Assembly (NCBI GenBank): GCA_003105035.1
Contig: PQAL01000014.1
Coordinates: forward strand, 1-64,000
Direction: 5' to 3'
DNA length: 64,000 nucleotides
DNA from: Anaerolineales bacterium
GTDB lineage: Bacteria; Chloroflexota; Anaerolineae; Anaerolineales; UBA4823
Translations under genes and position numbers: made by a program
Part shown: one piece after another, positions 1 to 64,000 of the stretch
Position numbering within the stretch: position 1 is the first letter of the stretch
How the letters are laid out: every line of letters begins with the position of its first letter
Notes under the pieces: generated by a model
What the model saw: the letters and a program-made list of their open reading frames with translations, nothing else
The model's database searches: none
What the model was told of the DNA's origin: nothing

Positions 1-1335
1 CAGGCGGTGCAGACAGCCATCGCGGAAGTGACCATGAGCGCGCCCATCGCCACCCAAGCGCCTCCTGCGAGTGCAGTGCCGACCCTGGTGCCCACCGAAA
101 TACCGCCTGGACCGACTCCGGATCCCAACCTGCCTGTAGCCATGCTTCCCGCACCTGGCGCAGGCGATCCGGCTGCCGTCGCCAGGTATAACACGGTGAT
201 CATGGGTGGCCCTGGTAAGAATTATGTGGTCTACGGGGCATTTCTCGGCGGTCAGGCCGCCACAGTAATCGGAAAGAGCGAAGATGGCTTATGGTGGGCT
301 GTCAGTATCCCTGTCGCGCCTGATGGAGCAGGGTGGGCGGATGCCGCCTGGGTGAACGTCCAAAATGCCGATGGCGTACCCGTTCTACCCGCACCCCCCG
401 TTCCAGCCACGACTGACCTGGTCAAGCCTGGACCGGATAATCCGCAAGCCACTACCCTGGCCAACACCTATGTGCGTGCCGGCCCTGGCACGAATTACGC
501 CGCCTACGGTGTCGCCAACGCAGGCCTCACCGGCTGGGTGATCGGCAAGAGCGTGGATGGCTCATGGTGGGTGGTCCGGGTGAACCCGGAAAAGGTTGGC
601 GTGGGCTACGGCTGGGTCAGTGCCCAGTACGCATCGGCCAAGAACGTCCAGGATGTCCAGACCATCCAGTCACCTCAAGCCCCTGCCTCGATCGTGCAGC
701 CCACCCCAGCCCCGGGCGCGGCCAGCGGAACGAACACCACGGCTGTGAACGTGCGCAGTGGACCCGGGACCAACTACCCCATCCTGGCCGTGGCTCCTGC
801 CGGATCGACCGGTGAGATCACGGGGAAATCCGCCGATGGCGTCTGGTGGCAGGTTAAAGTCCCCACCCAGATCTCTGCCAGTGGATTTGGCTGGGTGTCG
901 GCGGGATATGGATATACCCAGAACACCCAGAATGTGCCGGTCGTGGAAGCACCACCTGCTCCACCGGTCGTCGAGCCTACCCCACCCCCCATCACCGCCA
1001 CGGGCTGCACGCTGGTCAATCAGACCCCACCGGATGCATCTGTGGAAGCCGCCGGGTCACAGTTCACCACCGTATGGGTGCTCAAGAACAGCTCGACCAG
1101 CAGCTGGAGCCAGGCGGACTATGATATTTCGTATGTCGGCGCAGTGGACAATATTCCGCTCCATGTTGGGTCAGATGTCTATGACCTGACCACCAACGTG
1201 GACCCGGGCTGGACCTATTATTTCTATATGCCGATGCTGGCGCCTTATGACCCTGGTACATACGGAGAGTTATGGCAGGTCGCCTCGGGCAGTCAGGTCG
1301 TATGCCAGTTCTGGATCTATATAAACGTCAAGTAA
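1..1335 (+). CDS. SH3-repeat / NBR1-type FW-domain surface protein, 5'-truncated by window edge
   Basis: The reading frame is open to the first base, so the true start lies outside the window. Counting from the GTG at base 7, three bacterial SH3-like repeats are visible at about residues 55-125, 148-215 and 240-305. Each has a VR/VRxGPGTNY-type core followed by GKSxDGxWW and a GWV/GWA strand. Pro/Thr-rich linkers separate them. Residues 335-442 form an immunoglobulin-like FW domain of the NBR1 type, with WVLKNSS, WSQADY and a Trp-rich DPGTYGELWQ segment. In this group such proteins are usually extracellular and bind cell wall or ligands, but the substrate cannot be told. A strong hairpin follows the stop codon. 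Confidence 0.8.
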   Translation, partial: QAVQTAIAEVTMSAPIATQAPPASAVPTLVPTEIPPGPTPDPNLPVAMLPAPGAGDPAAVARYNTVIMGGPGKNYVVYGAFLGGQAATVIGKSEDGLWWAVSIPVAPDGAGWADAAWVNVQNADGVPVLPAPPVPATTDLVKPGPDNPQATTLANTYVRAGPGTNYAAYGVANAGLTGWVIGKSVDGSWWVVRVNPEKVGVGYGWVSAQYASAKNVQDVQTIQSPQAPASIVQPTPAPGAASGTNTTAVNVRSGPGTNYPILAVAPAGSTGEITGKSADGVWWQVKVPTQISASGFGWVSAGYGYTQNTQNVPVVEAPPAPPVVEPTPPPITATGCTLVNQTPPDASVEAAGSQFTTVWVLKNSSTSSWSQADYDISYVGAVDNIPLHVGSDVYDLTTNVDPGWTYYFYMPMLAPYDPGTYGELWQVASGSQVVCQFWIYINVK

Positions 1336-1402
1336 GTGCCTGAACGGCGATGAAAACGGGAGACTTGCTGATAGAGATACTGAAAAATTGAGGCGCATAT
1401 CA

Positions 1403-1438
1403 GGGGGATCTTGATGGTCGCTGCCATTAAGATCCCCC
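1403..1438. terminator. Long hairpin, probable transcription terminator
   Basis: GGGGGATCTT (1403-1412) pairs perfectly with AAGATCCCCC (1429-1438). Pairing continues inward through a G-T wobble and ATGGT/GCCAT-like bases to a 4-base loop, giving a stem of about 16 bp. It lies 68 bp after the SH3 gene stop. There is no strong T tract, so intrinsic termination is probable but not certain. The rest of 1336-1719 shows nothing I can identify. Confidence 0.6.
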
Positions 1439-1719
1439 GATTGAATCCTTGCAATTCCACCTGGGACCCACTGGGTATACTGCGGACAGGATCTTGTCAA
1501 GAACCAGGACGGATTTTCTGGAGGACTCTAGTAGTCAGCGAGTCCGCTTTCCGCCTTGGTTTTTCTCTCTCGCCAGCCAGTTGATGAAGGTAAGCCGGTT
1601 GATATGTTTTAATATCTTTACCAGGTCACTTGAGTTATAACTTAATTTCCATAGCATTGTGGATGAGCCTATTCCCATGAAACCGTAACCGACATATTCA
1701 AACTATTCAAGGAACCGAT

Positions 1720-3516
1720 ATGTCTAGCCTATCTTTGAAACCCCCAAAACCATCCCGAAAAATATCTGGTTTCGTACCCATCCTGTCTTGGCTGCCAAAG
1801 TATGACCGCTCGTGGTTCAGTCTGGATATCATCGCGGGGCTCACCCTGTGGGGCCTGGTGGTTCCAGAAGCCATGGCTTATGCCGGCATCGCCGGCTTAC
1901 CTCCCCAGGCTGGTCTGTATACCCTGGTCGCCTCATTGCTTATCTATGCCCTGCTCGGTACATCCCCTCATCTGGGTGTCGGGCCTACTTCAGCCACAGC
2001 GGCTCTATTAGCTTCAACGATATCAGCTTTCCTGCTCGGTTCCGTCGTGGGGAATGCTGCGGATCCATTAACTTACCAAACCTATGCGGCAGCCTTTGTA
2101 CTCGTAGTTGGGCTGGTTTTCCTGGCGGCAGGCATAGCCAAACTGGGCTTTATTACCCAATTCTTATCGAAACCCGTCATGGATGGTTTTGTGATGGGAC
2201 TGGCTCTCTTTGTGGCAGTTGGCCAGCTCAACAAGCTGTTCGGCGTAGCCAAGCCTGACGGTAACACTGTGCAGAAGTTTTTAGGGATCATCAAAGAGTT
2301 ACCTGATGCCAATTGGGTCACATTTATCATTGGAGCTTCTGCATTGGCTCTGCTTTTTTTGCTGCCGCGCATAAATAAGAGGATCCCTGCTGGCCTGATT
2401 ATCCTCTTTGGATACATTCTACTCAGCAGTGTGCTAAAACTAGGTGATAATTATGGTGTTGAAGTGGTGGGCAAATTGCCGCAAGGTTTCCCATCCATCG
2501 CTATTCCTAAACTGCCTTTCTCAGCCTATCTATCGATGGTGCTTCCTGCAATAGGGGTTCTGCTCGTGGCGTTCAGTGAAGCACTGGGTGTGGCACATGA
2601 GTTTGCTGAAAAACATAATTATGATATCAATGCCGACCAGGAATTGAATGCGCACGCCCTGGCAAACCTGGGATCCGGGTTGTTTGGTGGAATGATCGTA
2701 GGTGGGGGTATGTCAGCCTCAGCGGTTAAAGAAGGCGCGGGTGCCCGGACGCAGGTTTCGAACCTGGTCGCCTGGGTTGTAACCCTTGTGACAATCCTCT
2801 TTTTAACCCCTCTCTTCACCTCTCTGCCTGAAGCTGTGCTGGGAGCTCTGATCATCCATGCGGTCTGGCACATCCTGGCATCTCGCAAGCTAAAAAAACT
2901 TCAGGTGGAATCAAAGGCTGAGTACTGGTTCGGCGTGATAACGATGTTGGGAGTGATATTGATCGATGTGGCTGAGGGAATGGTGATTGGTTTGGTAGCT
3001 TCGCTTTTGTTTGTTGTTTACCGATCGAGCCGACCGCATCTCTCCTCGCTGGGGCGTGTTCCCGGGGTTCCCGGTGCATATTCAGATCTGACCCGGCACC
3101 CTGAAAACCAGGCGGTCCCCGGGATAATGATCTTGCGCCTGGATAGCCCGATCTATTATGCCAACGCTCAAACCGTTCGCGAGAATATCAAGGCTTTGAT
3201 CGCTAAAGCCGATCCACCCCCGTATGCTGTCATATTGGATTCTGCTGCACAAGACAACCTGGATCTCACCAGTGCCCAGATGCTGAGAAGCCTGGTACGC
3301 GAGCTCAAGGCCAAAGGGATTCAGATATATGCCGCTGAAGTGCATGCACCTGTCCAGGAAGCTGCACGAAGATTGGGATTGATCGGGGAAATCGGACGCG
3401 CTAATGGTTTTGCTACGGTCGAGGCAGCTGTCCAATTCATTGAGAAAGGGGCCCATCGGCAAAGCATAATCGGCGAGATCCCCACTACGCATGACTCGGA
3501 TCACTCGTCAGGCTGA
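1720..3516 (+). CDS. SulP-family inorganic anion transporter with C-terminal STAS domain
   Basis: This is a 598-residue SLC26/SulP-type membrane transporter, of the family that moves sulfate, bicarbonate or related anions. The N-terminal signature GLTLWGLVVPEAMAYAGIAG (from about residue 41) and the following PPQAGLYT motif are diagnostic. About ten to twelve hydrophobic helices run to about residue 430. The sequence GVAHEFAEKHNYDINADQEL near residue 290 is the conserved loop of the core domain. Residues 465-570 form a STAS domain containing LDSAAQDNLDLTSAQML. The start is an ATG preceded by AAGGAA. The gene stands alone, so the transported ion is not shown by context. Confidence 0.93.
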   Translation: MSSLSLKPPKPSRKISGFVPILSWLPKYDRSWFSLDIIAGLTLWGLVVPEAMAYAGIAGLPPQAGLYTLVASLLIYALLGTSPHLGVGPTSATAALLASTISAFLLGSVVGNAADPLTYQTYAAAFVLVVGLVFLAAGIAKLGFITQFLSKPVMDGFVMGLALFVAVGQLNKLFGVAKPDGNTVQKFLGIIKELPDANWVTFIIGASALALLFLLPRINKRIPAGLIILFGYILLSSVLKLGDNYGVEVVGKLPQGFPSIAIPKLPFSAYLSMVLPAIGVLLVAFSEALGVAHEFAEKHNYDINADQELNAHALANLGSGLFGGMIVGGGMSASAVKEGAGARTQVSNLVAWVVTLVTILFLTPLFTSLPEAVLGALIIHAVWHILASRKLKKLQVESKAEYWFGVITMLGVILIDVAEGMVIGLVASLLFVVYRSSRPHLSSLGRVPGVPGAYSDLTRHPENQAVPGIMILRLDSPIYYANAQTVRENIKALIAKADPPPYAVILDSAAQDNLDLTSAQMLRSLVRELKAKGIQIYAAEVHAPVQEAARRLGLIGEIGRANGFATVEAAVQFIEKGAHRQSIIGEIPTTHDSDHSSG

Positions 3517-3678
3517 GATTTCCTTTCATCTGTCAATTATGGCAATAACCGGACCATCGCGGGGCTGACGATTCGTATCTCCGCTTGTGATGACCGTTAT
3601 TTTTTTGCTTAATCCCTTGACGGATCGAGTGATCAGGCTGATCTGACTGGCAAGGACACTCACGATCGGGCAATATGA

Positions 3679-4236
3679 CTAAATCCCAAGCTTTTCGATC
3701 AATTCAAGGTCAGCCTGCAGGCTGGTTTTGGATAGTTTGACGCCAGACAATTTATCGTCATCATAGCTAAGCATGCGATCGAGATAATCCTGCACTGCCA
3801 GACGGGTTTCTACCTGTAAGTTGGTCACCGCAACCTTGCTTCGTAACATCTCGATTTGCTGGATCAGCTCAGCCTGCGTGTCACCTTCACTGACCAGGAA
3901 CACCTCAAGGTAGAGCCTCAGGCTCCTCTTGGCCATGAATTGGCTGTCATCAGGTTGGTTGAGCAACGTATGTAGCTCAGATTGTTCGAGGTAAATATCG
4001 GCTAATATCTTTGCCCGCTCTGCATCGAAGCGCTCACGGACGATGAGCATTCGCATTAGCGATCCTTCATCCAGCTGGTTAACCAGGCTGGCATTCAGCC
4101 CCAGCAAGCCTTCCACAGCCTGGTCAAATGTCTCTAAGGCCTCTTTATATTTGCGTGACCGCTTCAAACCCAGCGCAGTCATAATGACTGCCAATGCCTG
4201 GGATATCATTCGCATGATGTAGTCTTCGGTTAGCAT
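3679..4236 (-). CDS. DUF6483-like helical protein
   Basis: This 185-residue protein is predicted to be all helical and soluble. The N-terminus MLTEDYIMRMI followed by KYKEALETFDQAVEGLLGL resembles the DUF6483 family found in Chloroflexota and Firmicutes. These proteins have TPR-like helices and no known function. There are no signal peptide, membrane segments or catalytic motifs. The family assignment is from memory of the N-terminal pattern and is moderately secure. It is the last gene before the degenerate repeats marking the left side of the genomic island. Confidence 0.65.
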   Translation of the reverse strand: MLTEDYIMRMISQALAVIMTALGLKRSRKYKEALETFDQAVEGLLGLNASLVNQLDEGSLMRMLIVRERFDAERAKILADIYLEQSELHTLLNQPDDSQFMAKRSLRLYLEVFLVSEGDTQAELIQQIEMLRSKVAVTNLQVETRLAVQDYLDRMLSYDDDKLSGVKLSKTSLQADLELIEKLGI

Positions 4237-4363
4237 AGATCGCCTGACGCATATTATCGCATATAATGCAAAGGCTAAAATTACCGCTGCATGAATTCCA
4301 TTCAGATAGACTGCCTTATGAAATGAACGCGGGAGATTTCCAGATAACTAGACAATCAAGCTC

Positions 4364-4736
4364 TCCAGGCGGGGCCACATCACCGTACCCTGCCTCTAGG
4401 CGGTGCTGCGCAGTAGTGAATTCGAACTCACAATTGTTTGATTTTTGGACAGAGAATCAAACTACTTGTCCATCCCTGGATTGATTTTATAAGTTTTTAA
4501 ATATCAAGGTCTCAGTAAATATTACACCCGCATCGCTCCCAGAAATCTGTATGCGAAAAGCTAACCCCAAATATGGGATCGAACGTTATTTATTAATTAA
4601 ATTCACCCATGATTGTCCCCCCGCCGGAGCCACGCTACCTGCCGTGCTGTCACCTGCCGTGATCTTCGGCGGGTCCGGCGGCTGCTATTTGGCGGGATTC
4701 GAACCCGCTACAGTCTAATCCGAAGTCAAAGAACTG
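4364..4736. repeat. Island repeat block A (degenerate att-like sequence with tRNA-Arg fragments)
   Basis: Bases 4420-4686 are a diverged direct copy of 23068-23336; 44 bases (4637-4680 and 23287-23330) are identical. The block starts with a decayed tRNA-Arg 3' half read on the minus strand (ATTCGAACTCACAATTG...). It ends at 4691-4736 with an intact T-arm (GGCGGGATTCGAACCCGC) followed by TCCGAAGTCAA, which matches the anticodon arm of the tRNA-Arg at 27278-27350. I interpret it as the left scar of integration at that tRNA. Bases 4740-5096 show no recognisable gene. Confidence 0.7.
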
Positions 4737-5096
4737 CTGGTCTTTAACTTGTTTACAGTATTCTTTAGTCAACAGAATCCCTAATATGGCGCTAGACATC
4801 TCCAATGAGTCCTCTGAATCCACTGGGTAACAACCCATTCGTACCACATCTGCATCGTTTCACGATAATTGCGAAGAGCAATTATTACATAGCACCAACG
4901 AGGGAAGGCAGCCAATAAACCTGTCCAAAGGTGGATTGGAAGATTACGCAGGGCTTCCATTTCTGCATGGCAGGTCGCTCTAGGGTTGGTTGCCATATGG
5001 TGTTTATCTCTTACTGATAGTTAAACAAAAAAGTATACAGCCTATTCAAGTATTTGGATGTCGATTTCTCGGAAGCATGCGCGAATTGTGTTGCTA

Positions 5097-5480
5097 TCAG
5101 ATTGTTGGCGGCCACTTACCATCGACAAACGTAGCTTCCGACTCACCGGGCCAGGGCGGCATTGTGACGCAAATAAACTTTAAGTCTGTGTCTGATACAT
5201 TTCGGTATTGAAACGCAGTTCCTGTTGCAATATCGAGTGAGATACCTGGAACAAGGTCCGTCACACAGCTCTCCAGGCCATTGTCTCTCCAAATCTCACC
5301 ATGCCCTTCTAAAATATACCAGAATTCATTGACTGTCGCATGCACCGTTGCTCTATTTACCTGGTGGGGTGGGACAGTGCTGTGGATCATGTTACCGGTT
5401 TTGCTATCTATAAGATAACGAATATCTGCACCCGCAGGCGATTTTGCGTCCGGTCGGTCTGGAAGTATTGTAGTCTTCAT
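5097..5480 (-). CDS. Small cupin-domain protein
   Basis: This 127-residue single-domain cupin has a beta-strand pattern around residues 38-100: HSTVPPHQVNRATVH, then NEFWYILEGHGEIW, then a late GTAFQYRNVS strand. These correspond to the two cupin motifs, but the metal-binding His set is incomplete, so enzymatic activity is uncertain. There is no signal peptide. The gene is on the same strand as the luciferase-like oxidoreductase at 6529-5648, which lies upstream of it, and the two may be co-transcribed. Both sit inside the island repeats. Confidence 0.75.
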   Translation of the reverse strand: MKTTILPDRPDAKSPAGADIRYLIDSKTGNMIHSTVPPHQVNRATVHATVNEFWYILEGHGEIWRDNGLESCVTDLVPGISLDIATGTAFQYRNVSDTDLKFICVTMPPWPGESEATFVDGKWPPTI

Positions 5481-5647
5481 CGCGCAAACTCCTTAGATAT
5501 GCCAGAGAGTAAGTAGGATTGTTATGCTTCACCATCTACCGGTTTGACTCACCGGTGGTGTGGCGATTGCGGAGCTACTCATCTCATCGCACCATTTCTC
5601 GATAACCAAGTGTGTACCCGCAAAGCCACTGTTCGGTGGAGCCACTG

Positions 5648-6529
5648 TTAGCCCACTTCATGCAGTTTACGCAACTGTGGTGGGCCCTGTAAAACTCGTT
5701 CTCGCAGGGCATCGACTGGCCATTCATCTCCATAATCATCAATGCCAGCGCGATCGGGCGTTAAACATTCTAACCACCATGTCGCTCCTAATTCGGCGCG
5801 CTGCTCGACCCAATCAACCCCTTCTTTCGATTCTGCATCCGGTGTAATCCCCATAGCGATGATATCGATTGGCTGTTCATTTTTGCGATGCTTACTTACA
5901 TAATGAACCATGTCATTTAGTTGGGCGAGCTGTTGTTCGTTATCCCAAACCGAGAACAATGGAAATACGCCATCCCATTTTGCAGCCCTTCGAAAGGGTG
6001 CCTTATATGGCCAATTCCCACCCACCCAAATAGGAATGCGAGGCTGCTGTAGTGGTTTCGGTAGAAAATGTGCATTCTCAATGTGGTAATACTCCCCTGC
6101 AAAGCTGAACGGTTCACCACTCCATAAACCAACCAGTACACTTAATGCTTCATCCAGCATTGCCCCTCGCTTTTTAGGATCAGGCTCTTCACCCAGATTA
6201 TCGCACTTGGCTTTTCCTCCCCCGATACCTACGCCCAGGATTAGCCGACCTCCTGAAAGATGATCTATCGAAACCGTCTCGCGTGCCACCTTCCAGGGGC
6301 GGCGCCGGGGAAGAGGTGTAACTGTTGTGCCGATACGGATTCGGTGGGTAGTAACAGCAATTGCAGCCAGGGCTACCCAAGGGTCAACCATCGGCAATGC
6401 CCATTCCGCAATATGATCCCAAATAAAAAAACCATCCCAACCTGAGTTTTCTGCATCCTGAGCAAGATTGGCCAGAACACGTGCTTCTCCATAGGGACCA
6501 AAGTTGGGTAAGTAAATACCGAATTTCAT
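5648..6529 (-). CDS. LLM-class flavin-dependent oxidoreductase
   Basis: This 293-residue protein of the bacterial luciferase-like (LLM) superfamily has a TIM barrel that uses FMN or F420. Typical features are the N-terminal MKFGIYLPNFGPYG strand, a GFFIWDH motif near residue 36, TTVTPLPRRRPWKVARE near residue 88, LSGGRLILGVGIGG near residue 112, and RIPIWVGGNWP near residue 180. The cofactor and substrate cannot be assigned. The closest annotation would be an F420-dependent methylene-tetrahydromethanopterin reductase-like protein, a very broad label. The start ATG is in the usual family position. Bases 6530-6891 hold no other gene that I can see. Confidence 0.88.
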   Translation of the reverse strand: MKFGIYLPNFGPYGEARVLANLAQDAENSGWDGFFIWDHIAEWALPMVDPWVALAAIAVTTHRIRIGTTVTPLPRRRPWKVARETVSIDHLSGGRLILGVGIGGGKAKCDNLGEEPDPKKRGAMLDEALSVLVGLWSGEPFSFAGEYYHIENAHFLPKPLQQPRIPIWVGGNWPYKAPFRRAAKWDGVFPLFSVWDNEQQLAQLNDMVHYVSKHRKNEQPIDIIAMGITPDAESKEGVDWVEQRAELGATWWLECLTPDRAGIDDYGDEWPVDALRERVLQGPPQLRKLHEVG

Positions 6530-6891
6530 AATCTTGTCCTTTTTCTCAAGTCTCTTATTCCTTTTGCAAGGTTACCATTAAGTGTCCCTGTAAAGCTAAA
6601 AAACGCGACAAAATCCGTAGATGTTATAATTTGATATCAAGTTATACATGAGTAGTACCCCTTATTACGCATACGAGAACACTACAAGTGATCAGCCTAC
6701 ACCATCAGCTCTCAGCATGATTGCCTAGACAAGTTTCCCGGGGGTTATTTTGGTTTATATCAAGTCCTTTATGCTAGTTTCTATTATAATTGTTGGAAGG
6801 CGAATATTTCATAAAAGCAGAGGAAACTGGTTTTAAATATCGATGCTTCAGGCAAATAGATAATGCCTGTCCAGATTATTTAAATTCTATT

Positions 6892-7842
6892 ATGTACAAA
6901 GAAAAAACAATCGCAGTAGTTGTGCCGGCTTATAGAGAAGAATTGCTTATTCGGCGAGTCATCGAAACAATGCCTGAATTTGTCGATCATATAATCATAG
7001 TCGATGATGCCAGTCCAGACCGTACCTGTGAAATCGTAGAAAGTTATATCGATAAATTCCCGAACCGTATTACATTGATCCGCCTGCCAAAGAACCAAGG
7101 TGTTGGTGGAGCAATTGCAGAAGGATATAAGTGGTGCCGGGATAATCGTATTGATGCAACCGCAGTAATGGCTGGTGATGCGCAGATGGATCCAGAGGAT
7201 TTACCAGCTTTACTCGATCCAGTAATCGAGGATAAGTTGGATTACTCAAAAGGAAACCGTTTAATTTCAGGTGAAGCTTGGGAAAAAGTTCCGCGTGTAC
7301 GTTATTTAGGTAATGCTGGTCTTTCTTTTTTAACCAAAATCGCTTCCGGATATTGGCATATCGCTGATTCGCAGACTGGTTATACCGTCGCCAATCTAAA
7401 AGTATTACAAACCCTAAATCTGGATGATATTTATAAACGTTATGGTATGCCGAACGACATATTAGTTAAATTAAATATTTTCAATTTTAGAGTCGGTGAT
7501 GTTGAAATCAGGCCTGTATATGGAAATGGAGAAAAATCCGGTATTAAGCCTTTACGAATAATCCCTAAGCTGGCTTTTTTGCTATTCAAGCTTTTTCTCT
7601 ACCGTATGGTTCAAAAATACATTATCCGTGATTTTCATCCTTTGATATTATTTTATGGGGCAGGTTTTTTTCTTATGTTATTGGATTTAGGCTTAGCAAT
7701 TCGCATGTTTTACTGGTGGATATTTGTTGGGCATATACCTCCCATCAATGCCCTGGCGGTAATGTTTTGTGCCATAGCTGGGTTGCAGCTCTTTTTATTT
7801 GCAATGTGGTTTGATATGGAATATAACAAAAATCTGCGATGA
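6892..7842 (+). CDS. Family 2 glycosyltransferase with C-terminal membrane helices
   Basis: This is a 316-residue GT2 enzyme of the dolichol-phosphate-mannose synthase-like type. From the chosen ATG (MYKEKTIAVVVPAYREE) the GT-A fold is complete. It has VDDASPDRT for nucleotide binding, GVGGAIAEGYKW, and GDAQMDPED as the metal-binding acidic motif. Two hydrophobic helices near the C-terminus suggest action at the inner membrane on a lipid-linked acceptor. A longer reading frame opens at a TTG at 6790, but the family start fits 6892. The stop overlaps the next gene by four bases (ATGA), showing translational coupling. It is the first gene of the polysaccharide cluster. Confidence 0.9.
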   Translation: MYKEKTIAVVVPAYREELLIRRVIETMPEFVDHIIIVDDASPDRTCEIVESYIDKFPNRITLIRLPKNQGVGGAIAEGYKWCRDNRIDATAVMAGDAQMDPEDLPALLDPVIEDKLDYSKGNRLISGEAWEKVPRVRYLGNAGLSFLTKIASGYWHIADSQTGYTVANLKVLQTLNLDDIYKRYGMPNDILVKLNIFNFRVGDVEIRPVYGNGEKSGIKPLRIIPKLAFLLFKLFLYRMVQKYIIRDFHPLILFYGAGFFLMLLDLGLAIRMFYWWIFVGHIPPINALAVMFCAIAGLQLFLFAMWFDMEYNKNLR

Positions 7843-8906
7843 CCATAAATCAAAAGAATTTATTGATTGATATAGGTCATCCGGCTCATGTCCATCTTTT
7901 TCGCCATGCTATTCACCACTGGCAGGACCGGGGTTATCAAATCACTATCACTATTCGCGATAAAGACCTGACCAAACAGCTGCTTGATTTATATGGGTTT
8001 CATTATGCTGTGGCCTCAGTGGCGCGGCACAGCACCCCTGGTTTGGCAATTGAGCTGCTGGAGCATGATTGGGGCGTTTATAAAGCAGCAAAAAAAACGA
8101 ATAGCTACTTGCTTATGGGAACATCGGTGGCGATATCCCATGCTGCCCGCCTGTTGGGAGCCAAATCAATGGTATTTAATGAAGATGATAAGGCTGCCGT
8201 GCCCACCTTTGTGCGCTTGGCATATCCCTTAGCAGATGCTATCGTGACTCCTGATTGTTTGCACGAAGATTATGGTCATCGGCACATTAAATACAGAGGC
8301 TATCAAAAACTCGCTTACCTCCATCCGAACGAATTTACTCCCAATCCAAAGGTGCTATCAAAATTGGGTGTATCCATGGGCGAACCTTACTTTTTACTGC
8401 GCTTTGTAGCCCTGAACGCTGCACATGATAAAGGTCAGGTTGGGTTGAGCCAATCAGTACGACGCCGTATACTCGATACCCTACTGGCACACGGGCGGGT
8501 TTTCATCACCAGTGAAAGAACTTTACCCGATGAATTTGAACCTTATCGCTTTCCCATCTCCCCGGTGGATATGCACGATGCCCTGGCGTTTGCAAAATTG
8601 CTGGTCAGTGATAGCCAAACTATGACTGCTGAAGCGGCAATTCTAGGAACTCCAGCGATACGTTGCAACAGTTTTGTTGGACGTATTTCATATTTGGAAG
8701 AATTAGAACATCGTTATGAGTTGACATATGGTTTTCTCCCTAGTGATAGTGAGAAAATGCTTTCTTCCGTAGAGAAGTTAATCACTTTACCTAATATTAA
8801 AGAGACATGGCGGGAAAGACGTGAAAAAATGCTTTCTGAAAAAATCGATGTAACATCCTGGATGGTTAAGCTGGTTGAAGATTTTGGTCAAACCAAGTTG
8901 TCTTAG
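7839..8906 (+). CDS. DUF354-family glycosyltransferase-like protein
   Basis: This 355-residue protein has the DUF354 pattern: N-terminal LLIDIGHPAHVHLFRHAI, then DIVTPDC-like and KYRGYQKLAYLHP motifs in the middle, and a C-terminal VSDSQTMTAEAAILGTPAIR segment. DUF354 proteins share the GT-B fold of UDP-GlcNAc 2-epimerases and GT28/GT4 enzymes and occur in archaeal and bacterial surface-polysaccharide loci. The start overlaps the GT2 stop by four bases, so the two proteins probably act together on the same glycan. The sugar specificity is unknown. Confidence 0.85.
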   Translation: MTINQKNLLIDIGHPAHVHLFRHAIHHWQDRGYQITITIRDKDLTKQLLDLYGFHYAVASVARHSTPGLAIELLEHDWGVYKAAKKTNSYLLMGTSVAISHAARLLGAKSMVFNEDDKAAVPTFVRLAYPLADAIVTPDCLHEDYGHRHIKYRGYQKLAYLHPNEFTPNPKVLSKLGVSMGEPYFLLRFVALNAAHDKGQVGLSQSVRRRILDTLLAHGRVFITSERTLPDEFEPYRFPISPVDMHDALAFAKLLVSDSQTMTAEAAILGTPAIRCNSFVGRISYLEELEHRYELTYGFLPSDSEKMLSSVEKLITLPNIKETWRERREKMLSEKIDVTSWMVKLVEDFGQTKLS

Positions 8907-8929
8907 GAAAATTGGCATGAAACACTTAT

Positions 8930-9990
8930 AGTGAACTCATAAGTTTACAGGCATTCTTTGGGTTTCTTGGGGGTACATTTATGGATGCACTTGTGGTTTT
9001 ATAGATCACCAATGAATTGCTTAATTTGCTCTTGTGCGTCGACATAGTCTTGATAATTCGACAGGTCCACCTTTTCTTCTTTAGCAGTGAGTTTATAACG
9101 TATTGCTCAGCCGTGTTGTGCAGCCATACAAGCCGCTATCATGCTGCTTTGAATATCTTCCTATATCAACATATACAGTTGAGCTCTCACCGCAGACTGG
9201 AAGTCTTGGTATCTTTGATAGGTTTGAAGTGTAAAGTCAGACTGACCTATCTAATAGGATAAGTGGGTTGGTTCCTCTTCAAGCGATTTATTGAGATTCC
9301 AATCTTGGATAGCCCGGTATAAGGCATCCAGGATTATTGCTGTTTACCCCCGTCCAACTCCAAGATGGATAATAGTTATGCGCTACATCCGAACGTGCTT
9401 TGGGTAGCACGCACCCAGGTCTTTGATTGTGATAGGATAATATGGATATTAATAATTACTGTTTTTGGTGAGCATTCTTCTTTGTCTGAGGAATTGCGAC
9501 AACTTATTCTTGTGCATCAACTCCAGGATACACTTGCGATCAAATATATATCCATTTTACGAAGGATGCAATTGGTGGGTGAGATTTTGACTGTTTTAAG
9601 TTTGATACTTCTTGCCAGAGTTTTAAGCTCCATTTCTACTTGATTCATCGACCTTCTATCTTTTTAGTCGTGAGTATTACCTCATTGCTTCACTACCCGA
9701 CCTACATCTGTGTGTTGTCCTGATAATGGACGGCGAGCGCTTCATCTTTTTCTGTGACTAACTCTATGTTCAATTTGCCCATATATGTTCCAACTCTGCA
9801 AAACACTCTCGTCGGTGTGGCTTGTCTTGTGGCTATTCAAAGATCCAGACCGCTCGCCCTTTGAAATCTGCCTTCTGACGACCAATGTATGTGATTTTTA
9901 TGCCTTACTCACGACTGGCTCGCATCAGCTTTTTATCTCGAGCCCAAGCACGATATCATACAGATCATGAACCCGGAAATGAAACCGTGC
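8930..9990 (-). pseudogene. Decayed IS3-family insertion sequence (orfA/orfB remnants)
   Basis: No intact reading frame exists between 8907 and 10433, but the minus strand keeps IS3 transposase pieces in the right order. Near 9762-9780 a GKLNIEL-like stretch matches the end of orfA. At 9272-9337 a DDE core block reads ILDALYRAIQDWNLNKSLEE, matching the usual VILDAFSRAVRGW...SL pattern. At 9002-9070 a segment reads KVDLSNYQDYVDAQEQIKQF, matching the orfB C-terminal region. Frameshifts and stops separate the pieces. Terminal inverted repeats are not clear, so the limits are approximate. Bases 9990-10433 show nothing recognisable. Confidence 0.7.
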
Positions 9991-10433
9991 TGTTTTGTAA
10001 TAAAGATATATTTTCTAGATTTTTCTTCTCCAATGGTTGGTGGCTAGTTTTTGTGGTCCATTATCCCTTCAAGCCCGGGTATACTATACCAAATCGTACG
10101 GATTAGCTATCCCGCTTGATTCTAGTGTTGGCTTTGTTATATCTCTGGTTTATATCTAGTGTTACGATAACGATCCAGGATAGTTGTACAGTAGGAGGAT
10201 TGTAAGAATCGGCAGGTTTTAAGTCAGTTAAAATCAGCTTTTACTTTATCAAATGTTTTTAATAAAACAATTCCCATACCCGGGCAATCAAAGTTTTTCT
10301 CATTCATCATCAATCAGTGTAGCATTTGACCTAGGATCACCACATTAATCTGATTTTGACTTGTGGAATTATCTGCAATAAAAATCGAACACAAACGATT
10401 TATTATTTGAAGGAAAGGAATTATTCTTAATTT

Positions 10434-11624
10434 ATGGAATATTCGCTAGAAACAATAGCTCAAATTCTAAAATATGCACTTAATTATGCTGAAGTCAGAA
10501 ATTATAAAGGTAGTGATAAGTTTGATGCTTTGAATAGCCCATTTTCCAAAATTATTGTGAATTCAAAATTACTGAAAATAGTTTTTACTCAAATCATTGC
10601 CCGTTCGCCAATTAATTTAAGACCTATCTTTCGAATACCAAAAGAGAAAAACCCAAAGGGGATTGGTTTATTTGCCCATACTTACGCAAATCTATACGAT
10701 ATCACTGGTGACATTAACTTTAGGGAAAAAATGGATAAATGCCTGGAATGGTTATTACAATATCCATCTCCAGGTACATACGGTGGACTTTGTTGGGGCT
10801 ACAACATGCCTTGGCAATCATCCCTTTTTTTTGTCCCGCGTTATGGGCCAAATGCGATTGTTTCTACAGCTATTGGACAAGCAATGCTACGAGCGTATGA
10901 AGTAACTAACGAGTCAAGATATTTAGAATGTGCAACAAGCATTATCGGATTTATTCGCAAAGATCTTCACAAACAATTTGATGATAGTGGTCTGTATGGT
11001 TACAGCTATACCCCTTATGACCGAACAATGGTCATCAATGTTTCTGCACTTATTGCAGGTTTTATGATCCGTCTTTATAAATATGTGCCGCAAGTAGATC
11101 TCCTTGAAGAAAGTCGTAAATTAATGCAGTTTGTAGTGAGTAAGCAAACTGATTATGGTGCGTGGTTTTATATGCATCCTCACACTTCATCTTATCTTAA
11201 GCACGACAATTATCATACGGGTTATATTCTGGATTCGCTTTTACAATATTTGATCGTATCAGGTGACCAACAATGGTTGGACGCATATAATCAAGGAATT
11301 GAGTTTTATAGCTCGAAGTTATTCAGAGATGGATATATTCCAAAATATCAACATAACCAGATATATCCAATTGATATTCATGGAGCTTCTCAAGGAATAA
11401 TTACCTTTTCGCTGGCTTCTCAAGTTAATACCGCTTATCGTCATCAAGCCTTGTTAGTAGCTTCTTGGACCTTAAGTAATATGCTGGCAAATGATGGACA
11501 TTTTTACTTTCAACATTCAAGATTTATAATCAAACGATATCCATTAATGCGATGGGCGCAGGCGTGGATGTGCCTGGCATTATCTGACTTGCTTCTTGTT
11601 CTGAATGGCAAACCGGTGAATTGA
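10434..11624 (+). CDS. Polysaccharide-cluster protein with predicted (alpha/alpha)6-barrel fold
   Basis: This 396-residue protein is rich in evenly spaced helices with motifs typical of six-hairpin glycosidase-like barrels. They include GLFAHTYANLYDITGD, WGYNMPWQS, STAIGQAMLRAYEVT and HPHTSSYLKHDNYHTGYIL. Homologues in such loci are often loosely called delta-aminolevulinate dehydratase-like, a name I do not trust. An uronic-acid polysaccharide lyase, hydrolase or epimerase role is inference. There is no signal peptide, so a cytoplasmic role is likely. The codon use is strongly AT-rich, like the following genes, and unlike the 30-55 kb region. It is followed after 36 bp by the bi-domain oxidoreductase. 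Confidence 0.6.
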   Translation: MEYSLETIAQILKYALNYAEVRNYKGSDKFDALNSPFSKIIVNSKLLKIVFTQIIARSPINLRPIFRIPKEKNPKGIGLFAHTYANLYDITGDINFREKMDKCLEWLLQYPSPGTYGGLCWGYNMPWQSSLFFVPRYGPNAIVSTAIGQAMLRAYEVTNESRYLECATSIIGFIRKDLHKQFDDSGLYGYSYTPYDRTMVINVSALIAGFMIRLYKYVPQVDLLEESRKLMQFVVSKQTDYGAWFYMHPHTSSYLKHDNYHTGYILDSLLQYLIVSGDQQWLDAYNQGIEFYSSKLFRDGYIPKYQHNQIYPIDIHGASQGIITFSLASQVNTAYRHQALLVASWTLSNMLANDGHFYFQHSRFIIKRYPLMRWAQAWMCLALSDLLLVLNGKPVN

Positions 11625-11660
11625 AACTTGTAATTACTAATTTGATGATGAGGATTTGTA

Positions 11661-13847
11661 ATGAAGCAAATTATCCAGAATTTTAAATCCGGAGTTTTAT
11701 CTATTGAAGATGTACCTCAACCCACCTTAAGACCTCAAGGAGTATTGGTCCGTAATCACTACTCTTTGATCAGTCTGGGGACAGAGGGAAGCACTATAAA
11801 AACCGCACAAAGAAATATCCTTGGTAAAGCGTTGGAACGCCCCGACCTAGTTCGTAAAGTCATTAATATCGCCAATCGGGATGGTCTAATGACGGCTTTT
11901 CAAATCACAAAACGAAATCTCGAAACCTCATTACCACTAGGATACAGTTGTGCGGGAACAGTAATCGATGTAGGCTCAGACATATCTGACATAAAAATTG
12001 GTGATCGGCTCGCCTGTGGTGGAGGTGGTTATGCCAACCATGCCGAAGTAGTTTATGTACCGAGAAATCTATGCGTAAAGTTGCCTGATAAGGTTGATTT
12101 TCGTCAGGCTGCGTTCGTGACAATAGGAGCAATTGCAATACAGGGAGTACGCCATGCGAATGTTTCTTTAGGTGAAGTCATTGCTGTGATTGGGCAAGGT
12201 TTGATTGGATTACTAACCAACCAGATTCTCCATGCTGCAGGATGTCGCGTAATCGGAATCGACCTTGATCCAAGAAAGATTGAAATAGCGAGACTATTTG
12301 ATATCGATGATGTAATTCTTCGGAATGATCCTAATTTATTCGGCAGGATTAATCTACTTACCAACGGAATTGGAGTCGACAAGGTAATAATTACTGCCGC
12401 TACTCGATCTAGCGATCCTGTTATCTTAGCGGGAGATATACTACGTAAAGGTGGACGAGTGGTCTCTGTTGGAAAAGTTGGGATGAATATTCCTCGTGAG
12501 ACTTATGTGTACAAAGAGCTTCAATTTTTAACCTCGATGTCTTACGGACCAGGTCGTTATGACCCGAATTATGAAGAGTATGGCATTGATTATCCAATTA
12601 GTTATGTAAGATGGACTGAAAATCGAAATATGGAAGCATTTGTTGATTTCCTAAAGAAGGGAAGTATTCGTGTTGAACCATTGATTACACATGAATTTCC
12701 AATTGAACAAGCAACACAAGCGTATGAAATAATAAATGATGGTGGACAAAAAGGAAATACGCCAGTAGGTATTTTATTGAAATATAATTCTGAGAAAATG
12801 GTTGTACCTTCCAGGATCGCGATTAATGAAAAAATATCACGAGACCCATTATCACATAAGGTACGCCTAGGAATTATTGGTGCGGGTAATTTTGCTTCCA
12901 ATGTACTCATACCAATTTTGGCGAGGTCGAATAGGATCGATTTCCGAGCAATAACAACAGCTCAAGGATTGAATGCATTGTCAATAGGGAAAAAATATCA
13001 ATTTGGATACTGTGCTGAAAGCGTTGAACAGATCTTTAGTGACAGCAAAATTGATGCCGTGATGATTTTTACTCGCCATGACACGCATAGTTCATTGGTT
13101 TCATCGGCATTAGAAGCAGGGAAATTTGTCTATGTAGAAAAACCATTAGCTGTCAATTCTCAGTACCTAGATCAAGTAGTTGCAGCCTACGATTCGAAGC
13201 AAGGAAACGGAAGGGTAATGGTGGGTTTCAATAGGCGTTTTTCGAGTTTTATGCCAAAAATTAAAGGTTTCTTTTCCAATAGATCGCAACAGATGGTTAT
13301 TACTTACCTGGTCAATGCTGGTTTTCAGCCCAGGAATAAATGGATTCATGATCCTATTGAGGGAGGGGGGCGAATAGTTGGAGAAGTTTGTCATTTTGTG
13401 GATGTTATGCAATATATCACTGGTGCAAATCCTGTATCAGTATGGTCTCACACAATAGCAGGAAATAATCGTGAGGACATAATCAATGTTGACAATGCCA
13501 CATTAAGTATTTCTTTTAGCGATGGATCAATCGGAACTATCATTTATGCTTCAAACGGAGATAAGTCCTTCCCGAAAGAACGTATAGAAGTCTTTTGTGA
13601 TAGTTCAATTGCAGTTTTGGATGATTTTCGTTCTCTAAAACTTATTCGAGATGGACGTGTAAAGAAAATTAGTGGAAAATTTGGCCAGGATAAAGGTTTT
13701 GAGAACGAAATGGAGGCATTCATAAATACGGCGATTGATAATAATCCCGTCCCTGTTTGTTTTGAAAGTTATATTTTGACAACGAAAGTTACATTTGGAG
13801 CATTAGAATCACAAAAAAACGGTAACCTTATCAAAATATATACATAA
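11661..13847 (+). CDS. Bi-domain oxidoreductase (alcohol dehydrogenase-like + Gfo/Idh/MocA)
   Basis: This 728-residue fusion joins two dehydrogenase domains. Residues 1-375 resemble a zinc-type medium-chain dehydrogenase/reductase, with SLISLGTEGS, PLGYSCAGTV and the Rossmann segment IGQGLIGLLTNQILHAAG. Residues from about 398 onward form a Gfo/Idh/MocA domain, with GIIGAGNFASNVLIPIL near residue 401 and the EKP catalytic motif (VEKPLAV) near residue 490. Such fusions recur in bacterial exopolysaccharide loci next to heparinase-like or (alpha/alpha)6 proteins, as here. They are presumed to make or modify a nucleotide or lipid-linked sugar. The reaction has not been defined from sequence. Confidence 0.85.
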   Translation: MKQIIQNFKSGVLSIEDVPQPTLRPQGVLVRNHYSLISLGTEGSTIKTAQRNILGKALERPDLVRKVINIANRDGLMTAFQITKRNLETSLPLGYSCAGTVIDVGSDISDIKIGDRLACGGGGYANHAEVVYVPRNLCVKLPDKVDFRQAAFVTIGAIAIQGVRHANVSLGEVIAVIGQGLIGLLTNQILHAAGCRVIGIDLDPRKIEIARLFDIDDVILRNDPNLFGRINLLTNGIGVDKVIITAATRSSDPVILAGDILRKGGRVVSVGKVGMNIPRETYVYKELQFLTSMSYGPGRYDPNYEEYGIDYPISYVRWTENRNMEAFVDFLKKGSIRVEPLITHEFPIEQATQAYEIINDGGQKGNTPVGILLKYNSEKMVVPSRIAINEKISRDPLSHKVRLGIIGAGNFASNVLIPILARSNRIDFRAITTAQGLNALSIGKKYQFGYCAESVEQIFSDSKIDAVMIFTRHDTHSSLVSSALEAGKFVYVEKPLAVNSQYLDQVVAAYDSKQGNGRVMVGFNRRFSSFMPKIKGFFSNRSQQMVITYLVNAGFQPRNKWIHDPIEGGGRIVGEVCHFVDVMQYITGANPVSVWSHTIAGNNREDIINVDNATLSISFSDGSIGTIIYASNGDKSFPKERIEVFCDSSIAVLDDFRSLKLIRDGRVKKISGKFGQDKGFENEMEAFINTAIDNNPVPVCFESYILTTKVTFGALESQKNGNLIKIYT

Positions 13848-13942
13848 TTCCGAGAAATAAACTAAATATACACATCAATCAAAGATTACATTGATAATTC
13901 CGAATTAAACTAATTTACGAGTTACTAAGAACAAGATACTTC

Positions 13943-14902
13943 ATGAAAAAATACCGTTTTATGTGGCTTTTTGGCGCTTTGATATTTATTACTTTTGGAA
14001 TTTATATATTGAAAAAAGTTGATATTTCTGTTCTGAGGAATCTATCCGTATCGACAGTCATAAACCTTTTGATTCTCGAATTATTATCTGTGGTCGTTTA
14101 TGCAATTGGCGCTTGGATAATGTTGCGAGGAACGGGGGTAAAAGCAGCCTTAGGAAATGTTTATTTAATAACGACAGGTGGAGGGACTGCGATAAATTTT
14201 GTGAGTAATATAGGTCTAGGTATACCTACCCGTGTTCTATTATACAAAGCAGTAATCGATGTTCCAATATCCCTTGGAACTGTTGCTGTCGCTTTGGAGA
14301 CAGTAGGATGGTTCATCGTGATCGGTTTAATAACAATTATCCCTATGCCAGGAATTTGGGATAGGAATGCGTGGGGACCATCTCTGTTGGTATTATTGTT
14401 TGCCATACTGGCGATTGTTTTATTCCGATATTTACCAAAATTGGAGCATTTAATCCCCATCAAAATCCTTGGATTAAAAACCAAGAGCGTCACGAATACA
14501 ATTTCAAACTTTCGCAGCGGAATAAAGAATATGCGCTGGACGAATTTCATTGCTGCGTTGGCAATCTTTTGTTTGAATTACTTTATCCAGGCTCTGGTAT
14601 TGTATATGATTCTTAGAGAATTCGGATGGCAGATTAATATCTTCTATCTTAATTATATTCTTGTTTTGTCTATTCTGGCTGGCTGGACATCGCCATTACC
14701 TTATGGATTAGGTACCCGCGATATCTCTTTAGGTTTACTATTATCTCGACTTGGTATACCTCAAGATGTTGTTGTTTCAACAGTATTAATTCAAACCATA
14801 CTACGAACCAGCATTCCATTGATATTAGGCTTAATTTCCATTGCGATTCTTGGTATTGATCGTTTTAAGAATTTAAAAGGTGAAACTGTAAATAATAGCT
14901 GA
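13943..14902 (+). CDS. Lysylphosphatidylglycerol-synthase-type transmembrane (flippase-like) protein
   Basis: This 319-residue integral membrane protein has about eight hydrophobic segments. It matches the LPG_synthase_TM (UPF0104) family, with the usual GGGTAINFVSNIGLGIPTRV segment near residue 75 and LPYGLGTRDISLG near residue 252. In lipid and glycan loci these proteins act as flippases or helper membrane subunits. No Wzx-type flippase is visible in the cluster, so this protein could fill that role, which is inference only. It starts 95 bp after the bi-domain gene. Confidence 0.8.
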   Translation: MKKYRFMWLFGALIFITFGIYILKKVDISVLRNLSVSTVINLLILELLSVVVYAIGAWIMLRGTGVKAALGNVYLITTGGGTAINFVSNIGLGIPTRVLLYKAVIDVPISLGTVAVALETVGWFIVIGLITIIPMPGIWDRNAWGPSLLVLLFAILAIVLFRYLPKLEHLIPIKILGLKTKSVTNTISNFRSGIKNMRWTNFIAALAIFCLNYFIQALVLYMILREFGWQINIFYLNYILVLSILAGWTSPLPYGLGTRDISLGLLLSRLGIPQDVVVSTVLIQTILRTSIPLILGLISIAILGIDRFKNLKGETVNNS

Positions 14903-14946
14903 TATTTCTATGTGTGTACGTAGCTTTTTATTACTGGAGCTAATTC

Positions 14947-17900
14947 ATGCAATTTTCCGCTAATGCTTGGATATTTATATATTTGGTTCAGCTAGTGATA
15001 ATTTCATTTGGATTAGGTAGTCTAGCACTCGCGAAGGAGCAGTTTTTAAAGGTTCCGGCCATCTCCAGGTTTTTAATTGGTTTTTGTTTAGCACCTTTTG
15101 CCTTGGGGGGATGGGTTATTTTACTCATTACTATACTGCCTGGTTCTCCAAGTTGGCTTTTTATAATCCCCCCAGTAATTATTGGTATTTTGTTATCTGT
15201 GATATTTGGGCCTAACACCATTAGGGAGCTCATTCGGTATCCTAAGAGTTCTACTGAAAAAATGAAATCTCGATGGGTAACATATTTTGTATATGTTGGT
15301 TTAGTAATTGTCATGATAATAACTGCTAAGAAATTAGTTCTTAATGCTATTCCACCAGTAACAAGTAATGACGCATTAGTTTATATGGGTCAAGCATTAT
15401 ATATTGCTGAAGAACGATCAACCAAAGATGGACCAGGCTTTTGGGACTCGACTAATGGTAATTTCCGTGGTGATCCTCATGGTTTGTTGTTTCCTGCTTA
15501 TCTAAGCCATGCGTTAATGAATACTGGAGGAGAACTTGGATATCCGAATGACTATGCTGTTCGGATAGCTTTTCAAACTACTTTCGTCTATATGTTGCTA
15601 GCCATTATTGCTTTATCAGGTGTCATTAAACGACCTGGAATTGGTTCATTGGCTGTAATTATTTTTCTACAAGTTCCTCAATTGGAATATATTAGCTACC
15701 AAAATAGCCGAGATGCTTTCCGAATAATTCCACTATTGCTTTTCGCAACAATTTTGGTTGGATTTTCAACCAAAAAAATGCAACACCAGCGAATTAATTT
15801 GCCATTATTACTACCTCCATTCATTTTAGTAATTTGCGCTGCCATGGGACACACCTTGAATATTTTAATTGTGTGCTTTATGATTTTCGCATGGGGAATA
15901 TATTCAGTTTTCATGAGTATCAGATGGCAAAGTATTTTCTTAATCGTCGGAGCAGTCGGGATAGGATTATTCTTCGGAAGCTTAAGATATGTAAATGCAT
16001 ATATAGCTACAGGAAACCTGAGAGGCAATACAGAAAAACAGACTGCCATTGCTGGAACAGCGCTTTCAGAAGTATATTTGGAACAAAGTGAAGCTAAACT
16101 TAATGGCGCAACAACTCCACTACAGCAATTATTTGTTATTTTTCAAAGGGATGGTTTCAGGTTAAGTGTGCCAGGAATTCTAAGTGCATTATTATTACTA
16201 CTATTGTGGAGTAAGAAAAAAGACGATGAAAAAATACAAATTGGTGCTTTTTATAGCCTTCTATTATTATCGATTGTTTTGCCGTTTTTCATGTTATTTA
16301 AAGTAAATGGAATTGTACTAACCGAATGGTTTGCCAATAACTTTCGTTATTCCTTACATTGGTATCCTTTTGCAGCAGTGTGTATTTCGGTATTAATTTG
16401 GTATTCCTATGACACTCTTGAATATTTAATAACATCTAAGCAAGAAGCCAGCCTTTCATTACCATATCCAAGATATCGATCAATTTTTCCAAAAGCTTAT
16501 TTTGTAATTATTGTTTTACTATTGATTATTTCAGCATCTAAAGTTGTTTCTTCAGAAGAATGGCGCGTAAAAGTTACCAATGATGACACGCTTATCGAGT
16601 TACTTAAACCCATAACTGAAGCTAAGCAGCTTCTACCCCCAGGAGAGAATCTATTAATAGATACAAACCGCTGGAATTATTATATTGATAACACCGGGAT
16701 AGTTTTGTATACAAAACCAACATATGCGATTCTACAAGGAAAAACAATTGTAGATTTGAAGGATGCTCTTAAAAGTCTTAATATTGGCGCTGTTGTGCTA
16801 ACAAATAGTGATATTGATAATTGGTGGCGGAATATTCCTTTATATTCAATATTAGTAGATCCGGATGAGGCATTCATATTAAATCAAAATAATGTCCAGA
16901 CATCTTACATTGTTGATAATACGCTTGTGGAATTAAATTCAAAATTATTAACAAACCAAGGAATGAATTGGGTACAATCAAATTTTCTTGGCAAAGAACA
17001 GTATTGGACAGTTCCAATATTAAACTATATATCGAATATTCTTAATATTAATCCCTCTTACGTTTCCAGTTATTTGCGTGAAGGCGAACAATACGAATCA
17101 CCCTATGATCCTTCGGTTTCCTTCGATTTTCTAACAAACATAATTTCGGCATACAAAACAACATCAAACATTTCTACCAATATCAAGCGTACCTCATTCA
17201 TCATCAATGAATTGCCAAAAGGTATATTATTTGAGCATCCGCCCTCATCCGTTGAATATACAATAACAATTCCTGCGTATGCGAGTTTTTTATTTTATTA
17301 CCAGTTGGATCCTTATACCTGGAATAATGGTATGGGCGATGGTGTACAATTTGACATTCTTCTTTCTGATAGCAATAATACGAGACACCATTTATTTTCT
17401 CAATTTATCGATCCGAAAAATTTTCCAGAGCAGCGGCATTGGTTTACTGGCTCAATAGATTTAAGCAGGTGGACTGGACAGACTGTTTCAATCACATTTT
17501 CAACCGACTGTGGACCTAATAACAATTGTGACTACGATTGGGCTGGTTGGGGTGAACCTCGTATCGTACAACCGGTAGTTTATGATTTTTTGAAGCATTT
17601 TCCAGATGCTCAAAGCGAATTGCTATTTGAAAATCCTGGAAAGATCGATATAACAAACCAAACGATTAACAATGATTCACGCCCCATTCTTTATGAGCAT
17701 CCTTCTTCCCGGTTGGTCTATTCTATGACCCTTCCTCTTAAATCTGTTCTCAAGTTTGGTATTGGCATGGCTTCTGAAGTATGGGATCCGGCAAAAGGAG
17801 ATGGAGTCGAGTATAACATTTATATCCGATATCCTGATAATCCCAACCTGGTTTATAGGATATTTTCAAAATATATTGATCCAAAAAACAACCCAAACGA

Positions 17901-18075
17901 TCGAATTTGGTTTGATGAAGCAGTAGATCTCAGTCAATACGGGGGTCAGATGGTGCAAATAATCTATGAAGCACTCCCAGGACCAGCTGGAAACAGTGAT
18001 TTTGATTGGGGTGGATGGAGCCAACCGGTATTAATTGATGAAACTTCATCCGACACTGAAAAAGGATTACATTGA
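14947..18075 (+). CDS. Giant membrane protein, glycosyltransferase-C-like, with two C-terminal ectodomain modules
   Basis: In this 1042-residue protein, residues 1-510 contain a dozen or so hydrophobic helices. They resemble GT-C or polymerase-like membrane enzymes, including a luminal TSNDALVYMGQALY segment that could carry the acidic active-site residues. Residues 530-740 form an extracytoplasmic region. Two copies of a module of about 117 residues follow, at about 759-876 and 914-1031. Each has ILxEHPSS, GDGVxF/Y, IDPKN...RxWF, DLSxxxGQ and a closing DWxGWxxP motif. The same module ends the next gene. I predict transfer or display of surface glycan; the catalytic class is not certain. Confidence 0.65.
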   Translation: MQFSANAWIFIYLVQLVIISFGLGSLALAKEQFLKVPAISRFLIGFCLAPFALGGWVILLITILPGSPSWLFIIPPVIIGILLSVIFGPNTIRELIRYPKSSTEKMKSRWVTYFVYVGLVIVMIITAKKLVLNAIPPVTSNDALVYMGQALYIAEERSTKDGPGFWDSTNGNFRGDPHGLLFPAYLSHALMNTGGELGYPNDYAVRIAFQTTFVYMLLAIIALSGVIKRPGIGSLAVIIFLQVPQLEYISYQNSRDAFRIIPLLLFATILVGFSTKKMQHQRINLPLLLPPFILVICAAMGHTLNILIVCFMIFAWGIYSVFMSIRWQSIFLIVGAVGIGLFFGSLRYVNAYIATGNLRGNTEKQTAIAGTALSEVYLEQSEAKLNGATTPLQQLFVIFQRDGFRLSVPGILSALLLLLLWSKKKDDEKIQIGAFYSLLLLSIVLPFFMLFKVNGIVLTEWFANNFRYSLHWYPFAAVCISVLIWYSYDTLEYLITSKQEASLSLPYPRYRSIFPKAYFVIIVLLLIISASKVVSSEEWRVKVTNDDTLIELLKPITEAKQLLPPGENLLIDTNRWNYYIDNTGIVLYTKPTYAILQGKTIVDLKDALKSLNIGAVVLTNSDIDNWWRNIPLYSILVDPDEAFILNQNNVQTSYIVDNTLVELNSKLLTNQGMNWVQSNFLGKEQYWTVPILNYISNILNINPSYVSSYLREGEQYESPYDPSVSFDFLTNIISAYKTTSNISTNIKRTSFIINELPKGILFEHPPSSVEYTITIPAYASFLFYYQLDPYTWNNGMGDGVQFDILLSDSNNTRHHLFSQFIDPKNFPEQRHWFTGSIDLSRWTGQTVSITFSTDCGPNNNCDYDWAGWGEPRIVQPVVYDFLKHFPDAQSELLFENPGKIDITNQTINNDSRPILYEHPSSRLVYSMTLPLKSVLKFGIGMASEVWDPAKGDGVEYNIYIRYPDNPNLVYRIFSKYIDPKNNPNDRIWFDEAVDLSQYGGQMVQIIYEALPGPAGNSDFDWGGWSQPVLIDETSSDTEKGLH

Positions 18076-18127
18076 AATTAACTTTTCAGCAGTTGGAATA
18101 TTTTGTTGTACACAATACAGATACTAA

Positions 18128-21100
18128 ATGATGATCCATACTTATCGTAGTTCAAGTATATTGCGCTTAATCCTGGGTTTACTATTAATAGTGAGTTCGC
18201 TGTTTATTAGTTTTTCGTCGTTAAGTTTCCCCTTTGCTTTTGAAGCAGGAGGCATGGTTGCTCTTGGCATTCTCCTGGGTATGTTATTCTGGAGATGGAA
18301 GAAAGGTCATCGATCTGCGCATGACCGTTTCCATAACTACAATTATCTTCTTGATCTTGCGCTTGCCTTAATAATCATCTCAGGCACTACGCAGGCGCTT
18401 GTTTCAATAAATCTACCTTCATCCAACCTGCCTATAAACTTTATTCCAGGAATGAAGCAGATCTACTTGCTCCTATCTTGCATAATGGCAATAGTTTCAA
18501 TTTTAGCTATCAATGCCTGGTCTGATTATGGTCGCATTTTGGCTAGTTTGCTTAATGCAGCATTGTTTAGCTCAGTACTTTACATCCCTAGCTTTGCTGT
18601 ATCCGAATCCGGTCCGGTATATGCACCGATTTTTGCTTCTTTTCTTTTGGCAGCTCTCAAATATTTACAATTATCAGATTTGTCCAGTGACCAATATAGC
18701 CAAAGTATAGGAATTAAGGAATCGGCACTCCAAATAAGCAATAGATTTATAATTCTACTACGATCGCCAAAACGATATTTTTCAAGTATCTTGACCTGGG
18801 GTTGTCTCTACCTAGGGGCTGTTGGGTTAGCAGTCTTGTTCTCACCCGTGCCAGGGCGGAGCTTATATTTTTGGCTTGAACTAGGGAGCATGCTGGGTTT
18901 AGCAACCATTGCCTCTCATGTGATCCGAGGAACCATTTCCTGGCGTATAGCAGCCTGGGCAATCGTAGCCATTGCCGGTGGAATACCAGTAGTATTGGGT
19001 ATTATCAAGCTGGTGAGTCTGATAGCACCTTTTGGCCTGCTGGCTGCTCTATCTTATCGGTTGCATCCGGTCGAGATGGGGGGTGCCAATTTTATCGCTC
19101 GCTCTGTTTTATGTGTCATACCTCTCGCTCTAGCACTGTCATATCGTAGTACGAGCAGAGCTGAACATTGGGCTACCCGGGGCATGCTGGCTGGCAGTGC
19201 ATTTGTAATGATTTATAGCCGTTCATGGGTTGGTTGTTTTGGATGGTTGGCAGGATTGATTGTCTATATCGTACTTTTGTACTGGCCTAATCTGTCTAAG
19301 TTACGGATCAGGTTAGGCAGCTTAATTATCGGAAAGGGTGCTCTGATACTACTCACCCTGCTTTTGGCGTTAGGTTTCTTGGGGTCAGCATTCTATATAG
19401 CACCTCGCCTTAATATTTACTCGTACAACGGGCGATTAATGCACTGGGAAGGCGCATTGCTCGCCTGGGCCGATCATCCACTTTTCGGTGGCGGTCCAAA
19501 TAATCTGACCTTACAAACGCCTTATGCAAACGAGGTTGCACTTTCAGTAAGTACACAGGTTACAGATGATGATCCGATTAACAATATTAGAGTTAATAGG
19601 ACTGCTTTAAAAATCCATTCCTTGAATAATTTCTTACAAGCCGGCTCGGAATCAGGCATCCTCGGTTTCCTCGGCTTTATCGGTTTTCTAATAGCGCTCG
19701 TTTGGCTAGGATTAAAAACAATCTTTAAACCCAAAGAAGAAAATGCGGAGTTCCAAAAGATACAACGGGCTTGGGCCGCTGCCTGCCTGGCGGGGATAAT
19801 TGGTGAATTAGCCTACGGTATGGCAGATTCATTGAATGTGACGCCGTTTTTTTTCAGTTTCCCAATTTGGGGTTTGATTGGTTTACTAGTTGCTCTACCT
19901 CACCTTGAACAAAAAGAGAACCTTGTAAGCGGTATTATTCCAAGAGGAGAAATTCCTGTTTATTCTTTTTCATCATCTGGGGAGAATAATAACTACCATG
20001 GGGGTTCGAAAAACCATTTATCGCAACTTTACCAGTCGGTACTGATAATCATAGCTCTTCTAGGAGTACTCAGTCCTTCCATTTCATATTATTACTACAC
20101 AAGAGGTTTTATTGCTTTCCAGGAACATCGATGGATTGACGCTAGCAATGCTTTATTAACTGCTAATCGTTTTGATCCTTTGAATGACAAGATCATTGCC
20201 ATGGCTGCCCATGTTTATTTGGAGAGAGGAGAAATTTTAGACGGTATCAGGAACTACGAACGAGCATCAAGTCTCAATCAAGGCTACTCGCCCTATCTAG
20301 ATCAATTAGGCTGGTTAGCCTGGTATCAGGGCAATCTAGGTCAAGCGACATCCTATTTTAAAGATGCTATATCCAAAGATCCAAAAGAGCAATGGCAGGA
20401 TGGTTTGCATGAAGATTTAGGACTGGCACTAGCTGTCCAAGGCTATACAGCTGAAGCCTTGGATATGTTCAAAACGGCTATCGAGTTGACTCCATCTTCA
20501 GCTGCCGATCCAATCTGGAAGATCCAGGTTTTAACTAATGACGGTTTAACTGCCCAGAACCCAATACTACAACTCGATCCAGTCTATTTTTATGGCTCAC
20601 CGAAGGACCTTGAGCCACGAATAAAAGCTCATCTTGGTTTAAGCGATTATACTGAACGCCTGTTTTCATTGCGGACGGGAGAGAGCAGCCCTCTAACTCT
20701 CAATGATGTTATTAATGCAGTTTATGTGGATTATCAAGACGCTCGTAGAAATAACTTAACCGATGCTCACCTTCTTTTAGCTGCCTATGCTGAAGCAGCT
20801 CGCCAATCGGATTTGCTTTCCATCGCTGAGCAAGCCTACCGTGAATTCCAAGAATACCAACCACACAGTGCCTACGGTTTTCGTGACCTTGGCACTCTGT
20901 ATTCAAAGCAAGGTCGCTTGGCAGATGCTCAATTCGAGCTAGAACGTGCAGTTATCGTCAGTCCAAAAAATACCTCCTCTCGCTTCGAACTCATTTCTGT
21001 GTATTTAGATAGGAGAATGTGGCCAGAAGCTGGTAATGAAATTAGTAAGATTGAACAACAATCTGTTAAAACTATTTTCCATTCGGATATGTATAATTCC

Positions 21101-22285
21101 AGGCTTTATGAACTTCGATCACAATATTACCGGGAGCAGAATAATCTTGCCCAAGCCATAATTGAACTGGAAAAAGCTGCATTGATCGATGGAACACCCG
21201 AAGATTATCTGGCTCTCTCAAGTATGTATCGGAGTATTGGAGATTTACAAGATTCAACTAATGCATGTCTTCGAGTAGCAGTATTAATGGGACAATCCTA
21301 CGCTCGCCCTCTGGATTCGCGATTATGGGATATAGGACAATGCTTATCACAATCTACTGAATCAAATATTGCTAAAAAAATTGCTACAATGCCTCAGCTT
21401 CGACCAATAATTAGCAATATTATTCTAGGACATTTTTATTTTATCTCTGGCTTGTTCGAACAATCGCTTGCGTATTATCATTCTGCAGCATATGCCAATC
21501 CATACGACGGCGGCATCCACTTCTTCTTAGGGAAAACATACGAAGCGCTTGGAAAACAAGACCAAGCAGCGGATGAGTATCGTAAGGCTGATGAGCTAAA
21601 TCCGCGTGAATCACTATCTCTGTTGGCCTTAGGTTGGATGCAATGGGCTCAAGGAAAAAAGGAAGAAGCTATTATTACTTATCGAAGTGCTGTCGATCAA
21701 ACACCAGGATGGGATGAAGCGCATACTACCCTTGGGAATGCTTTTCTTTATGTAGGTGATCGCATTAATGCTGATGAGCAGTTCAACCAGGCATGTATTT
21801 TAAAAGCTGCAGCCTCGATGGGTAAAGTTTATAATTTTATCGCCTACCTGGGTGAGGCCGCTATCACATCACCTGCTGCAGAATATGTACGCGCCGATTA
21901 TTTTACAATTGAAGGAAATCGGGAGCCTGTTTTATATATGCACCCTGATTCTCAAGTGGATTTTACACTTGCCATACCAGAAGATGGTGCCAGGTTGTCA
22001 TTTGACATTGCACTATCCCCTGAAGTATGGACTCAACCCGGTGATGGGGTTACTTTTGGATTATTCGTTGAGGATAGCCCTGATACTTCGAAGGAAATAT
22101 GGTCAGCTTATATCGATCCCAAGGAAAACATAGAAGATAGGCGTTGGTTACCGTATACAATCGATCTTAGCCCTTACGGAGGGCAAATTATTAAGCTCAT
22201 TTTTACAACTAGTTCTAGTCCATCAGGTGATAATCGTTATGATTGGGCCGGTTGGGGAAATCCTCGAATTTCTATACAACCATAG
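18128..22285 (+). CDS. Wzy/O-antigen-ligase-like membrane protein fused to TPRs and a C-terminal ectodomain module
   Basis: In this 1385-residue protein, residues 1-560 hold about twelve hydrophobic segments and the Wzy_C signature. That signature comprises the loop RLMHWEGALLAWADHPLFGG followed by HSLNNFLQAGSESGILGFLG, which matches the conserved HNxxLQ region of O-antigen ligases and polymerases. Residues 650-1240 are TPR repeats (AYGFRDLGTLYSKQGRLADA is one unit). Residues 1268-1385 are a third copy of the GDGV...DPKE...DLSPYGGQ...DWAGWG module found twice in the preceding gene. The protein probably polymerises or ligates the glycan at the outer face, with the TPRs as scaffold. Confidence 0.85.
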   Translation: MMIHTYRSSSILRLILGLLLIVSSLFISFSSLSFPFAFEAGGMVALGILLGMLFWRWKKGHRSAHDRFHNYNYLLDLALALIIISGTTQALVSINLPSSNLPINFIPGMKQIYLLLSCIMAIVSILAINAWSDYGRILASLLNAALFSSVLYIPSFAVSESGPVYAPIFASFLLAALKYLQLSDLSSDQYSQSIGIKESALQISNRFIILLRSPKRYFSSILTWGCLYLGAVGLAVLFSPVPGRSLYFWLELGSMLGLATIASHVIRGTISWRIAAWAIVAIAGGIPVVLGIIKLVSLIAPFGLLAALSYRLHPVEMGGANFIARSVLCVIPLALALSYRSTSRAEHWATRGMLAGSAFVMIYSRSWVGCFGWLAGLIVYIVLLYWPNLSKLRIRLGSLIIGKGALILLTLLLALGFLGSAFYIAPRLNIYSYNGRLMHWEGALLAWADHPLFGGGPNNLTLQTPYANEVALSVSTQVTDDDPINNIRVNRTALKIHSLNNFLQAGSESGILGFLGFIGFLIALVWLGLKTIFKPKEENAEFQKIQRAWAAACLAGIIGELAYGMADSLNVTPFFFSFPIWGLIGLLVALPHLEQKENLVSGIIPRGEIPVYSFSSSGENNNYHGGSKNHLSQLYQSVLIIIALLGVLSPSISYYYYTRGFIAFQEHRWIDASNALLTANRFDPLNDKIIAMAAHVYLERGEILDGIRNYERASSLNQGYSPYLDQLGWLAWYQGNLGQATSYFKDAISKDPKEQWQDGLHEDLGLALAVQGYTAEALDMFKTAIELTPSSAADPIWKIQVLTNDGLTAQNPILQLDPVYFYGSPKDLEPRIKAHLGLSDYTERLFSLRTGESSPLTLNDVINAVYVDYQDARRNNLTDAHLLLAAYAEAARQSDLLSIAEQAYREFQEYQPHSAYGFRDLGTLYSKQGRLADAQFELERAVIVSPKNTSSRFELISVYLDRRMWPEAGNEISKIEQQSVKTIFHSDMYNSRLYELRSQYYREQNNLAQAIIELEKAALIDGTPEDYLALSSMYRSIGDLQDSTNACLRVAVLMGQSYARPLDSRLWDIGQCLSQSTESNIAKKIATMPQLRPIISNIILGHFYFISGLFEQSLAYYHSAAYANPYDGGIHFFLGKTYEALGKQDQAADEYRKADELNPRESLSLLALGWMQWAQGKKEEAIITYRSAVDQTPGWDEAHTTLGNAFLYVGDRINADEQFNQACILKAAASMGKVYNFIAYLGEAAITSPAAEYVRADYFTIEGNREPVLYMHPDSQVDFTLAIPEDGARLSFDIALSPEVWTQPGDGVTFGLFVEDSPDTSKEIWSAYIDPKENIEDRRWLPYTIDLSPYGGQIIKLIFTTSSSPSGDNRYDWAGWGNPRISIQP

Positions 22286-22339
22286 AAAAATATCGGTTAT
22301 TTGGATCACAAAAGTTATTTTTAATTAATTTATATTTCC

Positions 22340-23016
22340 TGAATAAGCGTAGCGTTTGGGTGAGCGGTCTGGGAGTCGATACGATTTTGAAAAACTTGCA
22401 AACCAATACCTTTTCTGCTACCAATTACGAGGAAAGAAAAGATTGTTTACGACCGTAGCCAGGGTTGGTTGGCGATGCTGAGGTTATGCTGTTGTTTGGC
22501 AATCCTGCTGGATTTAGACCAACCGACGTTGCCTGGGATGTACCCGAGAACTACGCCACGGCATGTTTCTTTGGTGTCTTTGAAAACAGCACAGCAATGG
22601 ATGATCTGGCTGGTAATAAAGAAAGAATGCTGTATGGCTGCGAACCGGTGACTTATATAACCTAACAAAATACACTGAACGATATCCTGGACGAAATTAT
22701 CAAGGTCAGGGATGGCAAGCCGCTCATCCTGCGTTTGACTGATTATTATATTCCGGTTCACTCTCTTTACTGAGCAACAGGGTTGGATGATGCATGTGCA
22801 TTCTGTATGGGAAATTTTATAACGGCTATTCAGAAGGTTGCGAAGGAACGCGGTGTGCCTCAGTGCATATAATGGATGCTTTGAAAGGGCCGGATCATAT
22901 GCTGGATCCCAGGGAAAGTGGGGATATCGGAGATGATAGTGGGCACCTGTCTGAGAAAGGTTGTGAATTTGTTGCAAAAATGCTGCAGCAATCGGGTTGT
23001 GTAGAATGGAAACCGT
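22340..23016 (+). pseudogene. Decayed SGNH/GDSL-type hydrolase
   Basis: No intact frame exists here, but the plus strand, read across several stops and frameshifts, gives pieces in family order. VWVSGLGVDTILKNLQTNT lies near 22350-22410. LDEIIKVRDGKPLILRLTDY lies near 22690-22745. A final DPRESGDIGDDSGHLSEKG block lies near 22905-22965, where the catalytic Asp/His pair normally sits. This matches secreted SGNH hydrolases common in Chloroflexota. The minus-strand frame of 235 codons over the same bases is a shadow. The gene is clearly inactive. Confidence 0.65.
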
Positions 23017-23067
23017 AAATCCATCTAGGGTACTGTCCGGAAGGTCACATATAGAATACTCCTTTGG

Positions 23068-23430
23068 ATTCGCACTCACAACCACTTGATTTATCGACAG
23101 AGAATCGAACTGCTTGTCCTTCCCTGGATTGATTTTGTTAGGTTTTACTGTCAAGGCCTCAGTAATTATTACACCCGCATCGCGCCCAGAAATCTGCCTG
23201 CAAATAAAGCTAGCCCCAAGTATGGGATCGGACGTTATATATTAATTAAATTCGCCCATGATCGGCACCCCCGGCGAAGTCACGTCACCTGCCGTGCTGT
23301 CACCTGCCGTGATCTTCGGCGGGTCCGGCGACTGCCATACATTCCGGCGGATTCGAACCTCCCGAATGGTGAACGTTTGAGACTACGCATAACTGTCTGA
23401 TCCGAAGGGAGATGCTCTATCCTGTGGGCA
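23068..23430. repeat. Island repeat block B (att-like sequence with tRNA-Arg fragments)
   Basis: Bases 23068-23336 are the partner of block A at 4420-4686, in the same orientation. After the shared stretch, 23344-23430 holds a scrambled tRNA-like piece. It has GGCGGATTCGAACC (T-arm), then ACTACGCATAACTGTCTGATCCGAAGG, which matches block C at 25471-25497, then GATGCTCTATCC. The two outer copies bracket the polysaccharide cluster, as expected of attL/attR scars. Bases 23431-23749 show no gene. Confidence 0.7.
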
Positions 23431-23749
23431 AAGAGCGTATTCGTAATATACACTGGCCCTTTAAAATCCTTTGGCCATTAGTGTGAAATTTTTACTGAGA
23501 GTTTATAACCTGCAGCAAGTCACACCTTTTTAAACTGAAGTAGGTAGGTTTTCGATTGGCTGTAGATATGAGGAACTTTAAAGTTTATTAGTCAATGACA
23601 TATACCGAGAACAGGAGTAACTTGTGGATTATGGCATGAAAAACAATGCATCCTAAGATAAGCAATTTTATGCAATAGAAATATCATTGCCAAGAGAGGA
23701 AATTATATTCTACTTAGGATTTTCGTGAGCGTTTTGTCTGACCTATGTT

Positions 23750-24088
23750 TCATGCGCCAATAACGATTTGAATGGCTTTCAATATTTCCTGAAGTTGTTC
23801 ATTTGATATTCTTCCAATGCGGTTGATAAACCTGGCCTGGGACACCGAGCGGATTTGGAACGCATCCGCGGCTGAGGGTTTACCCAGGCCGTTGGCAGTG
23901 TTTGGCTCAATACGTACCATCCATGGAGCGATTTGGTAGTGATCTTTCCAATCCGTCAATGGGACGATGACTCGCAATGGTAATGACCCAATCGCATCTT
24001 CACTGACAATTATGGCTGGGCGCGTTTTCTTAATCTCTGCTCCAACCGTTGGATCGAGATTGATAAGCCAGATCTCACTCTTACGCAT
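23750..24088 (-). CDS. MazF/PemK-type mRNA-endonuclease toxin
   Basis: This is a toxin of the MazF/PemK family of ribosome-independent mRNA endonucleases. From the chosen start (MRKSEIWLINLDPTVG) it is 112 residues, the normal size. It shows the conserved GAEIKKTRPAIIVSED strand-loop, PLRVIVPLTDW, and a C-terminal LQEILKAIQIVIGA helix. I chose the ATG at 24088, which has GAGG upstream and overlaps the antitoxin stop by eight bases, over the ATG at 24100. Overlap with the antitoxin gene indicates translational coupling. It lies inside the island and may stabilise it. Confidence 0.88.
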   Translation of the reverse strand: MRKSEIWLINLDPTVGAEIKKTRPAIIVSEDAIGSLPLRVIVPLTDWKDHYQIAPWMVRIEPNTANGLGKPSAADAFQIRSVSQARFINRIGRISNEQLQEILKAIQIVIGA

Positions 24089-24314
24089 GAAAATCCTCAT
24101 TGTCGAGAGCGCTAAAGACGGTGAGTTCAGGATCGCTACGGTAGTCAGCCAATAATGCTTTTGCAGCCAATTCTAAATCTAACTTCTTGCGCTCTTCCAG
24201 CTGCTTTTGCAACATCTCTCTAACTACGTCCGACAGGCTGCGTTTCTCACGATGAGCTATCTCTGCCAGAGCTTTGTGCTGCTCTGGCTCAATTAAAATT
24301 TGAGTACGGTACAT
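24081..24314 (-). CDS. Ribbon-helix-helix antitoxin, partner of the MazF-like toxin
   Basis: This 77-residue protein starts MYRTQILIEPEQHKALAEIA, a short beta strand followed by two helices (KRSLSDVVREMLQKQLEER). That is the CopG/Arc-type DNA-binding fold found in many antitoxins. The C-terminal half is acidic and probably wraps the toxin. I take the ATG at 24314 rather than the in-frame codon at 24341, because the fold begins there. It is the first gene of the two-gene operon, and autoregulation by the antitoxin is expected from the family. Confidence 0.82.
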   Translation of the reverse strand: MYRTQILIEPEQHKALAEIAHREKRSLSDVVREMLQKQLEERKKLDLELAAKALLADYRSDPELTVFSALDNEDFHA

Positions 24315-24417
24315 AGTTATTTCTCCCAGATCGTCATACACAATAATTATACATTGATATTATACATCATTTTCTTGTGTTTCATATTCTCCATTTACCC
24401 ACTAGGCCGGCTTTCTG

Positions 24418-24786
24418 GTGAGTGTCGGTTCCAATTATGGAAGCCAACTCCACGGAGTGAGGCGACAAATCGAAAATTTTTTATCCCAAAAGCTTATGCA
24501 AGTCAAATTTTTCTCCATTTTTATAACGGCCAGCATACCAGCGATGCTTATCCATGACAGCCGGCACACCGCTGCTTCGATTATGCTTGATTATGGGATT
24601 CCTCCGATCATGGTGGCTGGGATGCTGGGCCACTCTCTGACGATCATAATGACCACTTATGCTCACTTAGCTCGCTTTGCTCGCGATGCTCCCTGCGTTC
24701 GCAATATTCCAGGGACCCAGGATGAAGCGGCTCGACTGATGGATGATATTCTCATTCCAATACCAATCGAAATCAGAAATTGGTAA
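24418..24786 (+). pseudogene. Tyrosine recombinase/integrase C-terminal fragment
   Basis: Only the catalytic C-terminus of a tyrosine recombinase is recognisable, in a frame of 122 codons. HDSRHTAASIML (residues 46-57) supplies the second catalytic Arg. GMLGHS (68-73) supplies the conserved His. TTYAHL (79-84) carries the nucleophile Tyr81. The first 40 residues do not fit the family, and the N-terminal and core-binding domains are missing, so the gene is broken. It lies 2.5 kb from the tRNA-Arg, consistent with a degenerate island integrase. A second, more decayed copy is at about 25490-25700. Confidence 0.8.
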
Positions 24787-24887
24787 TATTTCATTACTTT
24801 TTATATCGCAACACTTTGCGCGTATAATAAAGGGAAGAATATATTCATTGAATTCCCAGGATTTGATCAAAAGGAATGGTGGCTTGA

Positions 24888-25094
24888 ATGAATCCACGAA
24901 AAGCGTTTGATCAAGGCATTGTGGCTGGGGTATTTTTAATGCTGGCTGCTAACGCAGTCTACTGGTTAATAAGCTCTTGGTCTTCTGAGATTAATTCAGC
25001 AAGAACAACTCTGGTGATTCTCCAACTTATTGTTGGAATTGGTGTTGCTGGCTATTTTCTTTTTCGGCGTACACAATATTCTAAGGTTGCATAA
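24888..25094 (+). CDS. Small two-helix membrane protein of unknown function
   Basis: This 68-residue protein has hydrophobic segments at about residues 11-30 and 40-59 and a basic C-terminus (FRRTQYSKVA). The start ATG follows AAAGGAATGGTGG. A TATAAT box at 24823-24828 could be its promoter -10 element, though the -35 is weak. No family is recognised. It sits between the two decayed integrase copies, so it may be island cargo. Bases 25095-25380 after it hold nothing I can identify. Confidence 0.55.
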   Translation: MNPRKAFDQGIVAGVFLMLAANAVYWLISSWSSEINSARTTLVILQLIVGIGVAGYFLFRRTQYSKVA

Positions 25095-25381
25095 TTGTAA
25101 AAATCCTTTCGGAACGAAATCCGCCTATTTCACCCTCATCATGCAGGATCAGGCATCTCCCTGATGGATGGTACTCTCGCTCCGATCTGGATCGATCTCA
25201 TATCTTATAAACCATAAGCTGATTACGAAATCATATCGATCAAAACCGATCTCCATATAAACCTGGAGACCGGTTTATCAATACTAACAATTCTTAGAGG
25301 TTATTAACGGCGTTAATTTATTTGCTCGGTTTCTCAATTATGGAAATGTGTAACAGAATACCGAGTAATTACCTCTATAAA

Positions 25382-25720
25382 TAGGCGCCCCCGGTGGGGT
25401 CACGTCACCTGCCGTGCTCCCCGGCGACTGCCCAGTTTGTGTGCGTAGTCCCAAACGGCAAACGTTTGGGACTACGCACAACCGCCTGATCCGAAGGTAT
25501 GGGTTTCCTATAATCATTGTGGCTGGGGTCTCCTACCGAATTTTGGGCGGATGCTGTGTTACTCACTGGCAATCTTAAAGCCCACTTATACTTACTTAGC
25601 TTGCATTGCTCGCAATGCAAACAATATTCCCCGGATCCAGTATGAAGCAGCTTGCTTGATGGACGAAATTCTTACTCCAATCACCACCGATTTGAAGCAC
25701 CCAAGTTTATTCTGGTTGTA
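25382..25720. repeat. Island repeat block C: tRNA 3'-end copy, 18-bp perfect hairpin, decayed integrase end
   Basis: The block opens with ATAGGCGCCCCCGG, identical to the 3' end and flank of the tRNA-Arg at 27274-27287. It continues with CACGTCACCTGCCGTGCT, shared with block B. Bases 25440-25457 and 25463-25480 form a perfect 18-bp inverted repeat with a 5-base loop. From about 25490 to 25700 the plus strand is a diverged copy of the integrase 3' part at 24590-24760, with stops and no intact frame. I read it as a second, older integration scar. Confidence 0.65.
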
Positions 25721-25793
25721 ATCGAATTACTCTCAAAGTGGTTTGCTGCTCTGATATAATCTTTTACAATATATTCACTGCTTTACGTGATGT

Positions 25794-27107
25794 ATGAATA
25801 AGATTGCTACAGAAATATTGATCGTTTTTCTGTTGATCCTTGCCAATGGCTTCTTTGCTCTAGCCGAAATGGCTGTTATATCAGCACGAAAAACAAGATT
25901 GCAGCAAAAAGCTGATGAGGGGGAAAAAGGTGCCTCGGTTGCATTGGTTTTATCGAATAAACCCAATCGTTTTCTCTCCACCATACAGGTTGGGATAACG
26001 ACGATTGGCATTCTCAGCGGGGCTTTCGGCGGTGCAACCATCGCCGAAGAAATATCTGCAAACTTAAGTAAGATCGTATGGTTGGAGCCATACAGCGAAG
26101 CTATTGGCATTACAATCGTTGTCCTTCTCATTACTTATTTCACCCTGATTTTTGGCGAATTGGTGCCCAAACGGATTGCGCTCAATAACGCGGAAAGCAT
26201 TGCTGCCAAGGTAGCAGCACCCATGAATGGGCTTGCTTTACTCGTTAAGCCTGTTGTTGCGATATTGAGCAGCTCAACTGAGGCAGTCTTCCACTTGATT
26301 GGAGTTAAGCCATCCAATGAGCCATCGGTGACCGAAGAAGAGGTCAAGATGATGATCTATGAAGGCGCGCGGGTTGGTGTCTTCGAAGATGCCGAGCAAG
26401 AGATCGTCAAGCGTGTCTTCCGCCTGGGTGACCGCCTGGTAATTTCGTTGATGACTTATCGCACAGAAATGGTCTTTTTGGATGTCGAAGATTCAATAGA
26501 AGTAAATCTTGGTAAGATTACTTCATCCGGTTACTCTCGTTTCCCGGTTTGTAAAGAAGACCTGGACGATATCTTGGGGATTGTCCAGGTGAAGGATATA
26601 TTTGCTCAGCTGCAGAATGGTCAAGAAATAGATTTACAAGCTGCGATCCAGCCTGCAGTATTCATTCCGGAGGGCATGTCAGTTCTGGAGTTATTGGAGC
26701 GTCTGCGGGAAAAGAAAAGTCATCTAGCCTTAATCATGGATGAATTCGGTGGTATCACAGGTATGGTGACAATCAATGATATGCTGGAGGCAATTGTAGG
26801 TGACATTCCAATGCTTGAGGATCATGTAGAGGAACCTGATATCATTCAACGCGAGGACGGTTCTTATCTTCTCGATGGGATGCTTTCAACGGTAGAACTT
26901 AAAGACCTTCTCGACCTGGATAAATTGCCTGATGAGGATGATGCCGGTTATAAAACGCTGGGGGGTATGATCATGTCTGAAATCAGGCGTATCCCAAATG
27001 CTGGCGACACCACCTATTGGAATGGATGGCGCTTTGAAGTGGTAGATATGGATGGTCACCGGGTTGATAAACTTCTTGTCTCCAGAGCCGAAACACCTTC
27101 AGCTTGA
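25794..27107 (+). CDS. CNNM/CorC-HlyC family transporter with CBS domains
   Basis: This 437-residue membrane protein belongs to the family called hemolysin C or CNNM-like, implicated in Mg2+ or Co2+ efflux. Residues 1-190 are the DUF21 membrane domain, including LLILANGFFALAEMAVISAR and ITTIGILSGAFGGATIAEE. Residues 205-335 form a CBS pair, with RTEMVFLDVEDS and HLALIMDEFGGITGMVT. Residues 350-432 are the CorC_HlyC domain (GYKTLGGMIMSEIRRIPNAG). Length and domain order are normal. The gene lies between repeat block C and the tRNA-Arg, so whether it is island cargo or core is unclear. Confidence 0.92.
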   Translation: MNKIATEILIVFLLILANGFFALAEMAVISARKTRLQQKADEGEKGASVALVLSNKPNRFLSTIQVGITTIGILSGAFGGATIAEEISANLSKIVWLEPYSEAIGITIVVLLITYFTLIFGELVPKRIALNNAESIAAKVAAPMNGLALLVKPVVAILSSSTEAVFHLIGVKPSNEPSVTEEEVKMMIYEGARVGVFEDAEQEIVKRVFRLGDRLVISLMTYRTEMVFLDVEDSIEVNLGKITSSGYSRFPVCKEDLDDILGIVQVKDIFAQLQNGQEIDLQAAIQPAVFIPEGMSVLELLERLREKKSHLALIMDEFGGITGMVTINDMLEAIVGDIPMLEDHVEEPDIIQREDGSYLLDGMLSTVELKDLLDLDKLPDEDDAGYKTLGGMIMSEIRRIPNAGDTTYWNGWRFEVVDMDGHRVDKLLVSRAETPSA

Positions 27108-27236
27108 TCAGAAAATATGCAAATCATGTGTGAAACTGACCCCCCGGGTTCTCTAGAAACCGTTTTTCTTCCCCGCGGTCCATTTCTGTGGTTTATTAAT
27201 GGCGCTAAACTATCTATTCACTTTTCCAACTCTGGC

Positions 27237-27275
27237 TATAAATGGGGGTTTATTGAGTTAACACCCCCATTTATA
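27237..27275 (-). terminator. Hairpin just downstream of tRNA-Arg
   Basis: TATAAATGGGGGT (27237-27249) and ACCCCCATTTATA (27263-27275) are perfect 13-bp inverted repeats around a 13-base loop. They begin three bases after the 3' end of the minus-strand tRNA. The position fits a terminator for the tRNA transcript, although the T tract is short. Confidence 0.6.
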
Positions 27276-27277
27276 GG

Positions 27278-27350
27278 CGCCCCCGGCGGGATTCGAACCC
27301 ACAACCGCTTGATCCGAAGTCAAGTGCTCTGTCCATTGCGCTACGGGGGC
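27278..27350 (-). tRNA. tRNA-Arg (anticodon TCG)
   Basis: The 73-base minus-strand sequence folds as a standard cloverleaf. The acceptor GCCCCCG pairs with CGGGGGC, followed by discriminator G. The anticodon arm is CTTGA-CTTCGGA-TCAAG with anticodon TCG. The T-arm is GTGGG-TTCGAAT-CCCGC. The 3' CCA is not encoded. A TATAAT box lies on the minus strand at 27364-27359. Diverged copies of its 3' half occur in repeat blocks A, B and C, which marks it as the integration target of the island. Confidence 0.95.
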
Positions 27351-27445
27351 TTGTTCCCATTATACCCTGACTTCCTTTCACTCAATCTCCCCTGCGCTAC
27401 CTGTGAAATTCCTCCCCATGCTACAATTACTCACGGAGGACACCT

Positions 27446-28480
27446 ATGCAGACCTTGCTAACACTACCCGGTAAACTCTTGGACTCGCGCGGGCAACTTA
27501 CCCAGGTGGGGTGGTCACCTCAGCCACTCCTGGAGTGTAACCTGGAAAATGCCCACTTCTACACCTTTAAGCCTTTCCAGCGCTTCCGTATCAAGCGCTG
27601 GGATTATTACGCTTTATTCACTCCACAAACTTTCTTCTCCGCCACTATCGCTGACCTTGGCTATGCTGGCAACCTGTTCGTCTATATCATGGACCTGACC
27701 ACCGGTGAGCTCCACGAGGAGGGGCTGGTCGTTCCTTTGAGTAAAGGTATTAACCTGCCACGCGACAGCTGGCAAGGAGAGAGCATTTTCGAGGACAAGC
27801 GCCTAAAGCTGCACTTTCAGGTTATCCCCGGGGAGCGGCAAGTCTCGGTCTCCTGGCCCGCTTTCCACGACGGGCGGGGCATTTCGGCTGAGATCCTGTT
27901 CCGCGAGCTTCCTGGGCATGAATCGATGACCATCGTCATCCCGATTGGGAAGCAACGCTTTTACTATAACCGCAAGGTCAACTGCCTGCCGGCTGAAGGC
28001 TCCCTACAATATGGTGGCAAATCAGAGGTAATTACACCTTCTACTTGCCTCGGTTCACTCGATTGGGGCAGGGGGGTGTGGGAGTACCAGAGCTTTTGGA
28101 ATTGGGCCAGTGCCTCGGGCTTCATGCCCGACGGGCGCACCATCGGCCTGAACCTGGGCTGCGGGTTCGGCGACCTGTCAAAAGCCACCGAGAACTGCCT
28201 GGTGCTGGATGGGAAAGTCCACAAGCTCGAGCAGGTCAAGTTTGGGTACCAATCCGGCCAGTACATGCATCCCTGGAAGTTCACCGATTCGGAAGGTCGT
28301 CTTGACCTGGAGTTCGTGCCATTCAAGGAGCGCATCGCCACCACCAACCTGGGCATTATCACCAGCGAAGTACACCAGATGTTTGGCCGCTACTCCGGCA
28401 CGGTCCGCACCGACCAGGGCGAGCTGATCCACCTCACCGACCTGGTCGGCTTTGCTGAGGAGCACCAGGCGCGCTGGTGA
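27446..28480 (+). CDS. DUF2804 domain protein
   Basis: This 344-residue protein matches DUF2804. It has an N-terminal cysteine-poor beta region with FKPFQRFRIKRWDYYALFTP, a middle GHESMTIVIPIG, the conserved SLDWGRGVWEYQSFWNWASASG block near residue 200, and GLNLGCGFGD near residue 232. The family is widespread in Chloroflexota and Actinobacteria, and its fold resembles hydroxyneurosporene synthase/AttH-like lipocalins. Its function is unknown. The start ATG follows GGAGGACACCT. The next gene, an SDR, begins 27 bp later on the same strand, so the two are probably co-transcribed. Confidence 0.85.
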   Translation: MQTLLTLPGKLLDSRGQLTQVGWSPQPLLECNLENAHFYTFKPFQRFRIKRWDYYALFTPQTFFSATIADLGYAGNLFVYIMDLTTGELHEEGLVVPLSKGINLPRDSWQGESIFEDKRLKLHFQVIPGERQVSVSWPAFHDGRGISAEILFRELPGHESMTIVIPIGKQRFYYNRKVNCLPAEGSLQYGGKSEVITPSTCLGSLDWGRGVWEYQSFWNWASASGFMPDGRTIGLNLGCGFGDLSKATENCLVLDGKVHKLEQVKFGYQSGQYMHPWKFTDSEGRLDLEFVPFKERIATTNLGIITSEVHQMFGRYSGTVRTDQGELIHLTDLVGFAEEHQARW

Positions 28481-28507
28481 TTTCATATATCGACCGGATG
28501 GTACTCC

Positions 28508-29371
28508 ATGAGTAATATCGATGGAAAGGTGGTGCTCGTCACAGGCGCCACCTCCGGCATTGGCCTGTACACTGCCCTGGAGCTCGCCCGCATGGGTGCG
28601 TTGGTGACGATCCTTGGGCGCAACGAGGCTAAATGCCAGGCTTCCGTGGCCTGGATCCAGGAACAGGTGCACAATCCCTCGGTAGATTACTTGCTGGCTG
28701 ACCTGTCATCCCAGGTCCAGGTGCGGGCGGTTGCTGCCACTTATCACGACCGCCACGATCGCCTGGATGTCCTGGTAAATAATGCCGGTGGATTTTTCCT
28801 CCGCCGCACACTCAGCTCGGATGGCATCGAGATGACCTTTGCACTCAACCACCTGGCCTATTTCCTGCTGACCCTCTTGCTCATCGACTTATTGAAACAA
28901 AGCCCCGGCGCACGGGTGATCAATGTCTCATCGGGCAGCCACCAGGGCGGGGAGCTGGATTTCGACGACCTGCAGCAGCACAGGTTCTACAATCCCGCGC
29001 AGGCTTATGGGCGCTCAAAGCTGGCAAATGTCTTATTCACCTACGAGCTGGCTCGTAAGCTTGTTGATACTCATATCACCGCCAACGCTCTGACACCAGG
29101 GATGGTGGCTACCGATATCTGGAAGAAGGTCAACCGCTGGCTCACTCCGCTCATCAGCCCCGTCATGCAGCGTATCGGGCAAACTCCCTTGGAAGGTGCC
29201 CAGACCAGCATCTACCTGGCTGTCTCACCTGATGTCGAAGGCGTTACTGGCCAATATTATGCCAATTGCGAACCAGTTCGCTCAAGCCCAGAATCGTATG
29301 ACATGCAGGCTGCCTGGCGCTTATGGCAAGCCAGCCTGGAGCTCACTAGCCTTTCCGATCCCCTTCACTAA
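28508..29371 (+). CDS. Short-chain dehydrogenase/reductase
   Basis: This 287-residue classical-type SDR is of the retinol-dehydrogenase-like group. It has the nucleotide-binding TGATSGIG motif at residues 13-20, NNAGGF near residue 91, the catalytic Ser in NVSSGSHQGG near residue 140, and YGRSKLAN (Tyr and Lys) near residue 166. An NADP preference is likely from the GRNEAK segment after strand two. The substrate is not identifiable. It follows the DUF2804 gene closely and converges with the serine hydrolase, whose stop is only ten bases away. Confidence 0.92.
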   Translation: MSNIDGKVVLVTGATSGIGLYTALELARMGALVTILGRNEAKCQASVAWIQEQVHNPSVDYLLADLSSQVQVRAVAATYHDRHDRLDVLVNNAGGFFLRRTLSSDGIEMTFALNHLAYFLLTLLLIDLLKQSPGARVINVSSGSHQGGELDFDDLQQHRFYNPAQAYGRSKLANVLFTYELARKLVDTHITANALTPGMVATDIWKKVNRWLTPLISPVMQRIGQTPLEGAQTSIYLAVSPDVEGVTGQYYANCEPVRSSPESYDMQAAWRLWQASLELTSLSDPLH

Positions 29372-29381
29372 ATTCCTTAAA

Positions 29382-30878
29382 CTACGGCGATGGGATGTTG
29401 TAGTAGTTGTAGATAGCCTGCGACAGGTCCTTGACCAACTGGTTGGCCGGGTCGAAGACAATCTGTACCGGGTGGTACATATACACGGTGAATGTGTAGT
29501 CACCCCCCGGGGTGAAGACGATGGCAGCATCACTCATATCGTGGATGACCCCATACAGGTCGGTCACCCAGCCATGTTTATGGGCCACATTTGTCCCATC
29601 TGGCACACCCGCTTGTATGAGCAGAGCGATGCGGTCCTGGACCAGGTAGTTGATCATACTCTGGCATTCAGCCTGGGTGATCTCACCCGGGAAGGCTGCG
29701 ATCAGTGAGCCACCATTCTGGTTGGCGCACTGGTAAATATCCTTGAGCAGTAGGGCCATCTCGGAAGGGGTGGTCTGGCTGTAGGGGTCCGGGTCGGTGC
29801 TGATATCAGTTCGTTGGTTAGCTGGGGTCTGGAATTGTTGGAGCAGGGGTGCCCCGGCATAGAAGTAGCCGCCCAGGAAGGTGTTCACTAGTCCCAGGGT
29901 CTGCATGTCATCGGTCACCAGCAATGGTCCCTGGTTTCTGTCGATCTTGTTCTGCATCAGCCAATCCGAGGCCGGGTTGATCGACTTAGCGATCATGTCT
30001 TCCAGGTTCTTGGTCGTCTCTGCATCCAGGCTATCGCCGATTCGCCGGAAAACGGAGATCATGATGGGGATCTTGATAGTGCTGCTGGCTGTGAAGGCTA
30101 CATCCGGTGGAGTTGCCACCTGCTCACCCCCATTCAGGATGAAGCTGATGCTCTCCCCATTCTGCAAGTCCTCCACGTCGACGCCAATGATCCCGTCAAA
30201 TCCTGACAGGTCGATGGTCTGCTTGAGCAGCACTTCCAGGTTCTGCATCGTAGGGTGCGAGGGATTAGTCCTCTTGATCGGCAGGACCACTGAGCGCTGG
30301 CTCAAGGAGAACAGGGCTGATTCGATCAAGGGGATAGCCCGGTCGACATCCAGCTGTGAACCGGTGTTGCCGGCCTGAAAATTGGTCGTCCCCACCACCG
30401 GGACAGCTGAGGTGGGCAGTTGGTCATAGCGAGAGCTAATTTCACTCTCAAGGTAAGCCCGCAGGCGGTCTTCCGAGTAGCTGGCCCGCAGCGGAATGTT
30501 GGTCGCCGAGCTTTGCCGGTTCCATAGGTAGTTCCAGAATCCCTGCCAGAAAGAGGTGCGTGTGCGTTGCTGCTCAGCTGCTGCCAGCATGGCTTCGTTA
30601 TCCAGGGTGAACCCCACGGTATTGGGTTCGAGCTGAATGACCGACTCGTTATAAGTCAGCTCCACCGGCTCGGAATAGACTGTCAGCAAGCGCTCTACGG
30701 CAGCCTGGCGGCTGAGCTGCCCAATTGGTACCCCAGCCATCGACAGGTTGGTCGGGAAGTTGATCCACAGGCGACTAAATCTCACCAGCTGCAGGACGGT
30801 GACCACCACAGCCAGCAAGAGGAACAGTAGCGACCCCCAGCGCAGGAATGAGAATGAACCTTTACTTCTGCTACGCAA
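29382..30878 (-). CDS. Membrane-anchored beta-lactamase-like serine hydrolase with PG-binding domain
   Basis: This is a 498-residue protein. Residues 12-32 are a signal anchor. Residues 40-195 resemble the YoaR/VanW-associated PG_binding_4 domain. Residues 225-485 form a class A beta-lactamase-like domain (Beta-lactamase2). The catalytic set is visible: SxxK as S266-T-I-K269, an SDN-like S304-D-W, and KTG-like K434-H-G. The third motif differs from true beta-lactamases, so a cell-wall role is more likely than resistance. The gene lies 104 bp downstream of the caspase-like gene on the same strand and could be read through from that operon. Confidence 0.85.
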   Translation of the reverse strand: MRSRSKGSFSFLRWGSLLFLLLAVVVTVLQLVRFSRLWINFPTNLSMAGVPIGQLSRQAAVERLLTVYSEPVELTYNESVIQLEPNTVGFTLDNEAMLAAAEQQRTRTSFWQGFWNYLWNRQSSATNIPLRASYSEDRLRAYLESEISSRYDQLPTSAVPVVGTTNFQAGNTGSQLDVDRAIPLIESALFSLSQRSVVLPIKRTNPSHPTMQNLEVLLKQTIDLSGFDGIIGVDVEDLQNGESISFILNGGEQVATPPDVAFTASSTIKIPIMISVFRRIGDSLDAETTKNLEDMIAKSINPASDWLMQNKIDRNQGPLLVTDDMQTLGLVNTFLGGYFYAGAPLLQQFQTPANQRTDISTDPDPYSQTTPSEMALLLKDIYQCANQNGGSLIAAFPGEITQAECQSMINYLVQDRIALLIQAGVPDGTNVAHKHGWVTDLYGVIHDMSDAAIVFTPGGDYTFTVYMYHPVQIVFDPANQLVKDLSQAIYNYYNIPSP

Positions 30879-30982
30879 TCTTTCTCCGTTTATTTAGACT
30901 CACGCGGTTTTAGAACGGAGAAATGATACCACGATTGCCCCGCTTTCATCACGATAAGGAGCTTGAAGGAGCTTAAGGATTA

Positions 30983-33754
30983 TTAATGGGAGACGACCAT
31001 CTTGACGATCTTGCCGCGTTCATCCAGCGTCAGGCGGGCATACTGCGTGTGCCGGCGCTGGGCGTGCTCGAAGGTCTTGTTGAGCGTGACCACCCGGCGC
31101 TGAACCTGGTTGGCAGCCTGTTTCTTGGCGGCGATCTTGGAAAACTGGCAGGATTGGCCGCAGCTGCACTTTTTACCCAGGCTGGCACAGCGCTGGTGCT
31201 CATGAGCCACGCGAACTTCGGCATCGTTCATTCCGGGCAGGTACTGAGCCACGATGCTTTTCAGGTGCGAGATGGTTTCCAGCGGGACGGATGAGCCGGC
31301 CTCGCCCTCACATGAGCGTTCGCACATCGTGGCCACTGGCACAGCTGCGTCGGACAGGTGTGGGGTGACTTTCGGGGTGACCTTGGTTTTAAAGGGTTGC
31401 GCCAGCGGGTCGCCGAACAGCACGAAGGAGATCAGCGTTTTCTGGTCCTCGGCGTCCAAAAAGCCCTGGCGCTGGTTCATCTCGCGGGTCAGGTGGATCT
31501 TAGCCCGGCGTAGCGACTCACCCGCGGTAAAGCCTTCTTGCAGCAGGTCCCAGAACACCCGCCCCAGCAGGTCAGCCGAGCTCAATGGTGTAGCCAATGA
31601 CCCGTAAGAGATGCAGGTCGAGCCAACCACCACCTGCGTACCGGAAGCCAGGAATTTTAACGAGATGGCCTCTTCGACGCCTTTGCCGTTGATATTGGCT
31701 CCATAACAGGCTTCGGTGAAGACCAGGCGTGGGGCGGAACCACCGTTGCGGATATCTTCTGGGCGCATGGCCACCGGGAATTCCGGGCCGGCTTCGGGGG
31801 TGGTAGGGTCGGTCTGCCCGTACCATTCGCTCGAATCGGGCACTCCATGCAGGTTGAAGTAGGCCAGCTGGGTGTTTGGCAGCACCAGGCAGGTGGAGCC
31901 CTTGATGGCGGAAGTCTGCTGGGGAATTGCCACCGGTTCTAGAGCTTCGCCACCGCAAGCGTGGACAGGCGGTGAAATGACCAGGTCATCAGGCGTGCCA
32001 ATGGGGCGGAATACTGCCAGTGATGCTCTCTTCCACACCGCTGCAGTGTAGCCGAAGCTGGAAAGCTTCTTGGATAGCCCCGCCTTGAACAGCTCACGCA
32101 GGCGCAGCATCAGCCTGCGGTACCAGGCCGGTTTCTCGGCTTGCTGGTCGTAATGGCTGGACACTTCCTTGACCATCTTCAGCAGGTTGGTTGGCTCATT
32201 CCCCACGCCACCTGAAATACGCCCAACCGGCCAGTCACTGATGAAGTAGTTGTTGTCGCGGGCCGCGTACGGGTTGTCTGATGGTACTTCATTATCGGCG
32301 TCTTCCACTGGGTTAGGCAGGTTGTGAAAGGGCACCACCTCAGGCCCACCCACGATGAGCAGCGCCCCGATGCGTTCGCCGCGCTTGTTCATGGCGGTAT
32401 CCAGCTGGGCCAGTAGCGTTTTCAGCTTCCAGGCATCGTTGTATGGGGCGGGTTGGAGGCTATAGGGTTGGGTGGAGGCTGGGTCGTCAGCATAGAATAA
32501 TAGCGATCCCCAGAACTCCTGGTTGACTTTCTTGCCGCGGATCACGCCTGCCAGGCGCTTCAGCTCGCTCTCGATCCTCTGGATGCTTGCCGGGCTGTAT
32601 AGGGTTTGCAGTCCCTGCCGCGTGGTGAAGATCACATAGACCGGGAAACGCCCGTCTTCATGGGCGATGTGTGGCCGTTTGAGCTCGTTGGCCATCCTTT
32701 CCAGCTCGGTTTGGGCTTGCTTGGTCGATTCGCTGAGCGCGGGTGTCTCTTCCTGGGGTTCTCCATGAGCCGCATAGGCATGCTCAGCTTGCGTTACATC
32801 GGCAGAATAAGCATTATGGCACGCAGGTACTGGAGTGGATGACGTATCTCCAGATATCCCTATGTCTGGCGTAGTTGATCCGAGTTGGTTCCAGCCCAGG
32901 GTAGCAGCCACGGCGGCTGGGATGGCGAGATTATGTGGGCTGTTCATCCCATCGTCTTCGATTTCGAGCGATGCAGGCCACATGGCAGCATATGGGTGGG
33001 CTTCCCCCCACATCCTCTTCACCACCTGCCCGGTGATATCTTTTGAAACGGCCTGGTGTAGCAGGTCAACCGCCATGGCCGTCTCGCCCGACTCCATCAG
33101 CTGGTCAGCATAGTTCAGCGTGAATTGTAGGCAGTCTGGCCAGCGCTCGTGGTAAATCTGCGCCAGGTTTCGTATAGCCAGCTTCGGCATGGAAGCCTGT
33201 GAATCCACCAGGCGCAGATGTACGACCGACGCTAGGGGAGTATCGGGATTCTCGACCAGGGCTTTATGGATGAAGTACTCAGCCTTCTCGATCTGCTGGT
33301 AATCTCCCGTTCGCACTTTTTCAAGGGCGCTGCGGGCTTCATAAACGTTCTTCGCCCATGAAGCCACGGATTGTCCGTTGCCATTCTTGGCTGGGTGCCC
33401 ATGGGTCAGGGCTGTGGCACATGCCTTTGCAAGAGGCTGCTTGCCTGAGCCACTCCGCTGCAGGGCTTCAGCCAGCGCTGTCTGGGCCTCGCTGAATTCA
33501 GGGTCGAGGTCACAAAGCACCTCCAGGATGGGCACTGCCTGTTCCTGTAAGGCAGGTGTGCTCTCTTTGAGGTAGGCCTTGGCATTCAGCAGTCTCACAC
33601 CCATGTCACCGGGGAACGACGCCAGCCAGGAAGTGCACAGGCGGCGGGCATAACGTAACTCGCCGGTCTGCGTGGCAGTGTTCACCAATGTCAGCAGCAC
33701 CTCGCGCGAGATCGGACGATCGGTCGGTCGTGCCAGAGAAGGTGGCCCGTACAT
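30983..33754 (-). CDS. Caspase-fold (clan CD, C25/CHAT-like) protease with TPR-like N-terminus and Cys-rich tail
   Basis: In this 923-residue protein, residues 20-260 contain TPR-like helical repeats. Residues about 365-795 form a caspase-like protease region. The His of the dyad is in YFNLHGVPDSSEW (H636) and the Cys in LVFTEACYGANI (C683). The following GTQVVVGSTCISYG and FVLFGDPLAQPF strands are typical of C25 and CHAT proteases. Residues 820-870 contain a cluster of Cys (CERSC, then CSCGQSC) that could bind metal. There is no signal peptide or membrane helix. It starts four bases after the giant TPR gene and is the last gene of the sigma-54 operon. Substrate unknown. Confidence 0.8.
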   Translation of the reverse strand: MYGPPSLARPTDRPISREVLLTLVNTATQTGELRYARRLCTSWLASFPGDMGVRLLNAKAYLKESTPALQEQAVPILEVLCDLDPEFSEAQTALAEALQRSGSGKQPLAKACATALTHGHPAKNGNGQSVASWAKNVYEARSALEKVRTGDYQQIEKAEYFIHKALVENPDTPLASVVHLRLVDSQASMPKLAIRNLAQIYHERWPDCLQFTLNYADQLMESGETAMAVDLLHQAVSKDITGQVVKRMWGEAHPYAAMWPASLEIEDDGMNSPHNLAIPAAVAATLGWNQLGSTTPDIGISGDTSSTPVPACHNAYSADVTQAEHAYAAHGEPQEETPALSESTKQAQTELERMANELKRPHIAHEDGRFPVYVIFTTRQGLQTLYSPASIQRIESELKRLAGVIRGKKVNQEFWGSLLFYADDPASTQPYSLQPAPYNDAWKLKTLLAQLDTAMNKRGERIGALLIVGGPEVVPFHNLPNPVEDADNEVPSDNPYAARDNNYFISDWPVGRISGGVGNEPTNLLKMVKEVSSHYDQQAEKPAWYRRLMLRLRELFKAGLSKKLSSFGYTAAVWKRASLAVFRPIGTPDDLVISPPVHACGGEALEPVAIPQQTSAIKGSTCLVLPNTQLAYFNLHGVPDSSEWYGQTDPTTPEAGPEFPVAMRPEDIRNGGSAPRLVFTEACYGANINGKGVEEAISLKFLASGTQVVVGSTCISYGSLATPLSSADLLGRVFWDLLQEGFTAGESLRRAKIHLTREMNQRQGFLDAEDQKTLISFVLFGDPLAQPFKTKVTPKVTPHLSDAAVPVATMCERSCEGEAGSSVPLETISHLKSIVAQYLPGMNDAEVRVAHEHQRCASLGKKCSCGQSCQFSKIAAKKQAANQVQRRVVTLNKTFEHAQRRHTQYARLTLDERGKIVKMVVSH

Positions 33755-33758
33755 CAGG

Positions 33759-36700
33759 TCAATTCCTCCCGAGGCGGGGGTTATGCACCAGGTTGAGGGC
33801 CACTACGGCAGCCAGCTGGCGCCGGATGTTCAGGTCGTTGGGGGCCAGGCTTACCGCCCGGCGCAACATGCTCTCGGAAGACTTGTAATCTTTGCTCTCC
33901 TTGAGCGCCAGGCCAGCCTGGAACAAGGCGCGCGGATCCTCGGGGGCAATCTGGGTAGCCTGCTCGAAGACCTGTAGCGCCTGCTGGTACTCACGGCGCT
34001 CCTTGCGTGCCAGTCCCAGCTCCAGGTAAGGTTCAAGTCGGTCAGGCGCCAGCTGGATTGCCTTGCTCAAATGTTGGATCGCCTGGTCGAGCTGACCAGC
34101 TTTACGTAGGATCTGCCCGATCAGCAGGTGGAGGTTTGCCTGCTCATTGCGTGAGGCTTGCTCGGTGCTGGTGCTCAAGGCGTGCTGGGCAGAAGTCACC
34201 GCATTTTCGGCTTCTCCCGCTTCTAAATACATCTGGGCGAGGGCAGATAGGATGTTGAACTTTCCTGGGTGTGCATCTGCCAGGGCTTGCAGCTCGTTCA
34301 ACGCCGCACGCGGGCCTTCCATCCTTGAAAGGATGGCCACCCGCTCCAGCTCGAGCAGTTCGGGTTCTATTGTGGTAGGGATGGCTGCGTTTAACCTGGA
34401 CAAGGCTTCATTGTGCCTGCCGAGAGCGGATAGTGACCTGGCCAGGACGATGGTCGAGCGTACGTCTCGCGGGCTGGCTACCATGGCTTTGTTGGCATAC
34501 TCGTACGCGCCCTGGAAATCATTCCTGCGGATAGAGATCTCACCCAATAGCTGGTAGGAGCGACCCAATTCGGGTGCGAGTGTAAGCGCCTTTCGGGCAT
34601 TGCGATCAGCATTTTCCAGGTCACTGAGCAGGTATTGCCCTTCTGCCAGGCCAAGCAGGGCATCCACTTCGTCTGGCTGCAAGGCCAGTGCGCTTTCGAA
34701 GTAGTGGCAAGACTGGTGGATCAGGTGCGTATCCTCCGCGGCATTGTCCAGGAGCAGCTTAGCAAGCTCCATGGGGTAGGCGATGTCCTGCGGAGCAAGT
34801 CTAGCTGCCACCTGCCAGTGTTCAGCAGCATGGGCGATATCAGAATGACCCTGATACACTTGAGCGGCTAAAGCATGCCAGCAAGGCTCGTCGTTCCAAA
34901 AACCGATGGCAGTCTCAATGGCTGCGCAGGCAGTGGCACTGTCGGCTTGCGAATTGGCGATCCTGGCAAGCAGGTAATTGCAAAAAGCAGTGGTGGGGGT
35001 CTTCAGGAATGGGTTTTGAGCCAGCACTGATTGCAATGATTTAGCTGCATCAGCTGGGTTGCTATACTCGAGGGCTAGGGCTATCTGCAGGATCACTCCT
35101 GGTTGGCGTGGGAAGGCGCGTGCCAGCTTGATAATGCGGGTGAGCGCTTCACTATCTGGGTGGGCAGAGCCTCCGGTGTGTAGATGGTTGATCAGGGCTG
35201 CGGTATCCTCCGCTGAGCCCTGGCGCGCCAGGATTTCTTCCGGCTCGAGCTGGGGTTCGGTTTCCAGGTTAAAAATAATGTCCGCGCGTGCTTGCCAGCG
35301 GAAGATCTGGTCGCTGGTGAGTGGATAATCAGGAACAATCGGCTCTTCACGGAAGCCATCGATGAGATCCTGAGCCTGGTCAAGGTACTGCCTGGCCAGG
35401 GTGAAGTTTTCAGAAGTACGGGCATACTCTGAAGGTTTATGGCTGGTCACTTCGAGTGTGTCACACAACTGGTCGTATTCTGCCCTGAGTACGATGGTCC
35501 TGGCCAGGTTAAGCAGGGGCAGCGGATCTGAACTGGTTTGGCAAGCTTGTTGGCTGATCTCGATCGAGATCTCCCATAGGCCAATCTCAACGGCCGCTTC
35601 GCTCAGGGCCACCAGGTTCATGTGCTGGAAGTATGGCCTTTCCCAGCCACCATCACTAATCCTGATGGTGCTGTCGTTGGCCTTGTCAACCGCTGACTGT
35701 AGCAACCGGGCAGCTTGTTTGGAATTCCCGGCCTTGTTAATCAGGCGAGCCTGGAGGGCCATTAGCCTGACCAGTTGAGGATCGTCCGTCCTTACCTGCG
35801 CATCCTGGATGTCCCGTTTCAGTGGTTCTCCAGTTTCTAGGGCCAGCTCGGTATAGAGGCACAGGTAATCCAGGTACGCTTGGCTGTCAGCTGATAATGA
35901 CGGGTCAGGATAGCTGCCGTTGTTGAGGATTAGGTAAGCCTGCTGTGGTTGCAGGAGCGAGCGGTATAACTCAGCAAGCTGGGTGAGTATCTTAACCGGC
36001 CATCTGGTGAGATCTCCGGCCCTTGATTGCGCCATGGCTTTACGTGCATAACCTGCTACTCCTGCCAGGTTACCTGTAGTGCGCTGGATGCGCATGGCTG
36101 TGAAGAGTAAGTCGAGGGCGAATACATAATCCGTGGTTTGGGGAAGAGCTGCGTCGATGCAATCCAGCGCTTCCTGGGTGCGCTCCAAGCCAAGTAGGAT
36201 ATCAATCTTGAGTGAGACGATCGAGTTTTCTGCGGGGAGCAGGCTGATCGCCTGGTCCAGCGTGCGTAGGGCAGAGGGCTGATCGTCGATCTCCATGTAC
36301 TCGTGGGCCAGGCTGGTGTACACACTTGAGATGTGTCGCCCGGTGCTCGCCTGGTCGATAGCCATGCCTTTTTCAAGGCAGGTGGTGGCCAATCCATGCT
36401 CATTGATCTGGCTCAGGAATGTAGCCGCGTTTTGCAGGTCTTCGATCGTGGCGAAATCGAGCTGGGCGAGCGAAGCAAATGTATCGCGCGCCTCATCACG
36501 ATTGCCCATCTTCGCCTGGAAGTTGCCGAGCTGGATTAACAGGTCGGTGCGGGTGGGAGCCAGCTCGATTGCTTTGTGCAAGGCGATAAGCACTTCGGAA
36601 GGAATCTCTTTATATAATGAATTTGAAGCTGATGCTTGAACTCCGCGCTTTCCCCACAGGATCTTTGCCATCTGCCCGGCAAACCAAGCAAGGTGATCCG

Positions 36701-39317
36701 GATTTTCTCCATCAATCACCAGCACATTTCGGGCAGAACGCACTGCGTCTTCAACCAGGTTGGCCAGCAAGTAGGCATCCGATAGAGCCTTGCAGGTGGC
36801 GGGGTTCTCAGGGTTCACTTGGCTAGCTTCCTGCAGGGCGGCAATCGCGATATCATGTTTGCCAATGGTGCTGGCGATGCAGCCAAAGCCGTACGACAGG
36901 CGCTCAAACCATTGCCTGTCTTCTGTTAAGGGTGTATCCAGGGCTTCGCGGTAAGCCTGGAAAGCCAGCTCATTTTCTCCACTGGCTGCCAGCACTTCAG
37001 CTGTCAGAGCCCGGGCTTCGGCCAGACCTGGGTTCTGCTGGAGAGCCTGGTTGAGGGCAATCAGGGCTTTCATCGGCGGGTAGGTCTTCACGCCGGAATT
37101 ATGCAAGAATAATACGCAGCGGGCATAATCCAGGTATGTGGCTGGATCTTCCACTGCTTTGTTATCGATCAGAAGCTCGAGTGGTGAAAGGGCTTCTTCG
37201 TATCGTTTCAGCTCGAGCAACATTGTTGCATAAGATTGGGCGAGGTTGGGTAGGTTTTGATCCAAAGCATACGCCTTGGCCAGGGCTGTGCAGGCATCCT
37301 CGAGGTGCCCAAGCTCCCTCAAAGCCTGGGCAAAGCCCACCAGGATGTGCGCTTCCTCCGGAGCAAGCTCAGCGGCGAAGCGTAGCTCAGGCAGAGCCAG
37401 GCTAGGTGCTTCATCATCAAGATACAAGCTGCCCAGCATGAAGTGTACCTGGGCTGATGAAGGTACCGCTTGGGCGGCGTTCCTGAGGGTTTCAATCACT
37501 GACTTGATCTGTTGTGTTTCTTTTTGGGCTTCTGCTAACGCCAGCCAGGCTGCCGCATTTGTTGGGGTTACTTCGGTGGCGCTGGTCAGGCATACAAGAC
37601 CCTGTTCTTTCTGGCCGAGGAGCAGGTATGCTTCACCCAGATAAATGAGTGCCTGGCTGTCCTCGGGATTTTTGGTCAGGAGATCAGTACAAACATGCTG
37701 GGTCAGCTCTGGGTGGCGGGCTTTGAGTGCGCAATAGGCGTACCCGTATAGGTCTTCTACAGGCTGCTCGGTCTTATCTTCCTCAGCAGAGGCCAGGATT
37801 ATGCTACGATGCTCAAGGCTGGCTTCCCACTCTTCAATGGCTTCCAGGGTGGAAGCGAAATCCCTGCGGAAATCCATTGCATCAGGGTTCAAACAGACAA
37901 GCACGCGTAATGTCTCGGCAGCTGCATGATTCTGGTGGGTAGCCCGGTAGCAAGCAGCCAGCTGATGCAATATCCTTGCATCATTGGGGCAGATTCCCAC
38001 AGCAGCCTCGCAGACACGAGCTGCCTCGAGTGGCCGATGCTGCTCAAGTAAAAGCTTGCCAAGGCTGGTCAGCGAGACATGTTCACCCGAGACTGGCAGG
38101 CTATCGAGTGTACCTTCCTGGTTAAGCAGCTCGAGCAGCCTGGTCATCGCGCTCGAATAGCGATCATTGCCAGCCTGGCGTGATGCTCTGATGACCGCGA
38201 AAAGCGTGGCGAGGTCTCCGGGTAGCGGTTCATCCAAACGGGGGAGCAACTTGGCAGCATCCTCGTCCAGCCCGCGCTCCAGCAATGTTAGCGCCAGCTC
38301 AGCCCGGGTGCCTGGTGATCGATCGGAAAGCCCGTTGAAATTGGCAGCTTTGATTGCTATCTCTAAGACCTGGGTGGAAGCTTCTCCCTGGTAAGGCCCA
38401 GCCAACACCTGGCTAGCTGTACCCGTGTAAACACTGTGGAGGAGAGAATTTTCTACAGAGAGTAACTTGGCTAAGTCTTGCTTTTGTCCGGCAATCTGTC
38501 GCAGCCTCACCTGGAACTGCACCTCAGCCAGAAGGCTTAGGCATGCATTTATGTCACTTTGTACGGTCAAAAGCTCTATATTGAATCTGGGTTGAGAGGC
38601 TAGCCATTCCGAGCAGAAGATCTCAGCTAATCTTGGGCACTGCTCGCTGACTTCGTGCACCAGCCTGAGCCTGTCGGCAGCAGGCAACAGGTCACCATAC
38701 GGTCCCTTGCACAAGTCTTTGAGTGAGGTGAGCTGTTCATCGGTAGTCAGGGGGTTGGTGAGCAAGCAGTGGATCGCTAACCTGAACCGTCCGATGCTCG
38801 CTCCTGGCTGGACCAAGGCTTTTATTAGCTCTGTTGGTGTATCGACCATGCCGTACAGGCACGCCAGAGGCGCCATCCAGTCTTGGGTGTCATATTCAGA
38901 GAGACCCCCTATCAGGTCTGCCCATGAACGCGTTATGTGAAATTTGTAGGCCAGCGCCAGGGCAATCATTCCGGCTTGTGCCAGATCTTGGGAGGTGTTT
39001 TGCGAGGAAAGTTGACCCGGGAAATTGCGTATAGCCAACTGAAGTATCTGGTTATCAACGGCCTCGAACAGATGTTGTGGGTCGATCTGGCCGGGGTTGC
39101 ACTGCCCGAGAGCAACGAAAGCCAGCCTGGCGGGGGAGAAATCAGCAGGGAGGTAAGCGTGTTCTTGGGGCTGTGAGAGAACCAACTGCTCGAAGAAAGC
39201 TTGATCGTTCAGGCCGCTCCATATGACAAAATCCTGTCGCAGGCTGGGTAGCAGCCACGACAGGTTGTAGGCGTGCAGGGTTGCAGTCAGGCGGTCGATG
39301 ATGTGTTGAGTCGCCAT
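33759..39317 (-). CDS. Giant TPR-repeat protein (1852 residues)
   Basis: The protein is made almost wholly of tetratricopeptide repeats. Clear units include DARILHQLAACYRATHQNHA near residue 445, PTNAAAWLALAEAQKETQQ near residue 590, and PDRLEPYLELGLARKERREY near residue 1765. No catalytic domain, signal peptide or membrane helix is visible. It lies six bases after a small membrane-protein gene and four bases before the caspase-like gene, so strict co-expression is expected. Pairing of TPR proteins with caspase-fold proteases is known from bacterial and eukaryotic systems, for example TPR-CHAT. The TPR protein may therefore act as sensor, scaffold or substrate receptor for the protease; this is inference. 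Confidence 0.85.
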   Translation of the reverse strand: MATQHIIDRLTATLHAYNLSWLLPSLRQDFVIWSGLNDQAFFEQLVLSQPQEHAYLPADFSPARLAFVALGQCNPGQIDPQHLFEAVDNQILQLAIRNFPGQLSSQNTSQDLAQAGMIALALAYKFHITRSWADLIGGLSEYDTQDWMAPLACLYGMVDTPTELIKALVQPGASIGRFRLAIHCLLTNPLTTDEQLTSLKDLCKGPYGDLLPAADRLRLVHEVSEQCPRLAEIFCSEWLASQPRFNIELLTVQSDINACLSLLAEVQFQVRLRQIAGQKQDLAKLLSVENSLLHSVYTGTASQVLAGPYQGEASTQVLEIAIKAANFNGLSDRSPGTRAELALTLLERGLDEDAAKLLPRLDEPLPGDLATLFAVIRASRQAGNDRYSSAMTRLLELLNQEGTLDSLPVSGEHVSLTSLGKLLLEQHRPLEAARVCEAAVGICPNDARILHQLAACYRATHQNHAAAETLRVLVCLNPDAMDFRRDFASTLEAIEEWEASLEHRSIILASAEEDKTEQPVEDLYGYAYCALKARHPELTQHVCTDLLTKNPEDSQALIYLGEAYLLLGQKEQGLVCLTSATEVTPTNAAAWLALAEAQKETQQIKSVIETLRNAAQAVPSSAQVHFMLGSLYLDDEAPSLALPELRFAAELAPEEAHILVGFAQALRELGHLEDACTALAKAYALDQNLPNLAQSYATMLLELKRYEEALSPLELLIDNKAVEDPATYLDYARCVLFLHNSGVKTYPPMKALIALNQALQQNPGLAEARALTAEVLAASGENELAFQAYREALDTPLTEDRQWFERLSYGFGCIASTIGKHDIAIAALQEASQVNPENPATCKALSDAYLLANLVEDAVRSARNVLVIDGENPDHLAWFAGQMAKILWGKRGVQASASNSLYKEIPSEVLIALHKAIELAPTRTDLLIQLGNFQAKMGNRDEARDTFASLAQLDFATIEDLQNAATFLSQINEHGLATTCLEKGMAIDQASTGRHISSVYTSLAHEYMEIDDQPSALRTLDQAISLLPAENSIVSLKIDILLGLERTQEALDCIDAALPQTTDYVFALDLLFTAMRIQRTTGNLAGVAGYARKAMAQSRAGDLTRWPVKILTQLAELYRSLLQPQQAYLILNNGSYPDPSLSADSQAYLDYLCLYTELALETGEPLKRDIQDAQVRTDDPQLVRLMALQARLINKAGNSKQAARLLQSAVDKANDSTIRISDGGWERPYFQHMNLVALSEAAVEIGLWEISIEISQQACQTSSDPLPLLNLARTIVLRAEYDQLCDTLEVTSHKPSEYARTSENFTLARQYLDQAQDLIDGFREEPIVPDYPLTSDQIFRWQARADIIFNLETEPQLEPEEILARQGSAEDTAALINHLHTGGSAHPDSEALTRIIKLARAFPRQPGVILQIALALEYSNPADAAKSLQSVLAQNPFLKTPTTAFCNYLLARIANSQADSATACAAIETAIGFWNDEPCWHALAAQVYQGHSDIAHAAEHWQVAARLAPQDIAYPMELAKLLLDNAAEDTHLIHQSCHYFESALALQPDEVDALLGLAEGQYLLSDLENADRNARKALTLAPELGRSYQLLGEISIRRNDFQGAYEYANKAMVASPRDVRSTIVLARSLSALGRHNEALSRLNAAIPTTIEPELLELERVAILSRMEGPRAALNELQALADAHPGKFNILSALAQMYLEAGEAENAVTSAQHALSTSTEQASRNEQANLHLLIGQILRKAGQLDQAIQHLSKAIQLAPDRLEPYLELGLARKERREYQQALQVFEQATQIAPEDPRALFQAGLALKESKDYKSSESMLRRAVSLAPNDLNIRRQLAAVVALNLVHNPRLGRN

Positions 39318-39323
39318 ATGGGT

Positions 39324-39647
39324 TTACAGGTTGCGCAGTAGCACCAGGCAAGACAGGAACATGAGCAGCGCACCTACAATGGTCAAATAGAACCCTATCC
39401 CGTTGGAGGTACGCATCACGTCGTTCAATGTAGTCATCAATGTGGAAGCATTGCCTACCAGTCCTGAGATCTCCTCAGCAATACCTTTCTGGGCCAGCTT
39501 GGCGGTGTTGTCAGCGATATTTCGCAGGTCTTTGCCCCAGGCCCCATACATTAAAATGGCCAGGCCAAGCAGGAAGGTGATCGTACCCAGCAAAAAAGTG
39601 CCTATGAGCATGAACAACTGTAAATCACTTGCATTAATATTTTCCAT
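39324..39647 (-). CDS. Small two-helix membrane protein
   Basis: This 107-residue protein has a hydrophobic segment at about residues 11-35, a soluble helical middle (KDLRNIADNTAKLAQKG), and a second hydrophobic segment at 84-104. Both ends probably face the same side of the membrane. No family is recognised. It starts 43 bp after the LCP-like gene stop and ends six bases before the giant TPR gene. A plausible job is membrane anchoring of the TPR-protease machinery, but this is only suggested by position. Confidence 0.7.
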   Translation of the reverse strand: MENINASDLQLFMLIGTFLLGTITFLLGLAILMYGAWGKDLRNIADNTAKLAQKGIAEEISGLVGNASTLMTTLNDVMRTSNGIGFYLTIVGALLMFLSCLVLLRNL

Positions 39648-39690
39648 GGTTACCTCAACAATTCTTGTGCCAGGCGATCAGGTGTGCACA

Positions 39691-40398
39691 TTAATGAATG
39701 GTCTCATTTACTTCTGCAACTGGAAGGCTGCAGTGAATTGGCTGTTTGTTCGATAGTAAATCCTCTAGCTCCTGCTCGAGCAACTGCGGATCCAGGTCCG
39801 TGATAGCCTTCTGGGGGATCAACGAAACGAGCTGGGTGAGCCCATCTTCTCCACTGTTCAAAACCAGGCGTTGGCATGCCGCGCGCAGGATTATTCCTTC
39901 TTGGATATCTTTACCATACGCTTCCTGCGCTAATGTGGAGATATTTTGAAGGGCTTGCTCGTCGAGTACGACGTAGCCGCTCCACCAATAATTGTGCTCC
40001 TCCAGGAGGTCAAGAAAATCCTGTGAAAGTAGTACATTCCCGTTCTGCTTGCTTAGCTTAAATGTGTTTACCAGCTGCTGTCCAAAATCAGTGGTAACCT
40101 CGCTATCTGAGGGATAGATGGGAAGCAAGCGGATGTCAGGTTCAGTCGGGAGGTATGAAGCCAGCCAGATGCTCTCCAGCTGGGAATTAGACCTCCCCAT
40201 TGCACTTGCAATGATGACCAGGTAACTTCTCTGGCCATTGTTTAAAGTCGGAATGGATGGCTGATCTTCCTGCGCAGCTACACTCTTAACCATTGCAAGA
40301 TCGATGAATCCGGGACGGTAAAAGTGAGTACTGAACGAGAATCCGATCACCAATGCGCAGATGAATACCGAGAAATTTAACAGCGAGTGATTCTTCAT
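39691..40398 (-). CDS. Secreted or membrane-anchored protein, faintly LCP-like
   Basis: This 235-residue protein has an N-terminal signal or anchor (SVFICALVIGFSF, residues 10-22) and an extracytoplasmic domain. The stretch YLVIIASAMGRSNSQLESIW near residue 59 and the following LPTEPDIRLLPIYP recall the first strands of LytR-CpsA-Psr domains. The conserved Arg/Asp residues of active LCP enzymes are missing, so the resemblance is weak. It lies seven bases after the stop of the preceding small membrane protein. Its role in the operon is unknown. Confidence 0.6.
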   Translation of the reverse strand: MKNHSLLNFSVFICALVIGFSFSTHFYRPGFIDLAMVKSVAAQEDQPSIPTLNNGQRSYLVIIASAMGRSNSQLESIWLASYLPTEPDIRLLPIYPSDSEVTTDFGQQLVNTFKLSKQNGNVLLSQDFLDLLEEHNYWWSGYVVLDEQALQNISTLAQEAYGKDIQEGIILRAACQRLVLNSGEDGLTQLVSLIPQKAITDLDPQLLEQELEDLLSNKQPIHCSLPVAEVNETIH

Positions 40399-40405
40399 TC
40401 ACGTA

Positions 40406-40696
40406 TCACCTGGGTTGAACCATACCAATTAAGAATCCTGCGGCAAACCCGAGAACCAACCAGAAGAACAGGGGAGGCACAATTTCCTTGATCGAATCCC
40501 AGATTATCGAAAGGCTGAACTTTTGAGCCTGTGGAAACGCGTGTGCTTGTTGCTCAGACACTGCCTGGGCAGGAGGGTTCAGCGAAGCTGCAGATTGCCC
40601 TGGAATACCACGCAGGTGGTTAACCCCACTCAACATCGAGGTGAGCGTTGAGTACATCACGATCTCAACCCGGTTCAGGATGCCGCCAGTGTTCAT
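40406..40696 (-). CDS. Small protein with one C-terminal membrane helix
   Basis: From the ATG at 40696 the protein is 96 residues. A TTG six codons upstream, overlapping the ftsZ stop, is a possible alternative start. Residues 1-62 are polar and Ala/Gln-rich, with one hydrophobic segment near the C-terminus (PPLFFWLVLGFAAGFLIGMV), giving tail-anchored topology. No family is recognised. It follows ftsZ by ten bases, so it may tether FtsZ or a partner to the membrane in place of FtsA or SepF. That is inference. Confidence 0.6.
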   Translation of the reverse strand: MNTGGILNRVEIVMYSTLTSMLSGVNHLRGIPGQSAASLNPPAQAVSEQQAHAFPQAQKFSLSIIWDSIKEIVPPLFFWLVLGFAAGFLIGMVQPR

Positions 40697-40706
40697 GCTG
40701 CACCAA

Positions 40707-41933
40707 TTACCCAATGGTCCTTACATCAATCTTTCGACCGCGTCTCAGGAAGGCAGGAATATCCAGGTCATTCGAGCCTACTGAGACTTCCTCCCGCATG
40801 GGCTCATCAGTCAAGAATTCGGGCATATTGAAGTCGTATTTTTCGGAGGCGACAGGAGCCTTCCGTTCAAGGGGCGTCTGCCTGGTGTCTAAACGGGAGA
40901 GGGTCTCCTCAAGGGTTGTGGAACCTAAACCGGTAATGACCAGGATCACCTCTACGCGATCCTGCAGGCGCTCATCATTGACCACACCCAGGACGATCTC
41001 AGCCCTTCCGCCAGCCTGGGCTTGCAAGTGCGATAAGGCTGCCTGGACATCATAGAGTGCCAGCTCACCACCGCAGGTAAAGTTGACCAACATGCCAGCT
41101 GCATTCTCGATCGAGGTAGTCTGTAAGAGTGGGTGGTGGAGGGCTTGCTCCACGGCTTGCATCGCCTTGCCTTCGCCATCGCCCTGCCCAATAGACATGA
41201 GCGCTCCACCGCCCATCTTCATCAGATTGCGGACGTTAGCAAAGTCAACGTTGATCATACCGGGAGTGGTGATCAGCTCAGTGATTCCTTGCACTGCCTG
41301 GCGTAAGACATCGTCTGCTAGCCGGAAGGCTGTGTCCAAAGGCAGGTCCCGGGGTGCCACGTCCAGGAGCCGATCATTGGGGATGGAGATCAAGGTATCG
41401 GTGTTGGGTGAGAGGCGCATGATGCCCTCCGATGCGTTCCGCTGCCGGCGACCCAGCTCAAATGAAAACGGCATTGTCACGACCGCGATGGTCACAGCTC
41501 CGATCGATCGGGCAATCTTGGCTGCCACTGCGATCGAACCCGTGCCAGTACCACCGCCCATTCCAGCGGTCAGGAAAACCATATCAGCCCCTTCAAGGGC
41601 AGCTGCGATGAGCTTAGTGCTCTCTTCTGCTGCAGCTTGGCCGACTTCTGGATTGCCGCCGGCACCTAAGCCCCGCGTGGTTTTTGGACCCAACTGGATC
41701 TTGGTTGGTGCCAGGCTGTTATGGAGTGCCTGGGCATCCGTATTGGCCACGATGAAGTCCACGCCGGTGAGCCCGAGTTCGATCATGCGGTTGATCGCAT
41801 TCGAGCCACCTCCTCCCAGGCCCAGTACTTTGAGTGAGGGTTTGTGAATGTTGCCATTCAGTGGTTCAGTATCATCGGGAAGGGTGAAGGGGTAGGAAGA
41901 TTTATGCTGGAAGTTGTAGATCATCTCATTCAT
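40707..41933 (-). CDS. ftsZ: FtsZ cell-division GTPase homologue with altered T7 loop
   Basis: This is a 408-residue tubulin-fold GTPase. From the chosen start (AAAGGTG upstream; a longer frame opens at 41999) it shows the T1 loop LGLGGGGSNAINRM, NTDAQAL, the tubulin signature GGGTGTGS at 126-133, and the C-terminal peptide DLDIPAFLRRGRK that binds FtsA/SepF-type anchors. The T7 loop reads NVDFANVRNLM. The first Asp is present but the second, equivalent to E. coli Asp212, is Asn233, which should slow GTP hydrolysis. No dcw-cluster genes are nearby. It may be a paralogue with a structural role or the only FtsZ; the window cannot decide. Confidence 0.93.
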   Translation of the reverse strand: MNEMIYNFQHKSSYPFTLPDDTEPLNGNIHKPSLKVLGLGGGGSNAINRMIELGLTGVDFIVANTDAQALHNSLAPTKIQLGPKTTRGLGAGGNPEVGQAAAEESTKLIAAALEGADMVFLTAGMGGGTGTGSIAVAAKIARSIGAVTIAVVTMPFSFELGRRQRNASEGIMRLSPNTDTLISIPNDRLLDVAPRDLPLDTAFRLADDVLRQAVQGITELITTPGMINVDFANVRNLMKMGGGALMSIGQGDGEGKAMQAVEQALHHPLLQTTSIENAAGMLVNFTCGGELALYDVQAALSHLQAQAGGRAEIVLGVVNDERLQDRVEVILVITGLGSTTLEETLSRLDTRQTPLERKAPVASEKYDFNMPEFLTDEPMREEVSVGSNDLDIPAFLRRGRKIDVRTIG

Positions 41934-41995
41934 TTGGGCACCTTTTTTTGATGGTTTAGTCTTTCCTGAGCCGTGATAATCTCCGAAATCAAATA

Positions 41996-43324
41996 TCAAT
42001 GAGCGGATGTCGATTCTGTTGCAATATTCATACCATCTCCACTGATCTGCTCAACGATGCAACCAGCAGCGAGTAGACCGTCTATAATCGATTCCGGCAC
42101 CTTTGCAGCACCTCCAACCACGGTGACGCGCCTGGCATGTGAAGCTTCTACGGGAGAAAATCCTATCGTCGGCTGGTATTTATTTATGAACGGGCGGATA
42201 GCGTCGAGGTGCCAATCGGCTGGACCCCACTCGAAGGTGGGCAGCAGCAAATAATGGGCGATCGGCCGGGATTCTGGTGAAGCTAGCTTGGCAGCTACCC
42301 GTTGCTTGTTGGTTGCTGCGGGATCAACACCTCCGTTGGCTACCCACTCCTTGATCATCGTCACCACTGGCAGCTGTTCACCGCCTGGCTTGAACCAGGC
42401 ATCCTTGACTTCGGGTGAATCCTGATCCGCAGCCACCAACCAGAAATTACAAGCCAACACTTCTGATGGGACGGGATCGAATTCTTGGGCCTGCCCGGCC
42501 ATTATCCTCACCAGAGCCAGGTTCTGCCAGGAATGGGCTAGGATATCAACTGCTGGTGAGCGTGGGTCAGGTTGGTCACCCAGCCGGCTGCCTGCCCCAA
42601 GCAGGATAATCGGAAAGTTTTTATCCAGGGCTGCCTGGGAAACAGCCAGGTACCAGTCGAAGATGCGGAAACCTAGCTGGTCCTCGGAATTGGCGGGGGT
42701 TGAATAAGGCCTGGTCTGTGGCCAGCGCTCAGGTCCACCTGCACCCCAATCGGGTGAGCGATTTCCAGGCCAGGCATAAGCTGAGAGGGTGATCTCATCA
42801 AGCAATTCCGTTTCACCCCGTCGTGAAAGGCCTTGCAGGGACGAAAAGAGGAAAGCTGTATCCCAGTAATCTCCACCCGGTTCCAGGGCTGGGAACGAAG
42901 GGGCAAGGCCTGCCTGTAGGGCGGCGCGCGCAACCGGGATGAACATATCCAGGAATCTTTCTACAATGCTACGTTGCACCCAGCTGGAGGAAGACCAGTG
43001 GTTCTTCAAATTCGGACGGTCGAAAAGAGTGATGTAGCGAACACCCCAATGAGCATAGGCTTCAAAGATCATGCTCAATTCATCAATATTGTGGTTTCCA
43101 CTGGTAGCTAACGGCAGATGGATGATCGGTTGGATGCCCTCATAGAGGATCTGGAGGATAAAAGTCTCAGGAATGGCCCTGTCGAAAGGAGCAAGCAGGG
43201 TCAGCCAGGATGCCCCCAGTGCCTTTAGTTCCGGGATCCAACGGTGCAGGTCGTTCTCCCGGTAATGGATAGTGTCGGGGAAGTAGTAAAAACCGTAGCG
43301 CGAAATTTGCAATGCATCGTTCAT
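41996..43324 (-). CDS. TIM-barrel-like protein (glycosidase superfamily-like), first gene of the sigma-54 operon
   Basis: This 442-residue cytoplasmic protein has alternating strands and helices. ELKALGASWLTLLAPFDRAI, GIQPIIHLPLA and YAHWGVRYITLFDRPN look like strands of a (beta/alpha)8 barrel related to glycoside hydrolases, with LDEITLSAYAWPG later. I do not see a clear pair of catalytic carboxylates, so enzymatic function is uncertain. The C-terminal 60 residues (SHARRVTVVGG...) may be a small Rossmann-like extension. It lies 62 bp before ftsZ, and a near-perfect sigma-54 promoter lies about 40 bp upstream of its ATG. Confidence 0.6.
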   Translation of the reverse strand: MNDALQISRYGFYYFPDTIHYRENDLHRWIPELKALGASWLTLLAPFDRAIPETFILQILYEGIQPIIHLPLATSGNHNIDELSMIFEAYAHWGVRYITLFDRPNLKNHWSSSSWVQRSIVERFLDMFIPVARAALQAGLAPSFPALEPGGDYWDTAFLFSSLQGLSRRGETELLDEITLSAYAWPGNRSPDWGAGGPERWPQTRPYSTPANSEDQLGFRIFDWYLAVSQAALDKNFPIILLGAGSRLGDQPDPRSPAVDILAHSWQNLALVRIMAGQAQEFDPVPSEVLACNFWLVAADQDSPEVKDAWFKPGGEQLPVVTMIKEWVANGGVDPAATNKQRVAAKLASPESRPIAHYLLLPTFEWGPADWHLDAIRPFINKYQPTIGFSPVEASHARRVTVVGGAAKVPESIIDGLLAAGCIVEQISGDGMNIATESTSAH

Positions 43325-43362
43325 TTCATTCTGAGTCCTCTGTTTGATCTCACCTCATATGT

Positions 43363-43379
43363 TGCAAGGGATGTGCCAG
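43363..43379 (-). promoter_or_regulatory. Sigma-54 (-24/-12) promoter for the FtsZ-TPR-caspase operon
   Basis: On the minus strand the 17 bases read CTGGCACATCCCTTGCA. This has the TGGCAC (-24) and TTGCA (-12) blocks with the exact five-base spacing required for RpoN promoters. Only the G usually following TGGCAC is changed. The expected start of transcription is near 43352, giving a leader of about 28 bases before the ATG at 43324. The rpoN gene itself and an NtrC-type activator lie within 6.3 kb. Confidence 0.85.
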
Positions 43380-43514
43380 TGGAATAAAATAGGCTGGCTA
43401 TCCACTTGGTATGATTCAATGTATAATGATTCCCGGCTAGATGGCAGGCCCTAGCTTTTGAATGATCATTGGCTGGACTGGAAATCCCCGTATCAGTCAC
43501 CGGTGTGGAGGAAT

Positions 43515-44951
43515 ATGCGTTTATTACGAAGCAAGATGGCATGGTCTGTTGTCAGCTTGCTATTTGCCATGATCCTGGTGGGTTGTGCATCACCAACGAC
43601 ATCCTCGCGGGGTATATATGAAGTTGATCCTGCCTTCTCTGATTTTTATCGTGAGATGGGAGCTGAAGAGGTGTTGGGTTCGGCGATTTCACCTCTCATT
43701 GATAAGGACGGTACCACCTACCAGTATGTTGTTTCCGGGTTGATGGCTTACGACCCGAACCGGGCAGCTCTCAAGCGTTTCTATTTTTCACCCATAGCAG
43801 CAAGCACCTGGAAGGTCAATGGTCAGGTTGAACAACCCCCGACGGACAGTAGCACAATTTATGTGAACGGGCACAAAATCTGGGATGAGGTATTGCCATT
43901 TTATGAACAGTATGGAGCTAACATTCTTGGCGTACCGCTTACCAAGGTCGAGGCCAATGACCTCAAGCAGCGGTATGAGCAATATTTTGATGGGGTAGGG
44001 TTCTACCGTAACTATAGCGACTCACCAGGTACAGTGCATTTGATGCCCTACGGAGATTGGTTGTGTGGCACGACCTGCCCATATGCCAGCTCCGACTCAA
44101 CTCCACCTGGACCTTCTTATGTGCGCGAGTACAGCGCGACCGAACAGGTGTTCCTGGATGCTGCGGAGCGATTCAGCTACGACTATACCGGTGAGCCTCT
44201 GTCTCCTCCGTCGATGAGCTCGGATGGCAATTACGAGATGGCCTTTGAGAATGTCGTATTGTTCATCGACCCAAGCAGCGGAAGCCAGGTGAAGCTCCGA
44301 CCAGTTCCAGCGTGGCTGGGCATCCAATCGGACGCGCCTGTAGAAGAAGAACAGGCGGAATGGCTATCCTTCTTCCCAGTACAGGAAGGGTTAGGCTACA
44401 ACGTACCAACCAGCTTCTTCGACTATATCAATGCTCACGGGGGTATGGACTATTCCGGCAACCCGATCACCGAATACCGGGAACTTCCTGACGGGGGATA
44501 TTCGCAATGCTTCACTAACTTGTGTTTGGAGTATCACCCCAATGCACCGATTGAGCTGCGCATAGGCCCTCACTCGCTTGGAGCGGATTATCTTACCAGC
44601 GGTACGCAACCAGCTACACCTGGTCCTGCGATTACTGAAGCCTTGCAGATCAATACCTGGGAGGATTACCCTCTGATCCCATCCGGAGGTCAGCAGGTCA
44701 TCCATGTGGAAGCCACACGTAACAATACACCGGTCAATGGCATCCAGGTTTCCCTGCTGGTAAAACAACCGGATGGTCTCACCAAGACTTACGTTTTGGA
44801 TCCGACCGGACAGGATGGTAGAGCGAGAGGCACGCTGGATCCGATCGATGGACCGAATGGAGCCATCGTCCCCTACGAGGTATGCGTGGTTGGTAACACC
44901 TCGCCTCAGATTTGTTTCTCGAGAAGCTACACAATCTGGCAACAGCCATAA
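43515..44951 (+). CDS. Lipoprotein of unknown function
   Basis: From the ATG at 43515, preceded by GGAGGAAT, the 478-residue protein starts with a lipoprotein signal (SVVSLLFAMILVGC, lipobox LVGC) and so should be anchored at the cell surface. Repeated segments such as FYREMGAEEVLGSAIS and EQYGANILGVPLT resemble LGFP-like repeats found in Chloroflexota surface proteins. The C-terminal 110 residues look like an immunoglobulin-like domain (VIHVEATRNNTPVNGIQVSL). No catalytic motif is seen. It is transcribed divergently from the sigma-54 operon, with about 190 bp between the two starts. Confidence 0.75.
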   Translation: MRLLRSKMAWSVVSLLFAMILVGCASPTTSSRGIYEVDPAFSDFYREMGAEEVLGSAISPLIDKDGTTYQYVVSGLMAYDPNRAALKRFYFSPIAASTWKVNGQVEQPPTDSSTIYVNGHKIWDEVLPFYEQYGANILGVPLTKVEANDLKQRYEQYFDGVGFYRNYSDSPGTVHLMPYGDWLCGTTCPYASSDSTPPGPSYVREYSATEQVFLDAAERFSYDYTGEPLSPPSMSSDGNYEMAFENVVLFIDPSSGSQVKLRPVPAWLGIQSDAPVEEEQAEWLSFFPVQEGLGYNVPTSFFDYINAHGGMDYSGNPITEYRELPDGGYSQCFTNLCLEYHPNAPIELRIGPHSLGADYLTSGTQPATPGPAITEALQINTWEDYPLIPSGGQQVIHVEATRNNTPVNGIQVSLLVKQPDGLTKTYVLDPTGQDGRARGTLDPIDGPNGAIVPYEVCVVGNTSPQICFSRSYTIWQQP

Positions 44952-44952
44952 A

Positions 44953-44982
44953 AAGAACCCTGATGAATAACTCAGGGTTCTT
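44953..44982. terminator. Bidirectional terminator between convergent genes
   Basis: AAGAACCCTGA (44953-44963) and TCAGGGTTCTT (44972-44982) form a perfect 11-bp stem with an 8-base loop, flanked by an A-run upstream. It lies between the lipoprotein stop and the stop of the response regulator and should serve both directions. Confidence 0.75.
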
Positions 44983-45002
44983 AGGTTAATCTGATTAGTT
45001 GC

Positions 45003-46178
45003 CTATTGGGATGATTTGATCATTTCCAGAGGCAGGTGGGGGAGGTCGATCGAGCTTTCATCGCAGAACAGCATAGCCCGTTCGATCACGTTACGCAGCT
45101 CACGAATATTACCCGGCCAGGGGTGATTGATCAACGCTTCCATCGCCCGGGGGGTCACATCCTGGATATTGATTCCAAGCCTCTGGTTGTTCTGGCGAAT
45201 AAACAGGCCGACCAGCTCGGGGATATCTTCCTTGCGGTCTTTAAGTCTTGGGAGATGCAGGTCAACTACTTTCAAGCGGTAATACAAGTCATGGCGGAAC
45301 TCGCCCTTTTCCATGGCTGTGATCAGGTCGCGGTTAGAGGCGGCGATGATCTGCACATCCACACGCACTTCAGTGGTCCCGCCCACGCGCCTGAACTTCT
45401 GTTCTTCGATGGCGCGCAGAAGCTTGGCTTGCATATCGACCGGCATGGATGAGATTTCATCCAGGAAAAGGATACCCTGGTCAGCAACTTCCATCAGGCC
45501 TAGCTTGCGCTTTTCTGCGCTGGTAAAGGCTCCGGCTTCATAGCCGAATAGCTCAGATTCGAGCACGGTGCTCTGAATCGCTGCGCAGTTGATCGCGATG
45601 AAGGGTTTATTGGCGCGTGGCCCCATCTGGTGAATAGCATTGGCCAGCACCTCCTTACCGGTGCCGGTCTCGCCGGTAATCAAGACGGAAACTGATGCAG
45701 CTGCAGCACGCTGGGCTTGGTGTAGAACCAGCTGCATTGCCGGGTTGGTACACACCATCGAAGAATATTCCTTACGCTGTGATTCGCGCAGGTGCACCAG
45801 CTCCCTGCGCATAGCTACGATCTCCTGAGCTCTCAGGATCGATTTTTCGAGCGGCCCGAATTGGACCGGTTTCTGGAGGAAGTCATGCGCGCCGTTTTTC
45901 ATCGCCTCGACGGCCATATCGATGTGACCATAGGCGGTGATGATGATGATGGGAGGCCTCATGGGCATCTGGGCTGTCTCACTAAGCAGAGTAGGTCCGT
46001 AGCCATCGGGCAGCTCCACATCCAGAAGAATGATATCTGCACTGCCGTGCTTGAGACGCTCACGCGCTTCAGCCAGGGTAGCCGCCTCCAGCACTTCGTA
46101 GCCGCGCGTGGTCAGGAACTGGCTGATATTGATTCGTGCGTTTGCTTCATCGTCAACGATCAGAATTGTAGCTGCCAT
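45003..46178 (-). CDS. NtrC-type sigma-54 activator lacking a DNA-binding domain
   Basis: This 391-residue response regulator has a receiver domain at residues 1-120 with phospho-acceptor D53. A sigma-54 AAA+ domain follows at 140-375, with Walker A GETGTGKE at 169-176, the sigma-54-contacting loop GAFTSA at 216-221 (normally GAFTGA), and Walker B GILFLDE near 235. The protein ends at residue 391, directly after the AAA+ lid (WPGNIRELRNVIERAM), without the usual Fis-type helix-turn-helix. It should therefore activate RpoN from solution rather than from a fixed enhancer, as FlgR and CtcC do. It follows the histidine kinase gene by 13 bp. Confidence 0.92.
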   Translation of the reverse strand: MAATILIVDDEANARINISQFLTTRGYEVLEAATLAEARERLKHGSADIILLDVELPDGYGPTLLSETAQMPMRPPIIIITAYGHIDMAVEAMKNGAHDFLQKPVQFGPLEKSILRAQEIVAMRRELVHLRESQRKEYSSMVCTNPAMQLVLHQAQRAAAASVSVLITGETGTGKEVLANAIHQMGPRANKPFIAINCAAIQSTVLESELFGYEAGAFTSAEKRKLGLMEVADQGILFLDEISSMPVDMQAKLLRAIEEQKFRRVGGTTEVRVDVQIIAASNRDLITAMEKGEFRHDLYYRLKVVDLHLPRLKDRKEDIPELVGLFIRQNNQRLGINIQDVTPRAMEALINHPWPGNIRELRNVIERAMLFCDESSIDLPHLPLEMIKSSQ

Positions 46179-46191
46179 AGCACTTTCCAGC

Positions 46192-48159
46192 TTATAAGGA
46201 TGTGGTATAGGGGAATTGAACTACGAAGTTCGTTCCTCCCAGGATGCTATTTACGTAAATCGAACCTCTGTGCGCCGTTACGATGCGTTTCACGATCGCC
46301 AGACCAAGCCCCGTACCGCCTTGCTTCGTGGTGAAGAACGGCTCAAAGATCTTCTCCCTGAGTTCAGCCGGGATACCTGGTCCGGTGTCGGAGATGCTGA
46401 CTTCAACATGTGCCTGATTCTCATCTTCGCTGATCTGCCGGATTTTGACCGACAACATGCCTCCGTTTGTATCCATGGCTTCGATGGCGTTGTTGATCAG
46501 GTTGGTGAAAACCTGTTCAAGCGCACGGTAATCACCATCGATGGTCGGCACCGTCTTATCTGCTTGCACCTGATACTTGATGTTCAGCTTGACTAGCCTG
46601 GATCGCCAGCGCTCCAGCAAGTTCGAGATCAGCTGACCCAGTTGAATGGCTTCAAGCTTGTATTCCATCGGCCGGACAAAGGTCAGGCTCGATTTTACCA
46701 GAGAAGTTAAGCGCTCACAATCTTCTTCCAGCCTGGCGATGTTCTGCTGGTTTGGGTCATCTTTGGGCAGGTTGATTGCCAGGAGCTGCAAGCCGGTGAA
46801 AATGTTATTGATCGGGTTTTTCACTTCGTGGGCAAAGGAAGCCGTTACCTCTCCGAGCAAGGCGCGCTGCTCCAGCTGCTGGTTCTTCAAGCGGTATTCC
46901 TCCTGCTCGCTCAAATCGTGGAATAGGATGATGATACTATTAACCTGGTTCTCGTTGATGATCGGGATGATCCGCAGGTTAGCCTGGAAGTATTCACCGT
47001 TGCGGCGAAAGAGCTTGAGGCTTCCGATGCTGCCGATACGCAGCTCGTTTTGTACGACCTGGAAGGCAGCCTTGAGGTCCTCACCGCCAATCAGCACGTT
47101 TTCAATTCTCTGACCAGCGACTTCCTCGGTGGCGTACCCCAGGCAGATCTCGGCTGAGGGATTCAATGAATTAACAATCAGGTCAGGAGACAGAATGATT
47201 ACCCCATCTTCCATTGAGTTGAAAATGGCAGAGTTGGTCAGCACTTTGGTCATGTAGTCCTGGATGTCCTGCTTGAGCTGGGTGTTCAAGGCATGTCCCT
47301 GGATAATCGTGTTGACCTGGGTTGCTAAGAAGGTTAGCTGTGGGATCAGGTTGGGCGACGGGATAGAATTCTCGCCCAGGGCAATTAGCAGCCCGATGAA
47401 GGCATTCGCTTCACCAATAGGGGCGGAGGCCATGTAGGTGATATTTGAGGCATGAGCCAGACGGTGGAGGTTGATGATAGCTCTCCTACCACGCACCCAG
47501 ATCATGGGCGATTGCAAGTGGGCGAAATCTTGCCCACTGATTTCATCCGGGAAAGCCGGGTCGCTACCGGTGAGTGTGATACGCTGCAGGCTGGGGTTTT
47601 GGCTGTTCGCCTGGTAGATGCTGAGTGAGCAAGCCCCCGTCAAGGCCAGGCTGGTCTGAAGCAGGCTGTTGAGCGATTCATCCAGGTTTGGGGAGAGCAG
47701 TGCCCTGGATAGCTCATTCAAGTGATCCCACAAGGCATGGTAGCGCTCTTCTTCTTCACGGAGCAATCGATACTGCTCATCCAGCTCGAAAGAAATTAAT
47801 GAGAATTTATTCGCATCGCCCAGAGGGCTAAATGTCACCTGGACGATGGATTTCGAGCCACCCCGCTTGATCAACTCGACGGGTGAGGGATACTTAGCTG
47901 GCTCGATCTGCCCTTCTTCAATATCAGGCTCAGCTTTAATCACCTGGAACAGGCTCCGGTAGTCCACCTCGGTCAGCTCACTGCGTGTATAGGCAGTCAG
48001 CTCGGTAGCCTTCGAGTTGGCCAGGTAAATTCGGTTGGTATTATTATTGATGATGACTGCAGCTTGTGGTAGCGAGTTTAGTAAGGTTTCAAGTTCCGCT
48101 GTTCCCAGGGGTGCAAATTGATTTTTTATGAAGCTACTAAACTGCGATACTCGGTTCAT
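46192..48159 (-). CDS. PAS/GAF sensor histidine kinase (NtrB-like)
   Basis: In this 655-residue soluble kinase, residues 15-135 form a PAS-like domain, about 150-300 a GAF-like domain, and about 305-425 a second PAS (NSAIFNSMEDGVIILSPDL). The dimerisation/H-box is SFAHEVKNPINN with the phospho-accepting His at residue 444. The ATPase has VFTNLINNAIEAMD (N-box) and SDTGPGIPAELREKIFEPFF (G1/F boxes), ending KQGGTGLGLAI. There are no membrane helices, so the signal is likely internal. The start overlaps the rpoN stop by 23 bases, and the gene presumably phosphorylates the adjacent response regulator. Confidence 0.92.
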   Translation of the reverse strand: MNRVSQFSSFIKNQFAPLGTAELETLLNSLPQAAVIINNNTNRIYLANSKATELTAYTRSELTEVDYRSLFQVIKAEPDIEEGQIEPAKYPSPVELIKRGGSKSIVQVTFSPLGDANKFSLISFELDEQYRLLREEEERYHALWDHLNELSRALLSPNLDESLNSLLQTSLALTGACSLSIYQANSQNPSLQRITLTGSDPAFPDEISGQDFAHLQSPMIWVRGRRAIINLHRLAHASNITYMASAPIGEANAFIGLLIALGENSIPSPNLIPQLTFLATQVNTIIQGHALNTQLKQDIQDYMTKVLTNSAIFNSMEDGVIILSPDLIVNSLNPSAEICLGYATEEVAGQRIENVLIGGEDLKAAFQVVQNELRIGSIGSLKLFRRNGEYFQANLRIIPIINENQVNSIIILFHDLSEQEEYRLKNQQLEQRALLGEVTASFAHEVKNPINNIFTGLQLLAINLPKDDPNQQNIARLEEDCERLTSLVKSSLTFVRPMEYKLEAIQLGQLISNLLERWRSRLVKLNIKYQVQADKTVPTIDGDYRALEQVFTNLINNAIEAMDTNGGMLSVKIRQISEDENQAHVEVSISDTGPGIPAELREKIFEPFFTTKQGGTGLGLAIVKRIVTAHRGSIYVNSILGGTNFVVQFPYTTSL

Positions 48160-49600
48160 TATGTTGAGGAATCATCAGGCTCTGTTTGTAAGTATGGTTG
48201 CGCAGGTGGGCAGGCAAAATGCCCTCAATTGAGCGGTATTTCGCCACTGTCCGCCTGGCTACCGGGAATCCCATATTGGAGAGCATTTCAGCAATCTGCG
48301 AATCACTCAGAGAATCGGATTCCTGGTCGATTATCTGTTTCAAGGCCGTACGGACGTGCAAGCTGCGATCGAAAAACATCGCTAATGGGACGATCCTGCG
48401 GTTGGGCAGTTGGACTGCTTTATCGGATACCGCTCTGGACATCGTCGATTCATGCACCTGAAGCTCCGCAGCCATATCTGCGCGAGTGATGGGTTTCAGG
48501 TACGCATCCCCATATAAGATGAACTCGCGCTGGATAACGACCAGCCTTTGCATTAAGCGCACAATTGTGTGGTTGCGTTGTTGTAAGCATTTTACCAGTA
48601 AAGTAGCTTTTTCGAGATCCTCCTGCCACAGCTCCGACTTTTCTTCTGGGGCTTGCTGGAGAGCTTCACGAAACAGCGGATTCACTCGCAAGGTGCCGTA
48701 GAAAGGCATGGCGATCTCCACCACCAGAGCTGAGTCATCATCCTCTGTGCAGCGGCTGATGATGATATCGGGGAAGTGGAAGGTATTCTCCTGTTCCTTG
48801 GAGGATGCGCTATTCGGCAGGTCACCCCAATGGGCGCGTGCCGGGAATGGGTTCAGGTTGTCGCTGATGAAGCGGACGATCTCCCTGGCCTGAGCGATGG
48901 GGATATTAAGATGCCGGGCAAGCTCCGGGAGGTGGTGTGGGCTAAGCAGCTCAATACCCGCCTGAATGGCGTCTTCAGCCCTATCGGGTACTTGAAGGTT
49001 CTCCCCCAAGACTTCCAGCTGGATCAACAGGGCCTCCTTGGGTGATGATGATCCAACCCCCAGGGGTTCGGCATGCTTGATCTGATCAATGACCTTCTCA
49101 ATCCGTGAGAGGGGCAAATGGTAGTAAAGGGCAATTTCGACTGGCTTGATGGTCAAGAGACCGTCTTCGTCCAGGCTGGTCAGGATGTGTACTGCAATAG
49201 GGCGGTCATCTACCGCCAGCTCAGGCCCAATCTGGCGCAGGATGAATGCGGGCAGGTCCTCATGCTCGGGAGCGAAGTTATCATCCGGGAGGTCGTCAAG
49301 GCTGGCATTCGAGCTGGGTTTAGCAAAGAAATCCTCGTGGCACGATAGGTAGACGATCGGCTGATCAGGTGAGCTGCCCATGGTACTGGTACAGGTTGGG
49401 CAGGGTTGGCTATTATGCAGCACCCGATGGCAGGTCGGGCAACGGAATTCTTCGATTAGCTCAAGGGCCGGGTTGCGGGCTAGCTCAGCTTCCACCTTCT
49501 GGTGAAGCTCGGCTGTGGTTAGCTCAAGCAGGGCCATGGTCTGGGCCAGGTGAGCGGTGGTCTGAGGGCGTAAGAGTGGTCTTTGACTTTGCAGTAGCAT
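48137..49600 (-). CDS. rpoN: RNA polymerase sigma-54 factor with zinc-ribbon insertion
   Basis: This 487-residue protein has the Gln/Leu-rich activator-interaction region at residues 8-48 (LRPQTTAHLAQTMALLELTT). The core-binding region spans about 110-290. The DNA-binding region has HVRTALKQIIDQES and the RpoN box ARRTVAKYR near residue 459. Residues 54-70 contain four cysteines (CPTC...CPTC) in a zinc-ribbon arrangement, which is not a usual part of RpoN. On the minus strand TTGCAA-N16-TATACT (49639-49612) looks like a good sigma-70 promoter with a very short leader. It heads the operon rpoN - kinase - activator. Confidence 0.95.
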   Translation of the reverse strand: MLLQSQRPLLRPQTTAHLAQTMALLELTTAELHQKVEAELARNPALELIEEFRCPTCHRVLHNSQPCPTCTSTMGSSPDQPIVYLSCHEDFFAKPSSNASLDDLPDDNFAPEHEDLPAFILRQIGPELAVDDRPIAVHILTSLDEDGLLTIKPVEIALYYHLPLSRIEKVIDQIKHAEPLGVGSSSPKEALLIQLEVLGENLQVPDRAEDAIQAGIELLSPHHLPELARHLNIPIAQAREIVRFISDNLNPFPARAHWGDLPNSASSKEQENTFHFPDIIISRCTEDDDSALVVEIAMPFYGTLRVNPLFREALQQAPEEKSELWQEDLEKATLLVKCLQQRNHTIVRLMQRLVVIQREFILYGDAYLKPITRADMAAELQVHESTMSRAVSDKAVQLPNRRIVPLAMFFDRSLHVRTALKQIIDQESDSLSDSQIAEMLSNMGFPVARRTVAKYRSIEGILPAHLRNHTYKQSLMIPQHNEPSIAV

Positions 49601-49611
49601 GGTTAACCTCT

Positions 49612-49639
49612 AGTATAACTTGTTTCGCTATAGTTGCAA
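49612..49639 (-). promoter_or_regulatory. Sigma-70-type promoter of the rpoN operon
   Basis: On the minus strand, TTGCAA (49639-49634) and TATACT (49617-49612) are separated by 16 bases. Transcription would start only about five bases before the rpoN ATG at 49600, so the mRNA would be nearly leaderless, or the true start is further upstream. Confidence 0.5.
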
Positions 49640-49721
49640 GTTCTATGCCATGGAATTTAGGCGGATTTTGTGTTAAAATTTACCAAACATCCCATTCTGA
49701 AGCCTCATGAGGTGAATATCA

Positions 49722-50681
49722 ATGTTTCGATCATTCTTTAGTTACCTTGCAAAAGCTGCCTGGGCACGAAAGATCGTGGCAAAATGGTCGATTGCCTGGA
49801 AAATGGCTTCCCGCTTCATCGCCGGAGAAACTCTTGCTGACGGGATCCGGGTGATCAAGACCTTGAACGCAGCAGGGATCAATGCCACGCTTGACCATCT
49901 GGGGGAAAATACCGATTCGCCCGAGAAAGCCCGTCAGGCGACACAGGACATTATCCAGGCGTTCGATGCCATTGAAGAGGCCGGTGTACGGGCTAATGTC
50001 TCCATCAAATTAACCCAAATTGGGCTTGGGATCAGTGATGAACTGACCCTGGAGAATCTTTTACAGATTCTAAATACAGCCCGCAAATATCACAGCTTTG
50101 TTCGCATTGATATGGAAGACTCTCCTGTCACCCAGAGGACGATCAATATCCTTTATAAAGCTCGTGAAGCTGGATATGAAAATGTCGGTATTGTTATCCA
50201 AGCTTACCTGTATCGCAGTGAAGCCGACATCCGCAAGCTCCTGGAGGATTGCTTCAAGGTGCGGTTGTGTAAGGGGGCCTATACTGAGCCCGCCAAGGTC
50301 GCTTATCCAAAAATGAAAGATGTTGATGCCAATTACGACCGCTGTGCTGCCCTGCTTATCGATGGAAGCCTAGCCAGGGAATGCCCGCCTCTAAGCCCGG
50401 ATGGGAAAACTCCACCCATCCCTGGTCTCGCCACCCATGATGCCAGGCGGATCGATTTTGCCAAGCAATACGCAGCCAAGGTCGGATTACCGAACGATGC
50501 TATGGAGTTCCAGATGCTTAATGGCATCCGTAAGGATCTTCAGGATGGTCTGGTGAAGGAAGGATATCGGGTTCGGGTTTACGTTCCGTATGGTACCGAG
50601 TGGTATCCTTATTTCATGCGCCGAATCGCGGAACGACCGGCCGATCTGCTGTTCCTCTTACCAAGGTTCAATTTCAAGTAG
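49722..50681 (+). CDS. Proline dehydrogenase (PRODH)
   Basis: This 319-residue TIM-barrel flavoenzyme oxidises proline to pyrroline-5-carboxylate. It shows VSIKLTQIGL near residue 91, FVRIDMEDS near 126, GIVIQAYLYRS near 159, RLCKGAYTEP near 183, GLATHDARR near 230 and RVYVPYGTEWYPYFMRRIAERP near the end, all typical of monofunctional PRODH. There is no P5C dehydrogenase domain. It is the first gene of a plus-strand run and is followed by dinB after three bases. With ornithine aminotransferase and alanine dehydrogenase downstream it fits amino-acid catabolism. Confidence 0.93.
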   Translation: MFRSFFSYLAKAAWARKIVAKWSIAWKMASRFIAGETLADGIRVIKTLNAAGINATLDHLGENTDSPEKARQATQDIIQAFDAIEEAGVRANVSIKLTQIGLGISDELTLENLLQILNTARKYHSFVRIDMEDSPVTQRTINILYKAREAGYENVGIVIQAYLYRSEADIRKLLEDCFKVRLCKGAYTEPAKVAYPKMKDVDANYDRCAALLIDGSLARECPPLSPDGKTPPIPGLATHDARRIDFAKQYAAKVGLPNDAMEFQMLNGIRKDLQDGLVKEGYRVRVYVPYGTEWYPYFMRRIAERPADLLFLLPRFNFK

Positions 50682-50684
50682 GCT

Positions 50685-51155
50685 ATGCCTGATACACCGC
50701 AATCACTCGCCGACCGCCTTCTATTGGAAGGTGGTAGAGTGGTCGAATTCTTTAATCAGATACGAACACCGCAGTGGTCCCAGCCTGCATATCCGGGCCA
50801 GGGGGATTGGAACTTACACGCCCTGCTCGCCCATTTCCTGAGCGCTGAGCTTGGCCGTGGTGAGCTTATAAGCCAGGTCGCCCAGGGAGGATCAGGTGCA
50901 CCTCCCGATTTCAAGATTGACGAATATAATCTGCTCGGAGTAACGAAACTTGAGGTGGAATCCAACGTTACCTTGCTCGATAGCTTTTGGACCGAGCGTG
51001 TAAAGTTGGCGGAATTTGTGGCAAGCTTATCCCAGAATGATCTGGAGCGGCGGGGGAATGACCCCTTCCTGGGTCAGACCACGCTGTGTGAAATAATCAA
51101 GTTGACCTACCGCCACAATCAGATTCACATCCGCGAGGTGCGGGGTAACTTATAA
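50685..51155 (+). CDS. DinB-family protein
   Basis: This 156-residue four-helix bundle protein has the metal-binding His pattern of the DinB/YfiT superfamily. WNLHALLAHFLSAELGRGE near residue 43 supplies the first His residues, and RHNQIHIREVRGNL at the C-terminus supplies the others. Members are metal-dependent thiol transferases or of unknown function. The enzyme substrate cannot be told. The gene starts three bases after PRODH and its stop codon abuts the next ATG, so it belongs to the same transcript. Confidence 0.88.
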   Translation: MPDTPQSLADRLLLEGGRVVEFFNQIRTPQWSQPAYPGQGDWNLHALLAHFLSAELGRGELISQVAQGGSGAPPDFKIDEYNLLGVTKLEVESNVTLLDSFWTERVKLAEFVASLSQNDLERRGNDPFLGQTTLCEIIKLTYRHNQIHIREVRGNL

Positions 51156-52067
51156 ATGAAATCCATTCGATTGTTTGTTCAATTATCCCGGCCACTGCAT
51201 ATCCTGAGTGCCATCCTGGTCTATCTATTGGGTATCAGCCTGGCGCATTACCTGACCGGTCAAACCGATTGGAAATCCCTCATATACGGCTTGGCATGGA
51301 TCATCCTGCTTCTCCTTGCGGCCCAATACTTCAATGAGTACTTTGACCCGCAAGCCCTGGTGAATGATCCTGTCAGAAAACATACCCCATTCTCAGGTGT
51401 CAGTGCTGCGTTGGGTTCTGGTAAACTGCCCCGCCCGGTTGCTCTGTGGGCAGGATTAACCTGCCTGGCTTTTGCTGCGTCGCTGACCGTGTTACTCATG
51501 CAGTTCATGCACAACAAGCAAGCGGTGTTATTCATATACGGGGTCATCCTGATGGCAGAACTTTTTTATGCCTTACCACCATTTCGACTGGTCTCTTCAG
51601 GGTATGGTGAGTTCTTGCTGTCTATCATCACGGTTGCCCTGGTACCAGCCCTGGCTTACTTGATGCAAGTGCATGAAATGCACCGGCTCCTCGCCATGGT
51701 GGTGTTCCCGCTTACCACACTACACATCAGCATGCTCCTGGCCCTCGAATTCCCCGATTACGCCTCCGATATCCGACAGGAAAAGCGCTCTATGCTGGTC
51801 CGGGTCGGCTGGCAACGTGGGATGCTTCTCCACAACGTCCTGATCCTTCTCAGCTTTGTCATTTTGGGGCTGGCATTCATCCTGGGTTTACCACTAAGCG
51901 TTGCCTGGCCAATCATCTTGGTCCTGCCTGTGGCGCTCTACCAGGTGTGGATGATGAACCGTATTGCTGATGGTGCAAAACCCAACTGGAATCTCCTGAT
52001 CTTGATTGCCATTGCTTCATTCGGCCTGGCAGGATATATATTAACCTTCGCATTTTGGACACACTGA
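51156..52067 (+). CDS. UbiA-family prenyltransferase-like membrane protein
   Basis: This 303-residue integral membrane protein has about eight or nine helices. The first polar motif reads QYFNEYFDP near residue 65, in place of the usual NDxxDxxxD. The second reads EFPDYASDIRQEKRSMLVRVG near residue 196, matching DxxGD/KRT-type motifs. This places it in the UbiA superfamily, closest to MenA-like quinone-pathway enzymes. The first Asp motif is relaxed, so activity should be checked. It abuts dinB and is followed one base later by moeA. Confidence 0.82.
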   Translation: MKSIRLFVQLSRPLHILSAILVYLLGISLAHYLTGQTDWKSLIYGLAWIILLLLAAQYFNEYFDPQALVNDPVRKHTPFSGVSAALGSGKLPRPVALWAGLTCLAFAASLTVLLMQFMHNKQAVLFIYGVILMAELFYALPPFRLVSSGYGEFLLSIITVALVPALAYLMQVHEMHRLLAMVVFPLTTLHISMLLALEFPDYASDIRQEKRSMLVRVGWQRGMLLHNVLILLSFVILGLAFILGLPLSVAWPIILVLPVALYQVWMMNRIADGAKPNWNLLILIAIASFGLAGYILTFAFWTH

Positions 52068-52068
52068 T

Positions 52069-53304
52069 ATGCCTGAATTTTTAAAACTCACTCCAGTTCC
52101 TCAAGCCCTAGATATCCTGCTATCTCACGTCGAAACAAATGTTATCTCTGAGCGGCTTCAAACCTATGAGTCGTTGGGAAGGGTGACTGCTGCAGCGGTC
52201 TGTTCCCCCATCTCCATGCCGCCCTTCCCGCGGGCAACGGTGGATGGCTTTGCGGTACGAGCTGCTGACACCTTTGGAGCATCGGAAAGCCTGCCAGCAT
52301 ACTTAAAGTTAGCCGGTGAAGTCAAAATGGGCAAAGAGCCGGGATTCGACATCAAACCCGGGGAAGTAGGCTTGATCCACACAGGCGGGATGTTGCCAGT
52401 CTCAAGCGATGCGGTGGTGATGATCGAGTACACCCAGGCGGTTGGCGCTGAAATGGTGGAGATCCTGCGTTCAGTAGCCGTGGGAGAGAATACGATAAAA
52501 GTTGGGGAGGATGTGCTGGCTGGGGAGGAGGTCATCCGAGCTGGCGCCCGTATTCGCCCGCAAGAAGTAGGCGGATTGCTGGCCCTGGGGTTCCTCCAGG
52601 TGGATGTGGCTAGGAAGCCACTCGTGGGAATCATCTCCACCGGGGACGAGGTTGTCCCGCCAGAGCATGACCTGGCTCTCGGTCAGGTGCGGGATATCAA
52701 CTCCTATTCCCTGGCTGCATTAGTAGAAAAATCTGGTGGTCTCGCTAAAGCCTACGGGATAATCCCGGATGAGTACGAGCAACTGTTTTCTGTTGCTTCT
52801 CAGGCGTTGAGTGAATGCGATATGCTGCTCATCACCGCTGGCTCCTCTGCGAGTGCACGTGATCTGACCTCGCTGGTGATCAACAACCTGGGCTCGCCGG
52901 GGGTGCTGGTACATGGGGTGAACATCCGGCCCGGTAAGCCCACCATCCTGGCAGTGTGCGACCGCAAGGTAGTGATCGGCCTGCCTGGAAATCCAGTCAG
53001 TGCTCTGGTAATAGCGGGCTTTTATGTTGTGCCGGTGGTAGAATCACTACTTGGTTTACGCGACGCAGGTGTGCGCTTCAGGCTGCGGGCTAAGCTTACG
53101 ACCAACGTGCCTTCCCAGGCAGGCCGTGAGGATTGGGTTGCAGGCTACCTTCAGGGTATCCCACCGGAGTATGTTGTTGAACCGATCTTTTCTAAAAGCA
53201 ACCTGATCTTTAGCCTGGTGAGGGCCAACTGCCTGATCCGGGTGCCTCCGGATGCCACTGGGCTGGCTGAGGGTGAGCTGGTGGAAGTGTTATTGTTATC
53301 TTAG
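52069..53304 (+). CDS. moeA: Molybdopterin molybdotransferase MoeA
   Basis: In this 411-residue MoeA, MPPFPRATVDGFAVRA near residue 49 is the family signature. The MoCF-binding core has LLITAGSSASARD near residue 260 (usual GGxS replaced by AGSS) and VVIGLPGNPVSALV near 300. The C-terminal beta barrel carries LRAKLTTNVPSQAGREDWV. It inserts molybdenum or tungsten into adenylylated molybdopterin in the cytoplasm. The second, fused MoeA lies 1 kb downstream. The gene follows the prenyltransferase by one base. Confidence 0.93.
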   Translation: MPEFLKLTPVPQALDILLSHVETNVISERLQTYESLGRVTAAAVCSPISMPPFPRATVDGFAVRAADTFGASESLPAYLKLAGEVKMGKEPGFDIKPGEVGLIHTGGMLPVSSDAVVMIEYTQAVGAEMVEILRSVAVGENTIKVGEDVLAGEEVIRAGARIRPQEVGGLLALGFLQVDVARKPLVGIISTGDEVVPPEHDLALGQVRDINSYSLAALVEKSGGLAKAYGIIPDEYEQLFSVASQALSECDMLLITAGSSASARDLTSLVINNLGSPGVLVHGVNIRPGKPTILAVCDRKVVIGLPGNPVSALVIAGFYVVPVVESLLGLRDAGVRFRLRAKLTTNVPSQAGREDWVAGYLQGIPPEYVVEPIFSKSNLIFSLVRANCLIRVPPDATGLAEGELVEVLLLS

Positions 53305-53326
53305 CTTGGATAGAACAAGTGATTTT

Positions 53327-54295
53327 ATGGCAAAACAACGCGGCATTCAACTCATATCTGGGCTAATGATATTTTTATCCTTCTTAACTGGATGTTTTTT
53401 CAAATCTGAGCTGAATGTCGACCCTCTCGACCCACAATATTTTCCATCCTATACTATTTCCGCTGGGGATACAGCTACGCCATTCCAGGCCGTGAGCAAT
53501 ACACCAATGGTCAAACCACCGACCTCCACTACCACGCCAACCTTCACCCCGACAGCAACTGACACGCCACTTCCCACAGATACACCTGCACCCACACCCA
53601 CGCCAGCCTGGGTATCCCTACCTGCCGGTCATGTTCAGGCTCCCATCTTGCTTTACCATCATATCTCAAATGATGGATATGGTAATCGCTATTATGTCTC
53701 CGTCGATGATTTTCGAGCTCAGATGGAAACCCTGCGCAACCTGGGATATACAGCCATCACCATCACCAACTTGGCGGAGGTATTGCTCAACGGTGGCGAA
53801 TTGCCCCCTCGGCCTGTGGTGATCACCTTTGACGATGGAAACCTGGATGTGTATGAGAACGCTTTCCCGATCATGCGCGAGTTAGGTTTAGTGGGCACCA
53901 ATTACATTGTTGCTAACCGGCTAGAGGCGAAGAATTTCATTAATCCTGATCAGCTGCGGGAAATGGGAGATGCTGGTTGGGAGCTCGGCAGCCATAGCAT
54001 GGACCATACTGACCTGACTACTGATTACTCTATTGCCAATTATGAAATCCGTCAGTCCATGTTGGTGCTGGAAGAAGCTACCGGAGAGCCGGTCAGCACC
54101 TTTGCTTACCCATATGGAAAAACTGATGAGTTCGTCAGCACCAAAGTCAGTCAGTATGGTTACCGGGCGGGGATGGGCTTGGGGTTGGGTACCGACCACT
54201 ACCAGGGGACTCTTTTCTATCTCAGCCGGATTGAAATCCAGGGTGATTATGACCTCTCCAGGTTTGCTACCTTGTTGCCGTGGTCAGATCAATAA
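53327..54295 (+). CDS. Polysaccharide deacetylase lipoprotein
   Basis: From the ATG at 53327 this 322-residue protein has a lipoprotein signal (GLMIFLSFLTGC), a Thr/Pro-rich linker of about 60 residues, and a NodB-type carbohydrate deacetylase domain. Its metal and catalytic residues are visible: PVVITFDDGN near residue 160 (Asp dyad), GSHSMDHTDL near 220 (HxxxH), and FAYPYGKTDEFV near 265. It probably removes acetyl groups from peptidoglycan or surface glycan outside the membrane. It lies between two moeA genes, an unusual position for such an enzyme. Confidence 0.9.
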   Translation: MAKQRGIQLISGLMIFLSFLTGCFFKSELNVDPLDPQYFPSYTISAGDTATPFQAVSNTPMVKPPTSTTTPTFTPTATDTPLPTDTPAPTPTPAWVSLPAGHVQAPILLYHHISNDGYGNRYYVSVDDFRAQMETLRNLGYTAITITNLAEVLLNGGELPPRPVVITFDDGNLDVYENAFPIMRELGLVGTNYIVANRLEAKNFINPDQLREMGDAGWELGSHSMDHTDLTTDYSIANYEIRQSMLVLEEATGEPVSTFAYPYGKTDEFVSTKVSQYGYRAGMGLGLGTDHYQGTLFYLSRIEIQGDYDLSRFATLLPWSDQ

Positions 54296-54325
54296 CCGTA
54301 GATTCATTGATCAGGTGCACGAACC

Positions 54326-56278
54326 ATGAGTGTTTATCTTCGCGACATACCCCTACCTCAAGCCAGATTGGTTTTTGATGAAGCCTTACGGGCCAACCAT
54401 CTGGATGGTTTGTTAGGTATTGACGAGATACCGCTGGACGAACACGCCCTCGGGCGTGTTCTTGCAAGACCTATCTGGGCGAAACTCTCCTCTCCTCATT
54501 ACCATGCTTCGGCGATGGATGGGTACGCTGTACGTGCAGAATCCACTGTATTCGCCGCTCCAACCAGGCCGTTGGATCTCAACCTACCCAGCCAGGCGAG
54601 TTATGTAGATACTGGTGATCCACTGCCTGCCTGGGCGGATGCGGTCATCCCGGTCGAAAATATCGAGCTGATCACACCGGCAGTAAAAACCAACGAAGTA
54701 CCGTATTCCCCCAAGATAATTCGCATCCGGGCTGCGGTGACCCCCTGGAGCCATGTTCGCTCGCTAGGCGAAGATATCGTAGCCACGCAATTGGTCCTAC
54801 CTGCCGGGCATACCCTACGTCCAGTTGACCTGGCTGCCATTGCTGCCAGCGGTCATGCAACAATACCGGCAGCGCGACTGCCTCGGGTTGCCATCCTTCC
54901 CACCGGCTCCGAGCTCGTACCCCTCGGCCAACCGGTGAAACCTGGAGACATCATCGAGTTTAACTCCCTGGCGCTTGCTGCCCAGGTGAATAGCTGGGGG
55001 GCTCAAGCCACACGCTTCCCGATCAGTCGCGATGTATTCGAGCTGCTATGCCGGCGTGTGCAAGAAGCCGCAGGTGCATACGACCTGATCCTGCTCAATG
55101 CAGGTTCATCGGCAGGGTCGGAGGATTTTTCATCACGCGTGGTAGAAGAATTAGGTGAGCTGTTGGTGCATGGTGTAGCTGTCCGCCCAGGGCACCCGGT
55201 GATCCTGGGCATGATTGGGCAAAAGCCTCAGCAAGTACCCATCATCGGTGTTCCGGGTTATCCGGTCTCGGCCATCCTGACCGGTGAGATCTTCGTCGAA
55301 CCTTTAATCTCGCGCTGGTTGGGCCGCGCCTCTCTCACTCCAATTCAGATCAATGCTCAACTCACCCGCAAGGTCACCTCTCCGCCCGGCGACGACGATT
55401 ACATGCGCATGGCAGTCGGTCGGGTGGGTGAAAAGGTTTTAGCTGCACCGCTCTCGCGTGGTGCAGGAGTGATTACCTCCTTGGTGCGGGCAGACGGGAT
55501 CACTATCTTACCACGCGGTATCCAGGGACTTCCCGCCGGTAGTGAGGTGAAAGTAAACCTCTATCGGCGTCCTGATGAGATCGATAAGACCGTCCTGGCC
55601 ATCGGCTCTCATGACATCACCATCGACATCATGGCTCAATATCTGGCGGCCAGTGACCGTCGCCTGGTATCTGCCAATGTGGGCAGCATGGGTGGGTTGG
55701 TAGCGCTTGCGCGGGGTGAAGCTCACCTGGCAGGCTCACATCTGCTGGATCCGGAGAGCGGCGAGTATAACCTCCGCTACATCCACCAGACTTTACCCGA
55801 TGTGCCTATAAAATTAATCGTATTGGTTGAGCGGCAGCAGGGCTTGATGGTGGCAAGCGGGAATCCCAAGCGCATCAGATCATTACAGGATCTCACCAGG
55901 CAGGATATCACCTATGTCAACCGGCAGAGCGGGGCGGGCACGCGCGTGCTCCTGGATTATCATCTGCAACAATTGGGGATCTCACCTGATTCCATCCAGG
56001 GCTACCAGCATGAGGAGTTCACCCACCTGGCCGTAGCAGCTGCCATCAGCTCTGGCCGGGCTGATTGTGGGCTGGGCATCGCGGCGGCTGCCCAGGCACT
56101 CGGGTTGGATTTTATCCCGCTTTACCAGGAGCGTTACGATCTGGTCATCCCGCAGGTGTATTACCAGGATAAGCTTTTAGAGCCTCTTTTGCGATTATTA
56201 TTTGACGGTGATTTTAAAAAGACCGTGGCGAGCCTGGCGGGGTATAATATTGACCGAATGGGTCAGGAAATCATATAA
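54326..56278 (+). CDS. MoeA fused to a periplasmic-binding-protein-like domain
   Basis: In this 650-residue protein, residues 1-420 are a second MoeA, with SSPHYHASAMDGYAVRAE near residue 55, LILLNAGSSAGSEDF near 250 and IIGVPGYPVSAIL near 310. Residues 425-650 form a PBP-like (LysR-substrate-binding or SBP type) domain, beginning IGSHDITIDIMAQYL and containing NRQSGAGTRVLLDYHL near 530 and GRADCGLGIAAAAQAL near 580. Such fusions occur in archaea and deep-branching bacteria and may sense or deliver molybdate or tungstate to the MoeA site. It is the last cofactor gene of the run. Confidence 0.92.
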   Translation: MSVYLRDIPLPQARLVFDEALRANHLDGLLGIDEIPLDEHALGRVLARPIWAKLSSPHYHASAMDGYAVRAESTVFAAPTRPLDLNLPSQASYVDTGDPLPAWADAVIPVENIELITPAVKTNEVPYSPKIIRIRAAVTPWSHVRSLGEDIVATQLVLPAGHTLRPVDLAAIAASGHATIPAARLPRVAILPTGSELVPLGQPVKPGDIIEFNSLALAAQVNSWGAQATRFPISRDVFELLCRRVQEAAGAYDLILLNAGSSAGSEDFSSRVVEELGELLVHGVAVRPGHPVILGMIGQKPQQVPIIGVPGYPVSAILTGEIFVEPLISRWLGRASLTPIQINAQLTRKVTSPPGDDDYMRMAVGRVGEKVLAAPLSRGAGVITSLVRADGITILPRGIQGLPAGSEVKVNLYRRPDEIDKTVLAIGSHDITIDIMAQYLAASDRRLVSANVGSMGGLVALARGEAHLAGSHLLDPESGEYNLRYIHQTLPDVPIKLIVLVERQQGLMVASGNPKRIRSLQDLTRQDITYVNRQSGAGTRVLLDYHLQQLGISPDSIQGYQHEEFTHLAVAAAISSGRADCGLGIAAAAQALGLDFIPLYQERYDLVIPQVYYQDKLLEPLLRLLFDGDFKKTVASLAGYNIDRMGQEII

Positions 56279-56388
56279 AAACGCGAGGTGGATTTCTCAG
56301 ACAAAATCTGTTCATCAGGCTCTTCCACCTGCACTCGATCGGCCTGAATTGATAAATTTCCTTTTATATTCCTTGAAAGGTGGTATGT

Positions 56389-56859
56389 ATGCCAATTTCG
56401 AGTGGAATACCTGCTCCTGAGTTCTCTCTAGAGGATGAGAATGGTACTGTCCGTACACTGTCTGAATTTCGCGGGCGACCTGTTCTCTTATATTTTTATC
56501 CCAAGGATGACACCCCAGGTTGTACCACGGAAGCCTGCCATTTCCGGGATGATTACAGCCAGTATACCGAGGCTGGTATCACCATCCTGGGTGTCAGTCC
56601 TGATACTGCCAAGTCACATGCCAAATTTAAGGCCAAGTATGGGCTGCCATTTTCATTGCTGGCTGACAACGAGCATAAAGTGTGTGAGCTATATGGTGTT
56701 TGGGGTACAAAAAAGAACTACGGGAAGGAATATCAAGGTGTTTTCCGCACGACCTTCCTGATCGACGAAAAAGGCAACATCGTCCACGTATTTAAAAACG
56801 TGAAACCCGCTGAGCACAGCGCGGAAGTTTTGGCTGAGTTCAACGCTAGCCGCATTTAA
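56389..56859 (+). CDS. bcp: Thioredoxin-dependent peroxiredoxin (BCP type)
   Basis: In this 156-residue peroxiredoxin of the bacterioferritin-comigratory group, the peroxidatic Cys is in YPKDDTPGCTTEACHFRD (residues 40-57). A second Cys five residues later matches the atypical 2-Cys arrangement. VWGTKKNYGKEYQGVFRTTFLID near residue 103 is conserved. It reduces hydroperoxides in the cytoplasm. I chose the ATG at 56389, preceded by AAAGG, over an in-frame GTG nine bases upstream. The stop codon TAA lies at the edge of the tmRNA terminator. Confidence 0.95.
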   Translation: MPISSGIPAPEFSLEDENGTVRTLSEFRGRPVLLYFYPKDDTPGCTTEACHFRDDYSQYTEAGITILGVSPDTAKSHAKFKAKYGLPFSLLADNEHKVCELYGVWGTKKNYGKEYQGVFRTTFLIDEKGNIVHVFKNVKPAEHSAEVLAEFNASRI

Positions 56860-56887
56860 AAAAAAGAACGCACAAATTACTTGTGCG
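56858..56887 (-). terminator. Intrinsic terminator of the tmRNA
   Basis: On the minus strand, CGCACAA-GTAAT-TTGTGCG forms a 7-bp stem directly after the tmRNA 3' end. It is followed by TTC and a run of eight T residues (plus-strand A run at 56858-56865). This is a textbook rho-independent terminator. Confidence 0.85.
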
Positions 56888-56894
56888 CTCTCAG

Positions 56895-57287
56895 TGGAGA
56901 TGGCGGGAATCGAACCCGCGTCCGAAAGATTAGATCCGCGGATATCTACGAGCGTAGTCGGTTGTGTGATTCACCAACTGGCTTACAAGCGACAAAAAAC
57001 TCAGCTGGCTAACCGCTGGGACCCGAAAGCCCCTCTTTCACACAGGTAGCGGTGTCGTGTGTGGCACTCCGACATTATGACGTTCACTCTACCACCGGTC
57101 GGAGGGCGGGGCAGGTGACCGTGAGCCTGCAAGAGGCTCATTACTGTTCTTCTACCGCTTATGCAGCGAGAGGAAGAGCAGCATAGGAAGTGCGATTGGC
57201 ACTTGTGTGTTGCACTGATTTATCGAGGTCGGTGCCTCTCGGCTCGCAATCCGGGCTCAGCCTCTCCCGTCGAAGCCTGTCATCCCC
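56895..57287 (-). ncRNA. ssrA: tmRNA (ssrA)
   Basis: The 393-base minus-strand RNA begins GGGGATGACAGGCTTCGACG and ends in a tRNA-like domain (GCGGGTTCGATTCCCGC, then CATCTCCA). The acceptor stem GGGGATG/CATCTCC carries the G3-U pair that alanyl-tRNA synthetase recognises. The CCA end is not encoded. The reading frame gives the tag A-N-R-T-S-Y-A-A-L-P-L-A-A, followed by TAA. The tag ends in LAA as required for proteolysis but has Pro before it, where Ala is usual. A TATAAT box lies at 57303-57298. Confidence 0.95.
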
Positions 57288-57297
57288 GGTGGGAATG

Positions 57298-57303
57298 ATT
57301 ATA
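57298..57303 (-). promoter_or_regulatory. -10 box of the tmRNA promoter
   Basis: On the minus strand a consensus TATAAT lies ten bases upstream of the mature tmRNA 5' end. A -35 box is weak (TTCTAT at 18 bases). The remaining sequence to 57725 contains no gene I can support. Confidence 0.6.
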
Positions 57304-57725
57304 CTCCGAATCGAGACCGCAATAGAACCCCAATTGTCCTTGCAAGATTGATAGTGTTTTTTAATCCAGCATTATTCTAAAGTGAAAAAGAGCAAAGGTG
57401 GTTATGATATACTTCATGAAATCTAATGCCAGATTTAGATTATTTTAATATACCTTCATCTGGCATACAGTAACCTGATAAGGATAATCTGTAGGAGCTG
57501 GCAATTGGAACGTCATCATCTCATCGATAGCCATCCATTGCATGCGATTACCCAAACATTTAGAAATACCACCTGCCAGTGGATAGGTGTTCAGCGGGGA
57601 GAGTCTATTAAATCCAAAAAGGAGGTGTTAACCCTACCCATCCCCGTATGATACGCTACTGACTTGTTTACTAATTTATGCATCATTTACAAGAACTCTT
57701 ATTAGATCTGATAGAGGAGAGTACT

Positions 57726-60700
57726 ATGAAGTTAAAATGGATATCGAGTTTAATGGCTACGGCCCTGATCATCTGTGTAGCGTTGCTGGGATTGGCTCAA
57801 CATGACGCTGTCATGGCTGCCCAGGGTAGCCCAGAAAAAGTCGAGGCTACCTTGCTGAATAGTTTTTCAACAGAAGGCAGTGCAGATTTCATTATCCGCT
57901 TCGTGGATCAAGCCGACCTTTCGGCTGCGTATTCCATGGATTGGGATGCCCGGGGTGAGTTTGTGTATAACACCCTGACCGAGACAGCCGCAAAAAGCCA
58001 GGCAACTGCGATTGCCATCCTGGATGCTTCTGGAAGAAAGCACGAAACCATGATCGGTGGTAATGATTTGTATGTGTGGAGCGGTAACCTGGTCGAAGCG
58101 AATGCCATTGCATCGCTTCCCGAGGTGTATTTCATCCGTGCTACACGCGTCTATCAGCTTGATCCATACACCGTAGTGAATCCCAATCAAAATATCACCT
58201 GGGCAGCTGACCTGCTTGCGAATAATCTCCAGGTTACTGTAGGTAGCGCGCCTGATGCGATCATGGATTGGGGTATCACCGATACCAAGGCAGACCAATT
58301 TTGGACAGCCTATGGTACCACTGGCGCCGGGATCAAGGTCGCCAATATTGACACTGGTGTGCAATGGAATCACACTGCCTTGGTGAATAGTTTTGCCTGT
58401 CCGGGGCAACCGACTAATCCCGCCTGTTGGAGCGATCCAAGTAATATCTGTGGAGCTGGAGGTGCCTGCGACAACAATGGCCATGGCACCCATACCATGG
58501 GCACCATGGTTGCCAGCAATGATCCCGCTTTAGAACGCACGGTGGGCATGGCGCCTGGTGCGACCTGGATTGCCTGTAAAGGCTGCGAAGGTCAATCATG
58601 CTCTGACTCTGCTTTAATATCATGTGCTAACTGGCTGCTTTCTCCGGGTGGAAGCACTGCGAATCGTCCTAATGTAGTTAACAATTCCTGGGGTGGCACT
58701 CCCGATGGCGATACCTGGTATTTATCCTATGTAAATAGCTGGCGCGCGGCAGGCATATTCCCTGCATTTTCAGCGGGAAATTCAGGACCCACCTGCGGTA
58801 GTATGGGTGATCCAGGATCTTATCAGGAGTCCTTCGCAGCAGCTGCGCATGCAAACAGCCGCACGATTGCCGGTTTTTCGAGCCGGGGTGAGAGTGCCTT
58901 CGGCCACGATCCGTACACAAAACCCAACATCTCTGCGCCTGGCGATAGTATTTATTCAACTGTGCCGACAAATGGTTGGGGTTCTTTGAGTGGCACCTCC
59001 ATGGCCAGCCCGCACAATGCCGGAGCAGTCGCCCTGCTTTGGTCATGCAACCCTGCATTGATTGGCCAAGTTGATGCGACTTTCCAGCTGCTGCAGAATA
59101 GCGCGGACGCACCACCCGCCGGAGACTGTGGAGCCCCTCCTGATGGGCAGGGCAATTACACATTTGGGTACGGCTACCTGGATGTACTCGCAGCAGGGCA
59201 GCTGGCATGTGGTGCTGTTGAGCAAGGTAAATTGCAGGGGCATGTATATGACCAGTACGCTGCACCGGTTGTGGGAGCGAGCGTTACTGTTCAATTAGCA
59301 CCCCAAGGTAACAGCGTCGATGTATTCACCGATCCGTCGGGATTCTATTCAATGGATCTGGTCCCGAGCACCTACGATGTCACTGCTTCGAAAGTGAATT
59401 ACCAGTCGCAGACTGCAACTGGTGTTGTCATCGTGGCTTCCCAAACAACCGTCCAGGACTTCACCATTGATTTCTTGGGGAGTTGGATGGAGGAGCCCGC
59501 TCTGCCTGCGCCATGCCAGGATCTCACTCGTTTTGACGGGGAGTATTACAACGGTTTGGTTTATTTCCTGGGTGGGCGCGGCGGAACGGATGGGAGTGTT
59601 ACTTATGGTGATGTCATCACCTACAACACGGACACTGGTGTGTGTGCTGACACAGGTGTCAACATCCCGAATCCCGTCTCCAACTACACGATTAACCTGG
59701 TTAATAACGGAACCGACAACCTTCTGTGCGTTTTTGGCGGCCGTCTTTCATCTGGTGCAACAACATTGGACGTTCAATGCTACAATCCGAGGCTAAATTC
59801 TACCAGTAAGGTGGCTGACCTCCCTGCTGCCTATACCGGATTTACCCCGGGTGCCCAGGTGGTGTTTAATAATAGGGTTTATATTTTCGGTGGATTTAGA
59901 AATGCTGCATCCCCCTACGAGCTCAGCCGGACCGATCGATTTAATCCACTTACCAACACGTTTACGCAGTTGGGTAACCTGAGCTTGGCTCGCTCTTATA
60001 TTGATGCCGCTGTTGTAGATGGAAAAATCTATGCCTTCGGTGGTACAGTTTTCGACGGCGCAAGCCTGGTTTCCCAGTCTCGTACGGAAGTCATGGCCAA
60101 CCCAGAGGGTGCTGGAACATGGAATGATGCTGCTGTGGCCGAGCTGCCAGTTGCGACTGCTGAGGGGCGTGCTTTTGGGTTCGATACTGATAGCCCCTAT
60201 GTGTTAGGTGGCCAGATCATCATCGCTGGTGGTGGGTTATGGCCTGCTGAGACCTATGAGGTAATTGCCTATGACGTTGCCAGTAATACCTATGATGATG
60301 CGTTCCCTGATCTCAACAATGCCCGTAGAGACCATGCTGGTGTCTTTATCCCTGGCGATGCTGGAGAACCTGGCGCGATGTGGGTGTTCGGTGGTCGCTC
60401 GGGTGCAGATACGCCCCCATATGGACCTCCCGAATGGTACCCGGTAAATTTGATCGCAGAACCTGACATCCATGTTGCACCAACTTCTTTATCCGCAACG
60501 TTACCGACCGATGGTACAGAAACCCAGCAGCTTGTGATTACGAATAATGGCACAGCACCTTTAACCTGGTCACTCGAAGAAGTTCCAGGTCTGATGGTGG
60601 GTGGCAGTTCCAGCCCGTTCGTACCCGCGCCAACTTACGGCGGTGTCGTCAACAAGCAGCTTACCGTACAGTCTCCTTCTGCTCCTTTGGTACAGGTCCA

Positions 60701-61535
60701 GCCCGCTGCCAATCCTGATGCGGTTTTGTGGGATCAACCACTGAGCTCAGTGAACCAGAACTCTTATGTTAATCAAGAATTTTCTGATTTTCCTGCGTAT
60801 AGCAGCTTCCTGGCGGATGACTTCATCAATGCGAATCCCTGGGTGATCAACAGCATCTTCGTTCCCGGTAACGGCTGGAATGGCTTTGCTACCTTAATGG
60901 ATGCCACAGCGCTCACCTGGCAGATCTATAGTGATGATGGAGGTATCCCAGATGGTGATCCTACTGGTGGTGGCAATCCTCCACTTTGGACCCTTACTCT
61001 ACCACCCACAGATCCCCAGGTCGTGATTACTACGGGGACTGGTGGCTTCCCTTCAAACACCCAGGTGAACCTGGCTGTTCCACTGGTCCTGCCCCCTGGA
61101 CACTACTGGTTCATTTTCTATCCCAGTTTGTCGTTCTCAGAGGCGGGACAATTCGGTAGGCAGCCTGCCGATACAACCCATGGCTACATGGTCCAGTTCA
61201 TCAATCCAGGAGAGGGATTCGGAGAAGGCACAGACTGGCAGCCGTGGACAGTGCTTGATATAGGTCTTGAGCAGAATGATAATGCCTTCCGGCTCGAAGG
61301 TTCAATAGCTCAAGATATTCCTTGGTTGAGCGAAGACCTGATCGGGGGTTCACTTGACCCTGCTGAATCCGTCACCATTAATGTGACCTTCGATGCCACT
61401 GGATTGCCACCCGGCGTGTATCATGCCAGCCTGGATATTAACAGCAACGATCCAGATCAACCCACGGTCACCGTGCCTGTGACCCTGACGGTATCGAACC
61501 TCGAAATCTTCTTACCTCTTGCCACAAAAGGCTGA
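57726..61535 (+). CDS. Secreted S8 (subtilisin-like) peptidase with kelch-like repeats
   Basis: From the ATG at 57726, preceded by GAGGAGA, the 1269-residue protein has a signal peptide (residues 1-30) and an I9-like propeptide region (about 38-125). The S8 domain carries the full triad: D209 in IDTGVQWNH, H253 in GHGTHTMG, and S425 in GTSMASPH. Carboxypeptidase-regulatory-like strands follow at about 510-585. A run of kelch-like units is found at about 590-890 (YIFGGF, YAFGGT, WVFGGR). The C-terminal domains are Ig/BACON-like, ending LEIFLPLATKG. It is an exported endopeptidase, likely surface-associated. An alternative upstream ATG exists at 57678. Confidence 0.93.
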   Translation: MKLKWISSLMATALIICVALLGLAQHDAVMAAQGSPEKVEATLLNSFSTEGSADFIIRFVDQADLSAAYSMDWDARGEFVYNTLTETAAKSQATAIAILDASGRKHETMIGGNDLYVWSGNLVEANAIASLPEVYFIRATRVYQLDPYTVVNPNQNITWAADLLANNLQVTVGSAPDAIMDWGITDTKADQFWTAYGTTGAGIKVANIDTGVQWNHTALVNSFACPGQPTNPACWSDPSNICGAGGACDNNGHGTHTMGTMVASNDPALERTVGMAPGATWIACKGCEGQSCSDSALISCANWLLSPGGSTANRPNVVNNSWGGTPDGDTWYLSYVNSWRAAGIFPAFSAGNSGPTCGSMGDPGSYQESFAAAAHANSRTIAGFSSRGESAFGHDPYTKPNISAPGDSIYSTVPTNGWGSLSGTSMASPHNAGAVALLWSCNPALIGQVDATFQLLQNSADAPPAGDCGAPPDGQGNYTFGYGYLDVLAAGQLACGAVEQGKLQGHVYDQYAAPVVGASVTVQLAPQGNSVDVFTDPSGFYSMDLVPSTYDVTASKVNYQSQTATGVVIVASQTTVQDFTIDFLGSWMEEPALPAPCQDLTRFDGEYYNGLVYFLGGRGGTDGSVTYGDVITYNTDTGVCADTGVNIPNPVSNYTINLVNNGTDNLLCVFGGRLSSGATTLDVQCYNPRLNSTSKVADLPAAYTGFTPGAQVVFNNRVYIFGGFRNAASPYELSRTDRFNPLTNTFTQLGNLSLARSYIDAAVVDGKIYAFGGTVFDGASLVSQSRTEVMANPEGAGTWNDAAVAELPVATAEGRAFGFDTDSPYVLGGQIIIAGGGLWPAETYEVIAYDVASNTYDDAFPDLNNARRDHAGVFIPGDAGEPGAMWVFGGRSGADTPPYGPPEWYPVNLIAEPDIHVAPTSLSATLPTDGTETQQLVITNNGTAPLTWSLEEVPGLMVGGSSSPFVPAPTYGGVVNKQLTVQSPSAPLVQVQPAANPDAVLWDQPLSSVNQNSYVNQEFSDFPAYSSFLADDFINANPWVINSIFVPGNGWNGFATLMDATALTWQIYSDDGGIPDGDPTGGGNPPLWTLTLPPTDPQVVITTGTGGFPSNTQVNLAVPLVLPPGHYWFIFYPSLSFSEAGQFGRQPADTTHGYMVQFINPGEGFGEGTDWQPWTVLDIGLEQNDNAFRLEGSIAQDIPWLSEDLIGGSLDPAESVTINVTFDATGLPPGVYHASLDINSNDPDQPTVTVPVTLTVSNLEIFLPLATKG

Positions 61536-61558
61536 AAGCCAGAAGATTGTATAAAATT

Positions 61559-61584
61559 GGGGCTGCCTGAAACATGGCAGCCCC
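61559..61584 (+). terminator. Intrinsic terminator after the S8 peptidase gene
   Basis: GGGGCTGCC (61559-61567) and GGCAGCCCC (61576-61584) form a perfect 9-bp stem with an 8-base loop, followed by ATTATTTT. It lies 23 bases after the stop codon. Bases 61585-62057 hold no recognisable gene; a TATACT at about 61836 is a possible promoter element for rocD. Confidence 0.85.
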
Positions 61585-62057
61585 ATTATTTTAAAATCCA
61601 ACTAAAAGAAGAGACTTAGATCCATAGCACCGAACAATAAATAAGGAAGTTCGTATAGTTAAAGGACACACATTGGGTGGTTTCATTAGCTTTTCTGTCA
61701 ACGCAATACCTAAAGGCTGCCCGGCAAAAGCGTCAATAATTTTCGTCATCCTCACCTAACGGGATGTTTGTAAAATGTGACATTAGTCAATTAATCCCCT
61801 GAATTATGGCAATATGGATGCGGTTGGGGTTGTGTTATACTCCAAAAAGCCTCTGTCGGTTCGTTCAGGGAAAGTTTACGAGGGATCTGATCTCAGCATG
61901 CAAGAAAATGTGATGAGAATTCCGATTGGAGGGGTTATATAGGAGAATCTGGGATTACTGGTGAGCTGAGTGCCATATTCGTTTTCTTACAATCGCGGTT
62001 TACCTCCTTGTTTTATAAGGCAGGTAACCATCAGGTACCAAGAGCATGTGAGGCGCA

Positions 62058-63260
62058 ATGAATTCAAAAGAATATATTCAACTGGAAGAGCAATATGGAG
62101 CGCACAACTACCATCCGCTAGATGTGGTCCTGACCCGTGGGGAGGGGGTGTGGGTTTATGATATTGACGGGAACCGCTACCTGGATTGCCTGAGTGCCTA
62201 TTCGGCTTTAAACCAGGGACATGTGCATCCCAAGATCTTGAATGCCCTGCTCCAGCAAGTGGAAAATCTCACCCTGACTTCGCGCGCCTTCCGCAATGAC
62301 CAGCTGCCTCTGTTTTACAAGGAACTGTCGGAATTGACCGGTTACGAAATGTCGCTCCCCATGAATTCTGGGGCAGAAGCCGTGGAGACTGCGATAAAGC
62401 TGGCGCGCAAGTGGGCATACCGGGTTAAAGGCGTGCCCCGTCACCATGCCGAGATCATCACCTGCCAGAATAATTTCCATGGTCGCACAGTATCCATCAT
62501 ATCCTTTTCCACCGAACCGCTCTACCGGGATGATTTTGGCCCCTTTACCCCCGGGTTTGTGACCGTTCCCTATGGGGATGCCGATGCAATCGCAGCTGCA
62601 ATTACACCGCATACCGCCGCGGTCATGGTTGAACCGATCCAGGGGGAAGCTGGTGTGAATATCCCACCAGCCGGCTATCTCAAGCGCCTGCGAGAAATTT
62701 GCACGAAAAACAACGTCCTTTTTATTGCGGACGAGATCCAAACTGGCCTGGGGCGAACCGGCAAGCTATTCGCCTGTGAACATGAAAGCGTCCGGCCTGA
62801 TATGGTGATCATCGGCAAGGCCCTCTCGGGGGGCTTTTACCCGGTTTCCGCTGTGGTTGCAGATGAAAAGATCATGGGCTTGTTCCAACCTGGTGAACAC
62901 GGTTCGACCTTCGGGGGTAACCCACTCGCCATGGCGGTGGCGCGCGCCGCATTAAGCGTTCTTGTGCAGGAAAAAATGGTGGAGAATTCCGCCCGTATGG
63001 GCGAGTATTTTCAGGAACAGCTGGTTGAAATTTCAAGCCAGCACATCAAGGAAGTACGTGGGAGAGGCCTATTGATTGGCGTAGAGCTGAAACCAGAAGC
63101 TGGTGGAGCCCGGCGCTTCTGCGAAGCTTTGGTTAAAGTTGGCATTCTTGCCAAGGAAACCCATGAAAGCGTCATCCGCTTCGCCCCACCGTTGATCATC
63201 GACAAGCCAACCATCGATTGGGCAATCCCACGCATCCGGGAAGTCTTACATTTGAAATAA
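62058..63260 (+). CDS. rocD: Ornithine aminotransferase
   Basis: In this 400-residue class III PLP-dependent aminotransferase, [16 protein letters not shown] near residue 45 is characteristic of ornithine-oxo-acid aminotransferases. [18 protein letters not shown] near residue 100 binds PLP phosphate, [15 protein letters not shown] near 222 contains the Asp that contacts the pyridine nitrogen, and [15 protein letters not shown] near 253 carries the PLP lysine. It converts ornithine and 2-oxoglutarate to glutamate semialdehyde and glutamate. It is followed after 65 bp by alanine dehydrogenase. Confidence 0.95.
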
Positions 63261-63325
63261 AAAGGCATACCCGTGCGTCTGCTCGGATAATTAATCGCAA
63301 GATCGTTTACAAAGGAGTGAAATCT

Positions 63326-64000
63326 ATGAACATTTGCGTTCCAAAAGAAAGACGGACCTTTGAGTTCCGGGTCGGGCTGACCCCTGGTGCGGTGCAGATG
63401 CTCACCAAGGAAGGTCATGTCGTTTATGTCGAGCATAATGCCGGGGTGGGCGCGGGATTCAGCGACCAGGAATATGAAAAGGCTGGTGCGCGACTCGTCT
63501 ATACCCCGCATGAAGTTTTTGGCCGGGCTGATCTTCTGTGTAAGGTTGCCCGTCCGACCTACGAGGAGCTGGAGTGGCTACGCTCTGAAATCACCATCAT
63601 GGGCTTGCTGCACTTGTTTTCCTCACGCCAGGACAAGATCGATATCATCAAGGAAAAGAACCTCACCACCATATCTTACGAGCAGATTCAATTACCTGAT
63701 GGATCGCAGCCTGTCCGTAAGCCGCTCAGCCAGATCGGTGGTCGCCTGGTTGCTCAGATCGGCGCACACCTGTTACAGAACGATGCGGGGGGTAAGGGTA
63801 TCATGTTGGGAGGCATGGGTGGTGTGCCCCCGGCTGAGGCCGTAATCATCGGAGCCGGTATCAGTGGTACGGCTGCAGCCCGCTCTTTCCTGGGTGTTGG
63901 TGCCCACCTGACAATGCTGGATACCAACCTGGATGCCCTGCAGTTCATCCACGAAACGTTCCCGGGTGTAGCCACCATGGTATCCAATCCACACAATATC
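63326..64000 (+). CDS. ald: Alanine dehydrogenase, 3' end cut by window
   Basis: The ATG at 63326 follows AAAGGAGTGAAATCT. The visible 225 residues start MNICVPKERRTFEFRVGLTP, the usual N-terminus of alanine dehydrogenase/NAD(P) transhydrogenase alpha-like proteins. They reach the Rossmann motif AVIIGAGISGTAAARSFLGVGAH near residue 176, where NAD binds. Conserved catalytic positions are present in the first 100 residues. About 40% of the normal 370-residue length is missing at the window edge. The enzyme oxidatively deaminates alanine to pyruvate. Confidence 0.9.
   Translation, partial: MNICVPKERRTFEFRVGLTPGAVQMLTKEGHVVYVEHNAGVGAGFSDQEYEKAGARLVYTPHEVFGRADLLCKVARPTYEELEWLRSEITIMGLLHLFSSRQDKIDIIKEKNLTTISYEQIQLPDGSQPVRKPLSQIGGRLVAQIGAHLLQNDAGGKGIMLGGMGGVPPAEAVIIGAGISGTAAARSFLGVGAHLTMLDTNLDALQFIHETFPGVATMVSNPHNI

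Follow-up and report, generated by a model that had tools for sequence, protein, structure and literature searches.

The window studied here, a stretch of 64,000 nucleotides from an Anaerolineales bacterium, carries a sigma-54 (RpoN) promoter motif upstream of an ftsZ gene, and the initial annotation inferred that the two-component system encoded nearby controls this operon. A sigma-54 promoter stays silent until an ATP-driven activator acts on it, and sigma-54 normally serves optional functions. The locus raises the question of whether genes for cell division can stand behind such a switch; a dcw and cell-wall cluster under sigma-54 would make septation conditional, which is unusual. Our comparison of the Anaerolineales indicates that a sigma-54 switch appears to head both a second FtsZ operon and the main dcw cluster across the order, and that it appears to be run by one adjoining regulator pair.

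The TIM442-FtsZ2 operon and its predicted promoter

The predicted promoter, the operon and the adjoining genes are:

43363..43378, minus strand: predicted sigma-54 promoter of the TIM442-FtsZ2 operon, TGGCACATCCCTTGCA (strict -24/-12 match and orthologous conservation)
41996..43324, minus strand: TIM442, cytoplasmic protein of 442 aa with a TIM barrel and a small C-terminal domain, first gene of the operon
42020..42035, minus strand: weak possible internal sigma-54 site TGGTATGAATATTGCA just before FtsZ2 (2 mismatches, chance level)
40707..41999, minus strand: FtsZ2, second FtsZ, T7-loop Asp replaced by Asn (residue 255), GGGTGTG and C-terminal DIPAFLRR kept
40406..40714, minus strand: p102, small protein, one membrane-like segment at the C-terminus (hydropathy)
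39691..40398, minus strand: p235, N-terminal membrane- or signal-like segment, downstream of FtsZ2 also in relatives
39657-39672: weak sigma-54 site before p107, from the relaxed window scan
39324..39647, minus strand: p107, small protein with two membrane-like segments, heading the TPR genes
33759..39317, minus strand: tetratricopeptide-repeat (TPR) protein, 1852 aa
30983..33754, minus strand: p923, 923 aa, weak TPR similarity, syntenic in relatives

The reported match to the -24/-12 consensus proved exact on the minus strand. CTGGCACATCCCTTGCA is the exact minus-strand reading of 43379-43363, and the perfect 16-mer TGGCACATCCCTTGCA has GG at -24, GC at -12 and the correct spacing between them. 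At 0 mismatches the window contains TGGCACN5TTGCA a single time, where shuffles predict 0.02, and the genome-wide scan proposed in the initial annotation confirmed that the motif is rare, with 7 perfect copies in the whole 4.45 Mb genome. Allowing 2 mismatches gave 27 matches in the window versus 24 by chance; since this pattern is no commoner than chance, weight is placed only on the strict match and its conservation. The site lies 39 bp upstream of TIM442, the first gene of the operon, and a transcription start at ~43352 is predicted from the -12 GC at 43365-43364, giving a predicted leader of 28 nt before the TIM442 ATG at 43324.

The description of the genes as an FtsZ operon needs amendment. 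An FtsZ is encoded, but the first gene is that of the TIM-barrel protein and ftsZ is second, its start overlapping the end of TIM442 by 4 bp. Similarly, the supposed division gene belongs to the FtsZ family but is a second, divergent copy and not the canonical division FtsZ. A good sigma-54 site directly before FtsZ2 is present in only 6/79 relatives, and TGGTATGAATATTGCA is not relied on. Anaerolinea thermolimosa has an extra site in this position (L236, G437:C1:778658-778673) besides the one at TIM442.

AlphaFold confidently models TIM442 as a TIM barrel with a small additional domain (mean pLDDT 90). The protein matches no Pfam family, PDB sequence matches offered no convincing identity, and Foldseek matches gave only general similarity to glycosidase and aldolase barrels. 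In distant Chloroflexota (G221, G398, G048), matches to its C-terminal domain (residues ~335-437) lie within other proteins, often larger ones, so this may be a mobile domain.

Three other genes of the window deserve mention. Directly after p923, and in the same orientation, comes a gene for a beta-lactamase-like/peptidoglycan-binding protein (29382-30878), which may be transcribed together with the operon. A divergent lipoprotein-like gene (43458-44951, 497 aa) has a 133-bp intergenic region in common with the operon, and its position is kept in several relatives. At 54326-56278, MoeA is fused with a periplasmic-binding-protein-like domain.

Conservation of the site

TIM442 homologues were found in 32/38 genomes of the window's family. 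When family loci were fetched and oriented, a sigma-54 site was observed upstream of the TIM442 orthologue in 30/30, lying 54-132 bp upstream and forming the top match of a 540-bp scan in these 30 loci. The family consensus is TGGYAYNNNNCTTGCA, with one departure in a few loci. Eighty named TIM442 loci, recorded as Anaerolineae or Chloroflexi, came from scanning GTDB genomes; they include those of Levilinea saccharolytica KIBI-1 and Anaerolinea thermolimosa IMO-1. A site scoring at least 13 was present upstream in 79 of these 80, compared with 5 when the opposite strand was scanned and none within the gene body. All 79 full-length orthologous sites share the GG and the G of the -12 GC, and ftsZ is the next gene after TIM442 in 79/80 named loci. 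Absence of the site upstream of orthologous operons, which would have refuted the original proposal, is contradicted by its presence in essentially all Anaerolineales orthologues. Nine TIM442 carriers from outside the order have no upstream sigma-54 site, so sigma-54 control looks to be an order-level trait while the gene itself is more widespread.

The module is also lost together with its sigma factor. In 400 Chloroflexota genomes, rpoN was found in 18/20 with TIM442 versus 106/380 without it. Genome G002, from the window's own family and 96% complete, is without rpoN, the activator, TIM442, FtsZ2 and the ftsL site described below, and on this gene content is a natural loss of the whole module. 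The site is thus kept upstream of orthologues and lost with rpoN, as expected of a sigma-54-dependent promoter. A chance match, or a site for some other DNA-binding protein, could be argued from the relaxed window scan, which is at chance level. Such an origin now has next to nothing to recommend it: the strict match has 0.02 expected occurrences, the conservation is order-wide with strand and gene-body controls, and the site disappears with rpoN. Chance was rejected on the rarity of the strict match and its conservation in family and named loci, and the wider possibility can be regarded as largely refuted by conservation and co-loss with rpoN.

Probable regulators of the promoter

The adjoining regulatory genes and site are:

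49635..49650, minus strand: sigma-54 site TGGCATAGAACTTGCA before rpoN (putative autoregulation)
48137-49600, minus strand: rpoN (sigma-54), single copy in the genome
46192-48159, minus strand: histidine kinase with PAS, no membrane segment found
45003-46178, minus strand: REC-AAA+ sigma-54 activator, no DNA-binding domain

These three genes form one run in the window, and the coordinates and domain assignments bear out the initial annotation, which had placed rpoN, a kinase and an activator within 6.3 kb. The activator combines REC with an AAA+ domain carrying a GAFTGA-type loop, as a sigma-54 activator should, and the loop is GAFTGA in most orthologues. No HTH family match was found in it, and 16/16 orthologues end after the AAA+ lid; with REC, AAA+ and no C-terminal HTH, it qualifies as type Ic. 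The sigma-54-contacting loop reads GAFTSA in the window and in L125, L132, L135 and L139, and GAFSSA in L183. PMC3162934 lists a Ser in this place as putative.

The genome encodes 1 true sigma-54 activator. Two other AAA+ matches were considered and rejected, reaching only 29-32 bits in frames of 840-849 aa. Because rpoN and the bona fide activator each occur only once, any sigma-54 promoter in the genome should answer to the local regulators. The proposed control of the operon by the local two-component system is supported on these grounds, and the link of the TIM442-FtsZ2 promoter to these regulators is well supported; promoter activity itself is inferred, without transcript data. A second activator is present in some relatives, so this logic of one sigma and one activator is not universal.

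Sigma-54 sites recur at particular positions around these genes. A site before rpoN was observed in nearly all family loci and in 10/10 named loci, and one before p107, at the head of the TPR genes, in 9/21 relatives. No site was found before the kinase in 12 relatives' loci or before p235 in 24 loci.

Sigma-54 sites on the dcw cluster

Regulon lists were built from pattern searches and from sequence stretches. The clade consensus TGGYAYNNNNCTTGCW gave 111 sites in 8 genomes versus 14 for the reversed control (p ~7e-20), and 13 versus 2 in the window's own genome. A protein of 159-176 aa recurs downstream of these sites. It is FtsL, as identified by weak NCBIfam matches below curated cut-offs (FtsL_Actino 7e-8), a membrane-plus-coiled-coil look and its position. 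The gene order is rsmH, site, ftsL, ftsI, murE, mraY, murD, ftsW, murG, murC, murB, ddl, ftsQ, ftsA, ftsZ. FtsI to MurB were identified in the window's own genome, where a contig end interrupts the cluster (C33 and C29). MurG to FtsA plus FtsL were identified in genome G012; there the site and the canonical ftsZ share a strand and are ~16 kb apart.

To relate the site to sigma-54, 60 rsmH-ftsL junctions were read with the rpoN status of each genome, counting sites at a score of at least 12.5. The site was present in 36/41 rpoN-positive genomes versus 0/19 rpoN-negative genomes (Fisher 2e-11, uncorrected for relatedness). Eighteen of the 19 rpoN-negative genomes belong to one family, so the counts are not independent. 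A clear ftsL site was lacking in 3/13 f3 genomes and 2/2 f4 genomes, and was present in 7/7 further genomes, among them both cultured type strains, L. saccharolytica and A. thermolimosa, which thus have the TIM442 site and the ftsL site. The canonical dcw cluster has its own conserved site, and sigma-54 control is thus not confined to the accessory operon.

A dcw housekeeping promoter may also exist upstream of rsmH, in which case sigma-54 may only boost the cluster. More generally, the sites could bind sigma-54 holoenzyme while housekeeping promoters mainly drive the division genes, leaving sigma-54 a minor or stress-specific boost. The rpoN-negative relatives speak for this, as they have the dcw cluster without the site and a housekeeping route must exist there. 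We nevertheless judge it the less likely case, though far from negligible, because the site and its position are strongly conserved across the order and no sigma-70-like promoter was found on the operon strand within 310 bases around the TIM442 promoter.

The second FtsZ

FtsZ2 contains the Tubulin/FtsZ GTPase and FtsZ_C domains that define the FtsZ family. GGGTGTG is present in 72/79 FtsZ2 sequences and the DIPAFLRR-like C-terminal peptide is kept. The T7-loop Asp (E. coli D212) is present in 20/20 canonical copies. The aligned position in 74 FtsZ2 relatives is His in 65, Asn in 6, Asp in 2 and a gap in one, the window having Asn. FtsZ2 therefore fails two marks of a canonical active FtsZ, having no T7-loop Asp and lying outside the dcw cluster, which has a separate copy (G000:C29). 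The window's FtsZ2 is 44% identical (170/388) to the canonical FtsZ, and a tree without an outgroup places the canonical copies in a single, fully supported cluster at a long branch. By these sequence comparisons FtsZ2 is a distinct second FtsZ lineage.

E. coli FtsZ D212A retains 7% of its GTPase activity (PMC8142252), and FtsZ D212N is used for stable polymers (PMC12754632). With the T7-loop Asp lost and the GTP-binding signature kept, FtsZ2 is predicted to polymerise but hydrolyse poorly. This slow-hydrolysing FtsZ is a prediction, its biochemistry and division role being inferred.

It remains possible, though doubtful, that the promoter is real and FtsZ2 is not a division protein at all. 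It would then work with TIM442, the TPR and the membrane proteins to build a different structure, related to the envelope, the surface or filaments, and the dcw site would do no more than raise cell-wall capacity under the same condition. Two points suit that idea: FtsZ2 forms its own lineage and shares its operon with TPR and membrane proteins whose role is unknown, and sigma-54 is known to control exterior and envelope functions (PMC3162934). The division-type C-terminal peptide is retained, however, and ftsL-ftsI-ftsW-ftsQ-ftsA-ftsZ lie behind the same switch.

Proposed mechanism

We consider it probable that the strict site is a genuine sigma-54 promoter of a second division-type FtsZ operon and part of a small dedicated regulon, although there are no transcript, binding or phenotype data. 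What the sequences establish directly is the sites and their conservation, the order and copy number of the genes, the missing domain, the substituted residue and the joint absences; promoter activity and a part in division are inferences from these. In the mechanism we propose, the cytoplasmic PAS kinase would phosphorylate the REC-AAA+ activator, a phosphorelay that is inferred. Lacking a DNA-binding domain, the activator would act from solution on every closed complex of sigma-54 RNA polymerase, enhancer-free activation being likewise an inference. With one sigma-54 and one such activator, promoter sequence alone would define the regulon. This would fire rpoN-kinase-activator itself, the TIM442-FtsZ2 operon, p107-TPR in many genomes, and dcw from ftsL on, ending with the canonical ftsA-ftsZ. 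Having kept the GTP-binding signature and the C-terminal anchor peptide but not the T7-loop Asp, FtsZ2 is predicted to act within the Z-ring or alongside it, hydrolysing slowly and lending stability. Against this reading, the window's FtsZ2 has Asn and not the commoner His, and two FtsZ2 sequences retain Asp.

A more far-reaching proposal, which we hold tentatively and at somewhat less than even probability, is that Anaerolineales control septation as a whole through a single gate. A sigma-54 two-component switch that needs no DNA binding would fire the whole dcw operon together with a Z-ring-stabilising, catalytically altered FtsZ2, for example for cross-walls in multicellular filaments, and loss of rpoN would release dcw to housekeeping control. 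The scheme can be put to the test because its logic is closed, with one sigma, one activator that has no DNA-binding domain and a regulon that can be read from the sequence, and because losses have occurred naturally in one family and in G002.

Comparison with known systems

The open-access literature, which leaves out most subscription papers, yielded no previous account of dcw control by sigma-54 or of the FtsZ2 lineage. Helicobacter FlgR and Chlamydia CtcC resemble the window's activator in being REC-AAA+ proteins without a DNA-binding domain (PMC3162934, PMC7482065) and, likewise, in being one or very few activators per genome that act on all sigma-54 promoters. A paper cited in PMC3162934 calls FlgR enhancer-independent, to judge by its title alone. 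The regulons of FlgR and CtcC concern flagella or conversion to the infectious form, whereas the Anaerolineales targets are ftsL-dcw, the second FtsZ operon and rpoN. NtrYX of Rhodobacter sphaeroides is also a two-component system; its regulator, of the NtrC family, is a direct activator of dcw operons, with ftsL, ftsI, ftsQ and ftsA among the genes concerned (PMC7240162). NtrX was mapped to its target operons by ChIP-seq and so binds DNA, whereas the Anaerolineales activator has no DNA-binding domain and its link to the genes is the conserved -24/-12 promoter. Surveys of sigma-54 regulons (PMC3162934, 2011; PMC12316311, 2025) likewise list peptidoglycan and envelope genes as targets; ftsZ is not in the text of the 2011 survey, and the 2025 survey has neither Chloroflexota nor dcw.

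Chloroplasts and archaea also have two FtsZ proteins, FtsZ1 and FtsZ2, and for the chloroplast pair there is evidence that one stabilises and the other gives dynamics (PMC8142252, PMC12343686, PMC9871819). The Anaerolineales FtsZ2 differs in being an independent lineage, in the loss of the T7-loop Asp and in its sigma-54 placement, its function being inferred. With its conserved T7-loop change, it would be a bacterial parallel to those two-FtsZ systems. FtsZl1 and FtsZl2 (PMC2875224) and the second FtsZ of Atribacteria (PMC7736352) are likewise extra copies beside a conventional FtsZ. FtsZl1 has a vWA partner or a coiled-coil domain and FtsZl2 a ~300-aa extra C-terminal region (PMC2875224). 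The present FtsZ2 has a normal FtsZ GTPase and FtsZ_C domain and a short tail with the standard peptide, no vWA was found among the operon genes scanned, and its architecture is not that of either FtsZl. As far as tested, it is not of the Atribacteria type with an N-terminal extension.

Further candidate sigma-54 targets

Other genes recur behind sigma-54 sites. Four family genomes (L204, L256, L263, L266) encode a conserved protein of 351-354 aa that weakly resembles biotin/lipoyl domains; with a site 29-34 bp ahead of its gene, it is a regulon candidate. Recurrent targets across families include a membrane protein without a Pfam match (L022, at C3:225572 in the window's own genome, and L223 in A. 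thermolimosa) and a lipoprotein that is LysM-like in look (L247, L264).
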